Shown here: piece after piece, positions 1-64,000 of the stretch
Layout of the letters: each line of letters opens with the position of its first letter
Position numbering within the stretch: position 1 is the stretch's first letter
Source: Candidatus Aminicenantota bacterium
GTDB taxonomy: Bacteria > Acidobacteriota > Aminicenantia > S016-38
Direction: 5' to 3'
DNA: 64,000 nucleotides
NCBI GenBank assembly: GCA_027068075.1
Contig: JAMOUJ010000006.1
Location: 282,706-346,705, forward strand
The notes under the pieces: model-generated
Told to the model about the DNA's origin: nothing
Seen by the model: the letters and a program-made list of their open reading frames with translations, nothing else
The model's database searches: none
Translations under genes and position numbers: made by a program

Positions 1-519
1 TCCAGGCCCGTGATAACCCTTATTGACACCCCCGGAGCCTATCCCGGGATAGGTTCAGAAGAAAGGGGACAGGCGGAGGCCATCGCCTACAACCTCAGGG
101 AGATGGCCGGGTTGAAGGTCCCGGTTATTTCGGTGGTCATCGGGGAAGGGGGGAGCGGAGGAGCCCTGGGAATCGGCGTGGCGGACAAAATTCTGATGAT
201 GGAGTTTTCCATTTATTCGGTGATTTCCCCGGAGGGGTGTGCCGCCATTCTGTGGAGGAACCAGGCGGCGGTGGAGGAGGCGGCGGAAAACCTCAAACTC
301 ACGGCCCAGGACCTTTACTCCTTCGGGATAGCCGACGAGATAATTCCGGAGCCTCCAGGGGGAGCGCACAGTTTTCCGGAGATGGCGGCCCGGAAGGTTG
401 ACGAAGTTCTCTGGAGAAACCTCCAGGAACTGGTCTCGCTGGATCCGGAGGAAAGGGTGGAAAAAAGATATCAGAAATACAGAAAGATAGGGGTTTTTCG
501 TGAAGAAACTAAGTCCTGA
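1..519 (+). CDS. accA: acetyl-CoA carboxylase carboxyltransferase subunit alpha (C-terminal part)
   Basis: The gene enters from the left edge, so only its C-terminal ~172 residues are visible and the start is missing. AccA is half of the carboxyltransferase that moves CO2 from biotin carboxyl carrier protein to acetyl-CoA, the first step of fatty acid synthesis in the cytoplasm. Seen here: the oxyanion-hole region of the crotonase-like fold ([19 protein letters not shown]), the glycine-rich stretch [12 protein letters not shown], and [15 protein letters not shown], all hallmarks of AccA. The C-terminal helix also looks normal. The next gene starts inside its last 20 bases in another frame, which suggests translational coupling. 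Confidence 0.95.
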
Positions 520-2818
520 GGAGGTGGAGTTTAAAATTCCTCCCGGTATGGTCCCCCGGGATTTTTCCAGCCTTCCCCGGGTGAGGGGGATCATAGGCCA
601 GGACAACGCCCTGAAGGCGTTGAAACTGGGTCTTAACATAACCAAGAAAAATTTCAATGTTTTCGTGGCCGGGGAGCCGGGGACCGGAAGAACCTCTGCG
701 GTGAAGGCTTTCCTTGAGGAGATAGCCGCCAGAAGAAAAACTCCCCCGGACCTCGTTTTCCTCAACAATTTTCAGGACCCGTATTCTCCTCTTCCCGTTT
801 TCCTGAGACCCGGCGATGGAAAGAAACTGGTGGAGGCCGTATCCCGGGCCGTGGATGAACTGGTGGACTACGCCCTGAGGGTGGAGGGGACTGAGGAGTT
901 TCAGGAGGCAACGGAGAAGAAAAGAAAGGAATACGACAGGAAGCACGAGGAATTCATAACTAAACTTAATCAACTGGCCCGGAGCATGGGCTTCGTTCTG
1001 GAAATTTCCCAGGCAGGGGTTGCCATAGTTCCCCTCAAGAACGGCAAAAAAATACCCCAGGAGGAATTTCAGCAGTTGCCGGAGGAGGAGAAGAGGGAAA
1101 TTCAAAAAAGACGGCAGGCCCTGGAAAAGGAAATAGACGAACTTTCCCGAAAGAAAAAGGACCTGGACCGGAAGATGAGGGAAGCCATGGGGGAGGCCGC
1201 CAGACACCTCCTGGCCAAAAAATGGGACGAAACTATGAAGAAGGCCGGGGAAATTCTGGCCCAGAGCCAGGAGGGAAGGGTTTACATGGAACACGCCCGG
1301 GAAGCCTTCCTGAACCTTCCCCAGGAAGCCCGGGGCGTGGGAAGCGAGGAGAGGGATCGGTGGGTCAAGGAGGTCAAAAAAAGGTTCTCGGTGAACCTGG
1401 CGGTGGACAATTCCCGCTTAAAGGGAGCCCCCCTCATCATAGAAACCAACCCCACCTATAAAAACCTTTTCGGAGTTATTGAAAGGGAGGCCGTCTACGG
1501 GGCCTACACCACCGACTTCACCATGATAAAGGCGGGTTCCCTTATCCGGGCCAACGGAGGATTCCTCATCATCCACGCCGAGGACATGACGGCCCCCCTG
1601 GTGTGGAAGAACCTCAAGAGGGCTCTGGAGACCGGGTGGGTGAAGATAGAGGACCTGGAAAGCCTTTTGAACCCGGTTTCCACCAAGGGGATAAAACCCC
1701 TTCCCATCCCCATAAATGTAAAGGTGGTTTTGATAGGATCCTACGGCATGTATTCTCTTCTTTACAGGTTGGACCCGGAGTTCAAGGAAGTTTTCAGGAT
1801 AAAGGCGGAATTTGATTGGTCCATGCCTCTGAACAGGAAAAACCTCAGATCCCTGGCTTCCTTCTTCAAGGGATACATCCAGGACAGGGGATACCTTCCC
1901 CTCACCCCCGACGGCTTTGAGGAGATGGTGAAGTATCTCGCCCGGCAGGTGGAGGATCGGGAAAGGCTCAGCACCAATTTCGGCCTCATGACGGAGATCC
2001 TGGCGGAGGCCGACTTCCTGGCCCGGGAAAGAAGGGCCCGGGGCATAGATTCCAGGGCGGTGCTGGGGGCCATCAGGCAGAGGGAGGAAAGGATTTCCAT
2101 CTTCAAAAGGAAGGAGATGGATTTCTTCAAAAAGAACATATTGAAGATAGAAGTTAGCGGCAAAAGGGTGGGGCAGATTAACGGTCTTACATACATAAGC
2201 ATAGACGGTCTTCAGTTTGGCCGTCCGGTGAAGATAACCGCCACCGCCGCTCCGGGAAAGGAAGGAATAGTAAACATAGAAAAGGAGGCGGCTCTTTCAG
2301 GTCCCATCCACACCAAGGGAATTTGTATCATCAACGGCCTCCTGGCGGAGCGGTTTGCCAGGGATTTTCCCCTGACCCTTTCCGCCAGATTGGTCTTTGA
2401 GCAGAGTTACTCCGAGGTGGACGGGGATTCCGCCTCCGCCGCGGAATTCGTGGTTCTGCTTTCCGCCATAACCGGGTTCCCTGTGAAGCAGAACTTCGCC
2501 GTCACCGGATCGGTGAACCAGAAGGGGGAGATACAGGCGGTGGGAGGAGTGAACGAGAAAATTGAGGGCTTCTTTGAAGTGTGCAGGATGAGGGGGCTGC
2601 GCGGAAAAAAGGGGGTGGTCATTCCCCGGGACAACATTCAGTACTTAAACCTGAAGGAGGAGGTTCTCCAGGCCGTCAGGGCGGGAAAATTTGAAATCCA
2701 TGCGGCCTCCACCGTGGAGGAGGTGGCGGAGTTCATGCTGGGCAGGTCCTTTGATGAGATAAAAAGAAAAGCCTCCCAGGAACTTCGTCGCTTCTATTCC
2801 CTTTCCCGGGAGGGATAG
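500..2818 (+). CDS. Lon-like ATP-dependent protease (AAA_32/LonB-type)
   Basis: A 772-residue cytoplasmic AAA+ protease of the Lon-like group that has a large insertion in the AAA module. The P-loop is GEPGTGRT (about residues 58-65): the Walker A lysine is arginine, which as I recall is common in this group. A long charged coiled-coil insert follows at about residues 130-260. The C-terminal Lon protease domain has the Ser-Lys dyad: S644 in DGDSASAAE and K687 in [10 protein letters not shown]. The start is GTG at 500, overlapping accA. It probably degrades damaged or regulatory proteins; the substrates cannot be told from sequence. Its 3' end overlaps the convergent pseudouridine synthase gene by 25 bases. 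Confidence 0.9.
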
Positions 2819-3522
2819 GGAGGCTCCTGGAAGATTTTTTCCAGGTCCCGCCGGGTTAGGTATCTCCATTCCCCCCTTTTGAGGTGGCCGAGGCGGAGGT
2901 TTCCCACCGCTTCCCTTTTTAGGTGGACCACCCTGAAGCCGTGGGCAAGGAAGAGCCTTTTCACCACCCTTTTCATCCCCTCGTGGAGGATAATCCTGTA
3001 TTTTTTCCTTCCCAATCTCTGGAGAAGGTCCGGCACCACCGTCTTCCCGTCAACGGGGGTTCCCCTTCTCATCTTTTCCAGGATTTCCTCCGGAACTTCC
3101 CTGTCCGTCTTAACGAAGTAGGTCTTTTTAACGCCGAACCTGGGATGGGTTATCCTGTGGGCCAGTTCCCCGTCGTTGGTGAGGAGTAGAAGCCCCTCGG
3201 TGTCCTTGTCCAGTCTTCCTACGGGGAAAACCCTTTCTTTCACATCGCCCAGAAGGTCCATCACGGTTTTTTCTCCGAACTGGGATTTGGTGGAGGTTAC
3301 CACCCCGGCGGGTTTGTTCAGCGCGATGTAAACCTTGTCCCGGATCTTTACCTCCTTTCCGTCCACCGCTATACGGTGGATGCCCGGTACGATCCTTTCC
3401 CCTATTCTGGCCGGTCTTCCGTCCACGGTGACCCTGCCCTGTCGGATGAGTTCTTCAGCCCTTCGCCTGGAGCAAACCCCGGCCATGGCGAGGAATTTTT
3501 GAATTTTAATGTCTTTGCTCAT
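2794..3522 (-). CDS. rRNA pseudouridine synthase, RsuA/RluB family
   Basis: A 242-residue enzyme that isomerises a uridine in ribosomal RNA. An N-terminal S4 RNA-binding domain (IQKFLAMAGVCSRRRAEELI, about residues 7-60) is followed by the RsuA/RluB catalytic domain. The catalytic aspartate lies in GRLDKDTEGLLLLTNDG. The length fits RluB/RluE/RsuA-type enzymes. Which position is modified (for example the 23S 2605 site of RluB) cannot be decided. The ATG at 3522 overlaps the stop of the upstream M23 gene by 4 bases, so both are probably co-transcribed leftward. Confidence 0.9.
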   Translation of the reverse strand: MSKDIKIQKFLAMAGVCSRRRAEELIRQGRVTVDGRPARIGERIVPGIHRIAVDGKEVKIRDKVYIALNKPAGVVTSTKSQFGEKTVMDLLGDVKERVFPVGRLDKDTEGLLLLTNDGELAHRITHPRFGVKKTYFVKTDREVPEEILEKMRRGTPVDGKTVVPDLLQRLGRKKYRIILHEGMKRVVKRLFLAHGFRVVHLKREAVGNLRLGHLKRGEWRYLTRRDLEKIFQEPPYPSRERE

Positions 3523-5375
3523 TTACCCGCGACCCACACCGACCGGGCCGAGGAATTTCCGGCAAAGTCCTCAGCCCGAACCTTCAGGAGGTGTCTTCCC
3601 CGGGGGACCTTCACCCTTCCAAAGGCCAGGCCGGCGTCGTAATCGTATTCCGGGATGAATCCCTTGCCTCCTATGGAGATGCGGATGGCTTCCGGGTTCA
3701 CCCCGCTTCCCCGATCCCGGATGGTGACATAGATGATACCCCGCCTTATCCTTATTCTGCCTATTTGAGGTGGAACCACATCCCTGGCCACCACAAAGGT
3801 CCCCAGGAGTTTAGTTTTCACCTGAAGCCACCCTCCACTTCTTGAGGGTTTCAAAAAGGACCATTTTCTGGAGAACTTGCGATAAATCCCAATGTCCCGG
3901 CGGTATTTCTCCTGGAGTCTTATCTCCACCGTGGCAGGGCTTTTCAAAAGTGCCTCCCTGGGGGTTAGGAGGTAAAATTTGGATATCGGTAAAAGTTCCT
4001 CTGGAACCTTCTGGGGAGGAAGGGTGGAAACCCTGAGGAAGGCGATTCCGGGGAAGCCCTCCCCACCCATTTTTACCCTTATCCCCGGGGCGGAGTCTTC
4101 TATTTTAAAGGAGAATCCCCGGGAGACCAGGTTTCCCCGGCCGGGGGCCGTCACGGCAAAGCACTCCCCCTGGCAGAAGAGGGGGGAGGCGAGGAAACCC
4201 CGGGGAAAAACGGCTTTTTCCCATCCCACATGGGCTTCTATTCTGAGGGGCTTTACGGATTCTCCGGATTTGAGAGATTCGCCCCGGTAAAGGATTATCC
4301 ATGGGGAGGAAAACCCCCCCGCCGAGGTTTTGAACCTTATGTAGCCCCGGTCCGGAATTTCACCGCTTACCCTTTCCCACCCCTGGCCGTTCCACCTTTC
4401 GGCACAGCATAGGCCCTTCAGGGATAGGGGAGAGGGCCAGTGGTATAACCTCAGAAAGGCCCTGCCGGTTTTCCCGTAAAAATTAGTACCCCGGATTTCC
4501 AGGGTATGCTCTCCTGTGGCGATGCAGAGGGGAGGAGAGGAGAAGTCCGGGATAACATAATAGGGCCTTTTGGTGGTGGATAGTGCCAGGTTGAAGAACC
4601 ATCCGGCGGTGTAGTTTCTGGAAAACTGGAATCTGTCCCCCTTGAGGTCAAATACCTTTTTCCCGTCAAAATAGGCTTCCAGGTGGTAAATACCGCACCT
4701 TCCCCGGCATTTTTCGTAGCCCTGAAGGAAGAACCTGAAACATCCGTGGACCGGAATTTTCCTGTTTTCCGGAAGCCTTCCGTAAAGCCTCGTGGGACTG
4801 AGGCCCACGAAACTCCCCGGGGAGGCCACCTCCAGTATGTAGGAGCGCAGAACCACGGGGCCTGTGGGGGCCCGGAGGAAGAGCAGGGGATTCAGGGGTT
4901 GGATTTCCCCCTTCCTTATTTCAAAGTGGAGGTGCGGTCCGCCTATGCCCATGGAGCCGGAATACCCTATAACCTGCCCCCTTCTGACCCTTATGGGCCT
5001 TTCCAGGTAGTAATTTCCGATGTATTTTTTCCCTGTGGACCTCTGGAGATTTTTCAACAGCCTTTCAAGTCCCAGGCCTTTGTCCTCAAACCTGACCAGG
5101 TGTCCGTACACAGTGACGAATCCACCGGGATGCCTTATGTAAACGGCCCTTCCGAACCCATACCAGTGATAGAAAATCCTGAAAATTTCCCCCGATTCTG
5201 AGGCCCGGACGGGCAGTCCCGTTTTTCCGTAGGTGCTGAGGTCCACCCCGCTGTGGAAGTGGGTGGTCCTGTATTCGTAAAAGGTGGAGGTCAGGGCAGT
5301 AAAGGGCCTCAGGGGCCAGATGAAATTCTGCCCTCTCAGGAAAAGCACCAGAAGAAATACCGCCGTTTTTTTCAT
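3519..5375 (-). CDS. secreted M23-family (LytM) metallopeptidase with long C-terminal region
   Basis: A 618-residue protein with an N-terminal hydrophobic segment (about residues 4-20) that looks like a signal peptide. The LytM domain is near the N-terminus: HSGVD (H41, D45), H92 in YGHL, and GGPHLHFE (H148, H150) give the full zinc site of M23 endopeptidases that cut peptidoglycan cross-links. The remaining ~450 residues are beta-rich and unassigned; near the C-terminus they resemble Ig-like folds of secreted proteins. It probably acts on or near the cell wall. The start is close to a TAGAAT -10-like box (minus strand 5390-5385) with no Shine-Dalgarno sequence. It heads the operon with the pseudouridine synthase gene. 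Confidence 0.85.
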   Translation of the reverse strand: MKKTAVFLLVLFLRGQNFIWPLRPFTALTSTFYEYRTTHFHSGVDLSTYGKTGLPVRASESGEIFRIFYHWYGFGRAVYIRHPGGFVTVYGHLVRFEDKGLGLERLLKNLQRSTGKKYIGNYYLERPIRVRRGQVIGYSGSMGIGGPHLHFEIRKGEIQPLNPLLFLRAPTGPVVLRSYILEVASPGSFVGLSPTRLYGRLPENRKIPVHGCFRFFLQGYEKCRGRCGIYHLEAYFDGKKVFDLKGDRFQFSRNYTAGWFFNLALSTTKRPYYVIPDFSSPPLCIATGEHTLEIRGTNFYGKTGRAFLRLYHWPSPLSLKGLCCAERWNGQGWERVSGEIPDRGYIRFKTSAGGFSSPWIILYRGESLKSGESVKPLRIEAHVGWEKAVFPRGFLASPLFCQGECFAVTAPGRGNLVSRGFSFKIEDSAPGIRVKMGGEGFPGIAFLRVSTLPPQKVPEELLPISKFYLLTPREALLKSPATVEIRLQEKYRRDIGIYRKFSRKWSFLKPSRSGGWLQVKTKLLGTFVVARDVVPPQIGRIRIRRGIIYVTIRDRGSGVNPEAIRISIGGKGFIPEYDYDAGLAFGRVKVPRGRHLLKVRAEDFAGNSSARSVWVAGK

Positions 5376-5403
5376 GGGAAGAATATTCTAAACCAAAGGG
5401 GGT

Positions 5404-5438
5404 TTGAGGGAAATTTTAATTTTGGTTATCATTAATCC
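5404..5438 (+). promoter_or_regulatory. sigma-70-type promoter giving a leaderless EIIA transcript
   Basis: TTGAGG (5404-5409), a 17-base spacer and TATCAT (5427-5432) lie exactly 6 bases before the ATG at 5439. There is no Shine-Dalgarno sequence, so the predicted transcript starts at or next to the start codon. Confidence 0.6.
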
Positions 5439-5894
5439 ATGATAAACCTTTCCCTTTACCTTAAGAAGGACCTCATAAAATTGAGGGAGAACCTTTCCAG
5501 TAAAGACGAGGTCCTGAAGCGAATAGCGGAACTGCTTTCCAGCGGAGGTTATGTGGAGGACCAGGAGAGGGCTTTTACCGAACTCAAGAAGAGGGAGGAG
5601 ATTCAGTCCACCGGGATAGGGGGAGGAATAGCGGTGCCCCATCTGCTTTGCACCATAGAGGAGCCGGTGGTGGGCTTTTTGACCCTTCAAAATCCCGTGG
5701 ACTTTGAGGCCCTGGACGGAAAGCCGGTGGACATAGTGTTTTTCACCGCGGCCCCCAATCCCAACCTCCACCTCAGGATGCTGGCCAGGCTGGCGAGATT
5801 GGTTAAATCCTCGGACATAGTTGAGAAAATAAGAAAGGCCAGAACCCCCGAGGAGGCCTACGAGGCCTTTAAGCAGGAGGAGATAAAACTGTGA
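5439..5894 (+). CDS. PTS EIIA-like protein (fructose/nitrogen PTS type)
   Basis: A 151-residue cytoplasmic EIIA domain of the PtsN/fructose type. The phospho-accepting histidine is H68 in GIAVPHL, after the typical TGIGGGIA run. No sugar permease, HPr or EI gene is visible here, so a regulatory role like that of EIIA-Ntr is more likely than sugar uptake. The next gene begins inside its stop codon (GTGA), so the two are translationally coupled; that partner is a P-II-like small protein, which also points to regulation. Confidence 0.85.
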   Translation: MINLSLYLKKDLIKLRENLSSKDEVLKRIAELLSSGGYVEDQERAFTELKKREEIQSTGIGGGIAVPHLLCTIEEPVVGFLTLQNPVDFEALDGKPVDIVFFTAAPNPNLHLRMLARLARLVKSSDIVEKIRKARTPEEAYEAFKQEEIKL

Positions 5895-6220
5895 GGCTTC
5901 TGGTGGCCGTTATCGTAAAAAGGGAAAAGTTTGAGGAACTTCTGGAGGCCCTCATAGAGATAGGCGTTCCGGGGATAACCCTCCTGGATTCGGTGGGGGC
6001 CATTGACTACCTGAAGGAGGAGGTGCCCATTTTTGCAGGCTTTCGGGCCCTTTTTGACGGGCAGACGGCCTTTTCCAAAACTATTTTCTCGGTGATTCCC
6101 GACGAAATGGAGGAAAAGGCCCTGGACGAAATAGAGAAGGTTCTGGGGGATCTGGGAAAGCCGGATACGGGAATAGCCTTTACCCTTCCGGTGGCGGAGG
6201 TCAGGGGGCTCAGGAAGTAG
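5891..6220 (+). CDS. small P-II-like (ferredoxin-like fold) protein
   Basis: A 109-residue protein. The N-terminus (RLLVAVIVKREKFEELLEAL...GVPGITLLDSVG) and the regular beta-alpha-beta spacing fit the P-II/CutA-like ferredoxin fold. The classic P-II uridylylation T-loop is not recognisable, so it is a relative rather than a GlnB/GlnK orthologue. The start is GTG at 5891, overlapping the stop of the EIIA gene. It may bind a small ligand or the EIIA protein; this is inferred from the context only. Confidence 0.6.
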   Translation: MRLLVAVIVKREKFEELLEALIEIGVPGITLLDSVGAIDYLKEEVPIFAGFRALFDGQTAFSKTIFSVIPDEMEEKALDEIEKVLGDLGKPDTGIAFTLPVAEVRGLRK

Positions 6221-6284
6221 CAACTTTTCGTCCCTGGATTCGTATAATACTTTAATACTTTCCATAATAACGAAGGAGGCATTT

Positions 6285-8414
6285 ATGAAACCTGGAAGGT
6301 TGGCATTTTTTGCGCTCTCTTCCCTTCTCCTGATGGGTACTTCCCATCCGAAACTTAAGATCCCAAAACTGGAGGGCAAGGTTAGGGTGGACGGGAGGCT
6401 TACGGAGCCTGTGTGGAAGGAGGCGGCGGTTATACCCAACCTTACCCAGCAGGAACCCATGGAAAACTCAGCGCCTACGGAGAAGACCAGGGTCCATGTT
6501 TTTTACGACAGGGATCACCTCTACATCGGGGTGGAGTGCTTTGACAGCGAGCCCCGGAAGATCACCGCCTTCTGGATGAAAAGGGATTTCCCCATAAGGG
6601 ACGACGATTATGTGGAGGTGCTTATAGACCCGTTTAACGACAGGAGGAACGCCTATGTATTCGCCGTCAATCCCAACGGGGCCAAGTTTGACGGTCTTGT
6701 GATTAACAATTCCGAAAGAATATATCCCGCCTGGGACGGGATATGGTATGCGGCGGCCACCAGAGACGAAAGGGGGTGGTATGTGGAAATGGCCATACCC
6801 TTCAAAACCCTATCCTTCAATCCCCGGGCCAGACTCTGGGGGTTCAACATCATGAGAAAAATAAAAAGGAAAATGGAGGAGGACCGGTGGGCTTCCCCCT
6901 TTCACCAGGTTTACTTCACCAAGGTGGCGGAGGCGGGCTATCTTGAGGGAATTGAGGGGATAGTGCAGGGAAAGGGGCTGGACATAAGGCCCTACGGCCT
7001 GGTGGGGGAAGAGAAAAAGGGAGATGGCGACGACAAACTCATATACAACGGGGGACTTGATGTTTTCTACAACATAACCCCGGCCCTCAAGGCTTCCCTC
7101 ACATACAACACGGATTTTGCCGAGACGGAGGTGGACGAGCGCAGGATCAACCTCACCAGGTTTCCCCTCTTCTACCCGGAAAAAAGGAGGTTCTTCCTGG
7201 AGGGAAGCGACATCTTTTCCTTCTCCGGCGCACATCCCTTTTCCTTTATTCCCTTTTATTCCAGAAGGATCGGTCTGGTTAAAGGGGAGCAGATCCCCAT
7301 CTTCGGTGGCGTGAAGATCACGGGCAGGACCGGGAATTACAACATAGGGATCCTGGACATAGCCACCAGGGATTACGGGGACCTTCCGGGAAAGAACTTC
7401 TTCGTTACCCGGGTTTCCAGAAACATATGGGACGAATCCCTGGTGGGCTTCATCTACACCAATGGGGACCCCCGGGGGAACAGCCGAAATTCCCTCTTCG
7501 GAGTGGACTTCAAGTACGGAACCTCAAAATTTCTCCAGGACAAGAATTTGTATGTGGTGGGATATTATCTTCGGACTTCCTCCAGCGACCTGGGGGACGA
7601 TTCCCTTTTCGGGGTCTTCGTTGATTATCCCAACGATACCGTGGATAACTACATCAGTTTTATGCAGGTGGGGGAAAACTTTTACCCAGCCTTGGGCTTC
7701 GTCCTCCGGAGGGGAATCAGGAGATTGCATGTGGGACTTTCATACAATCCCAGGGTTAACGGGAAATTTATAAGGCAGTTTTTCTTTGAACTGAGGGGAA
7801 CCATCACCACGGACCTTCAAGGCAGGGTGGTGGAGTGGCGGCTTTTTACCGCCCCCTTCAACGCCAGAACCCAGTCCGGGGAACACCTGGAGTTCAACTA
7901 CATGCCCTACTACGATTACCTGGATTACCCCTTTGAGGTTTACCGGGGCATAGTGATACCCCCGGGTAAATACACCATGAACAAGTTCAGGATAGAGGTG
8001 AATACCTCCAAGAAGAGGCCGTGGGTTTTTGACCTCTCCGCCAGGTTCGGAGAGTATTACACCGGCCACGCCCTCACCCTGGAGACGGGTCTTCAGATAA
8101 AGCCCTCCAAGCATGTTCACCTTGAGATTCTCCGGGAGGGCAATTATGTTAGGCTGCCCCAGGGGAATTTTAACGCCCAGGTGATCCAGGTTAAATTTGA
8201 CCTGTACTTCAGCCCCAAACTCTATCTTCAGAACTACCTCCAGTACGACGATATATCCAGGAGTTGGGGGATCAACTCCAGGTTTCGCTGGATATTAAAG
8301 GAGGGTAACGACCTCTTCCTGGTCTTCAATCAGGGATGGGGAGATCCCCTGGACCGCTGGGCCGTTCTTTACCGCAAGGCGGAGGTCAAACTTCAATACA
8401 CTTTCCGCTTTTAA
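6285..8414 (+). CDS. DUF5916/CBM9-like outer membrane protein
   Basis: A 709-residue exported protein. A signal peptide (about residues 1-20) is followed by a CBM9-like domain (about 25-210; VRVDGRLTEPVWKEA, FYDRDHLYIGVECFD, DDYVEVLIDPFNDRRNAYVFAVNPNGAKFDG). The long C-terminal part has alternating aromatic strands and ends in a Phe (LQYTFRF), as outer membrane barrels do. DUF5916 proteins are common in Bacteroidota and Acidobacteriota and are thought to bind or import carbohydrates; the substrate is unknown. The start has a clear GGAGG about 6 bases upstream, and a TATAAT lies at 6243-6248, so this gene has a normal leader. It appears monocistronic. Confidence 0.85.
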   Translation: MKPGRLAFFALSSLLLMGTSHPKLKIPKLEGKVRVDGRLTEPVWKEAAVIPNLTQQEPMENSAPTEKTRVHVFYDRDHLYIGVECFDSEPRKITAFWMKRDFPIRDDDYVEVLIDPFNDRRNAYVFAVNPNGAKFDGLVINNSERIYPAWDGIWYAAATRDERGWYVEMAIPFKTLSFNPRARLWGFNIMRKIKRKMEEDRWASPFHQVYFTKVAEAGYLEGIEGIVQGKGLDIRPYGLVGEEKKGDGDDKLIYNGGLDVFYNITPALKASLTYNTDFAETEVDERRINLTRFPLFYPEKRRFFLEGSDIFSFSGAHPFSFIPFYSRRIGLVKGEQIPIFGGVKITGRTGNYNIGILDIATRDYGDLPGKNFFVTRVSRNIWDESLVGFIYTNGDPRGNSRNSLFGVDFKYGTSKFLQDKNLYVVGYYLRTSSSDLGDDSLFGVFVDYPNDTVDNYISFMQVGENFYPALGFVLRRGIRRLHVGLSYNPRVNGKFIRQFFFELRGTITTDLQGRVVEWRLFTAPFNARTQSGEHLEFNYMPYYDYLDYPFEVYRGIVIPPGKYTMNKFRIEVNTSKKRPWVFDLSARFGEYYTGHALTLETGLQIKPSKHVHLEILREGNYVRLPQGNFNAQVIQVKFDLYFSPKLYLQNYLQYDDISRSWGINSRFRWILKEGNDLFLVFNQGWGDPLDRWAVLYRKAEVKLQYTFRF

Positions 8415-8528
8415 ATCTCCACTTACCTGGCAGAGTTTGATAATTAAAGGAGGGGAGAAAGGGGGCCCTGAAGGGGATGAGAGAGTTTGAATGAGGTGGG
8501 AGTGAAAACGGACCCCCTTGCTTTTATT

Positions 8529-10688
8529 TTACTTCACAATTTCCAGTTCTTCAAGAATTCTTTTAGCGCCCTGGAATTTGTCGGTGATGAAGAGAACATA
8601 CCTGGCGTCCACGGAGATGGATCTGGTGATGGGAGGCCAGAAGTAGTAGTCGCTTACCACGCTTTCCAGGTTGCCGTCAAACAGCAGGCCCACCAGTTCG
8701 CCCCTTCCGTTGAGCACCGGGGAGCCGGAATTTCCTCCGGTGGTGTCGTGGGTGGTTAGAAAGTCCACGGGGACATCCTTGAGTTCTGGGTCTTCGTAGG
8801 GGCCGAAATCCCTGTTTTCCCAGAGTTTTTTGAGTTTTTCAGGAACGATGAAGGGCTCCTTCCCCGTTTCCTTTTCCATCACTCCCCGGAGGGTGGTCTG
8901 GGGAAGGTAGCGGACGGCATCCCTGGGAGAATATCCCTTGACGGTTCCGTAGGTGAGCCTCAGGGTTCCGTTGGCGTCAGGATACATGAACTCACCTCCG
9001 AAGACCTCCTTCCAGAGGGCGTAATATCTGGGGAGGAATTCCAGGGATTTTCCTGAGAGCACCTTACTTTGCTTTTCCATGGCATCTATCTCAGGGAGAA
9101 GTTCCAGGGCCAGTTTGATGAAGGGATCCTGGCACTTCAGAATTTTGCCGTAGGGCGCATTGAACAGGGCCAGCCTCGTTTTAAGATCTCCCAGTTTTGT
9201 CTTGCCGTAGAGTTCGTCCAGGAAGGCCTCTATGTTCTTTTCGGAAAAATCGCCGTGCAGGGCCCTTTCTATGGCCTTTAACCTGTACTTTTCAGGAACC
9301 TTTCCCTGATAAAGGAGAAAGTATTTTAACACCTGCCTGTCCGTCCAGGGTTCATAGGCCATGTCCACCATCTTCAGCCTGATGATGTGGTTCTCCCTGT
9401 CGCGGTCCATGTAGCCCGGTTTACGGTCTATGTCCTTTTTGAGCCTTTCCCTGGTCCAGTAAACTATTTCCAGGGCTGAAGAGAGAAGTCTGGAGCCGTA
9501 GGGAAACCATCCGGAGTAAAAGGCCTTCATGGTAAGAGCCTTCCACTCCTTGAAAAATTCCCTGTAGCGGGGAAACACATCGGAGTATTTGGCCTGGAGA
9601 GAGGGGGAAGAGGCTATGGCATTGAGAATTTTCTCCTCCTGCTTTTTCTTTTTCTCCACCACTTTAAGTCTCTTGAAGCCATCCAGTTGTCCCTTCCAGT
9701 TCTTGACGGCGTTGTTGAGTCCCTTAAGAATCCCGGCGTTTTTGAGTTCCGCCAGTTTGCTTCTTTTGGAACCCTCTTCCAGGATTTTTATCCATCCCTC
9801 CAGGAACTTGATCCTCTGTGGATAGTATTCCTTTTCCATAAATTCAGCGTAAAAACTGGGCATGTATCTCTGGGTGGCCCCGGGATATCCCAGGATGAAC
9901 ATGAAGTCTCCGGGGTTTATGTTGCGGGCGGAGACCTTCAAATAAACCGTGGGATGGTAGGGCACATTGTTGGGGGAGTATTCCGCGGGTTTCCCGTCGG
10001 GGCCAACATAGGCCCTCAGAAAGGAGAAGTCCCCCGTGTGCCTGGGCCACATCCAGTTGTCAATTTCCCCGCCGTAATTACCTATGCTGGAAGGGGGAAC
10101 ATAAACTATTCTTATGTCCTTCAGTTCAAGATAGGTAAAAAGGTAATAGTTCTGGCCTCCGTAAAAACTGCGGATAACGCAACGGTACCCAGGTTTTTCC
10201 TTTTTCTTAATGATTTTTTTCCGGTTCTTTTCCAGTTTCATGTACCTCTTATAGGGATCCTTTATCTTCATAACCCCCTTCAGCACATCCCTGGTAACAT
10301 CCTCCATTTTCAGGAGGACCAGGGCCTTGTAGCCCGGAGCCGGGATTTCCTCCGTTAGGTTTCCGGCCAGAAAGCCCTTTCTGATAAGGTCTATTCCCTT
10401 TTTGGCGCTCTGGCGCTGAATGGCCCCAAAGGCCACATGATGATTGGTTACGATCAGCCCGTTGGGGGAAACGAAGGAGCCGGTCCCCCCCATCAGGTTT
10501 ACCACTGCCTGGGAAAGGGACGGTCCTCCCTGCCTCCATATGTCCTGGGGAGAAAGTTCAAGCCCCATGGACTTCATCCTTTGATACAGGGCAGGGGTTA
10601 TTTTCTGGGGCAGGAACATACCCTCCTCGGAGAGAAGGGAAAAGACCAGTACCACCAGGGCGAGAAGGAAAATGAGAATTTTTTTCAT
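8529..10688 (-). CDS. S46-family dipeptidyl peptidase (DPP7/DPP11 type)
   Basis: A 719-residue exported serine peptidase that removes dipeptides from the N-terminus of peptides in the periplasm. The chosen start (MKKILIFLLALVVLV) has AAGGAGGG just upstream and begins a good signal peptide; a longer frame to 10787 has no support. The chymotrypsin-like motifs of S46 are visible: the histidine in TNHHVAFG and the nucleophile in TGGNSGSPV near the C-terminus. The helical insert between them is rich in Lys/Arg/Glu, as in the family. With the S41, M14 and S9 enzymes in this window it points to peptide feeding. A possible -10 (TAAAAT) lies at 10723-10718 on the minus strand. Confidence 0.92.
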   Translation of the reverse strand: MKKILIFLLALVVLVFSLLSEEGMFLPQKITPALYQRMKSMGLELSPQDIWRQGGPSLSQAVVNLMGGTGSFVSPNGLIVTNHHVAFGAIQRQSAKKGIDLIRKGFLAGNLTEEIPAPGYKALVLLKMEDVTRDVLKGVMKIKDPYKRYMKLEKNRKKIIKKKEKPGYRCVIRSFYGGQNYYLFTYLELKDIRIVYVPPSSIGNYGGEIDNWMWPRHTGDFSFLRAYVGPDGKPAEYSPNNVPYHPTVYLKVSARNINPGDFMFILGYPGATQRYMPSFYAEFMEKEYYPQRIKFLEGWIKILEEGSKRSKLAELKNAGILKGLNNAVKNWKGQLDGFKRLKVVEKKKKQEEKILNAIASSPSLQAKYSDVFPRYREFFKEWKALTMKAFYSGWFPYGSRLLSSALEIVYWTRERLKKDIDRKPGYMDRDRENHIIRLKMVDMAYEPWTDRQVLKYFLLYQGKVPEKYRLKAIERALHGDFSEKNIEAFLDELYGKTKLGDLKTRLALFNAPYGKILKCQDPFIKLALELLPEIDAMEKQSKVLSGKSLEFLPRYYALWKEVFGGEFMYPDANGTLRLTYGTVKGYSPRDAVRYLPQTTLRGVMEKETGKEPFIVPEKLKKLWENRDFGPYEDPELKDVPVDFLTTHDTTGGNSGSPVLNGRGELVGLLFDGNLESVVSDYYFWPPITRSISVDARYVLFITDKFQGAKRILEELEIVK

Positions 10689-10750
10689 ACCACCCTCCTT
10701 AAAGTTTTCACATGGAAATTTTACGATAAAAGAGAGAGAAAGTTCAGAGA

Positions 10751-10785
10751 ATAAAAAAAAGCCCCACCCTGCGGGAGGGCGGGGC
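10751..10785 (-). terminator. rho-independent terminator of pilA
   Basis: On the minus strand a GC-rich 10-bp stem (10785-10776 with 10770-10761, one G-U pair, 5-base loop) is followed by eight T residues. It lies 20 bases after the pilin stop codon. Confidence 0.85.
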
Positions 10786-10805
10786 AAAGAGGGTTATGGA
10801 TAAGC

Positions 10806-11279
10806 TTACTGCTTAGTTCTGGGTCCGCAAACCAACTGACCGTTGGAGAAAACGAGTTCCCTGTTGAACTCGTCCAGGGTGGTGGGAGGATCGTAGAGGG
10901 TGAAGTTGGCTCCTATGGCGCAGTCACAAATGTCTCCGCAGGTTCCGTTCTTTCCGCCGGAGCCGACGATGTAGTCGCCGGTCTGATCGTCGTGCTGATA
11001 CACGAATTCGTGTCCCCAGGCGTCTATGGTCTTGAGGGCCTGAATGTAGAATCCGCTGTTGCGGGTGAGTTCGTTGAGGTCGCTGGGAGGATTGTTGTTG
11101 TCCAGCCTGAACTCCTCAATGGCAGTAGCGATGTTCCTCAGGTCAGCCATGGTGGATTTCTGCTTGGATTTCTGAATTGCCACCATAAGGTTGGGAATCA
11201 AAATGGCAGCCAGTATTCCTATAATGGCCACCACGATGAGTAACTCAATCAGGGTAAATCCCTTTTGTCTTTTTCTCAT
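10806..11279 (-). CDS. pilA: major type IV pilin (PilA/GspG-like)
   Basis: A 157-residue prepilin. The class III signal is RQKG/FTLIELLIVVAIIGILAA: cleavage after G7, F8 methylated, E12 being Glu5 of the mature pilin, then the hydrophobic N-terminal helix. The globular domain contains several cysteines (CGDICDC and a late C) that could form disulfides. The short length and the ALKTIDAWGHEFVYQ region resemble GspG-like pseudopilins and the short pilins of Acidobacteria or Geobacter, so the split between pilus and type II secretion is not absolute. A strong AAGGAGG precedes the ATG. It has its own sigma-54 promoter and terminator; pilB-T-C-S-R lie 5 kb away. Confidence 0.88.
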   Translation of the reverse strand: MRKRQKGFTLIELLIVVAIIGILAAILIPNLMVAIQKSKQKSTMADLRNIATAIEEFRLDNNNPPSDLNELTRNSGFYIQALKTIDAWGHEFVYQHDDQTGDYIVGSGGKNGTCGDICDCAIGANFTLYDPPTTLDEFNRELVFSNGQLVCGPRTKQ

Positions 11280-11314
11280 CGTTTACCTCCTTAAATTTTT
11301 CTCGCCTTATTTGA

Positions 11315-11331
11315 TGCAAGAAGCGTGCCAA
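11315..11331 (-). promoter_or_regulatory. sigma-54 promoter of pilA
   Basis: On the minus strand the sequence reads TTGGCACGCTTCTTGCA, a near-perfect -24/-12 element (GG-N10-GC, GG at 11329-11328, GC at 11317-11316). Transcription should start near 11304, about 25 bases before the pilA start codon. Confidence 0.9.
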
Positions 11332-11337
11332 ATTTAT

Positions 11338-11356
11338 CCCCCTTGTTAAAAGGGGA
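11338..11356. repeat. short inverted repeat between waaF and the pilA promoter
   Basis: CCCCTT (11339-11344) and AAGGGG (11350-11355) form a 6-bp stem with a 5-base loop. On the minus strand it follows waaF but has no T-run, so it is at best a weak terminator; it could also shape the DNA between enhancer and promoter. Confidence 0.4.
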
Positions 11357-11368
11357 TGTTTTCCCGGG

Positions 11369-11405
11369 AGACAAAATTTTTCACCCCTTTTGACAAAATT
11401 TGTCA
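11369..11405. promoter_or_regulatory. tandem dyads, likely PilR enhancer sites
   Basis: TGACAAAATTTGTCA (11391-11405) is a perfect 15-bp palindrome. AGACAAAATTTTTCA (11369-11383) is a copy with two changes. Their centres are 22 bp apart, about two helical turns, and lie about 47 and 69 bp upstream of the -24 element. They carry TGTC cores like known PilR sites. The outer dyad covers the stop codon of waaF. Confidence 0.65.
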
Positions 11406-12239
11406 CAGGAGGTCCAGGAGTTTTTCCAGAACCTCCTGAACCGTAATTTCCCTGATGTTCTTCCGCCGTATAATGTTCTCCCGCTGGTTCCAGGGAGCGG
11501 TGAGTTCCGGGTGGGTGACACCGCCGAAAAGGGAGAGGACCGTAGTGCCCAGGGCATCTGCCAGGTGAATGGGTCCGGTATCGTTTCCGCAGACAATTTT
11601 TGCCCGGGCCAGGATGTCCTTTAGGTCCAGAATGGAGGGGGTGGAGTAGGGTAGGTTATCGGAGGCTTCCTGGAGCAGTTCCTTTTCCTTGGGGGAACCC
11701 ACATACAGGACGGAGCGTCTTTTTTCCCTGAGGGCCTTTCCCAATTCCCGGTATTTTTCCGGGGGCCATCTTTTGGACGCCTTGGAGCCGCCCGGGATCA
11801 GGACCACATCAATTTCCTTTTCTTGCGAGGGAGGGGTGAGTCTCACTTCGGGTTTCAGTTCCCTTCCCGTGAGGTATTCCGCCAGACGGAGGTATTGAAG
11901 GACCTGGTGCTTCCTTTCCCAGGGCACCCTGTCGGTTAGCAGGGGGCCCCTCATGTCCCGGGAATATCCCACCCTTCTTCGGACTCCGCAAAGCGTAAAG
12001 TTCAGGGCGGAGGAAAAGGAGTTGGGCAAAAGTAGGCCTGTCTCTTTGACCGGGGGGCACGAGAAAATGTGGCGGAAGGGGTAAACCCCTTGATAAAAGT
12101 CTTCCCCGTAGAAAAGTTCCCCCAGCCAGGGTTTTCCCAGGAGGTAAACCTTGAAATCCTTGGATAAGGCCCGGAGGGCTCCCACGGCCATGACCGAGTC
12201 CCCCAGCCAGTTGGGCATTCTTACGATAATTTCCTTCAT
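11403..12239 (-). CDS. waaF: lipopolysaccharide heptosyltransferase-like GT9 glycosyltransferase
   Basis: A 278-residue family-9 glycosyltransferase that adds ADP-activated heptose to the LPS inner core at the cytoplasmic face of the inner membrane. GT9 signs: IIVRMPNWLGDSVMAVGALRAL at the N-terminus, VVLIPGGSKASKRWPPEKY in the middle, and CGNDTGPIHLADALGT...SLFGG (donor site) near the C-terminus. It is somewhat shorter than WaaF of E. coli, and heptosyltransferase II versus another position cannot be decided. It diverges from waaA with only 22 bases between the start codons, and has no Shine-Dalgarno sequence. Confidence 0.82.
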   Translation of the reverse strand: MKEIIVRMPNWLGDSVMAVGALRALSKDFKVYLLGKPWLGELFYGEDFYQGVYPFRHIFSCPPVKETGLLLPNSFSSALNFTLCGVRRRVGYSRDMRGPLLTDRVPWERKHQVLQYLRLAEYLTGRELKPEVRLTPPSQEKEIDVVLIPGGSKASKRWPPEKYRELGKALREKRRSVLYVGSPKEKELLQEASDNLPYSTPSILDLKDILARAKIVCGNDTGPIHLADALGTTVLSLFGGVTHPELTAPWNQRENIIRRKNIREITVQEVLEKLLDLL

Positions 12240-12261
12240 GTGAATATGTTAAAATTTTTCC
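12240..12261. promoter_or_regulatory. 22-base divergent promoter region of waaF and waaA
   Basis: Two back-to-back -10 boxes fit in this gap. TAACAT on the minus strand (12251-12246) is 6 bases before the waaF ATG. TAAAAT on the plus strand (12250-12255) is 6 bases before the waaA GTG. The boxes overlap, so both genes are probably leaderless and may compete for polymerase. The -35 boxes would fall inside the opposite coding regions and are weak. Confidence 0.5.
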
Positions 12262-13473
12262 GTGCTTTTGGAAATAATTACATACCTGCTGTCTCCCTTC
12301 CCCCTGTTCTATTTCTACGCCGCCAGCAGGTTAAGGGGGAGGGAGTTTGAGGTTAGGGGTAAACTCAGGCCTCCGGAACTTCCCCCTGCAGATAAAAGGC
12401 GCCTGTGGTTTCACGGGGTTTCCGTGGGGGAAGTTTTGTCCCTGGTTCCCCTGGTGAGGGAGTTGTCCTCCCGGGGTTTTGACGCCGTGGTATCCACCAC
12501 CACCTCCACCGGTTACCGGGTGGCTAAAAAAAAATTCCCTGACCTTCCCGTCTTTTACTTTCCCCTGGACCTTCCCCATGTGGTGGAGAAATTCCTGGAT
12601 GCGGTTCAACCCCATGGGGTCGTCATAGCGGAGACGGAACTGTGGCCCAATTTTATAAAAAGAACTTCTAAGAGGGGAATCCCATTGTTCCTGGTGAACG
12701 GCAGGATTTCCTCCAGGAGTTTTCGCTGGTACAAGAGGATTAAACCTCTGATGAGGGAGATTCTCTCCTCCTTCCACTGCATATGCGTTCAAAACGAGGA
12801 GTATCGGCGGCGGTTTCTTCAGATGGGGGCTCCCCGGGAGAAGGTCCTGGTCACCGGAAACATGAAGGCCGATTTTGAGATAGATTCCCATCCTTCCGTG
12901 AAAATAGAGGGAGCCTACATGGTGGCGGGGAGCACCATGGACCGGGAGGAGGACCTCTTCGTTCTGGAGGCCTTCAAGGCCTTTAGAGGTCGGGGAAAAC
13001 TGGTTATAGCCCCCCGTCATCCTGAAAGGGCGGAGGAGACCCTGGCCGCCGCCCGGGAAACGGGTTTCAGGGTTTTAAGGCGAAGTGGATGGAAGGGGGA
13101 GCAGGGCTGGGAGGTTATGGTCCTGGACACCATGGGAGAACTCGCCGGGCTCTACAACGGAGCCCTGCTCTCAGTAATAGGGGGGAGCATAAAACCCTTC
13201 GGAGGCCACAACCTTCTGGAGCCGGCTTATTTTTCCACCCCCATCGCCTTCGGTCCCCACATGGAGAATTTCTTTGACCTGGCCCAGCAGTTTCTGGAGG
13301 AAGGGGCGGCCCTGATGTTCAAAACCCGGGAGGAACTGTCCCGAATTATGGGAAGGGCCCTTTCCGGGGAACTTCGGTCTTCGGGAAAAAAGGCCAGGTC
13401 CGTCCTGGATAAACTCAGAGGAGCCGTAGAGAAAAATGCCTCGCTCATATCATCCTCCTTTGAAACTCCTTAG
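12262..13473 (+). CDS. waaA: 3-deoxy-D-manno-octulosonic acid (Kdo) transferase
   Basis: A 403-residue inner-membrane-anchored transferase that adds Kdo from CMP-Kdo to lipid A precursor. An N-terminal hydrophobic anchor (about residues 3-20) is followed by the WaaA motif WFHGVSVGEV, the catalytic region IAETELWPNF, VNGRISSRSF, and in the C-terminal donor domain VAGSTMDREED, IAPRHPER and GGHNLLEPAYFSTPIAFGPH. The length is typical. The start is GTG with no Shine-Dalgarno sequence. The next gene, lpxK, overlaps its end by 38 bases, so lipid A and core assembly genes are coupled. Confidence 0.95.
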   Translation: MLLEIITYLLSPFPLFYFYAASRLRGREFEVRGKLRPPELPPADKRRLWFHGVSVGEVLSLVPLVRELSSRGFDAVVSTTTSTGYRVAKKKFPDLPVFYFPLDLPHVVEKFLDAVQPHGVVIAETELWPNFIKRTSKRGIPLFLVNGRISSRSFRWYKRIKPLMREILSSFHCICVQNEEYRRRFLQMGAPREKVLVTGNMKADFEIDSHPSVKIEGAYMVAGSTMDREEDLFVLEAFKAFRGRGKLVIAPRHPERAEETLAAARETGFRVLRRSGWKGEQGWEVMVLDTMGELAGLYNGALLSVIGGSIKPFGGHNLLEPAYFSTPIAFGPHMENFFDLAQQFLEEGAALMFKTREELSRIMGRALSGELRSSGKKARSVLDKLRGAVEKNASLISSSFETP

Positions 13474-14335
13474 CCCCCTGGTTTTCGTGTACCGCTGGGG
13501 GGTCTTCTTCAGGCGGTTTCTGGTGAAGGGGAAGATTCCACCCCTCCCGGTAATTTCCGTGGGGAACATAGCCTTTGGGGGAACGGGAAAAACGCCGGTG
13601 GTCATACATCTGGCGCGACTTTTTTCCGGGGCAGGGCTAAGGGTGGGGGTGGGGACCCGTGGATTTAAGGGGAAGGGACGGGGAACCAGGGTTTACCCGC
13701 CGAACCAGGAAGTTTCCCCGCAGGAGGCGGGGGATGAGGCCGCCGTGTTGAGGGAAAACCTCCCCGAACTCTGGATTTTCGTGGGCAGAAGGCGGGAGGA
13801 ACTTGCCCGGCGGGCTGAGAGGGAAGGTCTTGACCTTCTGATCCTGGACGACGGGTTTCAGTATCTTGGACTGAAGAAAATAGAGGTGGTGCTGCATTCT
13901 CCAGAAATCAAAGGTTATTATTTAAGGGAGGCGGAAAGGGCCCTGAACTTCGCCCATCTGGTTCTGGTGCCCCCGGGGCATAGTTTTCCCGGCGCACATC
14001 ATTACAGGCTTTTCCCCCTGGATGTTCCCCGGGAGGAGGTCTTCGCCTTCTGCGGGATAGGAAGACCGGAGAGGTTCGTTTCCCTTTTCCCCAGGCTCAA
14101 ACAGGCCCTGGTCTTTCCCGATCACCACACCTATTCCTCCGGGGACCTTGAGAGAATTTACGAACTCAGCGGAGGTCTTCCCATATACACCACAGAAAAG
14201 GACCTGGTGAAGATAAGGACTCTGCCCAACTTCCGGGGAGGGATTCGTGCGGTGAAGTGGAGGGCGGAGGTGGACCAGGAGGCGGTGGAAGAACTGAAGG
14301 AACTCTTGAAATCCTGGCCTTCCGTCCTAAAATAA
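13436..14335 (+). CDS. lpxK: tetraacyldisaccharide 4'-kinase
   Basis: A 299-residue membrane-associated kinase that phosphorylates the 4' position of the lipid A disaccharide. The P-loop is NIAFGGTGKTP, followed by the Walker-B-like LILDDGFQYLGL and the late element YTTEKDLVKI, all characteristic of LpxK. It overlaps waaA by 38 bases in another frame, and the following hydrolase gene begins 5 bases after its stop. Heptose and Kdo transferases next door complete a small LPS cluster. Confidence 0.93.
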   Translation: MPRSYHPPLKLLSPLVFVYRWGVFFRRFLVKGKIPPLPVISVGNIAFGGTGKTPVVIHLARLFSGAGLRVGVGTRGFKGKGRGTRVYPPNQEVSPQEAGDEAAVLRENLPELWIFVGRRREELARRAEREGLDLLILDDGFQYLGLKKIEVVLHSPEIKGYYLREAERALNFAHLVLVPPGHSFPGAHHYRLFPLDVPREEVFAFCGIGRPERFVSLFPRLKQALVFPDHHTYSSGDLERIYELSGGLPIYTTEKDLVKIRTLPNFRGGIRAVKWRAEVDQEAVEELKELLKSWPSVLK

Positions 14336-14340
14336 AAACT

Positions 14341-14967
14341 ATGAAACCAAAAATCCTGGGGAATCTTCGGTGGCTGGGCCACGCAAGTTTTCTACTGAGG
14401 GCAGGGGAAAAGAACATATACTTTGATCCCTACGGCATAAAGGAGGGATTGCCTAAGGCGGACCTTATACTCATTACCCATCCCCATTTTGACCACCTTT
14501 CCCCGGAGGACATCGCCCGGGTGTGGAGGAAGGGAAGCGTGGTGGTGATCCCGGAAACTGCATCCTCCGGACTTTCCTATCAGAACCACATATCCATAAG
14601 GCCCGGAGAGGAGGTTAGTGTGGGAGAATTCAGGATAAGGGCTCTGCCCGCCTACAATGTGGACAAGGCCTTTCACCCCAGGGAAAAAAACTGGGTGGGT
14701 TACCTGGTGGAAACTCCCCTGGGAAGCGTTTACCACGCTGGAGATACGGATTTCATACCTGAAATGAGGGGATTGAAGGCCGATGTGGCCCTCCTGCCCG
14801 TGGGGGGAACCTACACCATGGACTGGAGAGAGGCAGCGGAGGCTGCCAGAGCCATGGAGATAGGGGCCGCCGTTCCCATGCACTGGGGCAGAGTGGTGGG
14901 ATCCCGCAGGGATGCAGAACTCTTCGCAGAGAATTTTCCCGCCGCAGAGATATTGGAGGAAGGATGA
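14341..14967 (+). CDS. metallo-beta-lactamase-fold hydrolase (UlaG-like)
   Basis: A 208-residue cytoplasmic MBL-fold protein. Motifs: LGHASFLL near the N-terminus, the zinc site THPHFDH, HAGDTDF, and a late PMHWG. This set matches the UlaG/RNase Z-like branch annotated as 'MBL fold metal-dependent hydrolase'; the substrate is unknown. The start ATG at 14341 is 5 bases after lpxK; a longer in-frame start inside lpxK is less likely. Its stop overlaps the RNase PH start (ATGA). Confidence 0.85.
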   Translation: MKPKILGNLRWLGHASFLLRAGEKNIYFDPYGIKEGLPKADLILITHPHFDHLSPEDIARVWRKGSVVVIPETASSGLSYQNHISIRPGEEVSVGEFRIRALPAYNVDKAFHPREKNWVGYLVETPLGSVYHAGDTDFIPEMRGLKADVALLPVGGTYTMDWREAAEAARAMEIGAAVPMHWGRVVGSRRDAELFAENFPAAEILEEG

Positions 14968-15680
14968 GGAGAAAAAGGCCCTGGAACGCTCTGAGGGAAA
15001 TAAGTGTTCAGCCCGACTACCTGAAATACGCCGAGGGCTCTGCCTTGGTAAGATGGGGCGACAACATAGTGATAGTGGCGGCTTCGGTGGAGGATAGGGT
15101 TCCCGCCTGGCTGAAGGGGAGTGGTAAGGGCTGGGTTACCGCCGAATACAACATGCTTCCCCGCTCCACGGACAAGAGAAAACTCAGGGAAGGACGGGAA
15201 TCCAGGGTCTCGGGCAGGAGTCACGAGATACAGAGGCTGATAGGAAGGTCCCTGAGGGCGGTCATAGACCTGGAGATGCTGGGGGAGAGGACCGTAACCG
15301 TGGATTGCGATGTGATTCAGGCGGACGGGGGGACCAGGATGGCCAGTCTCCTGGGGGGAGTGGTGGCCGTTTATTCGGCCTTTAAGAAAATGGTTTACGA
15401 AAATCAGTTGTTTGATAACCCCATGAAGGAACTCATAGCGGGGGTGAGCCTGGGAATCGTGGACGATCAACTCCTGGTGGATTTGGACTACGAGGAGGAC
15501 TCCAGGGCTTATCTTGACCTCAACTTGGTGGCCACGGAGAAGGGGGAACTGGTGGAGGTTCAGGGAACCGGCGAAGGGGGGAGTTTTTCCAAGAAGGTCC
15601 TCATGGAAATGGTGGATGTGGGGGTGGAAAAGGCCCTGGAAATCGTGAAATTGGAAAGGGAGGTTCTGGGAATACCATGA
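14964..15680 (+). CDS. rph: ribonuclease PH
   Basis: A 238-residue phosphorolytic 3'-5' exoribonuclease that trims tRNA 3' ends. Family signs: the VIVAASVEDRVP strand, TAEYNMLPRST, the phosphate-binding region GRSHEIQRLIGRSLRAV, DCDVIQADGGTRMAS, and VDLDYEEDS. The length is typical. It overlaps both neighbours by 4 bases, so it belongs to the waaA-lpxK-MBL-rph-PorV transcription unit. Confidence 0.95.
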   Translation: MRRKRPWNALREISVQPDYLKYAEGSALVRWGDNIVIVAASVEDRVPAWLKGSGKGWVTAEYNMLPRSTDKRKLREGRESRVSGRSHEIQRLIGRSLRAVIDLEMLGERTVTVDCDVIQADGGTRMASLLGGVVAVYSAFKKMVYENQLFDNPMKELIAGVSLGIVDDQLLVDLDYEEDSRAYLDLNLVATEKGELVEVQGTGEGGSFSKKVLMEMVDVGVEKALEIVKLEREVLGIP

Positions 15681-16657
15681 GGAAGGGATTTTTCGCTCTG
15701 CTCTTAGGACTTTTCCTGGTCTCTTCGGATTTCCAGTTTCCCATTCTGGATCCCATGGGCGTTGTCCCTGCCTCTGCCCTCACGGCCCTGTCCCAGGAGT
15801 CAGGGGTTTTTTACAACCCTGCCCTGGCCGCCTTCAATTTCCCATCGGTTCAGTATTCCCAGGGGTTTTACTCCATGGACTGTTCCGGCCTTTTTTCCGC
15901 TCTGGAAAAGAGCCGGGAATTGAAGGAAGATGAGTTAAAAGCGGCCAGCGATAAAGCCTCCTACGCCAGTTTCACCAGAAATGTTTACATAAGCGGAAAG
16001 GGTGGAGCCTTCGGATATGTTTTTTACAAAAACCTGAGCCTCACACCGGGGGAGGACCTTTCCAGCCTCCATTATTCCCTGCGGGAAAGGAAGGAAATTT
16101 TCTTTTCCAAGGCGTATTTCCTCAAGGCCAACAGGGTGTTCATGGGGATAACCACCAAGTATGTTTTCTACGAAGACCGGGAATTTACACTCCCCCTGGA
16201 GGACGAAAGAAATTACCTGCCAGGCCGGGAACTTCTGGACCTCCAGGAAGGGGAAGCCCTTAAGGGGAAAAAAATGGTTCTGAACCTGGGGCTCGCCGGT
16301 TTTTTGACACCGAAAATGGTAGCCTCCGTTTCCCTTATGGACATTCCCGTGGCAAAGGGTGAAAAGTTCACCCCGGAATACATCCTGGGAGCCCTTTCCT
16401 ACAAACTTTCCAATTCCTTCCGCCTTTCCGCCGGAGCAGACCTGACTTCCTATAAAACCAGATATTTCGTCTCTGGACTCTTTGACATAAGAATCTTAAG
16501 TTTCGGGTTCGGCCTCAGAAACTGGAACGGTGAGAGTTTCTACGGGCTGTACGGAGCCCTTCGGTACAGGAGGTTCAGTTTAAGGGCAGGATTGAATTTG
16601 AAGGAGGGAGAAAGGGCAGGATTTCTCATTTCCCTTGCCATAATAAATGCGTTTTAG
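15677..16657 (+). CDS. PorV/PorQ-like outer membrane protein
   Basis: A 326-residue exported protein. After a signal peptide (about 1-18) comes the PorV/PorQ-family opening, DPMGVVPASALTALSQESGVFYNPALAAF, where the family has 'ASALGGAYTAL..DASALYYNPAGLA'. The rest is amphipathic beta-strands ending in Phe, as in FadL-like barrels. Related proteins help type IX secretion in Bacteroidota, but no type IX genes are visible here, so that role cannot be assumed. It overlaps rph by 4 bases. The pil promoter lies across its end. Confidence 0.7.
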   Translation: MRKGFFALLLGLFLVSSDFQFPILDPMGVVPASALTALSQESGVFYNPALAAFNFPSVQYSQGFYSMDCSGLFSALEKSRELKEDELKAASDKASYASFTRNVYISGKGGAFGYVFYKNLSLTPGEDLSSLHYSLRERKEIFFSKAYFLKANRVFMGITTKYVFYEDREFTLPLEDERNYLPGRELLDLQEGEALKGKKMVLNLGLAGFLTPKMVASVSLMDIPVAKGEKFTPEYILGALSYKLSNSFRLSAGADLTSYKTRYFVSGLFDIRILSFGFGLRNWNGESFYGLYGALRYRRFSLRAGLNLKEGERAGFLISLAIINAF

Positions 16658-16664
16658 ATATAAT
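16635..16664 (+). promoter_or_regulatory. sigma-70 promoter of the pil operon
   Basis: TTGCCA (16635-16640), an 18-base spacer and TATAAT (16659-16664) sit across the end of the PorV-like gene. Transcription would start near 16671 and leave a short leader with AAGGAGA before pilB. Confidence 0.65.
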
Positions 16665-16693
16665 CGGAAAGAAATATTTTAAGGAGATAGAGA

Positions 16694-18445
16694 ATGGCCA
16701 GTAAACTGGGAGAACTTTTGGTAACGGAGGGGATTATAACCCCTTCTCAACTGGAAGAAGCCCTGGAGTATCAGAGGCTTCACGGGGGAAGGCTGGGCTC
16801 CATTTTGATTAAACTGGGCTTTGCCACAGAGGACCAGGTTACCTCCATACTTTCCAAGCAATACGGATACCCCTACATAAATCTCTCAAAATTTGAACTT
16901 TCGCCCAAGGTGAAGGAATGGGTCCCTGCGGAGATAGCCAGAAAATACATGCTGGTGCCCGTGGACAGGGCCGGGGCTACCCTGACGGTGGCCATGGCGG
17001 ACCCCACGAACCTTTACGCCGTGGAGGAACTTAAATTTCTTACGGGCCTGAACATTCAGCCGGCGGTGGCTTCCGAGACCGCCATAATAGAGGCCATAGA
17101 GAAACTTTACGGGTCCGAACACGAGATTGAGGTCAAAGAGGAGATGGACGAAATAATGGGGGATAGTTTTGAGGACCTGGCTGACCTTGACCTGGACGAA
17201 GAGGGCCTGGAAATGGTGGAGGAAGAGGAGGAAACGGATATAAGAACCCTGAGCCGGGAGGCTGAAGAAAAACCCGTGGTCAGACTCGTAAACCTCATCC
17301 TCCGGGAGGCCATAAACAGGGGCGCTTCCGACATCCACATAGAGCCCTACGAGAAGGAACTCCGGGTCCGCTACAGAATTGACGGAGTTCTTCACCAGGT
17401 GATGACTCCTCCCCTGAGGATGAAGGACGGCATCGTCTCCAGGATAAAGATCCTCTCCCACCTGAACATCGCTGAAAAGAGGCTTCCCCAGGACGGAAGG
17501 ATAAAGATGAAGGTTAAAACCGATGAGGGACGGAAGAAGGAAGTGGACATGAGGGTTTCCATCCTTCCCACCATCTTTGGGGAGAAGGTGGTCATCAGGA
17601 TCCTGGACAGGGATCAGTTGAGGCTGGACCTGACCCAGTTGGGTTTTGAGCCTGAAAGTCTGGAGAAATTCCAGAGGGCCATAAAGAGACCCTGGGGTAT
17701 GATTTTGGTGACTGGCCCCACCGGTTCCGGAAAGACCAACACCCTTTATTCCGCCCTCTCCACCCTCAATACCCCGGAGGTCAACATCATGACCGCCGAG
17801 GATCCGGTGGAATTCAACCTTTACGGTATAAACCAGGTTCACATAAGGGAGGACATCGGTCTCACCTTCGCATCGGCCCTGAGGGCCTTCCTCCGGCAGG
17901 ACCCCAACATAATCCTGGTGGGGGAGATCAGGGATTTTGAAACCGCCGAAATAGCCATAAAGGCGGCCCTTACCGGACACCTGGTCCTTTCCACCCTCCA
18001 CACCAACGACGCCGCCAGCGCGGTGACCAGGCTTATAAACATGGGAATAGAACCCTTCCTGGTGGCCACCTCCGTGGTGGCCATAGTGGCCCAGAGGCTT
18101 GTGAGAAGGCTCTGCAATAAGTGCAAGGAGGAGGTGGATGTTTCTCCCCAGGTCCTCATAGAACTCGGTTTCACCCCGGAGGAGGCCAAGAACATCACCG
18201 TTTACAAACCGGTGGGGTGTAAGCATTGCAACAATACTGGATACAAGGGTAGGATAGGTCTTTTTGAGGTCTTGGAGGTGACCGAGGAAATTCAGGAACT
18301 CATCCTCTCCGGGGCTTCCTCGGCGGAGATAAGGAGAAAGGCCATAGAGCAGGGTATGATTACCCTTCGCAGAAGCGGGCTGGAGAAGATTAAACAGGGC
18401 ATCACTTCCATGGAGGAGGTGGTGAGGGAAACCGTAAGATACTAA
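16694..18445 (+). CDS. pilB: type IV pilus assembly ATPase PilB
   Basis: A 583-residue cytoplasmic motor for pilus extension. An N-terminal MshEN-type domain (GELLVTEGIITPSQLEEAL, about residues 5-150) precedes an acidic linker (about 150-180). The GspE core has DIHIEPYEKELRVRYRIDGVL, Walker A GPTGSGKTN, the Asp box, Walker B ILVGEIRD, the His box LSTLHTNDA, and a zinc tetracysteine motif (CNKC and CKHC). The length is normal. It leads pilB-pilT-pilC-pilS-pilR with gaps of 13 bases or less. Confidence 0.95.
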   Translation: MASKLGELLVTEGIITPSQLEEALEYQRLHGGRLGSILIKLGFATEDQVTSILSKQYGYPYINLSKFELSPKVKEWVPAEIARKYMLVPVDRAGATLTVAMADPTNLYAVEELKFLTGLNIQPAVASETAIIEAIEKLYGSEHEIEVKEEMDEIMGDSFEDLADLDLDEEGLEMVEEEEETDIRTLSREAEEKPVVRLVNLILREAINRGASDIHIEPYEKELRVRYRIDGVLHQVMTPPLRMKDGIVSRIKILSHLNIAEKRLPQDGRIKMKVKTDEGRKKEVDMRVSILPTIFGEKVVIRILDRDQLRLDLTQLGFEPESLEKFQRAIKRPWGMILVTGPTGSGKTNTLYSALSTLNTPEVNIMTAEDPVEFNLYGINQVHIREDIGLTFASALRAFLRQDPNIILVGEIRDFETAEIAIKAALTGHLVLSTLHTNDAASAVTRLINMGIEPFLVATSVVAIVAQRLVRRLCNKCKEEVDVSPQVLIELGFTPEEAKNITVYKPVGCKHCNNTGYKGRIGLFEVLEVTEEIQELILSGASSAEIRRKAIEQGMITLRRSGLEKIKQGITSMEEVVRETVRY

Positions 18446-18458
18446 GGAGGAAAAGAGT

Positions 18459-19598
18459 ATGGCTCTTACATTAGTTGAACTTCTGAGGACGATGATAGAG
18501 AGGGGGGGGACTGACCTTCACATCACCACGGGCTCTCCGCCGGTTATAAGGGTGAACGGAGCCCTGGAGAAACTCAATTTTCCCCCCATGTCTCCTTCCG
18601 ACACCAAGAGTTTGATCTATTCCATCCTTACCGATACCCAGAAGCACCGGTTTGAAGAAAATTGGGAAATAGATTTTTCCTTTGGAATCAAGGGACTTGC
18701 CAGGTTCAGGGCCAATGTTTTCATGCAGAGGGGGGCCGTGGCGGGGGCCTTCCGAAGAATTCCCTACGAAATAAGGAGTTTTGACGAACTGGGAATTCCA
18801 CCGGTGGTCAAAAAATTCTGTGATAAACCCAGGGGGTTGATTCTGGTTACCGGGCCTACGGGTTCCGGAAAATCCACCACCCTGGCCACCATGATTGACA
18901 AAATCAACAGGGAAAAACCCGTCCACATAGTGACCATTGAAGATCCCATTGAATACCTGCATTCCCACAAGAAGGCCTTAATCAACCAGAGGGAGATTCA
19001 CACGGACACCAAGTCCTTCCACAACGCCCTCCGCTCGGTTCTCAGGGAGGACCCGGATGTGGTCCTCATCGGTGAAATGAGGGATCTGGAGACGGTGGAG
19101 GCCGCCCTTAGGATAGCCGAAACAGGCCACCTCACCCTGGCTACCCTCCACACCAACTCCGCCGCCCAGACCATAACGAGAATCATAGACATATTCCCTC
19201 CCCACCAGCAGGCCCAGGTGAGGACCCAACTTTCCATGGTTCTGGAAGGCATAATCACCCAGTCCCTTCTCCCCAGGGCCGACGGCCGGGGCAGAATTCT
19301 GGCCACGGAGGTTCTGGTGCCCACCCCCGCCATCCGCAACCTCATAAGGGAGGACAAAATTCACCAGATCTATTCCTCCATGCAAACCGGCCAGGAGGCT
19401 ACCGGAATGCACACCTTCAACCAGTCCCTGGCAGCCCTTTATTTTAAAAGGTTAATAACCCTGGAAACCGCCATGAGCGTTAGTTCGTATCCGGAAGAAC
19501 TCCACGACCTCATCAGAAGGGGGCCCATGTCGGTGAAGCACATTTATACGCCCCCACCCATGGCGGGTATAATTGAAACCGGAAGAAAAACCATGTAG
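18459..19598 (+). CDS. pilT: twitching motility ATPase PilT
   Basis: A 379-residue retraction motor. Motifs: Walker A GPTGSGKST, Walker B VVLIGEMRD, LATLHTNSA, and the C-terminal PilT signature AIRNLIRE that separates PilT from PilB. Preceded by AAGGAGG. Presence of PilT means the pili can retract (twitching, DNA uptake). Confidence 0.95.
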   Translation: MALTLVELLRTMIERGGTDLHITTGSPPVIRVNGALEKLNFPPMSPSDTKSLIYSILTDTQKHRFEENWEIDFSFGIKGLARFRANVFMQRGAVAGAFRRIPYEIRSFDELGIPPVVKKFCDKPRGLILVTGPTGSGKSTTLATMIDKINREKPVHIVTIEDPIEYLHSHKKALINQREIHTDTKSFHNALRSVLREDPDVVLIGEMRDLETVEAALRIAETGHLTLATLHTNSAAQTITRIIDIFPPHQQAQVRTQLSMVLEGIITQSLLPRADGRGRILATEVLVPTPAIRNLIREDKIHQIYSSMQTGQEATGMHTFNQSLAALYFKRLITLETAMSVSSYPEELHDLIRRGPMSVKHIYTPPPMAGIIETGRKTM

Positions 19599-19607
19599 GA
19601 GGTTAGG

Positions 19608-20807
19608 ATGCCTGTATTTGTTTTCAAAGGTGTCAATAGAATGGGGCAGATGGTAAGCGGCGAAAGGGCCGCCCCCTCGGAAGAGGATGTGAGAAGAGCC
19701 CTTCTGCGGGAGGGAATTCGCATATCCTATTTAAAGAAGAAAGGCCTGGAGTTAAAACTCCCAAAATTCCGCAAATCCGCCAGCCTTAAGGAACTGGCTA
19801 TTTTTACCAGGCAACTTTCCGTCATGGTCAACGCAGGCCTGGCCATAGACCAGGCCCTTTCTGCCCTGGCGGAACAACAGACAAATAAAAGGTTCAAGGC
19901 CATACTTGAGAAGGTAACCGAGGATGTCAGGGGGGGTAGTTCCCTTTCCAACGCCTTCGCCAAGCATCCCGATGTTTTTGATTCCCTGTATGTGAACATG
20001 GTGGCCGCCGGAGAAACCGGTGGTACCCTGGACATAATTCTCCAGCGCCTTGCCGATTACCTGGAGAAGATGAAGGCCCTGGTGAACAAAATAAAGTCCG
20101 CCCTGGCCTACCCCGTTGCGGTTCTAATCATAGCGGTTCTCATAACCGGTTTTATTCTCTGGAAGGTGATTCCGGCCTTCGCCAAACTTTACCACGACCT
20201 GGGGGCGGAACTTCCCCTTCCCACCCAGATAGTTATAGCCGCCAGCAATTTTCTGGTGCACCGGTTCTATTTGTGGATGGGAGGACTCATACTCCTCGTG
20301 GTCCTCTATAAAATCTATTCCTCCACCGCCATGGGGAAACAGACCATAGACAAGATAAAACTCAAACTCTGGGTAGTGGGTCCGCTAATTTTGAAGGGAT
20401 CCTTGGCCAAGGTGATGAGAACCCTGGCCACCCTGGTTACTTCCGGCGTGGACATTCTTCTGGCCCTGGAAATAGCCGCCAAGACCGCAGGAAACTCCGT
20501 AATTGAAAAACTCATTCTGGATGCCCGGGAGGAGGTGGCGGCCGGAAAAAGTTTAAGCGAGCCCCTCAAAAAGAGCCCCTACATTCCTGTGATGATAAGC
20601 CAGATGATAGAGGCCGGAGAGGCCACCGGAGCCATGGACACCATGCTTAACAAAATAGCGGACTTCTACGAAGAGGAAGTGGACGCCGCCGTCAGCGCAC
20701 TCATCTCCGTAATGGAGCCCATTATGGTCCTTTTCCTGGGAGGGCTCGTGGGAGGCATAGTTATTTCTATGTATCTTCCCATCTTCACTCTCCTGGGAAG
20801 ATTTTGA
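19608..20807 (+). CDS. pilC: type IV pilus inner membrane platform protein PilC
   Basis: A 399-residue protein with two GspF domains (about residues 65-190 and 270-390), each with the pattern FTRQLSVMVNAGLAIDQAL or MRTLATLVTSGVDILLAL. Three transmembrane helices lie near residues 165-190, 215-240 and 370-395. It links the PilB and PilT motors to the pilus base. The stop codon overlaps the ATG of the kinase gene (TGATG shared bases). Confidence 0.94.
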   Translation: MPVFVFKGVNRMGQMVSGERAAPSEEDVRRALLREGIRISYLKKKGLELKLPKFRKSASLKELAIFTRQLSVMVNAGLAIDQALSALAEQQTNKRFKAILEKVTEDVRGGSSLSNAFAKHPDVFDSLYVNMVAAGETGGTLDIILQRLADYLEKMKALVNKIKSALAYPVAVLIIAVLITGFILWKVIPAFAKLYHDLGAELPLPTQIVIAASNFLVHRFYLWMGGLILLVVLYKIYSSTAMGKQTIDKIKLKLWVVGPLILKGSLAKVMRTLATLVTSGVDILLALEIAAKTAGNSVIEKLILDAREEVAAGKSLSEPLKKSPYIPVMISQMIEAGEATGAMDTMLNKIADFYEEEVDAAVSALISVMEPIMVLFLGGLVGGIVISMYLPIFTLLGRF

Positions 20808-22066
20808 TGTCCCGGAAGATCCTTAAATTAATAGAAATAAGGATATTTGCCGGTTTCTTTCTCCTTCTGTCCATCATAATCATTCAACTGGCCTTTCTCA
20901 ATCTCTTTCCGGCGAAGTTTTTCTTCTCCTTCCTGGGGCTTCTCTTTACACTTTCGGTTCTCTACTTGTTTATGCTTCGGATAGGGATCAGGGAGGGCCT
21001 TCTCATAAACATTCAATTGGTAGGAGATTGGTTTCTCATAAGTTATCTCATCCTGAACACCGGCGGTTACGAAAGTCTGCTTTATTTTCTGTTCGTGTTT
21101 TTGATTCTGGAGGCCTTTTATTTTTTCAAGAACAAAAAAACCCTTCTCGTAGTTTCTCTAACCCCTCTGCTTTCCTATCTGATTTTTGCCTTCACCTCCT
21201 TTTATTTTAAAGTTCCCAACACGGAGTTCAGTTACAGCAAGTTCACCACGGGACTCATCATCTACTTTCTGGGATTCCCTGCCCTGGCCTACCTTCTGGT
21301 AATTTCCAGGGAGGAGTTGAGCAAACTTACCCGGGGGTTGATTCTCAAGGAGGAGGAAAAAAACTTCGCCCTGAAACTGGACGAAATCATGGAGAAGGCC
21401 CACCAATGTGTGGTCTTAATCCAGGAGGGAAGGCTGGAGGTGGTGGGGCGGGCCTGCCGGGGTTTTCCCGTGGAGGAATTGGTGGATAAAAGGGGGACGG
21501 TGCGGAGCCGGGGAAGGATTTACAGGGTTTCCAGACTTCCCCTTTCCTACGGTGAACTGCTGATAATAGACGATTACACCCAGCGGTGGTTCACCTTCAG
21601 GCGGGAGGGGGTGAGGGAAACCATATCCATAATTTCCCACGAACTCAGAAATCCTTTGGCCTCCATCCTGGGAGCCCTTCAATTGATGCCCTCTCTGGAC
21701 GAAGGCAAAAAGAAGGAGTTTATGAATAAAATCAGGGAAAGGGCGGAGAAAATCAACGAAATCATCCTCCGTTGGGGTTCCCTGGGGAGCAATCCTTCCC
21801 CGGGAAAGGCCCTGAGCAAACTTAAAGAATTGCTTTCCGTGGAGGGGGCTAAGTTTGATGTGGACTTCAGGGAGGGGGAATTTATACTGAGGAGGACTCC
21901 GCCTCTTACCGAAAAGGAAATTACCACCATACTTCAGCCCAATTTAAAGGAACTTCCCACGGGAAAGGGTTTTGCGGCCTTGGAACTGGCCTACATAATA
22001 GCCGAGATAGATGGAATCCTCACCGCCACCCCCCAGGAGGTCGTTTTAAAATGGAAAAAATACTGA
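20807..22066 (+). CDS. pilS: PilS-like membrane sensor kinase with reduced ATPase domain
   Basis: A 419-residue inner membrane protein: about six hydrophobic helices in residues 8-185, a linker, and a histidine box ISHELRNPLASI. After the histidine only ~140 residues remain. The usual N box (NxxxNA) and G1 box (DxGxG) are not found; a weak G2-like stretch (PTGKGFAALELAYIIAE) is near the end. The position between pilC and pilR supports a PilS role, but ATP binding looks lost, so it may act as a phosphatase or ligand-gated partner or need another kinase. The start is ATG at 20807. Confidence 0.75.
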   Translation: MSRKILKLIEIRIFAGFFLLLSIIIIQLAFLNLFPAKFFFSFLGLLFTLSVLYLFMLRIGIREGLLINIQLVGDWFLISYLILNTGGYESLLYFLFVFLILEAFYFFKNKKTLLVVSLTPLLSYLIFAFTSFYFKVPNTEFSYSKFTTGLIIYFLGFPALAYLLVISREELSKLTRGLILKEEEKNFALKLDEIMEKAHQCVVLIQEGRLEVVGRACRGFPVEELVDKRGTVRSRGRIYRVSRLPLSYGELLIIDDYTQRWFTFRREGVRETISIISHELRNPLASILGALQLMPSLDEGKKKEFMNKIRERAEKINEIILRWGSLGSNPSPGKALSKLKELLSVEGAKFDVDFREGEFILRRTPPLTEKEITTILQPNLKELPTGKGFAALELAYIIAEIDGILTATPQEVVLKWKKY

Positions 22067-23388
22067 TAGTGGAGGACGACGAGCAACTCCTTGAAATTCT
22101 CTCCCTGTTCTTCCAGTCCAAGGGCTACCGGGTGGAGGGGGCAGGCAGTGCCGAGGAGGCCCTGGAAAAATATCCCATGGTGGACCTGGTTATAAGCGAT
22201 ATAAAACTTCCCGGGGACATGGACGGCATCGGCCTGCTGGAGAGGATTAAGAAGACATATCCTGAGATACCGGTGGTTCTCATGACTGCCTACGCCTCCG
22301 TGGGAGATGCGGTAAAGGCCCTGAAAATGGGAGCCTACGATTACATTCTCAAGCCCTTTGACCTTGAAACCCTGGAAATAGTGGTAAAGAAGGCCCTGGA
22401 GGAGAGTTCCCTGCGGAGGGAGGTGGAGGAACTCCGCCGGGAACTGGGAGCCATTTACCAGGAGAAGCGGATGGTGGTAAAAAGCCCCGCCATGGAGAAG
22501 ATAATGGACCTGGTCAGGAGAATAGCCATCAGCGATGTGAATGTGCTCATAACCGGGGAGAGCGGCACGGGAAAAACCCTCCTGGCCAGGGTTATCCACG
22601 ACCTCAGCCCCCGGAGGAAGGGGAAATTCGTTTCCATAAACTGCGCCGCCATTCCAGAGAACCTCCTTGAAAGCGAACTCTTCGGCTACGAGCGGGGGGC
22701 CTTCACCGGTGCTGTTTCGCAGAAAAGGGGGCTTTTTGAGGTGGCCCGGGGAGGCACACTCTTCCTGGACGAAATTTCCGGTATGAGTCTCGCCATGCAG
22801 GCTAAACTTTTGACCGCCATCCAGGAGAAGAAAATACGCCGGGTGGGGGGGTACGACGAGATAGAGGTGGATGCAAGGATAATAGCCGCCACCAACCAGG
22901 ACATAGAGGCTCTGGTGAAGGAGGGTCAATTCCGGGAGGACCTTTTCTACCGCCTGGATGTGGTGAGGATAGAACTTCCGCCGCTCAGGAAGAGGAAGCA
23001 GGAGATCCCACTCCTGGTTCAGCACTTCATAGAGGAGTTCAACCGCAAACACGGGAAGAATGTTCTGGGCGTTGATAAGGAGGCCCTGACGGCCCTGGAG
23101 ACCTATTACTGGCCTGGGAATGTCAGGGAACTCCAGAATGTTATAGAAAGGGCGGTGGCCATCCAGAGGGGGCCCTACATAACCAGGGAGGACCTTCCGG
23201 AGAAGGTTTTTGAGTGGAAGGACCTGGAGGAGGATTTCAACCTGGAGGAATACCTGGACAACGAGATGAGGAAATTCATGAAAAGCGCCATGGTCAAGGC
23301 CGGAGGAGACAAAAAGAAGGCGGCGGAACTTCTGGGGCTGTCCTACAGGTCCTTCAGGTATTACTGGAAAAAACTGGGGATGGAATGA
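22051..23388 (+). CDS. pilR: sigma-54-dependent response regulator PilR
   Basis: A 445-residue NtrC-type activator. Receiver domain (about 1-120) with the acidic pair EDD, phospho-Asp in LVISDIKLPG, and the Lys of LKPFD. AAA+ domain with GESGTGKT, the sigma-54 contact loop GAFTGA, Walker B LFLDEIS and PPLRKRKQEIPLL. C-terminal Fis-type helix-turn-helix (KKKAAELLGLSYRSFRYY). Expected target: the sigma-54 promoter of pilA in this window. It overlaps pilS by 16 bases. Confidence 0.94.
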   Translation: MEKILIVEDDEQLLEILSLFFQSKGYRVEGAGSAEEALEKYPMVDLVISDIKLPGDMDGIGLLERIKKTYPEIPVVLMTAYASVGDAVKALKMGAYDYILKPFDLETLEIVVKKALEESSLRREVEELRRELGAIYQEKRMVVKSPAMEKIMDLVRRIAISDVNVLITGESGTGKTLLARVIHDLSPRRKGKFVSINCAAIPENLLESELFGYERGAFTGAVSQKRGLFEVARGGTLFLDEISGMSLAMQAKLLTAIQEKKIRRVGGYDEIEVDARIIAATNQDIEALVKEGQFREDLFYRLDVVRIELPPLRKRKQEIPLLVQHFIEEFNRKHGKNVLGVDKEALTALETYYWPGNVRELQNVIERAVAIQRGPYITREDLPEKVFEWKDLEEDFNLEEYLDNEMRKFMKSAMVKAGGDKKKAAELLGLSYRSFRYYWKKLGME

Positions 23389-23879
23389 GGGCCCTGTGGT
23401 TCCTGGGAAACATTGAAACCACCCTCCTTCTCCATCTTTACCTGAAGGAGGTGGATGAGGTGGTTTTTTTAGACCACGGGGGTTGGCCCCGGGAGGTTTA
23501 CGATTACCTGAAGGAAGCCCAGGATTTCTTCGGATTCACGGCCCGGGTGGTGGATTTGGAGGTGGAGGGATGGCCGGAAAGGGACGATCCCTGTGAATAT
23601 TTAAGGAGGGAGGTTCTTATTCCCCATCTGAAGGCCGGGGGATTCCACCTGGTTTACCAGCCCCTCCGGGGGAGCAGGCCCGTGGAAGGGGCGGTGGAGG
23701 AGAGGTTTCCCCTGGAGGGAATGGACGATTATCAACTCTGGAGCGAAATAAGAAGACATTCCCTTCCCTTCTGCCACCTTTATTTAAGGGGATACAGGAG
23801 GGTGGATTGTTTTCCCCGACGGAGAAGGGAGGAACGGGAGGATTTCACCGAAAAACTGGAATCCATGGGATACCTATGA
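23385..23879 (+). CDS. PAPS-reductase-like protein with degenerate PP-loop
   Basis: A 164-residue cytoplasmic protein starting in the pilR stop codon (ATGA). The C-terminal half follows the PAPS/APS reductase family (PLRGSRPVEG, then LEGMDDYQLWSEIRRHSLPFCHLYLRGYRRVDC). At the N-terminus, where the family has SGGKDS, there is LGNIETTLLLHL: the ATP-pyrophosphatase loop is gone although the following leucines and FLDHG are kept. It lacks the typical ECGLH cysteine tail. The product overlaps the next gene by 4 bases. The function is unknown; sulfonucleotide reduction is unlikely without the loop. Confidence 0.6.
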   Translation: MRALWFLGNIETTLLLHLYLKEVDEVVFLDHGGWPREVYDYLKEAQDFFGFTARVVDLEVEGWPERDDPCEYLRREVLIPHLKAGGFHLVYQPLRGSRPVEGAVEERFPLEGMDDYQLWSEIRRHSLPFCHLYLRGYRRVDCFPRRRREEREDFTEKLESMGYL

Positions 23880-24793
23880 AGGACCTGACGGCCAGGGTAA
23901 AAGAATTCATCCTTGAGGGGAAGGAGTTTGACCCTTTCCTGGCGGTGGAGGTGGCCAATTTTCAGATCTTAAACAACCCGGTTTACGGCGGGTTTGCCCG
24001 GAAAAAGGGGATAAAAAGGGTTAAGTCCCCGGAGGAAATACCCTATTTTCCCGTGGAGTTCTTCAAGCACGAGGAGGTTTTTTCGTGCGGCATGTGGGAG
24101 GGATATTTCCTCTCCAGCGGAACCGGGGGAAACAGGAGTCGGGTTTATTATAACGAGGCGGGGCTTTCCCTCTACAGGGCCTCGGCCCTAAGGTCCTTTC
24201 CCTTTCCGGGCGAGAGGGTGTATTCTCTAATCCCACCCTTTACCCTTTTTCCCCGCTCTTCCCTTTCCTTCATGCTTAGCCTTTTCCCCAAAGTTCGCTA
24301 CCTGAACTCCTCCTACGAAATTTCCCCCGGGGAGGTTTTTTCCGCCCTTTTCGGCAGGGATGGGGTGGTCTTCTCCACCTCCACCCAACTTCTTCGCCTG
24401 ATTCAATGGCTTAAAAGGGAGGGAAAAATCCTGGAGGGGAAGTTCAGGTGGATTGAAACCGGAGGCTACAAGGCCCTGGGCCTCAAATACCGCCGGGAGG
24501 AACTTTACCGCATGGCTTATCCCCACATTCCGGGGGCGAGTTTCTGGAGCGAATTCGGCATGGCGGAACTATTTTCCCAGTTCTACGCCCCCGCCGGGGA
24601 GTTGTACAAAGCCCATCCCTATGCCGCCGTATTCACCAGGGGGAGGGGACTTCTCAGGGTTTTTGACTTCGCAAACCTCTGCACCGTATCGGCCCTTCTG
24701 GTTCCTGACCTGGTGGAGGTCACCGGGGAGGGTTTCCGGGTTCTGGGAAGAAGCACCGACGAAGAAAGGGGGTGTGGATATGTCTTCCGTTAG
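23876..24793 (+). CDS. LuxE-like acyl-protein synthetase
   Basis: A 305-residue member of the LuxE/PaaK group that activates a carboxylic acid with ATP. Visible: IPYFPVEFFKHEEVFSC, the phosphate loop SSGTGGNRSRVYY, ETGGYKALGLKYRREELY, WSEFGMAELFSQFY, and a late LGRSTDEERGCGY. In Vibrio LuxE a cysteine close to the C-terminus carries the acyl group; here a cysteine five residues from the end fits this. The start ATG at 23876 overlaps the previous stop. It pairs with the LuxC-like reductase that follows, so together they could turn a fatty (or other) acid into an aldehyde. Confidence 0.78.
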   Translation: MKDLTARVKEFILEGKEFDPFLAVEVANFQILNNPVYGGFARKKGIKRVKSPEEIPYFPVEFFKHEEVFSCGMWEGYFLSSGTGGNRSRVYYNEAGLSLYRASALRSFPFPGERVYSLIPPFTLFPRSSLSFMLSLFPKVRYLNSSYEISPGEVFSALFGRDGVVFSTSTQLLRLIQWLKREGKILEGKFRWIETGGYKALGLKYRREELYRMAYPHIPGASFWSEFGMAELFSQFYAPAGELYKAHPYAAVFTRGRGLLRVFDFANLCTVSALLVPDLVEVTGEGFRVLGRSTDEERGCGYVFR

Positions 24794-25757
24794 GCCTCTG
24801 AAGTTGTTCTCCGAGGCGGCGGCTAAAATGGCGGGTATGCTGGAGAAGGGAAAGGAGGTCTCCGACCGGGGGTACCAGAGGGACCTTCTCCGGGATGTTC
24901 TCCTTTACCTGGGGGAGAATTTTTCCAGGATGGAGGTTCCCCGATTGAAGGGACCCCCGAGGGTTTTAACGGTTCTCCCTGCCAATGTCCCGGTGATCCC
25001 CTTTCAGATGGCTCCCCTGATGGAGGCCTATAACCTGGAGGTGGTCTTCAAAATTCCCTCCTCGGAGAGGAGGTTTTACCGCATTCTTCAGGGTCTTACG
25101 GGGTTTAAATTCGTTGAGATGGGGCATTCAGAGACCCTGAAGGCGGCCAGGGAGTTTGATTTCGTTGTGGGATTTGGAGGGAGGGCACTGGGGGAAGCCC
25201 TGGATAAATTGAAAATTCCTCACCGCTTCTTCGGCCCCAGGTTTTCCATAGGGGTGGTGGGTGAAGAGGGACTCTTTCCACTCCTTGCCGACGCCCTTTC
25301 CTTTGACGGGGAGGCCTGCTTAGCGCCGGTGATTCTCTTTCTCCAGGAGATAAACTGGGAGGAGGTGGAGGAGGGTATGGTGAGGGCCTCTTCCATGAGA
25401 CCTCCCCAGAGGAGTTTCAACAGGTATTCCTTTGAATATTATCGGGAGTTTTTGGTTTACTACTCCCAGGGGGCTAAACTCTGGCCTTCCCAGGCGGTGT
25501 TTCATGTCAAAGAATTTCCGATGATAATTCCCCAGAGGAGCCTTTTTCTGGTCAGGGCCCGCACCCAGGAAGAAATCCTTGATTTTCTGGGGGAGAGGGC
25601 CAGGGAGGTTCAGGCCTTAATTTCGTCCAGAGACCTTTCCCTTCTCACCGATGAAACCTCAGCCTCCCTTCAACTTCAGCCCCTCAGATCCCAGTTTCCA
25701 CCTCCGGGGTGGTTTTTTCAGAGGGGACTCACCCTGGAAAACTTCTTCAGCCCTTGA
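24780..25757 (+). CDS. LuxC-like acyl-CoA/acyl-protein reductase
   Basis: A 325-residue protein of the LuxC family, related to aldehyde dehydrogenases, which reduces an acyl thioester to aldehyde with NADPH. Visible: VLPANVPVIPFQMAPLM (nucleotide region), VVGFGGRALGEAL, and the nucleophile cysteine in SFDGEACLAPVILFLQE. It is shorter than Vibrio LuxC (~480). The start ATG at 24780 lies inside the LuxE-like gene (14-base overlap). No luxAB luciferase genes are near, so light production is not implied. Confidence 0.78.
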   Translation: MSSVRPLKLFSEAAAKMAGMLEKGKEVSDRGYQRDLLRDVLLYLGENFSRMEVPRLKGPPRVLTVLPANVPVIPFQMAPLMEAYNLEVVFKIPSSERRFYRILQGLTGFKFVEMGHSETLKAAREFDFVVGFGGRALGEALDKLKIPHRFFGPRFSIGVVGEEGLFPLLADALSFDGEACLAPVILFLQEINWEEVEEGMVRASSMRPPQRSFNRYSFEYYREFLVYYSQGAKLWPSQAVFHVKEFPMIIPQRSLFLVRARTQEEILDFLGERAREVQALISSRDLSLLTDETSASLQLQPLRSQFPPPGWFFQRGLTLENFFSP

Positions 25758-26448
25758 GAAGATAAAGGATTATGGCGGCGGCGGAGGCCACCCCAAGGGA
25801 TTCTCCCCTTTCCATGGATATGGATATTCTTTGGTCCAGGAGGTTTTCCGTCTCCTTGCCGATTCCCCTGGATTCGTTGCCGAAGACCACGGCGAAACCT
25901 CCCTCCGGCGAGGCGGGGGAGTCTCCCCCGGAGGGGAAGGTTCCCAGGATTTTCCGGTTTCCCTTCCAGGATTTGAGCGTTTCCAGAAGGTTTCTGCGGA
26001 AGGTAGGCATTCTCAGGGAATAACCGGCGCTGGCCCTTACCGTTTTGGGGGAGAAGGGGTGGGCCGAGGTCTCATCGGTGAAGACCGCATCGTATCCCAG
26101 GCAGTAGGCGGTGCGGATTATGCTGCCCACATTGGTGGGGTCCTGAACTCCCTCAAGAACCACTACCCTTTTGAAATCCTCCTCCTTCCAGAGGGGAGGT
26201 TCCACCAGGAGAATTTCCCCGGGAGGGGTCTTCAGGGAGGAGAGCCTGGCCATATTTTTTTCGCTTATAAGCACAGGTTTTATGCCGATATTTTCGGCCC
26301 TTTTAATCACCTCGGGGTCTTCCCTGGAGAGGAAGAGGTATACGGGTTTCAGCCCCCAATTCAACCCATCCAGAACCAGATGGCGGCCCTCCAGGGGCAC
26401 CACCGCTCTTTCTTGAAGGAGTTTTCTGGCTTCCTGGACCGCCTTCAC
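25747..26448 (-). CDS. TrmH/SpoU-family RNA 2'-O-methyltransferase
   Basis: A 233-residue SPOUT methyltransferase. The N-terminal ~90 residues are an L30e-like substrate domain. The knot domain has motif 1 NVGSIIRTA, motif 2 VVFGNESRGI and motif 3 ISMERGESLGVASAAAIILY. RlmB-like (23S rRNA) or TrmH-like (tRNA) cannot be separated by eye. The start is GTG, overlapping the upstream barrel gene stop (GTGA). It ends 11 bases inside the convergent LuxC-like gene. Confidence 0.9.
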   Translation of the reverse strand: MKAVQEARKLLQERAVVPLEGRHLVLDGLNWGLKPVYLFLSREDPEVIKRAENIGIKPVLISEKNMARLSSLKTPPGEILLVEPPLWKEEDFKRVVVLEGVQDPTNVGSIIRTAYCLGYDAVFTDETSAHPFSPKTVRASAGYSLRMPTFRRNLLETLKSWKGNRKILGTFPSGGDSPASPEGGFAVVFGNESRGIGKETENLLDQRISISMERGESLGVASAAAIILYLLKG

Positions 26449-27002
26449 TTTATCTTTATCACGGCCCCCACATTCACCGAGAAGGTGGTGAATTTTCCAG
26501 GGTCGGAAAATTCACGATAATCCTTCAAAATGTCCATGACCCTTAGAAGCCTGGCTTCTCCCCATATCCCTATGGCGGAGATCATGAATTTTGCCCCCAG
26601 CCCCAGGGTAAAGTGTTTCCCGTCCGGGGCGTAGTGATGGTTTCCGGTGAAGCGGGTTTTTCCGTAGGTGGCGGACAGGTAGGGAGCGATGATTCCGGAG
26701 CCGTGGAGGACAAGGCCCAGACCGTAGGTTACGAATTGATCGGAGAAGTCAAGTTCCAGTCTCCGGACTTTGTTTACGGCGTCCGCTTCCAGGGAGTTTA
26801 CGAAGTAATAGGCCTCCACCCCTATCAATGTGGTGTTGAACTGGGCCCTTATCCCGTAATCGGCACCCGAGGACAGGTTTATGCTGAAAAGGCTGGTGTC
26901 CAGGACCCGGGAACCCTTGACTATACCTATTCCGGGCATCAACTCAAAGGAGCCGGAAAATACTGCCAGGGATAGGACCAGAACCGCCGCAATTTTTCTC
27001 AA
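26445..27002 (-). CDS. small outer membrane beta-barrel protein, function unknown
   Basis: A 185-residue exported protein with a signal peptide (about 1-18) and alternating hydrophobic strands with Gly and aromatic turns (LIGVEAYYFVNSL, GLGLVLHGSGIIAPYLSATYG, FTLGLGAKFMISAIGIWGEARLL), resembling OmpX/OmpW-size barrels. The start is TTG at 27002 with a strong GGAGGTGA 4-5 bases upstream. No function can be assigned. Confidence 0.65.
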   Translation of the reverse strand: MRKIAAVLVLSLAVFSGSFELMPGIGIVKGSRVLDTSLFSINLSSGADYGIRAQFNTTLIGVEAYYFVNSLEADAVNKVRRLELDFSDQFVTYGLGLVLHGSGIIAPYLSATYGKTRFTGNHHYAPDGKHFTLGLGAKFMISAIGIWGEARLLRVMDILKDYREFSDPGKFTTFSVNVGAVIKIK

Positions 27003-27028
27003 GGCTCACCTCCCTTTTCTTTTTCTGT

Positions 27029-27034
27029 TAAAAT
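27029..27034 (+). promoter_or_regulatory. -10 box for a leaderless GWxTD transcript
   Basis: TAAAAT ends 6 bases before the ATG at 27041 with no Shine-Dalgarno sequence. The -35 region is poor. Confidence 0.45.
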
Positions 27035-27040
27035 ATTAGC

Positions 27041-29086
27041 ATGAAAAACTCAGGCATTAGAAAAAAACTCATGGTGTTTTTCCTCCTGGGGCTCTTTATC
27101 TTTCCGGCCCGGGAGGACAAACTGATAAAGGAGTTGCCCCTGAAATATCAGAAGTGGCTGGAGTTGGTGTGGTGGGTGATAACCCCCAAGGAAAAGGAGG
27201 TTTTTCTAAAACTCAAAAACAACCGGGAGCGGGACATATTTATAAAGGCCTTCTGGAGGGTCAGGGACCCCAACCCAGCCACCCCCGTCAACGAGTTCAA
27301 GGAGGAACTCATCAAGAGGTTTAACTACGCCAACAAATACCTGGGGGTGGATTCTCCAAAGCCGGGTTGGAAGACGGACCGGGGCAGGATCTACATCCTC
27401 CTCGGAAAACCCGTGAGCATAGAAAGATATTACATGAGCCAGGTCCTGGTTCCCACGGAAGTTTGGTATTACTACGGCCAGGGAAGACCGGGCTTGCCTC
27501 CCCATTTTGCCCTTATTTTCTTCAAGAGGAATGGGGTAGGGGAATTCAAACTTTACGATCCCCTCTCCGACGGTCCCTACGCCCTGCTCTTGAAGACCTC
27601 CAACACCACAAACCTTGATCCCACCAATTACGAGCAACTTTACGAGTTCTTCAAAGAACAGGCCCCCGCTTTGGCGGATGTGGCCCTTTCTCTGATTCCG
27701 GGGACCATACCCTACAATTATCAGCCTTCCCCCCACACCGCCTCCATCATAGCCAATGTGCTTTCCCTGCCGGAGAAGGAATTTGACACTTCCTACGCCG
27801 AGGACTTCCTGAGATACAAGGGGATAGTGGATGTGGATTACAGCCTGAATTACACCAGGGCAGATTTTCTTGTCTATGTTCTTAAGGATTTGAACCTCGG
27901 GGTAAATTTCCTTCACTACTCCATCCAGCCCTCCTCCGTCACCTTCCAGAAGGAGGGGCGAAAATACCTGGCAGTTTTTGAGGTGGATGTGATCCTGAAA
28001 GAATCCGAGGAAAAGGTGATCTCTCAGTTTAAAAACACCTACACCCTGGAGGTGGACGGCCAGGATGTTAAGGCCATAAAGGCCGGTGGACTTGCCCTTC
28101 AGGGGGAGGTGCCCATAGCCGAGGGACAGCATGAAGTAATCCTTCTGGTGAAAAACACCGTTTCCAAGGAGTTTTCCTACTGGGATAAAAAGGTGAAGGT
28201 TCCCTCTCCGGAGAGTTTTTACATAACCAGGCCCCTGGTTTCCTATCGGACCGCACCCTTCAGCCTATACGCTCTGAAACCCTTTACCATGGCCAATGTG
28301 TATTTCTACCTGGACGCCAAAAGGGCCTTTACCCCCGCAGACCGGATAACCTATGCCGTGGAGGTATGCGGTCTTCCGGAGGATGTATGGAAGAGCGAAA
28401 AACTTGAGGTGGTTCTTCAGAGCGAGGAAGAGGAGAAGGTTTTAAAGGAGGTAAAACTCTCCTCCAGGCCGTATCATCGGGACTTTTTGATCACCGACTA
28501 CATCAAGGAGAAACTCCCCTCCGACGAATATGTTATCTTTGCCAGAATAGGGGAGGTTAAGTCCCCGGAGGCGGAGTTTATGATAAGTCCCCTTTCCTCC
28601 ATTGCCAGGCCTTCGGTGGTTACCAAAAACCTTCCCCTTGAGAGGAAGTTCATAGTTTACTACGCCTTAGGTTCCCAGTACATGAGGCTGAGGAAATACG
28701 GGAAGGCCGTGGAATATCTGGAGAAAGCCCTGAAGGAGAAACCGGACTTCAAGGAGGCCGCCGTCCAACTGGCCCAGGCCTATCTGGTGGAGAACAATCC
28801 CCGCAGGGCCCTGGAAGTCCTTTCCCGGTTTGAAGAGAAGGGGGAGCCGGAAATTCTTTTCTACAAGGGAAAGGCCCATGAGTTGATGGGAGATTGCAAA
28901 AAGGCCATTTCCTATTACAAAAGGTCCCTCCTTATTTACGACAGCGATACCAGGGTTCTCAACTCCCTGGGACTTTGTTATCTCAAATTGGGCAAGAAGG
29001 GTGAGGCCCGCAGGGTTCTGGAAGCCTCACTTAAGGTTAATCCCGACCAGCCCTCGGTGAAGGAAATTTATCAGAAGATCAAATGA
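27041..29086 (+). CDS. GWxTD-domain protein with C-terminal TPR repeats
   Basis: A 681-residue exported protein. A hydrophobic signal segment lies at about residues 10-22. The GWxTD domain (about 30-190) holds the name motif PGWKTDRGRIYILLGKP and WYYYGQ; a beta-rich middle follows, and from about residue 545 TPR repeats (YYALGSQYMRLRKYGKAVEYL, FYKGKAHELMGDCKKAISYY, LNSLGLCYLKLGKKGEARRVL). GWxTD proteins are frequent in Acidobacteria, Aminicenantes and Bacteroidota but have no settled function. The Mth938-like gene overlaps its stop by 4 bases. Confidence 0.88.
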   Translation: MKNSGIRKKLMVFFLLGLFIFPAREDKLIKELPLKYQKWLELVWWVITPKEKEVFLKLKNNRERDIFIKAFWRVRDPNPATPVNEFKEELIKRFNYANKYLGVDSPKPGWKTDRGRIYILLGKPVSIERYYMSQVLVPTEVWYYYGQGRPGLPPHFALIFFKRNGVGEFKLYDPLSDGPYALLLKTSNTTNLDPTNYEQLYEFFKEQAPALADVALSLIPGTIPYNYQPSPHTASIIANVLSLPEKEFDTSYAEDFLRYKGIVDVDYSLNYTRADFLVYVLKDLNLGVNFLHYSIQPSSVTFQKEGRKYLAVFEVDVILKESEEKVISQFKNTYTLEVDGQDVKAIKAGGLALQGEVPIAEGQHEVILLVKNTVSKEFSYWDKKVKVPSPESFYITRPLVSYRTAPFSLYALKPFTMANVYFYLDAKRAFTPADRITYAVEVCGLPEDVWKSEKLEVVLQSEEEEKVLKEVKLSSRPYHRDFLITDYIKEKLPSDEYVIFARIGEVKSPEAEFMISPLSSIARPSVVTKNLPLERKFIVYYALGSQYMRLRKYGKAVEYLEKALKEKPDFKEAAVQLAQAYLVENNPRRALEVLSRFEEKGEPEILFYKGKAHELMGDCKKAISYYKRSLLIYDSDTRVLNSLGLCYLKLGKKGEARRVLEASLKVNPDQPSVKEIYQKIK

Positions 29087-29427
29087 GGATAGAGTCCTAC
29101 CGCTTCGGCAGGATGGTGGTGGACGGAAGGGAATACAGAAAGGACCTCAAAATACTCCCCCCTTCGGTGGTGGAAAACTGGTGGAGAAAGGAAGGCCACA
29201 AACTTCACCTGGAGGACATTGGGGACATCCTGGAATACGCTCCGGAGGTTCTGGTGGTGGGAACCGGGGCCTACGGATTCATGAAGGTTCTTTCGGAAGT
29301 TAAAGAGGAACTTAGCCGAAGGGGAATCCGTCTGATAGCAGAAAGAACCTCCCGGGCCGTGGAGGCGTTTAACTCCCTGTATGAGGAAGGCAAAAGAGTC
29401 TGCGGTGCCTTTCACCTGACTTGCTGA
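29083..29427 (+). CDS. Mth938-like (NDUFAF3-fold) protein
   Basis: A 114-residue protein. IESYRFGRMVVDGREYRKDLKILP and LVVGTGAYGFMKVLSEVKEELSRRGIRLIAERTSRAVEAFN match the Mth938/NDUFAF3 (DUF498) family. In mitochondria the homologue assists complex I assembly; the bacterial role is not known. It starts in the stop codon of the GWxTD gene and ends 16 bases inside the convergent transporter gene. The complex-I-like operon begins only 1 kb downstream, which may be chance. Confidence 0.82.
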   Translation: MRIESYRFGRMVVDGREYRKDLKILPPSVVENWWRKEGHKLHLEDIGDILEYAPEVLVVGTGAYGFMKVLSEVKEELSRRGIRLIAERTSRAVEAFNSLYEEGKRVCGAFHLTC

Positions 29428-30281
29428 GCGCCCCTGACGGGGTTTATCCGGGCAAGAACGCTTCCCAGGAGCATGAGGACTGCTCCGGCTATTTCCCTTG
29501 CCGTAAGGGTTTCGTGGAGAAGAAGCCATCCTCCCAGGGCGGCGAAGATGGATTCGGTGCTCATGATGATGGCCGCCGAGGCCGGGGGCGCTTCCCTCTG
29601 GGCTACGACCTGGATGGTGTAGGCAACCCCGGCGGAAAACACCCCGGCGTATAAAACCGGAAGCCATCCCCGAAGGACGGCGGATGGATGGGGGCTTTCC
29701 AGAAGGAGGGCGGCTCCCAGGCTTAAAACCGCCACGGTGGTAAACTCCACCAGGGCCAGTTTTATAGGGTTGAGGGCCGGGGCAAAACGCCCTATTATGT
29801 GGATTTGAAGGGCCCAGAAGAAAGCACTGATTAGCACCAGCAGATCCCCCTTTCCCATCCGAAGGCTGGAGGTCATGCTCAGGAGGTAGAGGCCCCCGGT
29901 GGCCAGGAGGGCTCCCAGCCAGACCAGGGCTCCGGTGGGCTCTTTCCACAGAAGCCCCAGGATGGGCACTAGGAGTACATAGAGACCCGTGATGAATCCG
30001 GCCTTGCCGGCGGTGGTGTAGAGTAGGCCGAACTGCTGGAAGGTTACCCCCAGAAAGATGGCCGTTCCCGCCAGAACTCCGGGAAGAATCAGGGGTCCTG
30101 AGGAGGGGCTTTTACCCATTCCTGCGCTCTTCAAAAAGGGAAGAAGGGATAGGGTCCCCAGGGCGAACCTCACGCCGTTGAAGGTGAAGGGGCCCATGTA
30201 GTTCATGGCTACCCTCTGAGCCACGAAGGCAAATCCCCATATGGCGGCCCCCAAAAAAAGCAGGTATGTGCTCCTTCCCAT
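29412..30281 (-). CDS. EamA/DMT-family transporter
   Basis: A 289-residue inner membrane protein with ten predicted helices in two EamA repeats (first from FLGAAIWGFAFVAQRVAMNYMGPFTF; second from LLVLISAFFWALQIHIIGRFA). This family exports or imports amino acids, nucleotides and similar metabolites; the substrate is unknown. A TAAAAT -10 box lies 10 bases upstream on the minus strand with no Shine-Dalgarno sequence. Confidence 0.88.
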   Translation of the reverse strand: MGRSTYLLFLGAAIWGFAFVAQRVAMNYMGPFTFNGVRFALGTLSLLPFLKSAGMGKSPSSGPLILPGVLAGTAIFLGVTFQQFGLLYTTAGKAGFITGLYVLLVPILGLLWKEPTGALVWLGALLATGGLYLLSMTSSLRMGKGDLLVLISAFFWALQIHIIGRFAPALNPIKLALVEFTTVAVLSLGAALLLESPHPSAVLRGWLPVLYAGVFSAGVAYTIQVVAQREAPPASAAIIMSTESIFAALGGWLLLHETLTAREIAGAVLMLLGSVLARINPVRGAQQVR

Positions 30282-30307
30282 GGCAAATTTAATTTTAACC
30301 CCTGGGC

Positions 30308-30335
30308 TTGATTTTTTCCCTATTTGTGATATGAT
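30308..30335 (+). promoter_or_regulatory. sigma-70 promoter of the rex-mbx operon
   Basis: TTGATT (30308-30313), a 16-base spacer and TATGAT (30330-30335). The predicted start point is near 30342, the first base of the inverted repeat described next. Confidence 0.65.
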
Positions 30336-30341
30336 AACCTC

Positions 30342-30365
30342 TTGTTTAAGTTATAACTTTCACAA
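30342..30365. promoter_or_regulatory. candidate Rex operator at the transcription start
   Basis: A 24-bp inverted repeat in which 10 of 12 pairs match. Its outer ends are TTGT and ACAA, and its right arm contains the Rex half-site TTCACAA (30359-30365). A further TTGTGAT lies at 30324-30330. The spacing is 6 bp longer than the usual TTGTGAA-N4-TTCACAA operator, so this is a candidate. Placement over the start point would allow autorepression. Confidence 0.5.
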
Positions 30366-30370
30366 AAACC

Positions 30371-31000
30371 ATGGGATTTTCAATACCAGAAGTCAGCATA
30401 AGGAGGTTGAGCATATACCTCCGGTGTTTGAGGCAGGCCCTGAGCCGGGGCGAGGAGTGGATCCAGTCCACCGAATTGGCCAGAACCTGCGGTATATCCA
30501 GTTCCCTGGTGAGGAAGGATCTTTCCTATTTTGGGGAGTTTGGAATCCGGGGAAGGGGATACAGGGTAGAAAAACTCATAAAAGCCATTGAAGAAATTAT
30601 AGGGATAGATGAGCCTATCAAGGTTATAATCGTGGGAGCCGGCAACCTGGGGAGGGCCCTCATAAGGCATCTTCAGGAGATCCCGTATTTCAGGGTGGTG
30701 GGTGCCTTTGACAAAAATGCCTCCAAGGTTGGTTCCACGGTCTCCGGGGTTAGGGTTTACCCCGTGGCTGAGATGGAGAAGTTTTCCAGGGAAACTTCCC
30801 CTCAAATTGCCGTTCTGGCCATCCCGCCGGAGGGCCTTCAGGAAACGGTGGACATGGTTTCCAGGGCGGGGATAAGGGGGGTTTTGAGTTTCGCCCTCCA
30901 GGGCATAAAGGTGCCCCCCGGGGTGGTGATGAACTATGTGGAGATCGCCTCTGAAATTGAGTTTCTATCATACAAGATTAAAAAAGGGAGTGTGGCATGA
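30371..31000 (+). CDS. rex: redox-sensing transcriptional repressor Rex
   Basis: A 209-residue DNA-binding protein that senses the NADH/NAD+ ratio: it binds DNA when NAD+ is high and leaves when NADH accumulates. The winged helix (RRLSIYLRCLRQAL, QSTELARTCGISSSLVRKDLSYFGEFGIRGRGY) precedes a Rossmann domain with VIIVGAGNLGRALIRH, LAIPPEGLQETVD and the C-terminal swapped helix. The length is typical. No Shine-Dalgarno sequence is visible before the ATG. Its last four bases overlap the first antiporter gene, so Rex is the first gene of the respiratory operon and probably controls it. Confidence 0.95.
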   Translation: MGFSIPEVSIRRLSIYLRCLRQALSRGEEWIQSTELARTCGISSSLVRKDLSYFGEFGIRGRGYRVEKLIKAIEEIIGIDEPIKVIIVGAGNLGRALIRHLQEIPYFRVVGAFDKNASKVGSTVSGVRVYPVAEMEKFSRETSPQIAVLAIPPEGLQETVDMVSRAGIRGVLSFALQGIKVPPGVVMNYVEIASEIEFLSYKIKKGSVA

Positions 31001-31482
31001 AAACAGGAGTTTCAACGGTGGTGCTCTTCGTCCTGTGGGTGGCCATGACGGGGAGTTTTGACCCGCAGGAACTTTCGGTGGGCCTCCTGGTGGCGGCGGG
31101 CGTAAGCCTCATAGCCCCGGGGGTGGCGGGGCCGGAGCCCGTCAAGTGGCTTCATCCCAAAAGGTATTTGTATGCCGTTGTTTACATGTTTTACTTCATC
31201 TACGCCATGGTTAAAGCCAACCTTGATGTGGCCCTTCGGGTAATCAATCCGAAACTTCCCATCAACCCTGGAATCGTCAAGGTCAAGACCAGGTTGAAGA
31301 CCAACGCAGGGAAACTGGCCCTGGCCAATTCCATAACCCTTACCCCCGGAACCCTCTCCGTGGATGTGGTGGGCCAGTATCTTTACATCCACTGGATAGA
31401 TGTTAAAAGCCCTGACATTGAAACCGCCACCCAGGAGATAGTGAAGGGTTTTGAGAAGTTTCTGGAGGTGATCTTTGAGTAA
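30997..31482 (+). CDS. MrpE/MnhE-like antiporter subunit (MbhA position)
   Basis: A 161-residue membrane protein with N-terminal hydrophobic helices and a soluble C-terminal part (NSITLTPGTLSVDVVGQYLYIHWID), the signature of MnhE/MrpE. This is the first subunit of the sodium/proton antiporter module of Mbh/Mbx/Mbs-type complexes. Translationally coupled to rex (ATGA). Confidence 0.9.
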   Translation: MKTGVSTVVLFVLWVAMTGSFDPQELSVGLLVAAGVSLIAPGVAGPEPVKWLHPKRYLYAVVYMFYFIYAMVKANLDVALRVINPKLPINPGIVKVKTRLKTNAGKLALANSITLTPGTLSVDVVGQYLYIHWIDVKSPDIETATQEIVKGFEKFLEVIFE

Positions 31483-31732
31483 CCTTCTGGTTTTCGTCTT
31501 CATCATGGTGAGTCTGGCCACGCTAATGGCGGTCTACAGAATCCTCGCCGGTCCCACCATAGCGGACCGGGCGGTGGGACTTGATACCGCCACCACCATC
31601 ACCACTGCCATGATAGTGCTTTTCTCCCAGATATTTCACCGGGGCATTTTCCTGGATGTGGCGCTGGTTTATGCGGTTTTGGCCTTCCTGGGGGTTATAG
31701 CCCTGGCCCGGTATTTAGAAGGAGGTGTTTGA
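31475..31732 (+). CDS. MrpF/MnhF-like antiporter subunit (MbhB position)
   Basis: An 85-residue protein with three helices; MAVYRILAGPTIADRAVGLDT is the MnhF signature. The start is TTG with GGAGGTGA 5 bases upstream, overlapping the MrpE gene by 8 bases. Confidence 0.9.
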   Translation: MSNLLVFVFIMVSLATLMAVYRILAGPTIADRAVGLDTATTITTAMIVLFSQIFHRGIFLDVALVYAVLAFLGVIALARYLEGGV

Positions 31733-32085
31733 TGGTCTATCGCCTGATCGGGGAGATTCTCATAGTGGTAGGCTCCCTCTTTCTCTTTCTGGCAGGGGTG
31801 GGGCTTTTGAGGATGCCCGATGTTTACAACCGTATGCAGGCCGGAACCAAAGCCACCACCCTGGGGGCCCTTTCGGTGATAATGGGGGTGGGCATATATC
31901 ATCCCCAGTGGTTCTTCAAAACGGTGCTTATTTCCCTGTTTATCCTCCTGACCAATCCGGTCTCTTCCCATGCCCTGGCCCGGGCCTCCCACAACACCGG
32001 AATTCCCCTGGCCCCCGGGTCGGTTCTTGACCGCTACCAGGAGGACAAGGAGAAGGGTTTTAAGGAGGGTGAAAATGATTCTTGA
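31732..32085 (+). CDS. MrpG/MnhG-like antiporter subunit (MbhC position)
   Basis: A 117-residue three-helix protein with GVGLLRMPDVYNRMQAGTKATTLG, the MnhG signature. The ATG at 31732 shares a base with the preceding TGA; a TTG one codon earlier is possible. Ends in a charged tail. Confidence 0.9.
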   Translation: MVYRLIGEILIVVGSLFLFLAGVGLLRMPDVYNRMQAGTKATTLGALSVIMGVGIYHPQWFFKTVLISLFILLTNPVSSHALARASHNTGIPLAPGSVLDRYQEDKEKGFKEGENDS

Positions 32086-32320
32086 ATACTTTATGCTTTT
32101 CCTTCTTTTCCTGATGCTGGCCCTGGGGATTTACGCGGTAGAGACCAGGGACCTGCTGGCTTCGGTGCTGGCGGCGGGATTCATTTCCCTGGTGGCTTCC
32201 ATAGTGTACCTTTACCTTCAGGCCCCGGATGTGGCCATGACCGAGGCGGCCATAGGCGCCGGTCTTACCACCCTCATCTTCATAATAGCCGTGAGAAAAA
32301 CGGAGAGGTATGAAAAATGA
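32075..32320 (+). CDS. MbhD-like antiporter subunit (DUF4040)
   Basis: An 81-residue, three-helix protein that corresponds to a piece of the C-terminal region of MrpA. AVETRDLLASVLAAGFISLVASIVYLYLQAPDVAMTEAAIGAGLTTLIFIIAV is the DUF4040/MbhD core, with the conserved DVAMTEAA. The start ATG at 32075 overlaps the MrpG gene. Confidence 0.88.
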   Translation: MILEYFMLFLLFLMLALGIYAVETRDLLASVLAAGFISLVASIVYLYLQAPDVAMTEAAIGAGLTTLIFIIAVRKTERYEK

Positions 32321-33012
32321 GGAAGTGGTTTGCCCTTGCTCTGCTGATAGTTCTGGGATTTTTCCTGGCCGAGATTGCGAGTTCCTTCCCCTTTGGCCAG
32401 GAGAAATGGGGAGTTTCAAAGCATTATGTGGACAGGGGGATAGAGGAAAACCGGGGGGCAAATCTGGTGACCTCCATCGTGGTCAACTACAGGGGATTTG
32501 ATACCCTGGGGGAGGTTACGGTGCTTTTCCTTGCCGCCACGGCCCTGGCCTTTCTCCTCTCCACCTGCCGTTGCCGCAGAAAGTACCGCCGCTGGGATGC
32601 CAGCCTCATCCTCAAAACCGCCTCCGAGACCCTGTATCCCCTCCTGATTCTTTTTGGAGCATACATTTTCATCCACGGACACCTGACCCCGGGAGGGGGA
32701 TTCCAGGGGGGGACGGTGATAGCATCGGCGGTTATGCTGATGCTCCTTTCCTATTTTTCCTTCCATCCCAACCACAGGGCCCTTTCCACCACCGAGGGAT
32801 TGGCAGGTCTGGCCTTCGTTCTCATCGGATTTGCCGGTCTCGTGTGGGGTGGAAGTTTCCTGGCCAACAACATCCTGCCCCTGGGGCAGTGGAACCGCCT
32901 GTTCTCCGCCGGAGTAATACCCCTCATATATGTGGCGGTGGGATTCAAGGTTGGGGCTGAACTTTCAGGACTTATAACCGACATGCTCAAGGCAACCAAG
33001 GAGGAGGAATAA
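32317..33012 (+). CDS. MbhE-MbhF (MrpB-like) fused antiporter subunit
   Basis: A 231-residue membrane protein in which an MbhE-like N-terminal part (about 1-90; PFGQEKWGVSKHYVDRGIEENRGANLVTSIVVNYRGFDTLGEVTVL) is joined to an MnhB/MbhF part (about 95-225; LYPLLILFGAYIFIHGHLTPGGGFQGGTVIASA). In Pyrococcus these are separate genes. They line the ion path between the hydrogenase-like arm and the antiporter. Confidence 0.88.
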   Translation: MRKWFALALLIVLGFFLAEIASSFPFGQEKWGVSKHYVDRGIEENRGANLVTSIVVNYRGFDTLGEVTVLFLAATALAFLLSTCRCRRKYRRWDASLILKTASETLYPLLILFGAYIFIHGHLTPGGGFQGGTVIASAVMLMLLSYFSFHPNHRALSTTEGLAGLAFVLIGFAGLVWGGSFLANNILPLGQWNRLFSAGVIPLIYVAVGFKVGAELSGLITDMLKATKEEE

Positions 33013-33362
33013 TGGCCTTTTTCGTCTCATCCATTCTTCTCATACTCATAGGCTTGTATGCGGTTCTGGTCAAGAGGAACATAATGAAAATAGTGATAGG
33101 GCTTTCCCTGATGGATACGGGGGTGAACCTGTTGATAATTTCCCTGGGCTTTATCCGGGGAAGAACCGCCCCCATAATTAACACCAGGGACCTGCTGGTG
33201 AATACCTCCTCCAAGGTGGTGGACCCGCTTCCCCAGGCCCTGGTCCTTACGGCCATAGTCATCGGGGTGGCGGTCACCGCCGTGGCCCTTTCCATAGTGA
33301 TGCTTATGTATTCCAAGAAGAAAACCCTGGAGATTGACGAATACAAGGAGTTGAAATGGTAA
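33012..33362 (+). CDS. MrpC/NuoK-like antiporter subunit (MbhG position)
   Basis: A 116-residue three-helix protein (LIGLYAVLVKRNIMKIVIGLSLMDTGVNLLI; DPLPQALVLTAIVIGVAVTAVALSI), the MnhC/NuoK signature including the PQALVLTAIVI segment. Overlaps its neighbours by one base (TAATG) and seven bases. Confidence 0.92.
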   Translation: MAFFVSSILLILIGLYAVLVKRNIMKIVIGLSLMDTGVNLLIISLGFIRGRTAPIINTRDLLVNTSSKVVDPLPQALVLTAIVIGVAVTAVALSIVMLMYSKKKTLEIDEYKELKW

Positions 33363-36300
33363 ATCCAATTTTGATAATCGGAATAACCTTGGGTTCCGCA
33401 TTTTTGATTGGGATAGTTCAGGCTTTCAGGCCCCGCTGGACCGGGTGGATATTTTATCCCACCTTGGTCTTTGACTTTCTGGCCTCCGCCGTTAATCTCT
33501 ACGGTTTCCTGTCGGGCTCCATCGGAAAACCCATAATGGTGAAGATAGGAGGATTTCCCCCTCCCGTGGGCATAAACCTGCTGGTGGGAAAGGCAGAGGC
33601 GGCCTTGGGCACCCTCATATTCGCCGTGGCGCTCCTGGGGGCGTACCACTGGGGAAGGAGGGGATTCCCTCAGCCCCAGGGCAAGATCATGGTTCTGTTT
33701 CTGCTCCTGGCCCTGGGGGCGGCGGGCATAAGTTTCACCGGTGATTTCTTCAATTTATTCGTTTTCGTGGAGATCACTTCCATTGCCTCCTACGGTCTGG
33801 TGGCTTCCTCCCGGAGGGAAGAGGCCCTGGAAGCCGCCTTTAAATACATGGTGGTGGGCTCCATAAGTTCCACCTTTATCCTTCTGGGCGTGGTTTTTCT
33901 GTACAAGGCCACGGGAAGCCTCAACATGCTGGACATCGGAGGGAAAATCGCCGGAGGGTTCTCTTCCCAGGTTCTGGGCCTCATTTCCCTGCTGATTCTG
34001 GCGGGACTTCTGGTGGAACTGGAGGTTTTTCCCATAAACGGTTGGGCCCTGGACATTTACCAGGGGGCGGATCCGGTGGTGGTGGCTCTCCTGGCCGGGG
34101 CGGCGGTTAAGGCCTTTTACCTGGTTTACCTGAAAACCGCTTCCTACCTTGCCCTTCCCTCCTTCTTCAAACTTTCGCTGATATTCGGGGGAGGGACCTA
34201 TCTCGTAAGTCAATTCTTCGCATGGAGGCAGGAGAACGCCAGGAGGCTTCTGGGGTATTCCTCGGTGGGTCAACTTGGCCTTCTAATTCTGGCTGGAGGA
34301 CTTCTTCTCAGTCCTTCCCTTCCCGCCTCTTCCAGGGCCATGGTCCTGGCGGCGGTGGTTCTTCTCATCCTCAACCATTCCTTTTCCAAATCGTCCCTGT
34401 TTCTTCTGGCGGACAATGTTAAGGGAGAGAAACTTGAGGACTGGAAGGGCGTCCTCTCTTCCAGCCCTGTTTTCAGATTTTCCTTCACCACATCGGTTTT
34501 TTCCGTGGCCGGATTGCCTCCATTCCCCGGGTTCTGGGCGAAACTTCTCCTGGTTATGGCGGCGGCCAGGTTTTCCCCATGGCTGGTGGCCCTCATCCTC
34601 GCAGGAGCCCTGGCGGAGGTGGTGTATTATTTCAGGTTCTTTTACCTGGTTTCCCTGGGGGATAAAAAAGCAGAGGTGGGCAACAACCTTCTCGCCCCCT
34701 TGGTAGCCTCCCTTTTTCTGGTGGGGGCAGTTCCCTTGGCGTACAAAATGGCGGCAGATAAACTTTCCCTGACCCTTCCCGGTGGGGTTTTGGTTCTCCT
34801 GGGGCTTTCCCTTCTGGTTTACCTTCTGGGATTCTCCCGCCTGCTTCAGTGGCTGGCTTCCCTGGGCCTCGTGGCCTACGGAGCCTATCTTCTCCTTCCG
34901 TTTTTGAAGGCGGACCTTTCGGGCTTCTTCCTGGGCCTCATCCTGGCCGGGGCGGCGGTGCTTCTCCTGGCCACCTATCCCGGGGCAAAGAACCTGTCTT
35001 CCTCCTTCTATCCAGCGTACCTGGTGGTGGTTTTTTCCATGGCAGGTCTGGTGCTTTCCACCACCTGGTTTTCCCTCTTCGTCTTCTGGGAGATAATGAG
35101 TTGGGCCTCCTTCCTTCTTATAAACATGGGAAGGGGAAAGAAGGCCGCATGGATCTATGCGGTGCTAAGTGCCGCCGGGGCCTACGCCATGCTGGGAGGC
35201 ATTTCCCTTCTCCCTTCCCCGTACATTTCTTCGGTGAAATCTCCGGGACCATGGCTGGCCCTTCTTCTTTCCCTGGGCTTCCTGGTGAAGATGGCCACGG
35301 TTCCACTTCATATCTGGGCCAGGGATGCCTACGGGGAAAGTCCCGACGATTTTACGCCCCTTCTTTCGGGCATAATGTCCAAAATGGGGGTTTTCGGCTC
35401 CGCTCTGGTTTTTCTGTATGTGGTAATAAACCTCTCTTCCAGGTCTTCCTTCAATTATCTGCTGGGCTGGGCCGGGGTCCTCACCGCCTTCTTTATGACC
35501 CTTCTGGCGGTCTTCCAGGAGGACCTTAAAAAACTTCTCGCCTATTCCTCCGTGGCTCAGGTGGGCTACATCCTCCTGGGCCTGGCCCTTTTCACCCCCC
35601 TGGGCTGGACCGCCGCCCTGTATCACACGGTCAATCACTTCTTCTTCAAGGGTCTCCTCTTCGTGGCGGCGGCGGGGATCGTATACCGGGTGGGAACCTC
35701 CTACCTTCCCCACATGGGGGGCTTGATACGAAGGATGCCCCTGACCTTCTTCGCATCCCTCCTTGCCGTCATAGCCCTGGCAGGGGTTCCTCCTCTTTCG
35801 GGCTTCGCTGGCAAGTGGCTCCTTTACACCGCCCTCATAGAAAAGGGGTGGATCTTCATCGCCGTGGTGGCCTTCCTGGCCTCCACCCTGGCCTTTCTTT
35901 ACTCCTTTAAAATCCTCCACGCAGTCTTTCTGGGGCAACTTCAGGAGGAGAACTGCGAGGTCAGGGAAGTTCCCATCCCGGTGGCCGTTGTTGAGATAAT
36001 CCTTTTAATCCCCCTGGTAGTCCTGGGGGCCTTTCCCAGGCTCATCCTTGATCCCATAACACGGGTGCTGGGGAAGGTTACCGCCCTGGGGATTCCGGAT
36101 CTCAAGTACACTAAAACCCTGGGGGTGGTTTCCCGGCTGGGGCACTGGAACGCCCTTTTCCTCATGGTCTTCTTTGCCGGGGCCTTTATTCTGGCCCTGA
36201 TTTTCTTTGCCCTTACCTCCGCCCGGGTCAAACTGGTGGGGCAGATGGATGTGGGATATTCCGGAGAGGTTCCCCGATCCCCCGAGGACCTTCACTTCGG

Positions 36301-36499
36301 CTACGGTATGTACGACCACTTCCGCCGGGCAGTGAAGTGGCTTATTTATCCCCTGGCCACCAGAGTGTGGCGAGGTATCTACGAGGCCCTGGGGGCCGTG
36401 GCGGAGATGGGTCGGAGGATATACACCGGAGATACCAATACATACGCCGCCTATGTTATAGGCATTTCCCTTTTGATTCTACTAATATTCAAGGGGTGA
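33356..36499 (+). CDS. double antiporter-like subunit (MbhH-MbhH' fusion, NuoL/M/N type)
   Basis: A 1047-residue protein with two proton-conducting modules in one frame, about twice the normal length. Module 1 (about residues 1-500) has the TM5 glutamate in FVEITSIASYG, a TM7 lysine in AAVKAFYLVY and SVAGLPPFPGFWAK. Module 2 (about 540-1000) has FWEIMSWASFLL, LGFLVKMATVPLHIWARDAY, YHTVNHFFFKGLLF and ALAGVPPLSGFAGKWLL. The C-terminal tail has an amphipathic helix and a last membrane helix. Two antiporter-like subunits, H and H', are separate proteins in the archaeal sulfane reductase complex as I recall; here they are fused, which suggests a higher ion-to-electron ratio than single-H hydrogenase complexes. 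Confidence 0.9.
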   Translation: MVNPILIIGITLGSAFLIGIVQAFRPRWTGWIFYPTLVFDFLASAVNLYGFLSGSIGKPIMVKIGGFPPPVGINLLVGKAEAALGTLIFAVALLGAYHWGRRGFPQPQGKIMVLFLLLALGAAGISFTGDFFNLFVFVEITSIASYGLVASSRREEALEAAFKYMVVGSISSTFILLGVVFLYKATGSLNMLDIGGKIAGGFSSQVLGLISLLILAGLLVELEVFPINGWALDIYQGADPVVVALLAGAAVKAFYLVYLKTASYLALPSFFKLSLIFGGGTYLVSQFFAWRQENARRLLGYSSVGQLGLLILAGGLLLSPSLPASSRAMVLAAVVLLILNHSFSKSSLFLLADNVKGEKLEDWKGVLSSSPVFRFSFTTSVFSVAGLPPFPGFWAKLLLVMAAARFSPWLVALILAGALAEVVYYFRFFYLVSLGDKKAEVGNNLLAPLVASLFLVGAVPLAYKMAADKLSLTLPGGVLVLLGLSLLVYLLGFSRLLQWLASLGLVAYGAYLLLPFLKADLSGFFLGLILAGAAVLLLATYPGAKNLSSSFYPAYLVVVFSMAGLVLSTTWFSLFVFWEIMSWASFLLINMGRGKKAAWIYAVLSAAGAYAMLGGISLLPSPYISSVKSPGPWLALLLSLGFLVKMATVPLHIWARDAYGESPDDFTPLLSGIMSKMGVFGSALVFLYVVINLSSRSSFNYLLGWAGVLTAFFMTLLAVFQEDLKKLLAYSSVAQVGYILLGLALFTPLGWTAALYHTVNHFFFKGLLFVAAAGIVYRVGTSYLPHMGGLIRRMPLTFFASLLAVIALAGVPPLSGFAGKWLLYTALIEKGWIFIAVVAFLASTLAFLYSFKILHAVFLGQLQEENCEVREVPIPVAVVEIILLIPLVVLGAFPRLILDPITRVLGKVTALGIPDLKYTKTLGVVSRLGHWNALFLMVFFAGAFILALIFFALTSARVKLVGQMDVGYSGEVPRSPEDLHFGYGMYDHFRRAVKWLIYPLATRVWRGIYEALGAVAEMGRRIYTGDTNTYAAYVIGISLLILLIFKG

Positions 36500-36503
36500 A
36501 AAG

Positions 36504-37412
36504 ATGTGGGCCAAAATTTTATACGCCTTTCTAACCCTTATCGGCGGGATAGCCTACGGACTCCTTCTCGGCGGAATTTCCAGGAAAATAACCGCCAGGA
36601 TGCAGAACCGGAGGGGACCCACCGTATGGCAGAACTTCATTGACCTTTGGAAACTTTTCCGAAAAAAGACCGCCATTTCCCACGGGGTTATGTTCTACTT
36701 AGCCCCCATGTTCCGCCTGGTGGGCGGGGCAGGAACCTTTCTCCTGGTTCCCGTGGTGGTGGGAAGCCCCTACCTTAGCAATTTCTCCTTCGGAGGCGAC
36801 CTCATCGTTCTGATGTATTTCATGGTTCTGGGATGCCTGGGAATGGCCCTGGGGGCGGCGGAAAGCGGACATCCTCACGCCCCCATAGGAGTGACCAGGG
36901 GGCTTTCCCAGATGGCGGGATACGAATTGCCCTTTATCCTGTCGGTGATCGTGTTGATGGTGGCTGACAAGACCGCCACCCTGGAGGGAATTGTCAGGGC
37001 TCAGCAGGGGGGAATTCTTCACTGGCATCTATTTACCCATCCCTTCGCAGCGGCGGCGGCCTTTATAAGCCTTCTGGGAATGATGACCTCCTATCCCTTT
37101 CAGGTGGTGCTGGCTCCCCAGGAGATCGCCGTGGGTCCGCCCACCGAATACAGTTCCACCTTTCTCTCTTACATGTTTTCCGGAAGAAGCGTGTTTGCCG
37201 TGGCCAAATACCTACTTTTTATGAACCTCTTTCTGGGCGGAGCCAGCAATCTTCTGTGGGCCTTCGTCAAAACCTTTGCCATCTTCCTCTGGCCACTGTT
37301 TATAACCAATGTTTTTCCGAGGCTTCGCCTTGAGCAGTCGGTTCTCTTCTTCTGGACATGGCCCACATTCCTGGGATTGGTGGACCTTTTAAGAATATAC
37401 CTGGTGAGGTGA
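36504..37412 (+). CDS. NuoH/MbhM-like membrane anchor subunit
   Basis: A 302-residue, eight-helix membrane protein. ITARMQNRRGPTVWQNFIDLWKLFRKKT and GAAESGHPHAPIGVTRGLSQMAGYELPF correspond to the NuoH loops that shape the quinone/ion entry site, and EYSSTFLSYMFSGRSVFAVAKYLL follows. It joins the soluble arm to the ion-pumping arm. Confidence 0.92.
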   Translation: MWAKILYAFLTLIGGIAYGLLLGGISRKITARMQNRRGPTVWQNFIDLWKLFRKKTAISHGVMFYLAPMFRLVGGAGTFLLVPVVVGSPYLSNFSFGGDLIVLMYFMVLGCLGMALGAAESGHPHAPIGVTRGLSQMAGYELPFILSVIVLMVADKTATLEGIVRAQQGGILHWHLFTHPFAAAAAFISLLGMMTSYPFQVVLAPQEIAVGPPTEYSSTFLSYMFSGRSVFAVAKYLLFMNLFLGGASNLLWAFVKTFAIFLWPLFITNVFPRLRLEQSVLFFWTWPTFLGLVDLLRIYLVR

Positions 37413-37414
37413 AC

Positions 37415-37993
37415 ATGGGAAAGGACAAAAAATATTTTCTTGACGAAAAGCCGGAGAAACTCACCTACGGAGGGGTTTTCAGGAGGATAAACGATTGGGC
37501 CCGGGCCAGGTCCCTCTGGGTGGTGGCCTACGGCACCGGTTGTGGTTCCATTGAACTCAGGCCCACCTTCACCTCCAGATTTGACGCCGAAAGGCTGGGG
37601 ATGAGGATGGTGGCCACCCCCCGGCAGGCGGATGTACTCATAATAAGCGGTTATCTGACGGTGAAAACCCTGAAAAGGGTGATCAGGGTTTACGAGCAAA
37701 TGCAATCCCCCAAGTATGTGGTGGCCCTGGGAGCCTGTCCCATAAACGGAGGAATGTATTACGACTCCTACAACGCCATAAACCGGCTGGACCTTTACCT
37801 TCCGGTGGATGTGTGGATCACGGGATGCATGCCCCGCCCCGAGGCCATCCTGGCGGGTTTCAAGAGACTCCAGGAACTAATAGATAGCGGCAGGGCCGAC
37901 GGGTGGAAGAAATACATAGACAACCTTGACCGCTACAGGGAAAACCAGAAAAAAATAATTAAAAACTGGAAAATGCCCAATTACAACTGGTGA
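37415..37993 (+). CDS. NuoB/MbhJ-like Fe-S subunit with one cluster cysteine missing
   Basis: A 192-residue soluble subunit holding the cluster nearest the active site. Cysteines C43 (YGTGCGSIE), C108 (LGACPINGG) and C138 (ITGCMPRPEA) align with three of the four NuoB ligands. NuoB has a tandem CC and hydrogenases CxxC at the first position; here only one cysteine is present, with Gly on the other side. The cluster may use a non-cysteine ligand or be altered. The start ATG is chosen after GAGGTGA; a longer in-frame start inside the NuoH gene is unlikely. Confidence 0.9.
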   Translation: MGKDKKYFLDEKPEKLTYGGVFRRINDWARARSLWVVAYGTGCGSIELRPTFTSRFDAERLGMRMVATPRQADVLIISGYLTVKTLKRVIRVYEQMQSPKYVVALGACPINGGMYYDSYNAINRLDLYLPVDVWITGCMPRPEAILAGFKRLQELIDSGRADGWKKYIDNLDRYRENQKKIIKNWKMPNYNW

Positions 37994-38001
37994 GGTGGAG
38001 T

Positions 38002-38532
38002 ATGGAAGTTTTAAACAGGCTCAGGGAAAAATTTGAGATAACCGGGGATAAGGTTCAGAGGGATGACCTTGCTCTGGTGGAAACCACCGGAAAAGACCTC
38101 ATCCCCGTGCTGGTTTACCTTAAAACCTACGAAGGCTTTAAAACCCTGGTCATGATATCCTGCGTGGATTGGATGGAAAAGGGGAAATTCCAGTTAAGTT
38201 ACAACCTCTGGAATCCAGAGAAAAAGAAGAACATAATCGTTAAAATTTTCCTGGACAGGGAAAATCCCGTGTTTCAGACCATATACAAAATCTGGCCCCA
38301 GGCGGAGGTTTACGAAAGGGAAATTCACGAGATGTTCGGCGTGAATTTTGAAGGCAATCCTACCCAGGACGAGGAACTCATCCTGGAGGACTGGGAGGAG
38401 ATTCCCCCCATGAGGAGGGATTTCAACACCCTCAGGTATTCCATGGAGAAGTTCGGGGAAAGGGAGCCCAAGAGCGGAATAATCATAAGAAAACAGATTT
38501 CCGAACAATACGACGAATGGAGAAGAAAATGA
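38002..38532 (+). CDS. NuoC/MbhK-like subunit
   Basis: A ~176-residue soluble subunit of the 30-kDa complex I family: VYEREIHEMFGVNFEGNP is the family signature. It braces the NuoB/NuoD-like core. The ATG at 38002 follows GAGGTGGAG; a GTG at 37990 overlapping the previous stop is also possible. Overlaps the large-subunit gene. Confidence 0.88.
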   Translation: MEVLNRLREKFEITGDKVQRDDLALVETTGKDLIPVLVYLKTYEGFKTLVMISCVDWMEKGKFQLSYNLWNPEKKKNIIVKIFLDRENPVFQTIYKIWPQAEVYEREIHEMFGVNFEGNPTQDEELILEDWEEIPPMRRDFNTLRYSMEKFGEREPKSGIIIRKQISEQYDEWRRK

Positions 38533-39632
38533 GCAAGGAAGAAGTAAGGCTTTTCATCGGGCCCCAGCATCCGGGGGTCACGGGGAACATGAGCGTGGAG
38601 GTTCTTCTGCGGGGCGACACCATAACCTGGGCCAGAACCCACATCGGATACCTCCACCGGGGTTTTGAGAAACTAATGGAGCGTAAGATTTTCATAAAGA
38701 GTTTTCCCCTGGTATGCAGAATTTGCGTTCCGGAGCCAGATACCAACGAGGAAAATTTCGCCAGGGGCCTGGAGGAACTGGCGGGAATAGAAATTCCGGA
38801 AAGGGCCAAGTGGATAAGGACCTTGGTCCTGGAACTTTCCCGGCTTCAAATGTTCATCATGTGGTACGGTGGAATAGCGGGTTCCATGGGACTTTCCACG
38901 CCGGTTCAGTGGGGAATAGGGGACAGGGATTACATCCTTGACCTTTTTGAAGAACTCACCGGAGGTAGAATCTACCACATTTACATAATGCCCGGCGGGG
39001 TCCGGAAGGATCTTCCCGAGGGGTTTGAGGAGAGGGTCCTGAAGGTCATGGACATGGTGGAGCGGAGGCTCCCGGAATACGACGAAATTATCATGGAAAA
39101 TGCGGTGGTCCAGAAGAGGCTCAAGGGACTCGCCAAGATCCCTAAGGAGTGGGTGGACGAGATGGGGCTCACCGGCCCGGTGGCCAGGGCCTGCGGGTTT
39201 CCCTACGATGTTAGAAAGGACCACCCCTACGAGGCCTATCCCCACCTGGATTTTGATGTTATCACCGAGGATGGGTGTGATGCCTGGTCCATGCTTCTGG
39301 TGAGACGCAGGGAAATTGACCTTAGCATAGACCTTATAAGGCAGATAATAGAAAAAATGCCCCGGGGAGAGTTTCTGGCCCCTCTGCCCAATGTTCTTTA
39401 CTGGAAAATTCCCCCCGGAGAAACCTATGTAAAATCGGAATCCACCCGGGGAGAATACGGCTTTTATGTGGTGACCGATGGCTCAGACAAGCCCCGGAGG
39501 GTTCATGTAAACGGGCCTTCCTTCGTCCACGGAATAACCCTTCTGGAAAGGCTCCTCGTGGGACAGAACATTGCCGATGTTGCCCCCATAATGGTTTCTC
39601 TTCAGACCTGTCCCCCGGAAATGGAAAGATAG
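38529..39632 (+). CDS. NuoD/NiFe-hydrogenase large-subunit-like catalytic subunit without full NiFe site (MbxL/MbsL type)
   Basis: A 367-residue subunit. IGPQHPGVTGN and the fold match group 4 hydrogenase/NuoD large subunits. Group 4 hydrogenases use RICGxC and DPCxxC for nickel. Here the first motif reads RICVPE (C66 kept, second cysteine replaced by E69; an extra C63 precedes) and the C-terminal one QTCPPE (C361 kept, second replaced by E364). With two of four ligands gone a NiFe centre is unlikely, as in the Mbx/Mbs group. No C-terminal maturation peptide is present: the protein ends three residues after E364. The start ATG at 38529 has GGAG in good position. Confidence 0.9.
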   Translation: MSKEEVRLFIGPQHPGVTGNMSVEVLLRGDTITWARTHIGYLHRGFEKLMERKIFIKSFPLVCRICVPEPDTNEENFARGLEELAGIEIPERAKWIRTLVLELSRLQMFIMWYGGIAGSMGLSTPVQWGIGDRDYILDLFEELTGGRIYHIYIMPGGVRKDLPEGFEERVLKVMDMVERRLPEYDEIIMENAVVQKRLKGLAKIPKEWVDEMGLTGPVARACGFPYDVRKDHPYEAYPHLDFDVITEDGCDAWSMLLVRRREIDLSIDLIRQIIEKMPRGEFLAPLPNVLYWKIPPGETYVKSESTRGEYGFYVVTDGSDKPRRVHVNGPSFVHGITLLERLLVGQNIADVAPIMVSLQTCPPEMER

Positions 39633-39641
39633 GAGGGAAAA

Positions 39642-41417
39642 ATGGGACTCAAAGAAGTTCTTAAACCTCTCGGCGCATGGAGGCAGATAGCCAGAAAACC
39701 CCACACCATCCTCGTGCCCCGCACCCCCAGGGAAGCGGCGGAAAGATACAGGGGTTTTCATGTGAACGACCTTGAAAAATGCATCGGCTGCGGTACCTGC
39801 GCCGCCGTATGCCCCAACGAAGCCATAGACATGGTTCCGGTGGAAGGCATAGAGCCCAGGAAGGGGGATTCCGGTTTTCGTCCCAGGATAGACTACGGAA
39901 GGTGTTGTTGGTGCGGTCTCTGCGTGGACTCCTGTCCCACCACCTCCCTCAGAATGACCAACGAGTACATATGGGTTAGGGAGACCCCCGACGACTTCGT
40001 TTACATTCCCGGATACGACATAAAGGGCTTTGAGGAAAAGGAAAAGGGATACAGGAAGGAGAAGGATCACAGTTTCACCCATTACCAGAGGGTTCCCATG
40101 AGGGAACTTCCCCCGGAAGAGAGGGTGGAGAGTTTCGCCGAGGTGGTCCTGGGGTACGCGGAGGAGGAGGCCCGCCGGGAGGCGGACCGCTGCGTGGGAT
40201 GCGGCCTGTGTATAGCGGGTTGTCCTGACAGGATGCACATCCCGGACTACATAAGGGCCATCGCCTCCGGAGAATACGCCCGCTCGGTGAACATAATGTA
40301 CGAGAACAACCCCTTCGCCGAACTCTGCGGTAAGGTCTGCACCAGAAGATGCGAAAGTTACTGCTCCCTGGGCCACGAAGGGGATCCCGTGGCCATAAGG
40401 TGGCTCAAGAGGTTCGCCACGGAGAGGTTTTCCGACCTCAAGGAAGTGATAAAGGTCAGGAAGGCCGAGGCCAAGGACAGGTCCGTGGGCATCATAGGAG
40501 CAGGTCCCGGGGGACTCACCGCCGCCTATTATCTGGCCCTGCGGGGATACAAAGTTACGGTTTACGAGGCCATGCCCGAGCCCGGCGGAATGACAATGGC
40601 GGGAATACCCAAGTACCGTTTCCCCTTCCCCTCGCTGAAGAAGCAGGTGGACTTCATCCTTTCCCAGGGGGTTGAATTGAAACTCAATTATTATGTGGAC
40701 CCTGAGAAGTTCCGGGAATTAATGGACCGCCACGACGCCATTTACATCGGCGTGGGTCTCATGAAGCCCTGGACCCTGGGAGTTCCCGGCGAAGATCACC
40801 CCAATGTAATATACGCCATTGACTTTCTCCGCAAGGTTAACTTCAACGAGCCGGTGGAGATAGGAAAGAAGGTGGTGGTCATCGGAGGGGGAGATGTGGC
40901 CATGGACGCCGCCAGGGTTTCCCGCCGTCTGAAGGCGGAGGTCATAGTGGCCTACAGGAGGCGGAAGGTGGACATGCCGGCGGACCACGAGGAAATAGAG
41001 GGGGCCGAGGAGGAAGGGGTGGAAATATGGGAGAAGATAATTCCCATAAGGGTGGAGGACGCTCCCGAAGGCAAGGTAAAACTGGTTTACGGAAAGGCTA
41101 AAATGGTGGACCAGGGACCGGGCCGCAGACCCAAGCCCGTTTTGATAGAGGGCGAAGAATACGAACTGGTGGTGGACAGGATAATCGTAGCCATAGGACA
41201 GCAGGCTGACCTCAGTTTCCTTCCGGAGGATGTGGCGGAAAAAATAGAGACGGAAAGGGGAAGAATAAAGGTGAACCACCGGCAGATGACCTCCTATCCG
41301 GGCATTTTCGCCGGAGGTGATGTGGCCAACCGTGTGGCCGACGCCATCTCTGCCATAGCCGACGGCCTCCGGGCAGTCAAGGGAATAGAACTCTACTTCC
41401 AGGGCGAAGTGGATTAA
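39642..41417 (+). CDS. fused NuoI-like ferredoxin and GltD/NfnB-like NAD(P)H:flavin oxidoreductase
   Basis: A 591-residue protein. N-terminal NuoI/MbhN-like part with two 4Fe-4S motifs: CIGCGTCAAVCP (C47-C57) and CCWCGLCVDSCP (C88-C98). A GltD-type Fe-S domain follows (CVGCGLCIAGCP, then CGKVCTRRCESYC). The flavoprotein domain has a first Rossmann GIIGAGPGGLTAAY (FAD), a second VVVIGGGDVAMDAAR (NAD(P)H) followed by VAYRRRKVDMPA as in NADPH-using GltD/NfnB, and the closing FAGGDVANRVADAISAIADG. It would carry electrons between ferredoxin, pyridine nucleotide and the membrane complex. It ends the operon. Confidence 0.92.
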   Translation: MGLKEVLKPLGAWRQIARKPHTILVPRTPREAAERYRGFHVNDLEKCIGCGTCAAVCPNEAIDMVPVEGIEPRKGDSGFRPRIDYGRCCWCGLCVDSCPTTSLRMTNEYIWVRETPDDFVYIPGYDIKGFEEKEKGYRKEKDHSFTHYQRVPMRELPPEERVESFAEVVLGYAEEEARREADRCVGCGLCIAGCPDRMHIPDYIRAIASGEYARSVNIMYENNPFAELCGKVCTRRCESYCSLGHEGDPVAIRWLKRFATERFSDLKEVIKVRKAEAKDRSVGIIGAGPGGLTAAYYLALRGYKVTVYEAMPEPGGMTMAGIPKYRFPFPSLKKQVDFILSQGVELKLNYYVDPEKFRELMDRHDAIYIGVGLMKPWTLGVPGEDHPNVIYAIDFLRKVNFNEPVEIGKKVVVIGGGDVAMDAARVSRRLKAEVIVAYRRRKVDMPADHEEIEGAEEEGVEIWEKIIPIRVEDAPEGKVKLVYGKAKMVDQGPGRRPKPVLIEGEEYELVVDRIIVAIGQQADLSFLPEDVAEKIETERGRIKVNHRQMTSYPGIFAGGDVANRVADAISAIADGLRAVKGIELYFQGEVD

Positions 41418-41439
41418 AACCCAAAGCCCCGCCGGTTTT
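41416..41439. terminator. possible bidirectional terminator
   Basis: AAAACC (41416-41421) and GGTTTT (41434-41439) flank a 12-base loop and provide a T-run in both directions between two convergent genes. The stem is short and AT-rich, so support is weak. Confidence 0.35.
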
Positions 41440-42752
41440 TACCGCTCCTCCGCCACCTTCAGCGCCCTGGTGAGTACGGGGTCCTTTCCGGACTTTATGT
41501 CCTCAACGGTTAATTCAACCTTCTCGTCGGGGCATATTCCCCGTCCCTCAAAGGGGGTTCCGTCGGGCATGTACTCCCTTTTCGCCCCTATGGCTACGGA
41601 GATGTCCCGGTTGAACATGTAGATGTAGGGCTGGCCGGAACTGCCGGCGGTTCTTTCGCCCACGATGAGGGCCCTGCCGTTGTCCTTAAAGGAGACCACG
41701 AAGTCTTCGCAGGCAGAGGCGCATCCTCTGTCGGTGAGGATGAGGAGTTTTCCTCTGAAGAGGGTGTTTTCGGGTTTCTGATAGGAAGGCGTCCACATGA
41801 GGTAGGAATTTCCGAAAAATCCCGTGAGCATTTCCAGAGGTTTTCTGGATTCCTTCGGTATGAGGTTACCGTAGGAGGCCAGAAATTCCTTGTAGGACCG
41901 GAAGAGGGCGATGCTGAGGAAGGTGGCTTCCGTCCAGAACCGGTAGGGCCTGTCCTGAAGGGCGTCCACCAGGGCCGAGGGGGTGTTTCCTCCGCTGTTG
42001 CCCCGCACATCCACTATTAAAACCCGGGCTCCGGAAAATTTTTTCACGAGTTCAAGGGCCTTCTTCTCAAGATCAGGCCTTTCAAAGCCGGGTATTTTTA
42101 TGTAGGCGACGCCTTCCTTCAGCCATTTCCCGGAGGCCTCCTTCTTGGCAGGAGGGGTTGGGGGGGCCTTCCTTTGAATTTTGACCTTTCCCTTCCCGGA
42201 AACCTGGAGGGTGAACACCCGGGGAAATAGGAACCTTCTGTATTGAATTTTAACCCTGGCCTCCCTGTCGCTGGAGGCGTTGATGTATTTTTTCTTGCTC
42301 TGGTAAAAGTCCTCAAAATCCTGGCCGTCTATTTTTTCTATTATGTCGCCCCTTTCCAATCCGGGGACCCGGCTTTCGGTGACCACCCATTTCCCTGAGA
42401 TATAGCGGAAGCGGAAGCCCAGGGGCTGGTTGAAGTTCTTAATAAGCCACCTGTCGTAATACCAGGAATGCCCGTTTCGCAATTTACTTATGAATTCCAT
42501 CATGAGCAGGTCAAAATCAAAACGGTTTTCGGTGTCCACGGCCCTTTTCAGGAATTCCCTGAAGGTGGAGTCCAGGGAAAAGTTGGGGATGGAATTCCAG
42601 TGGGAGAAATAGGTGTTTACCGCGGCGTAGGTCTTGGACAATATGAACATCCTTTCCGCCAGGGGAAGGGTGGTGGGTTCCGCCGGTCGGGCGAAACTTC
42701 CCGTAATAAACAGAGCCACCATGACCATAAACTTCAAAGCCTTCTTTTTCAC
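41439..42752 (-). CDS. secreted S41-family peptidase
   Basis: A 437-residue exported peptidase. The GTG start is chosen because AAGGAGG lies 5 bases upstream and a signal peptide begins there (KKKALKFMVMVALFITG). A PDZ-like part (about residues 95-150; GLERGDIIEKIDGQDFEDF) precedes the S41 domain (VLIVDVRGNSGGNTPSALVDALQ), with the nucleophile serine in LTDRGCASACEDF. S41 enzymes such as CtpA and tricorn core cut C-terminal peptides. Another part of the extracytoplasmic peptidase set. Confidence 0.88.
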   Translation of the reverse strand: MKKKALKFMVMVALFITGSFARPAEPTTLPLAERMFILSKTYAAVNTYFSHWNSIPNFSLDSTFREFLKRAVDTENRFDFDLLMMEFISKLRNGHSWYYDRWLIKNFNQPLGFRFRYISGKWVVTESRVPGLERGDIIEKIDGQDFEDFYQSKKKYINASSDREARVKIQYRRFLFPRVFTLQVSGKGKVKIQRKAPPTPPAKKEASGKWLKEGVAYIKIPGFERPDLEKKALELVKKFSGARVLIVDVRGNSGGNTPSALVDALQDRPYRFWTEATFLSIALFRSYKEFLASYGNLIPKESRKPLEMLTGFFGNSYLMWTPSYQKPENTLFRGKLLILTDRGCASACEDFVVSFKDNGRALIVGERTAGSSGQPYIYMFNRDISVAIGAKREYMPDGTPFEGRGICPDEKVELTVEDIKSGKDPVLTRALKVAEER

Positions 42753-42827
42753 ATTTACCTCCTTAGTCCTTCTTATCAATTCTTGAATACGGAAAACGGA
42801 AGGAAAGGTTTGAGAACCCGGGCCAGT

Positions 42828-43271
42828 TCAGAACTCCACCTCGTAGATTTCGTAATCGGTGGCCTTCATGCCCAGGGCTTCGTAAACCCCCATGGCCGGG
42901 GTATTCTCCCTGTCCACATAAAGCCTGAGTCCGCAGGCCCCCGCTTTCCTGGCCCTTTCAAACACATGGAGGAAAAGCCTCCGGAAAACCCCCTTTCCCC
43001 TTTCCTCCGGCAGGGTGTAAACGCTCTGAAGCCACCAGAAGTAGGCGTTCCTCCAGTCGCTCCACTCCCGGGTCACCATCAACTGGGAAATTATCCTTCC
43101 CCCTTCCTCCGCCACATAATAGGCGGCTTCCACATCACCCCTTAGAACCGCTGCGGTTCCTTTCTCTACCACCTTCGGGTTCAGAACTTTCCCTTCGGTT
43201 TCCCGGGCCATGGCCAGGTTGTTGGCGGTGATTTGCTTTAAATCCTCTATTCTTCCCTTCCTTATCTCCAT
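42828..43271 (-). CDS. GNAT-family N-acetyltransferase
   Basis: A 147-residue acetyltransferase. The acetyl-CoA loop region LQSVYTLPEERGKGVFRRLF is clear (Q/RxxGxG/A-like), and LRLYVDRENTPAMGVYEALGM is the usual second half. The substrate is unknown. Preceded by GGAGG on the minus strand. Confidence 0.88.
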   Translation of the reverse strand: MEIRKGRIEDLKQITANNLAMARETEGKVLNPKVVEKGTAAVLRGDVEAAYYVAEEGGRIISQLMVTREWSDWRNAYFWWLQSVYTLPEERGKGVFRRLFLHVFERARKAGACGLRLYVDRENTPAMGVYEALGMKATDYEIYEVEF

Positions 43272-43280
43272 ACCTCCATT

Positions 43281-43309
43281 TTACCAGGCGTTGGAGGAAG
43301 TTATATAAT
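43281..43309 (+). promoter_or_regulatory. sigma-70 promoter, leaderless, of the signalling island
   Basis: TTACCA (43281-43286), a 17-base spacer and TATAAT (43304-43309), 6 bases before the ATG at 43316. No Shine-Dalgarno sequence at the correct distance. Confidence 0.65.
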
Positions 43310-43315
43310 TTTAGT

Positions 43316-44521
43316 ATGAGGGTTTTGCGGTTCGGGATGGTGGGCGTGATCCTTTCCGGCCTTCTCCTTCCCCTTTCCCTGAAGAAAGTTGAGGAAAGGG
43401 ATTGGGAATTTCCAGGGGCAAAACTACACATGGTGGCCGGGGACTTCGCCGTGGTCAACTGGCAGGGGCTTTCCCTGGGCATTGACGGGTGGGGCAGGAG
43501 GGCCTTCACCGTTCCCGTGAGGAATTACATCATAAGCGGAGGGAAACTTTACTGCCTGGAAAAAAGGGCCCTTTTGAGGTTCGGCAGGGACGGCCTGGAG
43601 AACATGTGGGAGATAAAGGACCCTCCCCCGGTCCTTTCGGGCTTCAGTTTTGAGGTAGTTAGGGCAGGGGATTCCTTTTTCCTGTTTTACCAGTTGGCCC
43701 CCATCTACAGGGAGGGAGGGGGAGCCAGGGAGGTTTTTCTGTACAGGCTGGAGAGGGGCGTTTTTAAGCGGGTGTTCAGGACCAAAACGGGTCTGTGCAT
43801 GAGCGCATTTCGTTTCACCCCCTGGGGATTTCTCTTCGTGGCACCCCAGGTTCTAAACGGGACCTTTTACCGTGGGTTTACCGACTTCAGGGCCGCCGTG
43901 GGCCTTTTGAGCCCTCGGGGGGTGATGCTTTCCCACCTGAACTTCATGGGGAGGTATGTGTATCCCAGGGTTTACAAAATAAGGGGAAAGAGGGCCTTCG
44001 TAGGTTGGAGTGAAATATGGGAAGGAAAACACCGCTCCGGCCTTCTGAGGTTGGACCTTGAGACCTGGACCGTGGAAAAGGAGGTGGGGTTTGAGGGTTT
44101 CGGGAATACCTTTACCTTTCCCCTTGACCTCTTTCTACCTGGGAAATTTCCCGTATTCATCTTCACCGCCTCGGGGAAACTCCTGGTCTTCAGCGACGAC
44201 CTTGAACTTATAAGGGAGGTCCCCCTGGGCCTGCGGCCTCCCCGTTTGTCCTCAAAGGAGATTTACCTGCCGGTGATGATGTACATGGGAAAAACGAAGG
44301 GACATTATTTCCTGTTTATACATCCCAGGAAGATGCACGCAGACCCCTATGTGTTTCTACCACAACCCCTGGGAAAACACCTCGTCCTTCTGGACCGGGA
44401 CCTTGATGTGGTGGAGCATATTTCGGTGTCCGGAAACGGACAGATTTTCCTTGACGCCGGGGAGGGAATCGTCTCCGTGGTGAAGGGAGGGAAAATTGAG
44501 GTATTCAGGTTTTCTCCTTAG
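43316..44521 (+). CDS. secreted beta-rich protein, probable propeller, function unknown
   Basis: A 401-residue protein with a signal peptide (about 1-22) and repeated short beta units (YIISGGKLYCLEKRALLRFGRDG, LVFSDDLELIREVPL, HLVLLDRDLDVVEHISV) as in beta-propeller proteins. No catalytic motif is recognised. The kinase gene that follows begins inside it and has a similar N-terminal region, so this may be a periplasmic partner or a diverged duplicate. Confidence 0.6.
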   Translation: MRVLRFGMVGVILSGLLLPLSLKKVEERDWEFPGAKLHMVAGDFAVVNWQGLSLGIDGWGRRAFTVPVRNYIISGGKLYCLEKRALLRFGRDGLENMWEIKDPPPVLSGFSFEVVRAGDSFFLFYQLAPIYREGGGAREVFLYRLERGVFKRVFRTKTGLCMSAFRFTPWGFLFVAPQVLNGTFYRGFTDFRAAVGLLSPRGVMLSHLNFMGRYVYPRVYKIRGKRAFVGWSEIWEGKHRSGLLRLDLETWTVEKEVGFEGFGNTFTFPLDLFLPGKFPVFIFTASGKLLVFSDDLELIREVPLGLRPPRLSSKEIYLPVMMYMGKTKGHYFLFIHPRKMHADPYVFLPQPLGKHLVLLDRDLDVVEHISVSGNGQIFLDAGEGIVSVVKGGKIEVFRFSP

Positions 44522-46535
44522 TTTAAGTCTTTTCCTCTACGCCTGGCAGCCTCCCTACCGGGTGAAAATCTTCCCTTCGCCCTATCCCATATCCTCCTTT
44601 ACCTTCTGCCGCCGGCCGGTGGTTTTGGCCGGAGACAGGGTTTTCGCCCTGGGAGAGGAGAAACTGGAACCCCTCTTCGCCCTTCCCTTCAGGGCCCGGG
44701 GAATATACTGTTTTGAGGACAAGTTGTTCTTCACCGGCAACGGTGGGATTTTTGACGAAAAGGGAAGGAGGGTTTTCGCCTGGAAGGGGAGGCCCCTAAG
44801 GGTTATGGAGTACAGGGGGGACCTCTGGATGGTTTTTCCGGACAAAATCCTTTCCCTGGGGGGACAGTCCTTCTCCCTTCCCTCGCCGCCCCTCATCCTA
44901 GGAAGGGGGGCCGTGGTGGGGCGGGATTGGGCCCTGGTGGAGGGAGGGAAATGGCTGAAACTCAGGAGGAAGGTGAGTTTTACCGGCCTTCGGATGGGGC
45001 TGGCCTGGTGGGACGGTCGGTCTCTTCTTTACGCCTCCTCGCCCTCGGAATTCTGCCTCACCGGGGAGAGGTTTCGCCAGTTCAGGGTTAAGGGAGAATT
45101 GAAGGGGGTGGGGACGATGAAGGAACTTCTCTGGGCGGTTACCGCCTCGGGAAGGAGGGGGAAACTTTTGATTTTTCCCCGGTTTCCAGAGAAGAAAATA
45201 CCGCCCAGGTGGAGGGAACAAACCCTGGAGTACATTCCCCACCTGGTGGGAAGCAACGGCTCCTTCCTGGTGGTGGCCGGTAAACTGGGACCCATTGAAA
45301 TATATCCTTCCAGTTTGGAGTTTTCCTTTTCTATACCGGGGCTTAATTATAGCCCCCTGATAGACCTCAGGATAATGGATGTGGACGGCAACGGGGAGGA
45401 GGACATGGTTATGAACATAAAGGGGAGTTTCTCCGAGAACGCCTGGCGGGGGATCGCCGTCCTTTATTCCCAGATGGGGGCGGTCTTCCGGGAGATAAAG
45501 AGGTATGAGAGGCTTTACCGCCGGGCCCTGAGGATGGGGAAGTACAGGGAGGCTCTCAAAAACCTGGAGGAGGCCCTTTACCTTTCCAATTATGTCTCCT
45601 TCTCCCGGACCAAGGAACTCTTCCGGGAGAGGGCGGCCCTGTTGCGGAGAATGAGGAGAATGGAGGCCTTCAAAAACATAGGACACGGGGTTTTGAGCCT
45701 GGCGGTTTTTCTCGTTCTGATCTTCCTTCTGATGAGGAGGAGGGAGAGGGAGAGACCTCCCCGGGACGGAGCCCTGGAGGAGATATCCGGGTCAAAATTT
45801 CTCCACACCGTCCAGCAGGAACTGAAAGCCCTCCTGTCCTTCACCGGAAGGGATTTTGAGGAGGAATGGAGAAGAAGGAAAAAGGCCTTTGAGGAACTTT
45901 ACAGAAACTTCACCTCTCCGGAGGCTTCCTTTGAGGGGGCCTCCAGGGTTTGGAGGAAACTCCACGCCAGGATAAGCAAGAGACTGAAGGTTCTCGCCGA
46001 GAGGCCCGACAGGCGGGCCGCCGAGGAACTTCTCCTTCTGGTTCTGGAACTCCGGGACAGGGTTCATCGGTTGAGGACCAGCCTCCTGTCCGTTCTCCGC
46101 CGGGCCGTGGAAAAGGAGTACATCCTGGCCTCCCAGAGGGGCATAAAAATGGTGGTGGACCTCCGTCCCACGGGGACCATTTTCAAGGTTCTGTATCCGG
46201 AGACGGCCTTTAAATACGAGACGGCTTTCACCAACATCATAAGGAATGCCATAGAGTCCTTTGAAGGAGTGGAAAGGGAGATCCCTGTGATTCTGGTGGA
46301 GGGGGAGGAGGACTCCCGCCATGTCTTTATAAGGATAAAGGACAACGGCAAGGGTATAGATCCCCGGGACCTTGACCGGATATTTAGCCCTGGGTGGACC
46401 AAGGGCAAGGAGGGGGGGACCGGATTTGGTCTTGCGGGGGTGGACGAACTTTTTAAAAAATACGGGCACATAGAGGTCCATTCCACCCCGGGGAAAGGCA
46501 CGGAGTTCATCATAAGGTGGTATGCAGTGGCATGA
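44496..46535 (+). CDS. sensor histidine kinase with periplasmic propeller domain and atypical phosphoacceptor region
   Basis: A 679-residue protein. TTG start with GGGAGGG upstream; signal peptide, then a beta-propeller-like region (about 20-330) ending with a calcium-site-like DVDGNGEED; a TPR-like helix pair (about 335-390); a membrane helix (LSLAVFLVLIFLLM, about 400); and a cytoplasmic kinase part. The ATPase domain is intact: N box NIIRNAIESF, G1 DNGKGI, G2 GTGFGLAGV. A canonical H-E/D-x-x-N/T box is not seen; DRVHRLRTSL or LHTVQQEL could carry the phosphorylated His. The response regulator gene follows within 30 bases, so both likely form a pair. Confidence 0.82.
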   Translation: MRYSGFLLSLSLFLYAWQPPYRVKIFPSPYPISSFTFCRRPVVLAGDRVFALGEEKLEPLFALPFRARGIYCFEDKLFFTGNGGIFDEKGRRVFAWKGRPLRVMEYRGDLWMVFPDKILSLGGQSFSLPSPPLILGRGAVVGRDWALVEGGKWLKLRRKVSFTGLRMGLAWWDGRSLLYASSPSEFCLTGERFRQFRVKGELKGVGTMKELLWAVTASGRRGKLLIFPRFPEKKIPPRWREQTLEYIPHLVGSNGSFLVVAGKLGPIEIYPSSLEFSFSIPGLNYSPLIDLRIMDVDGNGEEDMVMNIKGSFSENAWRGIAVLYSQMGAVFREIKRYERLYRRALRMGKYREALKNLEEALYLSNYVSFSRTKELFRERAALLRRMRRMEAFKNIGHGVLSLAVFLVLIFLLMRRRERERPPRDGALEEISGSKFLHTVQQELKALLSFTGRDFEEEWRRRKKAFEELYRNFTSPEASFEGASRVWRKLHARISKRLKVLAERPDRRAAEELLLLVLELRDRVHRLRTSLLSVLRRAVEKEYILASQRGIKMVVDLRPTGTIFKVLYPETAFKYETAFTNIIRNAIESFEGVEREIPVILVEGEEDSRHVFIRIKDNGKGIDPRDLDRIFSPGWTKGKEGGTGFGLAGVDELFKKYGHIEVHSTPGKGTEFIIRWYAVA

Positions 46536-46543
46536 TTTTTGCT
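46527..46543 (+). promoter_or_regulatory. sigma-54 promoter upstream of the activator gene
   Basis: GTGGCATGATTTTTGCT fits the -24/-12 consensus (GG at 46529-46530, ten bases, GC at 46541-46542). It overlaps the end of the kinase gene; transcription would start near 46553, about 12 bases before the activator ATG. Confidence 0.75.
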
Positions 46544-46564
46544 TGTTCTTTTTTGAGGTGAATC

Positions 46565-47926
46565 ATGCTTGTTTACATCGTAGACGATGAGAAAAGGATT
46601 TACCGGGTCATCAAAAAATTTTTCCCTGAGGTGGAGGTCCGTTATTTTCCCGACGGTCCCAGTCTCTTCGGGGCCCTGGAGGAAAGGCTTCCGGACCTGG
46701 TCCTGGTGGACCTGGTGTTCAAAACGACCTCTTCCGACCGCCTCCTCTCCAAAAACCTTCCGGAAAAGGAAGGTCTTGCGATAAGCGAGAGGATAAAAGA
46801 AAAATATCCGGAACTCAGGGTTTACCTCATATCCCGCTACGCGGACATGGATGTGCTGGGCTATCTCTCCAGGAAGGGTATAGAATTTCTGGATACCGGG
46901 TGGGACGATTTCAGCCTCAAGATGAAACTGGAGAGGGCCCTGGGACGGGAGGACCCGCCGGGAGACCACGGGGACCTTCAGAAGACCCTGGCAAAATTTG
47001 GGTTTTACACCGCCAGTCCCAGGATCCTTTTCCAGGTGAAGGAACTGGACCTCAGTCCGGGCTCCCGGGAAAAGGTCCTCTTCGTCGGGGAAACCGGCAC
47101 CGGGAAAAACACCCTGGCCATGGCGGTTCACAAAATCGTGAACGGGACCTCCGCCCCTTTCCTTTCCGTCCACCTTCCCACGGTGCCGGACAGCCTCTTT
47201 GAATCGGAGATCTTCGGATACGAAAAGGGGGCCTTCACCGGGGCCGAGACCACCAAGAGGGGCGTTCTGGACCGGGCGGCGGGGGGCACGGTTTTCTTTG
47301 ACGAGATAGCCCTCATCGGCGAAAGGCTCCAGTCCAAACTTCTCCAACTTCTGGAGGCTCCCTCCTTTTTCAGGGTTGGGGGAACCAGGGCCGTGCCCAT
47401 AAAGGCGAAGATCATGGGAGCCACCATGATGGGAAAGGTTATGCCGGCCCTACGGTTTCGCTTTCACAAGGTGATTTACCTTCCTCCCCTGAGGGAGAGG
47501 AGGGAGGATGTAGCCCACATGGTGGAGGTTTATCGCCGGAAGGGTTTGAAACTCACCCCCTCCTCCGAGAGGTTTTTGAAGGAGGAGGCCGATTATCCGG
47601 GAAACATGAGGATGCTCGTAAACATCCTGGAGGAACTTCTCAGGTCCGGAGACGGGTCCCTGGAGAGAACCTACGAGGCCTGGAGGCAACACCTGAAGGA
47701 TACCGACGGCGTAGAAGAGACCCCCGGCACCGGGGTGGGCCTCCGTGATCTGGTGGACTGGATGAGAAGAAACAAAAAATCCTTCAGGGAAATGGAGGAC
47801 GAAATCCTTGTGGCCCTGTTGAAGGAGGGGGCTTCAACGGAGGAAATAATGGCCCTTCTGGGCATAGGAAGAACCACCTTCTTCCGCAAGAAAAAGGAAC
47901 TGGCATGGAAAATGGGCAAGAATTAG
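46565..47926 (+). CDS. sigma-54-dependent activator with atypical receiver domain
   Basis: A 453-residue bacterial enhancer-binding protein. Receiver (about 1-135): VDDE and phospho-Asp candidate in LVLVDLVF are present, but a ~17-residue insert follows, and the conserved Lys-Pro is replaced (FLDTGWDD). AAA+ domain: GETGTGKN, GAFTGA intact, Walker B VFFDEIA; the arginine-finger region is shortened (MPALRFRFHKVIYLPPLRERRED). C-terminal HTH: TEEIMALLGIGRTTFFRK. GAGGTGA precedes the ATG. It is probably the partner of the kinase and the activator of the two nearby sigma-54 promoters. Confidence 0.88.
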   Translation: MLVYIVDDEKRIYRVIKKFFPEVEVRYFPDGPSLFGALEERLPDLVLVDLVFKTTSSDRLLSKNLPEKEGLAISERIKEKYPELRVYLISRYADMDVLGYLSRKGIEFLDTGWDDFSLKMKLERALGREDPPGDHGDLQKTLAKFGFYTASPRILFQVKELDLSPGSREKVLFVGETGTGKNTLAMAVHKIVNGTSAPFLSVHLPTVPDSLFESEIFGYEKGAFTGAETTKRGVLDRAAGGTVFFDEIALIGERLQSKLLQLLEAPSFFRVGGTRAVPIKAKIMGATMMGKVMPALRFRFHKVIYLPPLRERREDVAHMVEVYRRKGLKLTPSSERFLKEEADYPGNMRMLVNILEELLRSGDGSLERTYEAWRQHLKDTDGVEETPGTGVGLRDLVDWMRRNKKSFREMEDEILVALLKEGASTEEIMALLGIGRTTFFRKKKELAWKMGKN

Positions 47927-47951
47927 ACCGGGGATGGAAGGGTTCCCTGGA

Positions 47952-47987
47952 GTTCCATGATGGCACCGGTAGGTTCCAGAATGGAAC
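47952..47987. promoter_or_regulatory. tandem enhancer dyads GTTCCA-N3-TGGAAC
   Basis: GTTCCAGAATGGAAC (47973-47987) is a perfect dyad. GTTCCATGATGGCAC (47952-47966) is a copy with one change. Centres are 21 bp apart, two helical turns, and about 170-190 bp upstream of the -24 element at 48150. Additional half-sites: GTTCC at 47942 and TGGAAC at 48050-48055. Likely binding sites of the activator encoded just upstream. Confidence 0.7.
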
Positions 47988-48147
47988 TATGCGGGCCGCC
48001 CTGGCGGCGTTAAATTCGGAGGGTATTTTAGGAGTTTCTAATCCCAAAATGGAACTGAAGGGATGGGGGTATCGGGTAAAGGAAGGAGGGAAGGTGAGAA
48101 GAATCAGGTCTCCAGGGCATTTTCTTTCGATCGCCCTTTTTAAATTT

Positions 48148-48164
48148 TAGGCACGGTTTTTGCT
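48148..48164 (+). promoter_or_regulatory. sigma-54 promoter of the PPC-lipoprotein gene
   Basis: TTAGGCACGGTTTTTGCTG region: GG (48150-48151), ten bases, GC (48162-48163), with the GGCACG and TTTGCT halves of the consensus. Transcription would begin near 48174, 24 bases before the TTG start. This intergenic space (47927-48197) otherwise holds the enhancer dyads and no credible gene. Confidence 0.85.
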
Positions 48165-48197
48165 GTCAGGGGAATGGGAGTATTTAGGAGGTGAATA

Positions 48198-49004
48198 TTG
48201 AGGTATTTTTGGGTTAACCTGGTGGGGGCTCTGGTCTTTGCTGCCGCAGTATCCAGCGTTCTTACCGGGTGTTGCACGCTCTTTTGTAATTCCGGAAACT
48301 CCGATTCTTCGGAGGCGGAGTTTCTTTCCATGGGGAGGTGGCAGGTGGGCGAGGTTGGTCCCGGGGGGGTGAAATGGTACAGGTTCAGGGTTGGGAAGCC
48401 GGGGGAAGTGGCCGCCCAGTTGATTTTAAACGGTGATTACTGCACCCACATATACATCTACGACACCGATCAGACCACCGAGGTTGCCTGGGATTTCACC
48501 TGCAGAAGGGGGGAGGCTTATCTGGCGGAGGCGAAGTACGATCTGGGGACCGGGGAATATTATCTGAAGGTGGAGGGAAGGCCGGGGACCGGTTACAGGC
48601 TCCGGGTGAAAAACAGGCAGGTGCGCTGGAGAGCCGATGCCGAGCCCAACGACATTGACGGCGAAGCCCGGAGAGTTTTTCCGGGAATGTGGGTGAGCGG
48701 AGCGGTGGGTTTTTACTCGGGTGGCCATCGGGATGTTCAGGATTGGTATTCGTTGAAGGTGGATTTCCCCGCCAGACTCACCGCCCTCTTAAATGTGGAC
48801 AGGGATAGGTGCGCCTACCTTTACCTTTACGGGGGGGACGGGGTGGATGCCCTTGCCCGGGGATGGACCTGTAGCGAATCCCATTCCGCCAAACTGGATT
48901 ATCACGGGGTCAGACCCGGAAGGTATTATCTGGTGGTTCAGGCCCCTTTTGGAACGGGCTACCGGTTCCTATACAAACTTCTCCGAAGGGAAGGGGAAAG
49001 ATGA
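48198..49004 (+). CDS. lipoprotein with two PPC-type beta domains
   Basis: A 268-residue exported protein. TTG start after TAGGAGGTGA. The signal ends in the lipobox LTGC, so Cys24 is probably lipidated. Two similar domains follow (about 45-135 and 150-262), each with the bacterial pre-peptidase C-terminal pattern: GGVKWYRFRV / DVQDWYSLKV, THIYIYDTDQ / CAYLYLYGGDG, and GTGEYYLKVEG / RPGRYYLVVQA. There is no catalytic domain. A role at the cell surface is likely; the exact role is unknown. Probable sigma-54 target. Confidence 0.82.
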   Translation: MRYFWVNLVGALVFAAAVSSVLTGCCTLFCNSGNSDSSEAEFLSMGRWQVGEVGPGGVKWYRFRVGKPGEVAAQLILNGDYCTHIYIYDTDQTTEVAWDFTCRRGEAYLAEAKYDLGTGEYYLKVEGRPGTGYRLRVKNRQVRWRADAEPNDIDGEARRVFPGMWVSGAVGFYSGGHRDVQDWYSLKVDFPARLTALLNVDRDRCAYLYLYGGDGVDALARGWTCSESHSAKLDYHGVRPGRYYLVVQAPFGTGYRFLYKLLRREGER

Positions 49005-49113
49005 ATCTTGCGGGAGGGCACAGAACCCTTCGGAGAGTTTTCTTTTAAGGCTTAAGGGATGTCGTGGGAAGTTCAATGTTTTTACGGGGGTGAGGAGGAA
49101 AGTGGGGTGGGGA

Positions 49114-49152
49114 ACCTCCCCTTCCGCCTTCCGCACAGGCCCCCGGGGAGGT
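49114..49152 (+). promoter_or_regulatory. possible RNA hairpin covering a ribosome binding site
   Basis: ACCTCCCC (49114-49121) is perfectly complementary to GGGGAGGT (49145-49152), which is the Shine-Dalgarno region of the next gene. A GGGG at 49109-49112 could pair with the same CCCC instead. The loop is 23 bases. This could limit translation of the PP2C-like protein. Confidence 0.4.
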
Positions 49153-49156
49153 GAAC

Positions 49157-49738
49157 ATGAAAATTGAATACACGGCCTGTAAGGCAGGGAAGGAAAACCG
49201 GAGCATCCTTCTGCTCAACGGGAAAATCGTTGAGGAGGAGAGGTGGCAGGGTTTTGGTTTGATCCTGGGGGAGGCCGCATACTTCGCCCTGGGATGGACC
49301 CTGGAGCCCCGGGGTCGGGCCCGGGAGAGAACCCGGGAGATTCTGGAGGAACTCCGGTCCTGCCGGGGGATAAGCGGGGAAAGGGTTGAGGAGATAATCC
49401 GCAGGGTTTCCCGGGACGGCCAGGAAAATTTTATCCTTCTGGTCATCAAGGACGATAAATTTCGGGTTTACCGGGCCGGGGACGGTTTCCTGTACCGGAA
49501 GTGGGGGAGGAAGTTGCTCCCCCTGATTTCCAGCGGTGAGGCCTCCATCTTCCCATGTCATCGCCTGGGACAGGGGATGATACAGGCGGTGGAACTCACC
49601 CTCGTGGACGGGGAGGTCCTCATCATGACCAGCCCCCCGGTGGAAAAGGATGAAGTCTTGTATCCGGAACTTCTGGCCTCTGAAAATTCTCCCGGGGAAA
49701 CCTCCTTCATCAAGGTGGAAGTGAAGATGAGCGGATGA
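49157..49738 (+). CDS. PP2C-like phosphatase domain protein, reduced
   Basis: A 193-residue protein. The middle (NFILLVIKDDKFRVYRAGDGFLYR) and end (LTLVDGEVLIMTSPPVEKDE) resemble the 'VGDSRxY' and 'GDxLLLxSDG' segments of PP2C/SpoIIE phosphatases, but the aspartates are partly replaced (SPPV where SDG is expected) and it is shorter than usual. It could be an inactive relative or a divergent enzyme. ATG at 49157 after GGGGAGGTGA; a GTG at 49151 is less likely. It follows the lipoprotein gene and may share its sigma-54 transcript. Confidence 0.5.
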   Translation: MKIEYTACKAGKENRSILLLNGKIVEEERWQGFGLILGEAAYFALGWTLEPRGRARERTREILEELRSCRGISGERVEEIIRRVSRDGQENFILLVIKDDKFRVYRAGDGFLYRKWGRKLLPLISSGEASIFPCHRLGQGMIQAVELTLVDGEVLIMTSPPVEKDEVLYPELLASENSPGETSFIKVEVKMSG

Positions 49739-49747
49739 TGACCCGGC

Positions 49748-51364
49748 TTACCTCAGGAGGACCGCTTCCACCCGGGGCATCCTCTCCACCCTGTAGACGG
49801 GAACCATCCAGGGTTTCCCGCCCCATTCTGAGACCAGGGTGGCGTCAAAAAGACCCCAGGTGAGAAACCCGTCGGGGCTTTTGGGTTCCAGCATCACCGC
49901 CGCCAGCCTGGAGAGGGGCTGGTTCATGGGCACGAGGAAGGAGCCTTCGGGGATTTTCACCTCTTTCCTTTGGTAAAAACCCCGGACCTTTTTTAAGTGA
50001 TGGCCCTGGTAGGGCAGGGGGGAGGCTTTTATTTCCTGGATGTTGAAAACCTCCGCTTCGGTCCGGAGGGGACGGAGGATTTTTTCCACCCTTATTCCGT
50101 TCCTCCGGAGGATTTCCACCGTGTGGGTCCCTGCCGGCAGTATTATGTATCCTCCGGGAAGTTTTACCGAAGCGGTGGGTTCCACGGGGGCGTAGAGGTA
50201 AAGGTGATAGGTGGCAGGGATGTCGGTCTTTTTCACCAGAAGGCCCCCGAACCAGGAGGGGTATTTTTCCCTTTTTTCCGGGGGAATTTTTTCCAGTTTA
50301 AACCTGAAGGAAGAAAGGTCAAAGTCCAGTATTTTCTTGAGGCGAAATTCCACCCCGAAGTCTGAGCCCGCCACCCGCTCCATCGCTCTGCGGTCGGCTT
50401 CCCTTTCAATTTCTCTCATTTCCCGTCCGTGGCGGGATGTAAAACTCAGGATGGCCCTCAGGAAGGCGTGGGCTCCCATGACCCTGGTGCGGAAGTCCGC
50501 CCGGGCGTAGTTCTCGTCCAGGATGGCAAAGCGGTTCCTCAGGCCCACATAATTGGTGCTGTATCGGGCTCCCACCGCCCGAAAAATCCAGCCCCTTTCC
50601 GGGGACTTTCTGTCCAGGAAGTTTCCGTAGGGGATTGGTCGGTAACCCAGTCCCTTCATGAGTTGGTTTATTTCCGGAAACATTTTTTCCCAGGAGTAGG
50701 AAGTCAAGGCCGGGTCCGTCCATGGGGCCATCTGGGGTTGCCAGGTTACCACATGGCGGTGGTAAACCCCGTCGGTGGTGTGCATGTCCACGAAAAGAAT
50801 CGGGTCCCACTCCTCCAGAACCCTTACCAGCCCCCGCACCTCGGGGCTTTCCTGCTTCACGAAATCCCGGTTGAGGTCCAGGCCTTGGCCGTTGTATCTT
50901 ACCCCCACCAGGGGAGGGCCCCCGTCCTCGTGGCGGTTTCTGCCGAGTTTTTCGTTCCCGTCCGGGTTGAATATGGGGCAGAAGAGGATTACCTGGTTTT
51001 TCAGCAGATCGGGATATTTGCCCTGGAGGAGTTCCCGGATCATCATGAGGGAGGCCTCCTTGCCCTCCACCTCCCCGGCGTGGATGTTGGCCTCTATGTA
51101 AACAACTTCCTTGCCCAGGGCTCTGGCCTCCCGGGGACTCCCCACCCCTTCTTCGCTTACTATGGCCAGGGGAATTTTCCTTCCCTCCCGGGAGGTGGCC
51201 AGGAATTTTATCCTGAGTTTCGCAGAAGAGCGGCGCAGGGTCCACAGGAATTCCATGACATCCCGGTAGGTGGAGGTCTCGGTGAAATTGGTCCTTTCAG
51301 CCCTGGTTAAAGGGGGGCCGGCCACCAGGGGGAGCACCAGGGCCAGCCAGAAAAGTTTCCTCAT
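49748..51364 (-). CDS. secreted M14-family zinc carboxypeptidase
   Basis: A 538-residue exported metallopeptidase. Signal peptide about residues 1-22; zinc ligands H95 and E98 in ANIHAGEVEGKEA and the His in FVDMHTTDG; RYNGQGLDLNRDF is the substrate-binding arginine region typical of M14. The C-terminal ~200 residues are beta-rich, perhaps a peptide-binding domain. It starts in the stop codon of the S9 gene (4-base overlap), so both are one operon read leftward. Confidence 0.88.
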   Translation of the reverse strand: MRKLFWLALVLPLVAGPPLTRAERTNFTETSTYRDVMEFLWTLRRSSAKLRIKFLATSREGRKIPLAIVSEEGVGSPREARALGKEVVYIEANIHAGEVEGKEASLMMIRELLQGKYPDLLKNQVILFCPIFNPDGNEKLGRNRHEDGGPPLVGVRYNGQGLDLNRDFVKQESPEVRGLVRVLEEWDPILFVDMHTTDGVYHRHVVTWQPQMAPWTDPALTSYSWEKMFPEINQLMKGLGYRPIPYGNFLDRKSPERGWIFRAVGARYSTNYVGLRNRFAILDENYARADFRTRVMGAHAFLRAILSFTSRHGREMREIEREADRRAMERVAGSDFGVEFRLKKILDFDLSSFRFKLEKIPPEKREKYPSWFGGLLVKKTDIPATYHLYLYAPVEPTASVKLPGGYIILPAGTHTVEILRRNGIRVEKILRPLRTEAEVFNIQEIKASPLPYQGHHLKKVRGFYQRKEVKIPEGSFLVPMNQPLSRLAAVMLEPKSPDGFLTWGLFDATLVSEWGGKPWMVPVYRVERMPRVEAVLLR

Positions 51365-54033
51365 TTGTTCACCTTTTTAACCACCCTGAACCCCACCAGC
51401 ATGGGCGGAGGAGGACTGTAGGCGGCCCTTTCGTCGGAGGTGTGCCAGCAGGAGAGCCCCATCACCTTGCCCTGACCTTTTTCCGAAAGGACCCATTCGG
51501 CAAGGTTGCCCCTGAGGTCGTACATCCCCTGGATCGGGTAAAAACTTCCCACGGGTTTTATCAGGCTCTCAAATCCCAGATTTTTTTCCGCATACTGACG
51601 GATGCTTTCCGCCTCCTGGGGATTGGGGGAATATCCCGCCCAGAAATCCAGGGTGTTTCCCGATTTTTTGCCCAGGGAAAGGAGTTTTTCAAATTCCTTT
51701 TCCGTGGGAAGTTCGTATTTTTCTCCGGTTTTTTCCGAAAGCCACCGGCAGTAGGCCACCGCTTCCCTGAAGGTAATGCCGCTGGCCGGCAGATTCCCGG
51801 TTTCCTTCCCCCAGTTGTGCTTGAATTCCGGATGCTCCTTTACAAATTCCCCGAACTGGGCCCTGGTTATTTCAAACCGGGAGACGAGGATTCCCCCCGC
51901 TTCCACCGTCTCCGGGACCAGGACCCCATTCTTCAAGAGGCCGTATTCGCCGTCCACCGAGGAAACCCTGGATAGGGCGATTCGCCTTTCCAGGGGAGAG
52001 TCCTGGGACACGGGCTTTTCTTCACCGGGTTTTCCAAGGAGGTATTTCTCTATCCAGGCCACCTCTTCCTCCATCTTCTTCCTCCGATGGGACGGTTTTC
52101 TCAGCCCGTGGGGTTCCCCGGGAAAGAGGATGAAGCGTACGGGGGCCTTTCCTATCCTCTTCAGGGCCCTGAAGAGTTGCCATCCCTGCTCCGTGGGGAC
52201 ATTTTTGTCTTCGGTTCCGAAGAAGATGATGGTGGGGGTGGTTATTTTTCTGGCTTTGAAGAGGGGGGATTTTTTTATGTAGGTTTCCGTGTTGTCCCAG
52301 GGAGTTCCGCCGAAGTAGAGTTCGTCAAACTGGGGGCCGAACATGCAGTTGCCGTAATCGCTGGTCCAGTTCACATCCCCGGCCCCGGGGGCCGCCACCT
52401 TAAATCGCCGGGTCTCGGTGATTAGGGCTATGGTCAAGATGGCCCCGTTGCTCCATCCGGCCACCGCCAGTTTTTCCGGGTCCACCATCCCCCTTCCGAT
52501 GAGGTAATCCACCCCGGATAGGATGTCCGGCACCTCCAGTTCGTAGTAGTGGCCTATGATGGATTCCACGAAGTCAAGCCCGTAGTTGGAACTTCCCGAG
52601 TAATTCACGAAGAGGACGAAGAAGCCCCGGTTGGCCCAGTAATGGGGGTAGTAGGCCCAGGAGTTTTTGAACCAGTCGGCGTCGTAGCCGGCGGGTCCCC
52701 CGTGTATGTTCAGCATGAGAGGGTATTTCTTTCCCCTTTCGTATCCCTTGGGGTAGTACAGGATGCCTTCAATAACCCTTCCCCCGGCGGATTTCCACTT
52801 TACCACCTCCGTGCGGGCCAGGAAGCGGTCCTTAAGGTAGGAATTTATGCGGGTAATCTGGCGGGGCGACGAGAGATCTTTTCCTTCCACAGAGGAAAGG
52901 TAGAGTTGAGGAGGCTGGCTGGAGGTGCTCCTGAGGAAGAGGAGTTTTTTCCCGTCCCGGGAAAGGACAAGTCCCATGATGGTCTGGAAGAACTCGTCCT
53001 TTATCCGGTGAACCTTCCACCGGCGGGGGTCCTTTCCTGGGGCCTCTATGATAATGGGTATGTTCCGGGCACCGTTGGCCAGGGAGGCGGCCACCAGGTC
53101 CTTTCCGCAGGTTAGCCTTCCGTGATAAAGCCCTCCGATGCCCCAATCCCAGTGGAGGGGAACCCTTTCGTAGGAATCGTCGGGAACTGAATAAAGGTAG
53201 AGAAGTTCTATCCCCGGGCCCCTTTTTTCCTCGTGGCGGGAGTAGGTCTCCAGGAAGACCACCCGGTCGTCGTCCATCCATTGGAAATTTGTGGGGGAAA
53301 AGTACTTATCCTTGAAGATTTCCTTTTTCTCACCTGTCTTAAGGTCCCAGAGGAAGTACTTGGGCCGGGGCTCCGGCTCCGCCACATAGGAGGGGGTGTC
53401 TATGTGGGTGGTGATTACGAACCTTCCCGAAGGGGAGACGGAGAAGTCGGTTATCCTGTCCCGGTTCAGGGTCAGTCTCCTTACCTTCCGGGTTTTAAGG
53501 TCAACGGAAAAAAGCCTTACCGGGAAGAAGAATTTTTTGTCCTCCACGATAACTGAATCGTCCTTGTTTTTCTTCCTGTCCTTTTCCAGCCGGTAGGTTT
53601 TTTCCCGGGCCAGGACTATGATCTCGTGGTCGTTTCTCCAGCGGAAGTCTATTACCCCCCTGGGCATGGAAGTTATTTTTTCCGGTTCCCCGCCGGAGAG
53701 GTGCAGGATGTAAACCTGGGGTTTTTCCTTCCGGTCCGATATGAAACCTATTTTCCTGCCGTCGGGTGACCACCGGGGGGAGAATTCCGAGTGCTTTCCC
53801 CGGGTGATCTGGATCGGTTCTCCCCCTTCGGCTTTGCTCAGCCATAGGTGGGAGAAGACCTTGTTTTCCTTTTCGTCCGCTCCGGCCTGAACCCAGACGA
53901 TCTTCTTCCCGTCCGGGGAGATGGAGAACCTGGATATGGTCTGGTAGTTTAGGACATCCTTCAGGGAGAAGTCCTTGCCCCAGGCCGCCCACACCGTCAA
54001 TAAAGCGGTTATAAATACTGCAATTTTTCGCAT
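51361..54033 (-). CDS. S9 prolyl-oligopeptidase-family peptidase fused to a formylglycine-generating-enzyme-like domain
   Basis: An 890-residue exported protein. The start MRKIAVFITALL follows AAGGAGG, 16 codons inside a longer frame. Signal peptide, WD40-like propeller (about 20-400: SPRWSPDGRKIGFISDR, FSVSPSGRFVITTH), then the alpha/beta hydrolase with nucleophile VAGWSNGAILT, acid TEDKNVP and GEPHGLRKP. The last ~200 residues are an FGE-sulfatase/SUMF1 domain: VSRFEITRAQFGEFVKEHP, ITFREAVAYCRWLSEKTGEKYELPTEKEFE, GMYDLRGNLAEWVLSE and PMLVGFRVVKK. The domain may bind substrate or act as an ergothioneine/FGE-like oxidase; unclear. Confidence 0.9.
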   Translation of the reverse strand: MRKIAVFITALLTVWAAWGKDFSLKDVLNYQTISRFSISPDGKKIVWVQAGADEKENKVFSHLWLSKAEGGEPIQITRGKHSEFSPRWSPDGRKIGFISDRKEKPQVYILHLSGGEPEKITSMPRGVIDFRWRNDHEIIVLAREKTYRLEKDRKKNKDDSVIVEDKKFFFPVRLFSVDLKTRKVRRLTLNRDRITDFSVSPSGRFVITTHIDTPSYVAEPEPRPKYFLWDLKTGEKKEIFKDKYFSPTNFQWMDDDRVVFLETYSRHEEKRGPGIELLYLYSVPDDSYERVPLHWDWGIGGLYHGRLTCGKDLVAASLANGARNIPIIIEAPGKDPRRWKVHRIKDEFFQTIMGLVLSRDGKKLLFLRSTSSQPPQLYLSSVEGKDLSSPRQITRINSYLKDRFLARTEVVKWKSAGGRVIEGILYYPKGYERGKKYPLMLNIHGGPAGYDADWFKNSWAYYPHYWANRGFFVLFVNYSGSSNYGLDFVESIIGHYYELEVPDILSGVDYLIGRGMVDPEKLAVAGWSNGAILTIALITETRRFKVAAPGAGDVNWTSDYGNCMFGPQFDELYFGGTPWDNTETYIKKSPLFKARKITTPTIIFFGTEDKNVPTEQGWQLFRALKRIGKAPVRFILFPGEPHGLRKPSHRRKKMEEEVAWIEKYLLGKPGEEKPVSQDSPLERRIALSRVSSVDGEYGLLKNGVLVPETVEAGGILVSRFEITRAQFGEFVKEHPEFKHNWGKETGNLPASGITFREAVAYCRWLSEKTGEKYELPTEKEFEKLLSLGKKSGNTLDFWAGYSPNPQEAESIRQYAEKNLGFESLIKPVGSFYPIQGMYDLRGNLAEWVLSEKGQGKVMGLSCWHTSDERAAYSPPPPMLVGFRVVKKVNK

Positions 54034-54088
54034 AACTTCCTCCTTACTATTTTTTACGCTTTTTCGGGAAAACTTTCCCACGGAAGGT

Positions 54089-54811
54089 TTAAAATTCCGG
54101 GAGGTGTTGCTTCAGCCAGGGCTTGAGTTTTTCCAGGGCTTCCTCCGCCGAATCGGCGTATTCTATTATCTTCCAGTCCTCCTCGGAGATGTATCCCTTC
54201 TCTATTAGCCTGGGGAAGTTTACTGTGCTGTCCCAGTGGTGGCGTGCCATGAGCAGGACCGGTATCCTCGGTTTCTTTCCCGTCTGAATCAGGGTCAGGG
54301 TTTCAAAGAGTTCGTCCATGGTCCCGTAGCCCCCGGGGAAGAAGATTTCCGCCTTGGCCAGATACATGAACCAGAACTTCCTCATGAAGAAGTAGTGAAA
54401 TTCAAAGTTCAGATCCGGGTCTATGTAGTCGTTGGGAAACTGCTCCTGGGGGATGGAAATGTTGAAGCCGATGGAGGGGACCCCTGCCCTTTTAGCCCCC
54501 CGGTTGGCGGCCTCCATTATGCCGGGGCCTCCCCCGGTGCATATGCCGAATCCGTGGTTCCTGTGGTTTTCCTTAACCCAGGTGCCGATCAGATAGGCCA
54601 GTTCCTCCGCCATGCGGTAGTATTTTCGGTTTTCCGGATCGGGGTCGTCGGGTTTAATCCTTGAGGAGCCGTAAAAGACCACAGTGTGCCTTATTCCCGC
54701 CCTTTTTAACTTCCTTTCGGGATGGAGGTATTCCGCCAGGATTCTCACGGTCCTGGCCTCCGGGGAATTGAGAAATTCCGGGTCTTTGTATGCCTTCTTT
54801 GCTCTTTCCAT
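54089..54811 (-). CDS. LOG-family (TIGR00730) nucleotide phosphoribohydrolase-like protein
   Basis: A 240-residue cytoplasmic Rossmann-fold protein with the two LOG motifs: GGGPGIMEAANRGA and FFPGGYGTMDELFE. LOG enzymes release bases from nucleoside 5'-monophosphates (cytokinin activation in plants; YvdD, YgdH in bacteria). It has a longer N-terminus than LOG proper, as in the YgdH-like group. The ATG is 6 bases after a TATCAT box with no Shine-Dalgarno sequence. Confidence 0.88.
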   Translation of the reverse strand: MERAKKAYKDPEFLNSPEARTVRILAEYLHPERKLKRAGIRHTVVFYGSSRIKPDDPDPENRKYYRMAEELAYLIGTWVKENHRNHGFGICTGGGPGIMEAANRGAKRAGVPSIGFNISIPQEQFPNDYIDPDLNFEFHYFFMRKFWFMYLAKAEIFFPGGYGTMDELFETLTLIQTGKKPRIPVLLMARHHWDSTVNFPRLIEKGYISEEDWKIIEYADSAEEALEKLKPWLKQHLPEF

Positions 54812-54817
54812 TGGAAA

Positions 54818-54823
54818 ATGATA
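54818..54823 (-). promoter_or_regulatory. -10 box for a leaderless LOG transcript
   Basis: TATCAT on the minus strand (54823-54818) followed by TTTCCA and the ATG at 54811. The -35 region is weak. Confidence 0.5.
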
Positions 54824-54881
54824 TCACAAAGCCCGGCCCCGGTAACAACGGTGTGGGAAGGGGGAGGAAATCGCTTATTTC

Positions 54882-54910
54882 TTTACAATTTTGGTGAAAC
54901 CGTATAAAAT
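54882..54910 (+). promoter_or_regulatory. sigma-70 promoter of the tol-pal operon, leaderless
   Basis: TTTACA (54882-54887), a 17-base spacer and TAAAAT (54905-54910), 7 bases before the tolQ ATG at 54918; no Shine-Dalgarno sequence. Confidence 0.65.
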
Positions 54911-54917
54911 ACCGGGG

Positions 54918-55562
54918 ATGAACATCCTGAGCCTTTACGCCCAGACCACCCTGGTAGCAAAACTGGTCATTTTCATCCTCATCGGGTTTTCCTTCTATTC
55001 CTGGGCGGTGATAATCGCCAAATACCTGTTTCTCAACGCCGTGAGGAAGGACAACGAGGAGGTGAGGAAGGTTCTCTTCAAGGCCAGGGACATGAAGGAT
55101 TTTCAGAAGATAGCCCGCCGTTTTCCCCGCTCCTCCTTTTCCAGAATTTTCACGGGCATCAACGAGGACATAAGGGTTAAGAAAATTTCCTCCCTGGAGT
55201 CCCTGGAGAGGGCCCTTCTTCAGAGGCTTGCAGAGGAGATAAACCGCCTGGAGTCCTATGTTTCCTTCTTGGCCATCACCGCCAGTTCTGCCCCCTTCAT
55301 AGGGCTTTTCGGAACGGTCTGGGGCATAATGAACGCCTTTCGGGAAATCGGCGAAAAAAAGACCGCCTCCCTGGTGGCGGTGGCCCCGGGGATAGCCGAA
55401 GCCCTTATCACCACCGCCGCCGGACTCTTCGCTGCGGTGCCTGCGGTGATTTTCTACAATTATTTTTCCGCTAAGATAAGGCGGCTTTCCCAGGAGGCGG
55501 AGAATTTTTCCAACGAAATACTCATAGTGGCCGAGAGGCTCACAAGGAATGCTGAGGAATAG
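54918..55562 (+). CDS. tolQ: TolQ/ExbB-like proton channel
   Basis: A 214-residue inner membrane protein with three helices (about residues 10-35, 120-145, 155-185). SSAPFIGLFGTVWGIMNAFREIG and VAPGIAEALITTAAGLFAAVPAVIFYNYF are the MotA/TolQ/ExbB signature. With TolR it uses proton flow to power outer membrane constriction through TolA-TolB-Pal. The ATG at 54918 is preferred to upstream TTG/GTG in the promoter. Confidence 0.93.
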   Translation: MNILSLYAQTTLVAKLVIFILIGFSFYSWAVIIAKYLFLNAVRKDNEEVRKVLFKARDMKDFQKIARRFPRSSFSRIFTGINEDIRVKKISSLESLERALLQRLAEEINRLESYVSFLAITASSAPFIGLFGTVWGIMNAFREIGEKKTASLVAVAPGIAEALITTAAGLFAAVPAVIFYNYFSAKIRRLSQEAENFSNEILIVAERLTRNAEE

Positions 55563-55959
55563 AATAAATCACGCCCCCAGGGCCATGGCTGAGATAAATG
55601 TCACACCCCTGGTGGATGTGATGCTGGTCCTTCTAATAATTTTCATGGTGACGGCCCCCATGATGCAGGCCGGGATAGATGTGGACCTTCCCACCGCCGG
55701 TTACATAACCACCAGGGAAGAAACGCGCCTGGTCATCACCATAGACAAGAAGGGATATGTGTATTTTGACAAGAAGGTTATCCATCCCCGGCTTCTGGAG
55801 GAGCAACTAAAGGCGTATTTCCACGGGGCCCGAAAAAAGGTGGTTTTCCTGAAGGCCGACCGGTCAGTCCCCTACGGTAAAGTTATAGAGATCCTGGACA
55901 TAATCAAGAGAAGCGGGATTGAAACGGTGGGCATGGTGGTCCAGCCCAGGAGAAAATGA
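55549..55959 (+). CDS. tolR: TolR/ExbD-like protein
   Basis: A 136-residue protein with one membrane helix (about 20-43). AEINVTPLVDVMLVLLIIFMVTAPM carries the essential aspartate (VDVML) of TolR/ExbD. The rest is the periplasmic domain. It overlaps tolQ by 14 bases; an ATG at 55585 is an alternative start. Confidence 0.93.
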   Translation: MLRNRINHAPRAMAEINVTPLVDVMLVLLIIFMVTAPMMQAGIDVDLPTAGYITTREETRLVITIDKKGYVYFDKKVIHPRLLEEQLKAYFHGARKKVVFLKADRSVPYGKVIEILDIIKRSGIETVGMVVQPRRK

Positions 55960-56663
55960 GCCAGAAGAGGGTTCTGAGGCTGGGGCTTATCCTTTCCCTG
56001 GCGTTTCACCTGGGGTTTCTTCTGGTGGCTTCCCTGAGCAGTTTCGGAGAGAAGCCCCAACCCAGGTTCCGGGAGTTCGTTTCCCTGGTGGAACTTCCCG
56101 GGGGGGGAGGTGGTGGCGGGGGAAAACCCGCCCTGAAGCAGGGAAAGGTGTGGGAACTCAAGAAGATAACCGAGGTGAAAAAACAACCCAAACTGGTGTA
56201 TCCCCGCAAAAAGAAGCGGAGAAAGCATCGCTACATCACCAGGAAAAAGAGTGCCGTGGTGGTGAGGAGGAAGACCTCCCGCAGTTCCCGGTCTTCCCCG
56301 GGGCAGGAGGGGGAAGGCGCCCCCACCATATCCTTCGGAGGCGGTGCTGGCCCCGGAGGTGGAGGCGGGGGAGAAATGCGCCTGGGGAATTTTCCCTATC
56401 CCTTTTTCCTGATTACCGTCAGGGAGAAAATAGGTTTTAACTGGGCCCAATTGATGGGAGGGAAAAAACTGGGAACGGAGATATGGGTTTACTTCAAGAT
56501 TAACCGCCAGGGGAAAATCGTTGAAATAAAACTGGAGAAACCCTGCGGAATCTCCAGGTTTGATAACTACGCCCTCCAGGCGGTGAAGGACGCCGAGCCC
56601 TTTCCCCGTCTCCCGTCCACCTACAGCGGAGATTACCTTGCTATAAGGGTGATTTTTGAATAG
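55956..56663 (+). CDS. TolA/TonB-like energy transducer
   Basis: A 235-residue periplasm-spanning protein: N-terminal helix (LGLILSLAFHLGFLLVASL, with the conserved S-x3-H), a glycine run (about 49-56), a basic linker rich in Lys/Arg, a second Gly-rich run, and a C-terminal TonB/TolA domain (GTEIWVYFKINRQGKIVEIKLEKPCGISRFDNYALQAVKDAEPFPRLP). Its position between tolR and tolB makes TolA the likely role. Confidence 0.88.
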   Translation: MSQKRVLRLGLILSLAFHLGFLLVASLSSFGEKPQPRFREFVSLVELPGGGGGGGGKPALKQGKVWELKKITEVKKQPKLVYPRKKKRRKHRYITRKKSAVVVRRKTSRSSRSSPGQEGEGAPTISFGGGAGPGGGGGGEMRLGNFPYPFFLITVREKIGFNWAQLMGGKKLGTEIWVYFKINRQGKIVEIKLEKPCGISRFDNYALQAVKDAEPFPRLPSTYSGDYLAIRVIFE

Positions 56664-57954
56664 AATTTACCCCATGAGAAAGATTTTCCTCCTTTTAGCC
56701 CTTTTTCCTCTTCTTCTGGCCCAGCAGGAGATAACCATAAGGATAAGGGGTGGGATTCCCGCCATCCGGATAGCGGTGCCCCCCTTTAAAATAAAGGCCT
56801 ACACCGACCAGGGGAAGGCCGCCGCCCGGGAAATAGAGGAGACCTTCCGGGCAGACCTCGCCTTCTCCCGGGTTTTTGAACCCCTTTCCCGGGACCTTCT
56901 TGCCCTGGTTAAGGACACCAATCCGGATAAGCCCGACCTGAAGGCTTGGGAATCCGTGGGGGCCTCGGTGGTTTTTATGGGGAAGGTGGAGGAAAGGGGC
57001 GGTCAACTCAGGTTTACCGGCAAACTCTACGATGCCAGGACCAAGGGGTTTATCCTGGGAAAAAGTTTTTTCGGTAAGGCGAAGTTCCGCAGGCTCATGG
57101 CCCACAGGATGGGAGACGAACTTTTAAAATACTTCGGCCAGATCCCCATTTTCACATCCAAAATAGCCTTCATATCCGACCGGGACGGCAACAGGGAACT
57201 TTACATAATGGATTACGACGGGATGAACCAGGTCAGACTTACATACACCAAGGGGATGGAGATGCTCCCGGCCTGGTCCCACAACGGGGAAATGGTGGCC
57301 TACACCTCCTTCCGCCGGGGAAGCCCCTCCCTGTACATAAGGTTTATTTACCAGGGAAAGGACAAACTGGTGGCCCAGGGGGGATCCAACATAACTCCGG
57401 ATTTTTCCCCGGACGACAAACTTCTCCTTTATTCCTCCTCCCTGCCCGGGAACTACGAAATTTTCCTTTACAACCTGAGGACGGAGCAGAGGAGGCGTCT
57501 CACCTATTCCTACGGTTCTGACCTGAGCCCCAAGTGGTCTCCGGACGGGGAAAAGATCCTGTTTTCCTCGGACAGAAGCGGTTCCCCGCAACTCTACATA
57601 ATGGACAAAAACGGGAAGAACCCCAGGAGGATCACCTTCCAGGGGAGTTACAACGCCTCCCCGGACTGGGCCCCCGACGGCGACAGGGTGGTGTATGTGA
57701 GCAGGGTGATGGGAAGGTTCAATCTTTACATTCTTTACCTTTCCACATCCCAGGTGATAAAATTAACCTCTGGAATGGCAATGAACGAAAACCCCTGTTT
57801 CTCCCCCGACGGCCGTCACATAGTGTTCTCCTCCAACAGGAGCGGAAGGTATCAAATCTACATAATGGATTACGACGGCAAAAACCTCCGCCAACTTACT
57901 TCCCGCGGAAATAACCTTATGCCATCGTGGCAGAAAATAAATCATAGGAGGTAA
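56656..57954 (+). CDS. tolB: Tol-Pal translocation protein TolB
   Basis: A 432-residue periplasmic protein: signal peptide, N-terminal D1 domain (about 25-140), and a six-blade propeller with repeats such as KIAFISDRDGNRELYIMDYDG, PKWSPDGEKILFSSDRSG and PCFSPDGRHIVFSSNRSG. It links TolA to Pal. The TTG at 56656 overlaps the previous stop and has AGGGTGA nearby; an ATG at 56674 (MRKIFLL) is an equally possible start. Confidence 0.93.
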   Translation: MNRIYPMRKIFLLLALFPLLLAQQEITIRIRGGIPAIRIAVPPFKIKAYTDQGKAAAREIEETFRADLAFSRVFEPLSRDLLALVKDTNPDKPDLKAWESVGASVVFMGKVEERGGQLRFTGKLYDARTKGFILGKSFFGKAKFRRLMAHRMGDELLKYFGQIPIFTSKIAFISDRDGNRELYIMDYDGMNQVRLTYTKGMEMLPAWSHNGEMVAYTSFRRGSPSLYIRFIYQGKDKLVAQGGSNITPDFSPDDKLLLYSSSLPGNYEIFLYNLRTEQRRRLTYSYGSDLSPKWSPDGEKILFSSDRSGSPQLYIMDKNGKNPRRITFQGSYNASPDWAPDGDRVVYVSRVMGRFNLYILYLSTSQVIKLTSGMAMNENPCFSPDGRHIVFSSNRSGRYQIYIMDYDGKNLRQLTSRGNNLMPSWQKINHRR

Positions 57955-57957
57955 ATA

Positions 57958-58500
57958 ATGAAAAAAATCACCCTGGTCCTTGTAGCAGGGATTTTCCTGA
58001 TTACCCTGGGAGGATGTAAGAAGAAGGAGAAGGTCAAGGTCATTCCCCCGGCGGCAAAGCAGGTGGCCAAGACCGGGGAGGAGGTCAAGGAAAAACCTAT
58101 CCCCAAACCCGTGGTTCAGGAAGAGAGCATTGAGGACATGAGCCTGGAGGAAATCAACCGGAAGGGCTACCTTCAGAGAATCTATTTTGACTTTGATAAA
58201 TACGACATAAGGGAAGACCAGAAGCCCATTCTCATCAAAAACGCCGAATGGCTGAAGGCCCATCCCACGGTGAAAATCCTCATTGAGGGGCACTGCGACG
58301 AGAGGGGAACCGAGGAATACAACCTGGCCCTGGGCGAAAAGAGGGCCAAGGCGGTGAGGGACTTCCTCATAAGTCTGGGAATTTCCCCTGACAGAATAAA
58401 GATAGTGAGTTACGGAAAGAGCCGTCCCCTGGATCCCCGGCACAACGAGGAGGCCTGGGCCAAAAATAGAAGGGCGGAGTTTGTTATAATAGCCAAGTGA
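57958..58500 (+). CDS. pal: peptidoglycan-associated lipoprotein Pal
   Basis: A 180-residue outer membrane lipoprotein. The signal ends in LGGC (lipobox), a charged linker follows, then the OmpA-like domain (about 75-178): IYFDFDKYDIREDQ, LIEGHCDERGTEEYNLALGEKRAKAVRDFLISLGI and NRRAEFVI, which binds meso-diaminopimelate of peptidoglycan. Preceded by AGGAGG. Confidence 0.95.
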   Translation: MKKITLVLVAGIFLITLGGCKKKEKVKVIPPAAKQVAKTGEEVKEKPIPKPVVQEESIEDMSLEEINRKGYLQRIYFDFDKYDIREDQKPILIKNAEWLKAHPTVKILIEGHCDERGTEEYNLALGEKRAKAVRDFLISLGISPDRIKIVSYGKSRPLDPRHNEEAWAKNRRAEFVIIAK

Positions 58501-59219
58501 GGAAGGCTCTTGTAATAATCCTGGTCCTTCTGTTCTTTTCCCCTTCCTACGCCCTGAGGAGGAAGAGAAAAAAGAAGGCCCGCCAGACTACCCAGCAGGC
58601 CAGCACCGAGCAGGGGGAGGTTAACCAGCAGGAACTTGCCCTTCTGAGGGCCGATTTTAATCAACTCCAGGAGAGGTTGAGGAACCTGGAGGCGGCTTTG
58701 AAGGAGTGCCAGAACACCAACTCCGAGGCCATGAGGAAGATTGAGGCCCTTCAGATGAGGGTAGCGGCCCTGGAGCAGAGGATTGACGAGTTGAAACTGG
58801 CCATGAAGAATCAGGCCGCCGGCCAGTCCGTTTCCACCTCCACCCAGGAGGAAATCCCCAGGGAAGAACTTTACCGGCGGGGCTTCAACGCCTTCATTGA
58901 GGGGAAATACGAGGAGGCCATAACCCATTTTCGTAGATATGTCCAGAAGTACCCCCAGGCCAAGGAAACCGCCAGCGCCATGTTCTGGTGCGGAGAGAGT
59001 TATTTCAGAATGAACAACTATGTGGCGGCGGCCTCCTGGTACGAGAAGGTGGTAAAACTTTTCCCCAACAGCATAAAGGCTCCCACTTCCCTTTATCGGC
59101 TGGCCCAATGCTACAAGAAGATGGGTAACCTCAAGAAGGCCAGGAAATACATCAGGGAACTTCTTCAGAGGTATCCAGACTCCGAAGAGGCAACCCTGGC
59201 AAGGAGGGGAGAGTATTAA
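58497..59219 (+). CDS. cpoB: Tol-Pal-associated protein CpoB/YbgF
   Basis: A 240-residue periplasmic protein: signal peptide (about 1-19), coiled coil (about 45-100; LRADFNQLQERLRNLEAALKE), then TPR repeats (YRRGFNAFIEGKYEEAITHFRRYVQKYP, FWCGESYFRMNNYVAAASWYEKVVKLFP). It coordinates wall synthesis with Tol action. GTG start overlapping pal by 4 bases. Confidence 0.9.
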   Translation: MRKALVIILVLLFFSPSYALRRKRKKKARQTTQQASTEQGEVNQQELALLRADFNQLQERLRNLEAALKECQNTNSEAMRKIEALQMRVAALEQRIDELKLAMKNQAAGQSVSTSTQEEIPREELYRRGFNAFIEGKYEEAITHFRRYVQKYPQAKETASAMFWCGESYFRMNNYVAAASWYEKVVKLFPNSIKAPTSLYRLAQCYKKMGNLKKARKYIRELLQRYPDSEEATLARRGEY

Positions 59220-59650
59220 TGGACAAGGCTTCTCTCAATAAGGTGATACTCCTGGGACGACTGGGAAGGGACCCGGAGGTTAGATACCTTCCCACGGAGA
59301 GCGGAGAGAGGGTGCTGGCCCGCTTTACCCTGGCCACCACCCGCGTTTACAAAAAAGGGGGGACCTACCAGGAAGAGACCGAGTGGCATTCCATCCATTG
59401 CTGGGGAGACCTGGCTAAATGGGTGGGGGAATACCTGAGAAAGGGAAGGCAGATTCTGGTGGAGGGCCGGCTGCGGAGCCGCAGGTGGGAACAGGACGGC
59501 CAGACCAGGAAAAAGGTTGAGATCGTGGCGGAGAAGATCGTCCTCCTGGGAAGGAAGGAGGAGTCCATCCCCGAGCCCGCCGCCGAGGAATTTCCGGCAG
59601 AACCTCCGGACCTTGAGCCCTCTGAGCCCGACGACGAAGTTCCCTTCTGA
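59219..59650 (+). CDS. ssb: single-stranded DNA-binding protein
   Basis: A 143-residue OB-fold protein: NKVILLGRLGRDPEVRYLP, FTLATTRVY, TEWHSIHCWGDLAKWVGEYLRKGRQILVEGRLRSRRW are SSB signatures, and the C-terminal tip is acidic (EPDDEVPF), which recruits repair and replication proteins. The ATG shares a base with the cpoB stop (TAATG). Confidence 0.95.
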   Translation: MDKASLNKVILLGRLGRDPEVRYLPTESGERVLARFTLATTRVYKKGGTYQEETEWHSIHCWGDLAKWVGEYLRKGRQILVEGRLRSRRWEQDGQTRKKVEIVAEKIVLLGRKEESIPEPAAEEFPAEPPDLEPSEPDDEVPF

Positions 59651-59671
59651 GGGCGGGTTTCAGTAGAACCT

Positions 59672-60358
59672 TCAGGGAAGTTCCAGCCTCAGGCCGCTTC
59701 CCGTCCCTTTGACGGGGAAGTATTCCCCGAATATCTCCAGGGTTCGCTCCCCGCTACAGTGGGCTGGAAGGGCCATGACGACCCCGGCGGCTTTCAGGGT
59801 TTCCGCCACCCTCCTGATCTTTTCCTCCGGGGCGGAAAAAAGGTGAAATCCGCCCATTATCACCACGGGTTTCTGGAATTTTTCCCCGGTCAATTCTGCG
59901 AATTTTTCTATTCCCGGATGGGAGCACCCTCCCACCAGAAGAACCCTCTCCCTCCCCTCCACCACCAGGAATTGCTCTGGAACCGGTCCGGGAAGTTCGG
60001 GACCGATCCATATCCCGGGACGAATTTCCCTCCATCCGTTTCCCCTTATCACCTCTGCACCTTTTCTTTTGAGTTCTTCTTCAAATTTGTGGCTGAATCC
60101 TTCTCCCACATAAACCTTTATTCCCGGACTTTGTCTCACCAGCGGGAAAAGGCCCGCCGTGTGATCCCAGTGCCCGTGGGACACCACCATCTCTTTTACG
60201 GAGGAGGGGGCCACGGCCTTCCGAAGGTTTTCCATGAATTCCTCGGGGTCGGAACCGGTGTCAAAGAGCAAGTCTCTGCCCAGCAGCACCGACCAGCCCC
60301 ATCCGCTCTTCCAGCCCATTTCGCCGGGACTGTTGTCGTAAATTACCGTGATTTCCAC
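59672..60358 (-). CDS. MBL-fold hydrolase, MptA/dihydropterin-synthase-like group
   Basis: A 228-residue metallo-beta-lactamase-fold protein. Zinc motif VVSHGHWDHTAGL, then LLVGGCSHPGI and VMALPAHCSGE. The set GHWDH...GGCSH...PxHC is that of the family named after the methanogen 7,8-dihydropterin-6-methyl-aminobenzene phosphate synthase; in bacteria the substrate is unknown. GTG start, 6 bases after a TAAAAT box. Confidence 0.8.
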   Translation of the reverse strand: MEITVIYDNSPGEMGWKSGWGWSVLLGRDLLFDTGSDPEEFMENLRKAVAPSSVKEMVVSHGHWDHTAGLFPLVRQSPGIKVYVGEGFSHKFEEELKRKGAEVIRGNGWREIRPGIWIGPELPGPVPEQFLVVEGRERVLLVGGCSHPGIEKFAELTGEKFQKPVVIMGGFHLFSAPEEKIRRVAETLKAAGVVMALPAHCSGERTLEIFGEYFPVKGTGSGLRLELP

Positions 60359-60364
60359 GAAAAA

Positions 60365-60370
60365 ATTTTA
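60365..60370 (-). promoter_or_regulatory. -10 box for a leaderless MBL-hydrolase transcript
   Basis: TAAAAT on the minus strand (60370-60365), six bases before the GTG at 60358. A TTGTTG -35 (60393-60388) overlaps the divergent nrdJ promoter. Confidence 0.45.
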
Positions 60371-60383
60371 TCATTTTTTTCTG

Positions 60384-60412
60384 TTGACAACAAGATATTG
60401 GGATGGTATATT
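60384..60412 (+). promoter_or_regulatory. sigma-70 promoter of nrdJ
   Basis: TTGACA (60384-60389), a 17-base spacer and TATATT (60407-60412): a near-consensus promoter. The start would be near 60419, giving a ~26-base leader with AGGAGGG. Confidence 0.85.
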
Positions 60413-60431
60413 CTCAAAGCACAACATATTG
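60391..60431. promoter_or_regulatory. candidate NrdR box pair
   Basis: CAAGATATTG (60391-60400) and CAACATATTG (60422-60431) are two near-identical AT-rich boxes, 31 bp apart from start to start (three helical turns), like the paired NrdR boxes before ribonucleotide reductase genes. They flank the -10 box, so binding would block transcription. No nrdR gene is in the window. Confidence 0.55.
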
Positions 60432-60444
60432 TTAGGAGGGAAAG

Positions 60445-62538
60445 ATGGGAATTGAGGGTTTTAGCGACAATGCCATCAACATTTTGAAGGCAAGGTATTT
60501 CATGAAGGACGAGGAGGGCAATCTCATTGAAACCAGGCCCTCCCAGTTGTTCAACCGGGTGGCCACCTATGTGGCCGGGGCGGAGAAGACCAACAAGGCC
60601 CGGGATTACTGGAAAAAGAGGTTCTACGAGGTGATGATGAACCGGGAGTTCATTCCCAACAGCCCCACCCTCACCGGGGCCGGAAGGGATATGTGCCTGA
60701 GCGCCTGCTTCGTTCTTCCCATTGAAGATTCCATTGACAGCATCTTTGACGCCGTGAAGTACACGGCCATGGTCCACAAGGAGGGGGGAGGAACTGGTTT
60801 TGATTTTTCCAGGATAAGGCCCAAGGGCTCCATGGTTAAAAAGACCCGGGGAGTTGCTTCAGGTCCTGTTTCTTTTATGAAAATTATTGACGCCGCCACA
60901 GAAGAAATTAAACAGGGGGGAGTGAGAAGGGGGGCCAACATGGGGATTTTGAGGGTGGACCACCCGGACATTGAGGAGTTCGTTCAGACCAAAAGGGACG
61001 GAAAAAGCCTTACCAATTTCAACATCTCCGTTGCCATAACCGATAAGTTCTGGGAGGCCTTGAAGGAGGACGGGGAATACGAACTGGTGGCTCCCCACAC
61101 CGGCCAGGTGGTGGGTAAAAGGAAGGCCTCGGAGATCTTTGACATGATAGTGGAGAGCGCCTGGGCCATAGGAGACCCCGGCCTGGTGTTCATAGATCGG
61201 ATCAATGCCCTGAATCCCACCAGGCCCTGGGGTGAGATAAGGGCCACCAATCCCTGTGGGGAACAGCCCCTCCACGATTGGGAAAGTTGTAACCTGGGGT
61301 CCATAAACCTGGCCCGGCTTTACGACCGCAAGAAAAAAGAATTTGACTGGGACCGCTTCGCCTATGTGATTGAGACAGGGATACGGTTCTTGGACAATGT
61401 GATAGATGTTAACAAATTTCCCCTTCCCCAGATAGAAGAGATAACCAAACTCAACCGGAGAATAGGACTCGGGGTCATGGGTCTGGCGGACCTCTTTATC
61501 CTTAAGGGAATAAAATACGACACCGAGGAGGCTTTGGAGGAGGCGGAGAAGATCGCCAAATTCATGAGGGAGAAGGCGGAGGAGCAGACCAGGCTCCTGG
61601 CAGAAGAAAGGGGAAATTTCCCCAACATAGAAAACTCCATATATAAGGGAGAAAAGAGAAGAAACGCCACGGTCCTCACCATAGCCCCCACGGGAACCAT
61701 CTCCAGGATAGCCGGCACCAGTTCATCCATTGAGCCCGTCTTCGCCTTTGAACTGGTCTCCAACATACTGGACGGAAAACTTGTGGACATACACCCCCTT
61801 TACAAAGAGTGGAAGGAGGAGCATCCCAACGAGCCCCTTCCTTCCTACTTCGTCACCGCCCACGAGATAGAGCCCGAATGGCACATAAGGATGCAGGCCG
61901 CCTTTCAGAAGTATGTGGACAACGCCGTTTCCAAAACCATAAACTTCCCCAACTCCGCCACGGTGGAGGACATCAAGGAGGCTTATCTTCTGGCCTACGA
62001 TCTGGGGGTCAAAGGTATAACCGTTTACCGGGACGGCTCCAGGGCAGAGCAGGTCCTTCAGAAGGCCGGGGAGGAGAAAAAACTTGTCCCCAAGGAGAGG
62101 CCGGACAGCCTTCCCTCCAGGACCGACAAGATAAAAACCGGGTTTGGGACCCTCTATGTTACCGTCACCTTCATGGACCAGAAGCCCTTTGAAGTCTTCG
62201 CTCAAATAGGAAAGAGCGGATATTCCACCATGGCGGACGCCGAGGCCTTAGGAAGACTCATCTCCCTGGCCCTGCGCTCAGGAATTGAGCCGAAACTCAT
62301 AATAGAGCAACTGGAGGGAATTGGAGGCTCGGAGCCCATCTTCTACAACGGGGAGATGGTCCAGTCCATCCCCGACGCCATAGCCAAGGTTCTGAAGAGG
62401 ATGCTCGGGGAGACGGAGATAAATTACGAGGAAAGGGACATGACGGTGGAGCGCTGTCCGGTCTGCGGATGGCCACTTCCCGACGAGAAGTGTCCCACCT
62501 GCCCCAACTGCGGCTGGTCCAAGTGCGGAAGCCAGTGA
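60445..62538 (+). CDS. nrdJ: adenosylcobalamin-dependent ribonucleoside-diphosphate reductase (class II)
   Basis: A 697-residue enzyme that makes deoxyribonucleotides with vitamin B12, independent of oxygen. Visible: the first active cysteine in LSACFVLPIEDSIDSIF, the glycine-rich KEGGGTGFDFSRIRP, the radical cysteine in ATNPCGEQPL, TIAPTGTISRIAGTSSSIEP, and a C-terminal zinc ribbon (CPVCGWPLPDEKCPTCPNCG). No NrdA/B is next to it. Suits an anaerobe or microaerobe. Confidence 0.95.
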   Translation: MGIEGFSDNAINILKARYFMKDEEGNLIETRPSQLFNRVATYVAGAEKTNKARDYWKKRFYEVMMNREFIPNSPTLTGAGRDMCLSACFVLPIEDSIDSIFDAVKYTAMVHKEGGGTGFDFSRIRPKGSMVKKTRGVASGPVSFMKIIDAATEEIKQGGVRRGANMGILRVDHPDIEEFVQTKRDGKSLTNFNISVAITDKFWEALKEDGEYELVAPHTGQVVGKRKASEIFDMIVESAWAIGDPGLVFIDRINALNPTRPWGEIRATNPCGEQPLHDWESCNLGSINLARLYDRKKKEFDWDRFAYVIETGIRFLDNVIDVNKFPLPQIEEITKLNRRIGLGVMGLADLFILKGIKYDTEEALEEAEKIAKFMREKAEEQTRLLAEERGNFPNIENSIYKGEKRRNATVLTIAPTGTISRIAGTSSSIEPVFAFELVSNILDGKLVDIHPLYKEWKEEHPNEPLPSYFVTAHEIEPEWHIRMQAAFQKYVDNAVSKTINFPNSATVEDIKEAYLLAYDLGVKGITVYRDGSRAEQVLQKAGEEKKLVPKERPDSLPSRTDKIKTGFGTLYVTVTFMDQKPFEVFAQIGKSGYSTMADAEALGRLISLALRSGIEPKLIIEQLEGIGGSEPIFYNGEMVQSIPDAIAKVLKRMLGETEINYEERDMTVERCPVCGWPLPDEKCPTCPNCGWSKCGSQ

Positions 62539-62578
62539 GGTAATCCCTCAAAAATCCTGTCCGCCTAAAATTTTTGAA

Positions 62579-62606
62579 AAGGGGGAAATTCCCCCTTGAC
62601 TTTTTT
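62579..62606 (+). terminator. rho-independent terminator of nrdJ
   Basis: AAGGGGG (62579-62585), loop AAATT, CCCCCTT (62591-62597), then GAC and six T. Its right arm overlaps the -35 box of the next promoter. Confidence 0.75.
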
Positions 62607-62623
62607 GAAACTTGTAATATTAT
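62596..62623 (+). promoter_or_regulatory. sigma-70 promoter of the MerR-XRE-cupin gene, leaderless
   Basis: TTGACT (62596-62601), 16-base spacer, TATTAT (62618-62623), 7 bases before the ATG at 62631. No Shine-Dalgarno sequence. Confidence 0.65.
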
Positions 62624-62630
62624 TGTAAAT

Positions 62631-63407
62631 ATGAAGTTATTTACCATTGGAGAAGCGGCGGACATTGTGGGGGTGAGCCCTTCCACCTTGAGGTTCTGGG
62701 AAAGGGAGGGGTTAATACATCCCCAGAGGACCCGGGGAGGAGCCCGGAGGTTCACCTGGGAACAGGTGAAAAAACTCAAGAAAATCAAAGAACTCAAGGC
62801 CAGGGGATCCGGCGCCTACGGCATCAGAAAAATACTGAAGGACGAGGTTCCATCTCCTCCGGCGGAAAACCTTTCCCTGGGAGATAAGATAAGGAGGCTG
62901 AGGCAGAGGAAGGGGCTTACCCTCCAGGCCTTTTCGGAAAAAACCGGGCTTTCCGTGGCCTTCCTGAGCCAGGTGGAGAGGGGGAAGGCTAATCTCTCGG
63001 TGGCCAACCTCAGGAAAATCGCCGACGCCTTAGGCGTGAACACCCTTTACTTTTTTGAAAGCACGGCCTCTTCCCGGAGACTCATAAAGGCCGGGGAGAG
63101 GAAAAGTCTTCCCACGGATTTCAAGGGGGTGAGGATGGAACTTCTGGCGGAGGGGAAAACCGCCATGGAGCCCCATCTTTTTTACATTGAACCGGGGGCT
63201 GGAAGCGAGGAAGCCTATTCCCACCAGGGGGAGGAATTCATCTTCGTTTTAGAGGGGAAACTGGAGATATGGATTGACGAGATTGAGCACTACATCTTGG
63301 AGCCGGGCGATACCCTTTACTTCAGCAGTTCCTCCAGGCACCGGTGGAGAAATCCCACCAATAACATGACGGTGGTCCTATGGGTGAACACGCCTCCCAC
63401 CTTCTGA
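62631..63407 (+). CDS. MerR-XRE-cupin triple-domain transcription regulator
   Basis: A 258-residue protein. MerR winged helix (residues 1-68: FTIGEAADIVGVSPSTLRFWEREGLIHPQR), XRE helix-turn-helix (about 85-140: DKIRRLRQRKGLTLQAFSEKTGLSVAFLSQVERGKANLS), and a cupin (about 175-255: IEPGAGSEEAYSHQGEEFIFVLEGKLEIW, LEPGDTLYFSSSSRHRWRN). XRE-cupin regulators (PuuR, SutR-like) commonly control uptake or use of small molecules; the extra MerR domain is unusual. The symporter gene follows after 7 bases, so that transporter is the likely target. The first 19 codons of the longer frame are in the promoter. Confidence 0.9.
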   Translation: MKLFTIGEAADIVGVSPSTLRFWEREGLIHPQRTRGGARRFTWEQVKKLKKIKELKARGSGAYGIRKILKDEVPSPPAENLSLGDKIRRLRQRKGLTLQAFSEKTGLSVAFLSQVERGKANLSVANLRKIADALGVNTLYFFESTASSRRLIKAGERKSLPTDFKGVRMELLAEGKTAMEPHLFYIEPGAGSEEAYSHQGEEFIFVLEGKLEIWIDEIEHYILEPGDTLYFSSSSRHRWRNPTNNMTVVLWVNTPPTF

Positions 63408-63414
63408 GGGAAAG

Positions 63415-64000
63415 ATGACGGTCGTATACGCATGGGGTTTTGCCATCGCCTTCTTCGCCCTCTTTACATGGCTGGGGATAAAGTTCTCCAGGGTGGAAAG
63501 CACCGGGGACTTCCTCCTCATGGGAAGGAGCGTGGGCTTCTGGCTTTTCTTCGGAGCCTACACCGGGGCGGCCATCGGAGGGGCTTCGGTGGCGGGATTT
63601 ACCGGCTACGGCTGGAGCCAGGGCTATTCCTCCATGTGGCTCATCGCCGTTTCCGGGATAACCGTTCCCGCCTTCGCCTTTTTCTTCGCCAAGAAGATAA
63701 ATGTTTTCGGCAGAAAATACGGGGCCTACACCCTATCGGATTTTTTAGCCAGGAGGTTCGGCGAGGAGATTAGAATACCCACCTCCCTGATTTCCTATCT
63801 GAGGCCCGTTTTTATTTCAGGCCTCCAGTTCTTAGCGCTGGGTTTAGTTTTCAAGGTGGGCTTCGGCTTAAACCTCAAACTGGGAATCCTCCTGGGGGCC
63901 GGCGTGGTCCTTCTCTACACGGTAACCGGGGGCCAACTTTCCGCCATAACCTCCCAGTGGTTCCAGTCTATAATCCAGGGCGGGGGAATGCTGCTTTTCC
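63415..64000 (+). CDS. sodium:solute symporter (SSS family), N-terminal part
   Basis: The first 195 residues of a membrane protein that runs off the right edge; no stop codon is seen. TM helices are clear. STGDFLLMGRSVGFW, the TGAAIGGASVAGFTGYGWSQGYSSMW segment (sodium-site helix TM1), YGAYTLSDFLARRFG and VTGGQLSAITSQWFQSIIQG are typical of SSS proteins (proline, pantothenate, sugar or monocarboxylate transporters). The substrate cannot be told. ATG at 63415 after GAGGGAAAG, 7 bases after the regulator. Confidence 0.9.
   Translation, partial: MTVVYAWGFAIAFFALFTWLGIKFSRVESTGDFLLMGRSVGFWLFFGAYTGAAIGGASVAGFTGYGWSQGYSSMWLIAVSGITVPAFAFFFAKKINVFGRKYGAYTLSDFLARRFGEEIRIPTSLISYLRPVFISGLQFLALGLVFKVGFGLNLKLGILLGAGVVLLYTVTGGQLSAITSQWFQSIIQGGGMLLF

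Follow-up and report, generated by a model that had tools for sequence, protein, structure and literature searches.

Introduction

The nearest analogue of the locus described here, judged by layout, is the CbrA-CbrB-CrcZ/CrcY system of Pseudomonadaceae, although its sensor and cargo are unrelated. In the cbrX-cbrA-cbrB-crcZ arrangement, a small ORF overlaps the kinase start and is translationally coupled to it, a promoter located inside the kinase gene cbrA, at its 3′ end, drives the NtrC-type regulator, and a sigma-54 promoter directly behind the cbrB gene yields the small RNA CrcZ; the CbrA sensor carries an SLC5 transporter as well as a PAS domain, and the system is said to be restricted to Pseudomonadaceae (PMC8871633). 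Autoregulation has been reported for ZraR (PMC12316311), and sigma-54 control of the bacterial exterior, lipoproteins included, is known as a general, statistical theme (PMC3162934).

The locus studied here is an island at positions 43316-49738 of a 64-kb window, the whole stretch of DNA that was analysed, which corresponds to 282706-346705 of contig C6 in a 1.9-Mb genome of 9 contigs. A sequence-only reading had proposed at this place a self-contained sigma-54 signalling unit that it did not recognise as a described system, and all five of its ORFs were found where claimed. The features are as follows.

43272..49747, no strand assigned: whole island, between the GNAT and M14 peptidase genes
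43281..43309, plus strand: predicted sigma-70-like promoter TTACCA-17-TATAAT before the sensor operon
43316..44521, plus strand: prop1, a secreted, strand-rich protein of 401 aa and putative propeller partner
44496..44521, plus strand: overlap of the prop1 3′ end and the kinase start, 26 nt
44496..46535, plus strand: sensor kinase, 679 aa
46528..46543, plus strand: P1, predicted sigma-54 -24/-12 site TGGCATGATTTTTGCT before the activator, lying across the stop codon of the kinase
46565..47926, plus strand: activator, NtrC-type response regulator with an atypical receiver and a C-terminal HTH, 453 aa
47952..47966, plus strand: predicted enhancer dyad 1, GTTCCATGATGGCAC, 1 mismatch to GTTCCANNNTGGAAC
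47973..47987, plus strand: predicted enhancer dyad 2, GTTCCAGAATGGAAC, 0 mismatches to GTTCCANNNTGGAAC
48041..48055, plus strand: predicted enhancer dyad 3, ATCCCAAAATGGAAC, 2 mismatches to GTTCCANNNTGGAAC
48149..48164, plus strand: P2, predicted sigma-54 -24/-12 site AGGCACGGTTTTTGCT
48198..49004, plus strand: ORF of an orphan lipoprotein, cargo of the predicted P2, in which two domains are weakly PPC-like
48975..49046, plus strand: hairpin resembling a terminator, with a T-rich tail, at which the P2 transcript probably ends
49151..49738, plus strand: orphan 195-aa protein, no profile match

Compared with CbrA-CbrB-CrcZ, the related loci of two genomes, G005 and G006, match the layout in the overlapping ORF, the promoter at the kinase 3′ end and the sigma-54-dependent candidate RNA behind the regulator. 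In contrast, the kinase of the module has a soluble strand-rich ectodomain with no SLC5 or PAS domain by Pfam, the window species has a lipoprotein in the place of the RNA, and the candidate RNA, which is confined to G005 and G006, matches no Rfam family. By this analogy, the module would work like CbrA-CbrB-CrcZ but is no member of that system. The earlier judgement was right as to membership, but the layout is closely parallel; no literature description of the arrangement was found in the open-access literature. The lipoprotein output and extracytoplasmic sensing predicted for the window module also fit the sigma-54 exterior theme, which however is not a system and does not cover the RNA output of G005 and G006. 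We propose that the island is probably a self-wired, envelope-facing sigma-54 two-component module, which is acquired or lost as a whole and carries a lineage-specific output.

A putative receptor pair encoded by overlapping genes

The sensor operon opens with prop1, which has orthologues in G003 and G005 and no Pfam match, and whose overlap with the kinase start, present in G003 and G005 as well, predicts translational coupling. The kinase comprises a strand-rich ectodomain with a DVDGNGEED loop at residue 295, TPR-like helices, a TM segment, an atypical DHp and HATPase_c (PF02518: 68.5 bits, E 8.5e-19), with NAIES, DNGKG and GFGLA as its N, G1 and G2 boxes. No HisKA family matched at E 1 in Pfam, and H437 in a conserved SGSxFxH is the candidate phospho-histidine.

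The propeller histidine kinase proposed earlier was borne out in its HATPase_c domain, while its propeller, like that of the ‘propeller-like’ prop1, gained no profile or PDB support. PDB searches with prop1 and the kinase ectodomain gave nothing significant; the Reg_prop and Y_Y_Y ectodomain repeats of Pfam had no match in three members, in which only weak FG-GAP_3 and Kelch_2 matches appeared; and AlphaFold2 single-sequence models were mostly strand at low confidence (pLDDT 37 and 48), with a fold that is not interpretable. The extracytoplasmic position of the sensor parts was supported.

In G003, which belongs to the same genus as the window species, prop1 and the ectodomain, TPR-like and TM parts of the kinase are retained (37–40% identical to the window proteins), the kinase homologue ends cleanly after the TM segment without a kinase core, and no close relative of the activator was found. 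The two outside parts have therefore been kept together without the signalling output, and this kinase-less pair may represent either remnants or a unit with a function of its own.

An NtrC-type activator with predicted sigma-54 sites and enhancer dyads

As had been read from the sequence, the activator carries GAFTGA (residue 222) within an AAA+ sigma-54 interaction domain (PF00158, E 3e-36), and the sigma-54 gene rpoN is present in 7/7 family genomes (PF04552 E 1e-55 in the window genome). Its putative receiver, GAFTGA-bearing AAA+ domain and HTH, together with the predicted upstream dyads and -24/-12 promoter, resemble those of NtrC/ZraR-type regulators, but it differs in a receiver insert behind D49, in the lack of the conserved receiver lysine, and in lying near NtrC/AtoC yet far under all NCBIfam equivalog cut-offs (best NtrC, 169.9 versus 558.6 bits). 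The receiver match itself was marginal (PF00072, 31.6 versus a cut-off of 30.2 bits), with D7, D8 and D49 present; the lysine is absent from the activators of the window species, G005 and G006, and one of two finger-region arginines plus 3 nearby residues are lost in that of the window species. Weak points of the proposed mechanism are the receiver without lysine, the kinase's failure to match HisKA and the changes in the arginine-finger region of the window activator. A scan of named genomes with the activator gave just two matches, both spurious, in Alistipes. PADLOC matches were only to generic AAA+ of RtcR-like proteins, and a defence-system reading was rejected.

The two sigma-54 promoters that had been called are present as predicted sites, each with 1 mismatch to TGGCACGNNNNTTGCW, where core sites with ≤1 mismatch occur at ∼0.008 per 200 nt in scanned related DNA. 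In G005, P1 reads TGGCATAAAATTTGCA and lies exactly on the kinase stop codon as TGGCATGATTTTTGCT does in the window species, that is, in both complete loci, and P2 is kept behind the activator in 3/3 loci (TGGTACAGTTTTTGCA in G005, TGGCACGAATTTTGCT in G006).

The enhancer dyads, also called earlier, were recovered as three 15-bp predicted sites of the GTTCCA-N3-TGGAAC type between the activator and P2, of which dyad 2 is the sole perfect copy in the 1.9-Mb genome. They are spaced by 21 and 68 bp in the window species, 21/20 bp in G005 and 21/21 bp in G006; in the latter two the half-sites change from GTTCCA to GTCTCA (GTCTCA-N3-TGAGAC-like), with position and, for the most part, the 21-bp phasing kept, and the activator HTH differs between the two genera as well. 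Simulated sequence gave a dyad pair 20–22 bp apart in ≤0.1% of trials, a figure to be read as descriptive because the pattern was derived from the same sites; independent support for the predicted dyads is their common location, phasing and number across loci. A search for GTCTCA dyads at 2 mismatches was uninformative, controls being as frequent as matches.

These sites bear on whether the island is an ordinary NtrC-type operon whose true targets lie elsewhere, with the lipoprotein and 195-aa genes as accidental neighbours and P2 of minor importance. The ∼16 strong sigma-54 AAA+ matches in the window genome, by which such operons are common, and the lack of conservation of both proteins speak for this explanation; we nevertheless regard it as unlikely, since in three species the activator is immediately followed by three dyads and P2, whereas the dyads found elsewhere in the window genome are all solitary copies with one mismatch, and no sigma-54 core (≤1 mismatch) lies within 300 nt of any of them. 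Such solitary dyads, which have no suitably placed core, were discarded as extra regulon sites.

Conservation of the predicted circuit core in relatives

A kinase search of 60 relatives returned real orthologues only in the module's own family, in G003 (N-terminal part only) and G005; the activator search added G006 to the loci, and a prop1 profile run over 297 genomes of the phylum found nothing further. The complete locus of G005, a member of another genus, has the order prop1, kinase, activator, dyads and P2, and the G006 contig starts inside the activator and continues with dyads and P2, so the comparison rests on three loci (window species, G005 and G006), with G006 incomplete at the contig end. 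Identity to G005 is 26% for the kinase, 44% for the activator and 22–26% for the sensor proteins. Of the gene set read earlier, the core is kept in another genus, completely in G005 and as far as the contig reaches in G006, and the targets are not. Judged from the sequences compared, the circuit core is conserved with the lipoprotein and 195-aa genes as its variable part, and the comparison of loci is good evidence that the circuit is self-wired.

A module in degradation, with the activator losing its motor, the receptor pair drifting and the kinase-less pair of G003 as a later stage of decay, would account for the altered arginine-finger region in the window species, for the low sensor identity to G005 and for the missing kinase core and activator in G003. 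We consider this quite improbable, as all frames are intact, promoters and dyads are preserved, and the ectodomain proteins of G003 have kept their frames and overlap at the identity given above.

Presence and absence of the island as a block

The island is bordered by a GNAT gene (42828-43271, minus strand) and an M14 peptidase gene (49748-51364, minus strand). In G003 the stop codon of the M14 gene and the start codon of the GNAT gene share the 4 nt ATGA, which leaves no DNA between the two, and the island of the window species is placed exactly between these genes; insertion is the simpler reading of this site, and deletion may be the alternative. HU and prfB are adjacent and module-free in G004, and in G005 the module sits between HU and prfB. 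With the sites of G003 and G004 empty and that of G005 differing, the module lies at different places per species and is missing as a block elsewhere, in agreement with the self-contained unit of the sequence-only reading, and the loci compared indicate that it is real, goes beyond a chance arrangement and is lineage-restricted.

The GC content of the island equals that of its surroundings, the base composition bears no sign of recent import, no convincing terminal repeats were found at the island ends and no mobility gene was seen. The argument for a foreign origin from base composition or end repeats was dropped on these grounds.

Different predicted outputs behind P2

The activator and lipoprotein genes of the window species are separated by 271 nt. 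The PPC lipoprotein of the earlier reading is in place as an ORF, and its PPC assignment (PF04151, two stretches) reached 19.1 bits, below the gathering cut-off of 25.9; the ‘PP2C-like’ label of the 195-aa protein had to be given up, as no Pfam family, PP2C included, matched even at E 10. Neither protein had a match in the family or class relatives searched, and PDB searches with both gave nothing significant. With the hairpin placed where the lipoprotein gene ends, the P2 transcript probably does not include the 195-aa gene, and the two genes did not hold up as conserved targets.

No protein-sized space is left behind P2 in G005 and G006, since the end of the convergent prfB is reached within ∼100 nt. 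In these two genomes P2 leads into AGGGGTGGGCCnnAATAGATTTT...GCTCTC, then a hairpin and a T-rich tail, a ∼65-nt segment nearly identical between both. Length differences between G005 and G006 shift any reading frame, and the segment was therefore read as a small RNA candidate. Its folding was no better than shuffles overall, and no Rfam match was obtained in the window or the related loci, the candidate included. A common 5′ motif of the window P2 leader and the G005/G006 RNA was not alignable and is not claimed.

The nearby convergent prfB could also mean that the candidate short transcript is part of a terminator common with prfB, or a prfB antisense. Such an origin has very little probability in our view, because G005 and G006 are almost the same over the ∼35 nt that precede the hairpin, with flanks much less alike, and because the motif, found once each in G005 and G006, occurs in none of the five other family genomes and so not behind prfB in the module-free G004 either. 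With the conserved socket leading to a candidate RNA in G005 and G006, the earlier suggestion that the system changes the cell surface would fit the window species only.

Discussion

In the self-wired module that we favour, the secreted prop1 and the outside domain of the kinase, made together through the translational overlap, would form a single receptor, and ligand binding would switch the kinase and lead to phosphorylation of the activator at D49. The activator would then oligomerise on the three phased dyads just 3′ of its own gene, and its GAFTGA AAA+ motor would open sigma-54 polymerase at P2, giving a lineage-specific output, namely the orphan surface lipoprotein in the window species and the ∼65-nt RNA in G005 and G006, while P1 on the kinase stop codon would let the activator raise its own level.

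More tentatively, and with somewhat less than even confidence, we suggest a mobile cassette for sensing whose output can be exchanged. The receptor pair, kinase, activator and enhancer/sigma-54 socket would move together, and the cargo would be swapped, being an orphan surface lipoprotein in one case and a new small RNA under sigma-54 control in the other. Its layout would be independent of CbrA-CbrB-CrcZ, and the pair may work kinase-free as in G003.

If true, a full path from outside receptor through enhancer to promoter would be contained in ∼6 kb and be mobile as one piece, and an output slot altered between close species with the circuit kept would provide a natural test of output rewiring, with changes in the dyad half-sites as well as in the activator HTH and with either RNA or protein as the output. 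A parallel to CbrA-CbrB-CrcZ in so distant a lineage would make an NtrC-type gene with its own sigma-54-dependent RNA a recurrent, searchable design.

Peptidase genes near the sigma-54 island and related loci in relatives

Two peptidase genes lie near the sigma-54 two-component island:
41439-42779, minus strand, S41 peptidase gene, absent from the syntenic region of the same-genus relative G003
51361-54081, minus strand, putative S9-type peptidase, assigned by eye

The former lies next to the island and constitutes a second presence/absence difference from G003. The C-terminal part of the latter product resembles, by eye, a formylglycine-enzyme/sulfatase-modifying domain.

Among the relatives' loci, two were recorded:
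L048 8870-11285 (G003), pair of prop1, the secreted strand-rich protein, and the kinase ectodomain, without kinase core or activator
L084 1495-1811 (contig C133 of the other-genus relative G005), three weak GTCTCA-type dyads spanning ∼320 nt

The G003 pair ends cleanly past the transmembrane segment. The weak dyad cluster is possibly another target in G005; the sole sigma-54 core there at ≤1 mismatch is ∼1.6 kb off.

A probable PilS/PilR pair and the sigma-54 site of a pilin-like gene

10806-11279, minus strand, type IV pilin-like gene
11315-11330, minus strand, sigma-54 site TGGCACGCTTCTTGCA, a perfect match, upstream of the pilin-like gene
20804-23388, plus strand, PilS/PilR-like kinase and regulator pair, 3′ of a PilC-like gene

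The pair, in which a multi-transmembrane kinase with a normal H-box (HELRNPL) is followed by a canonical NtrC-type regulator, is probably PilS/PilR. Taken with this pair, the pilin-like gene and its sigma-54 site resemble a textbook PilR target, and they provide a positive control for the sigma-54 motif in this genome.
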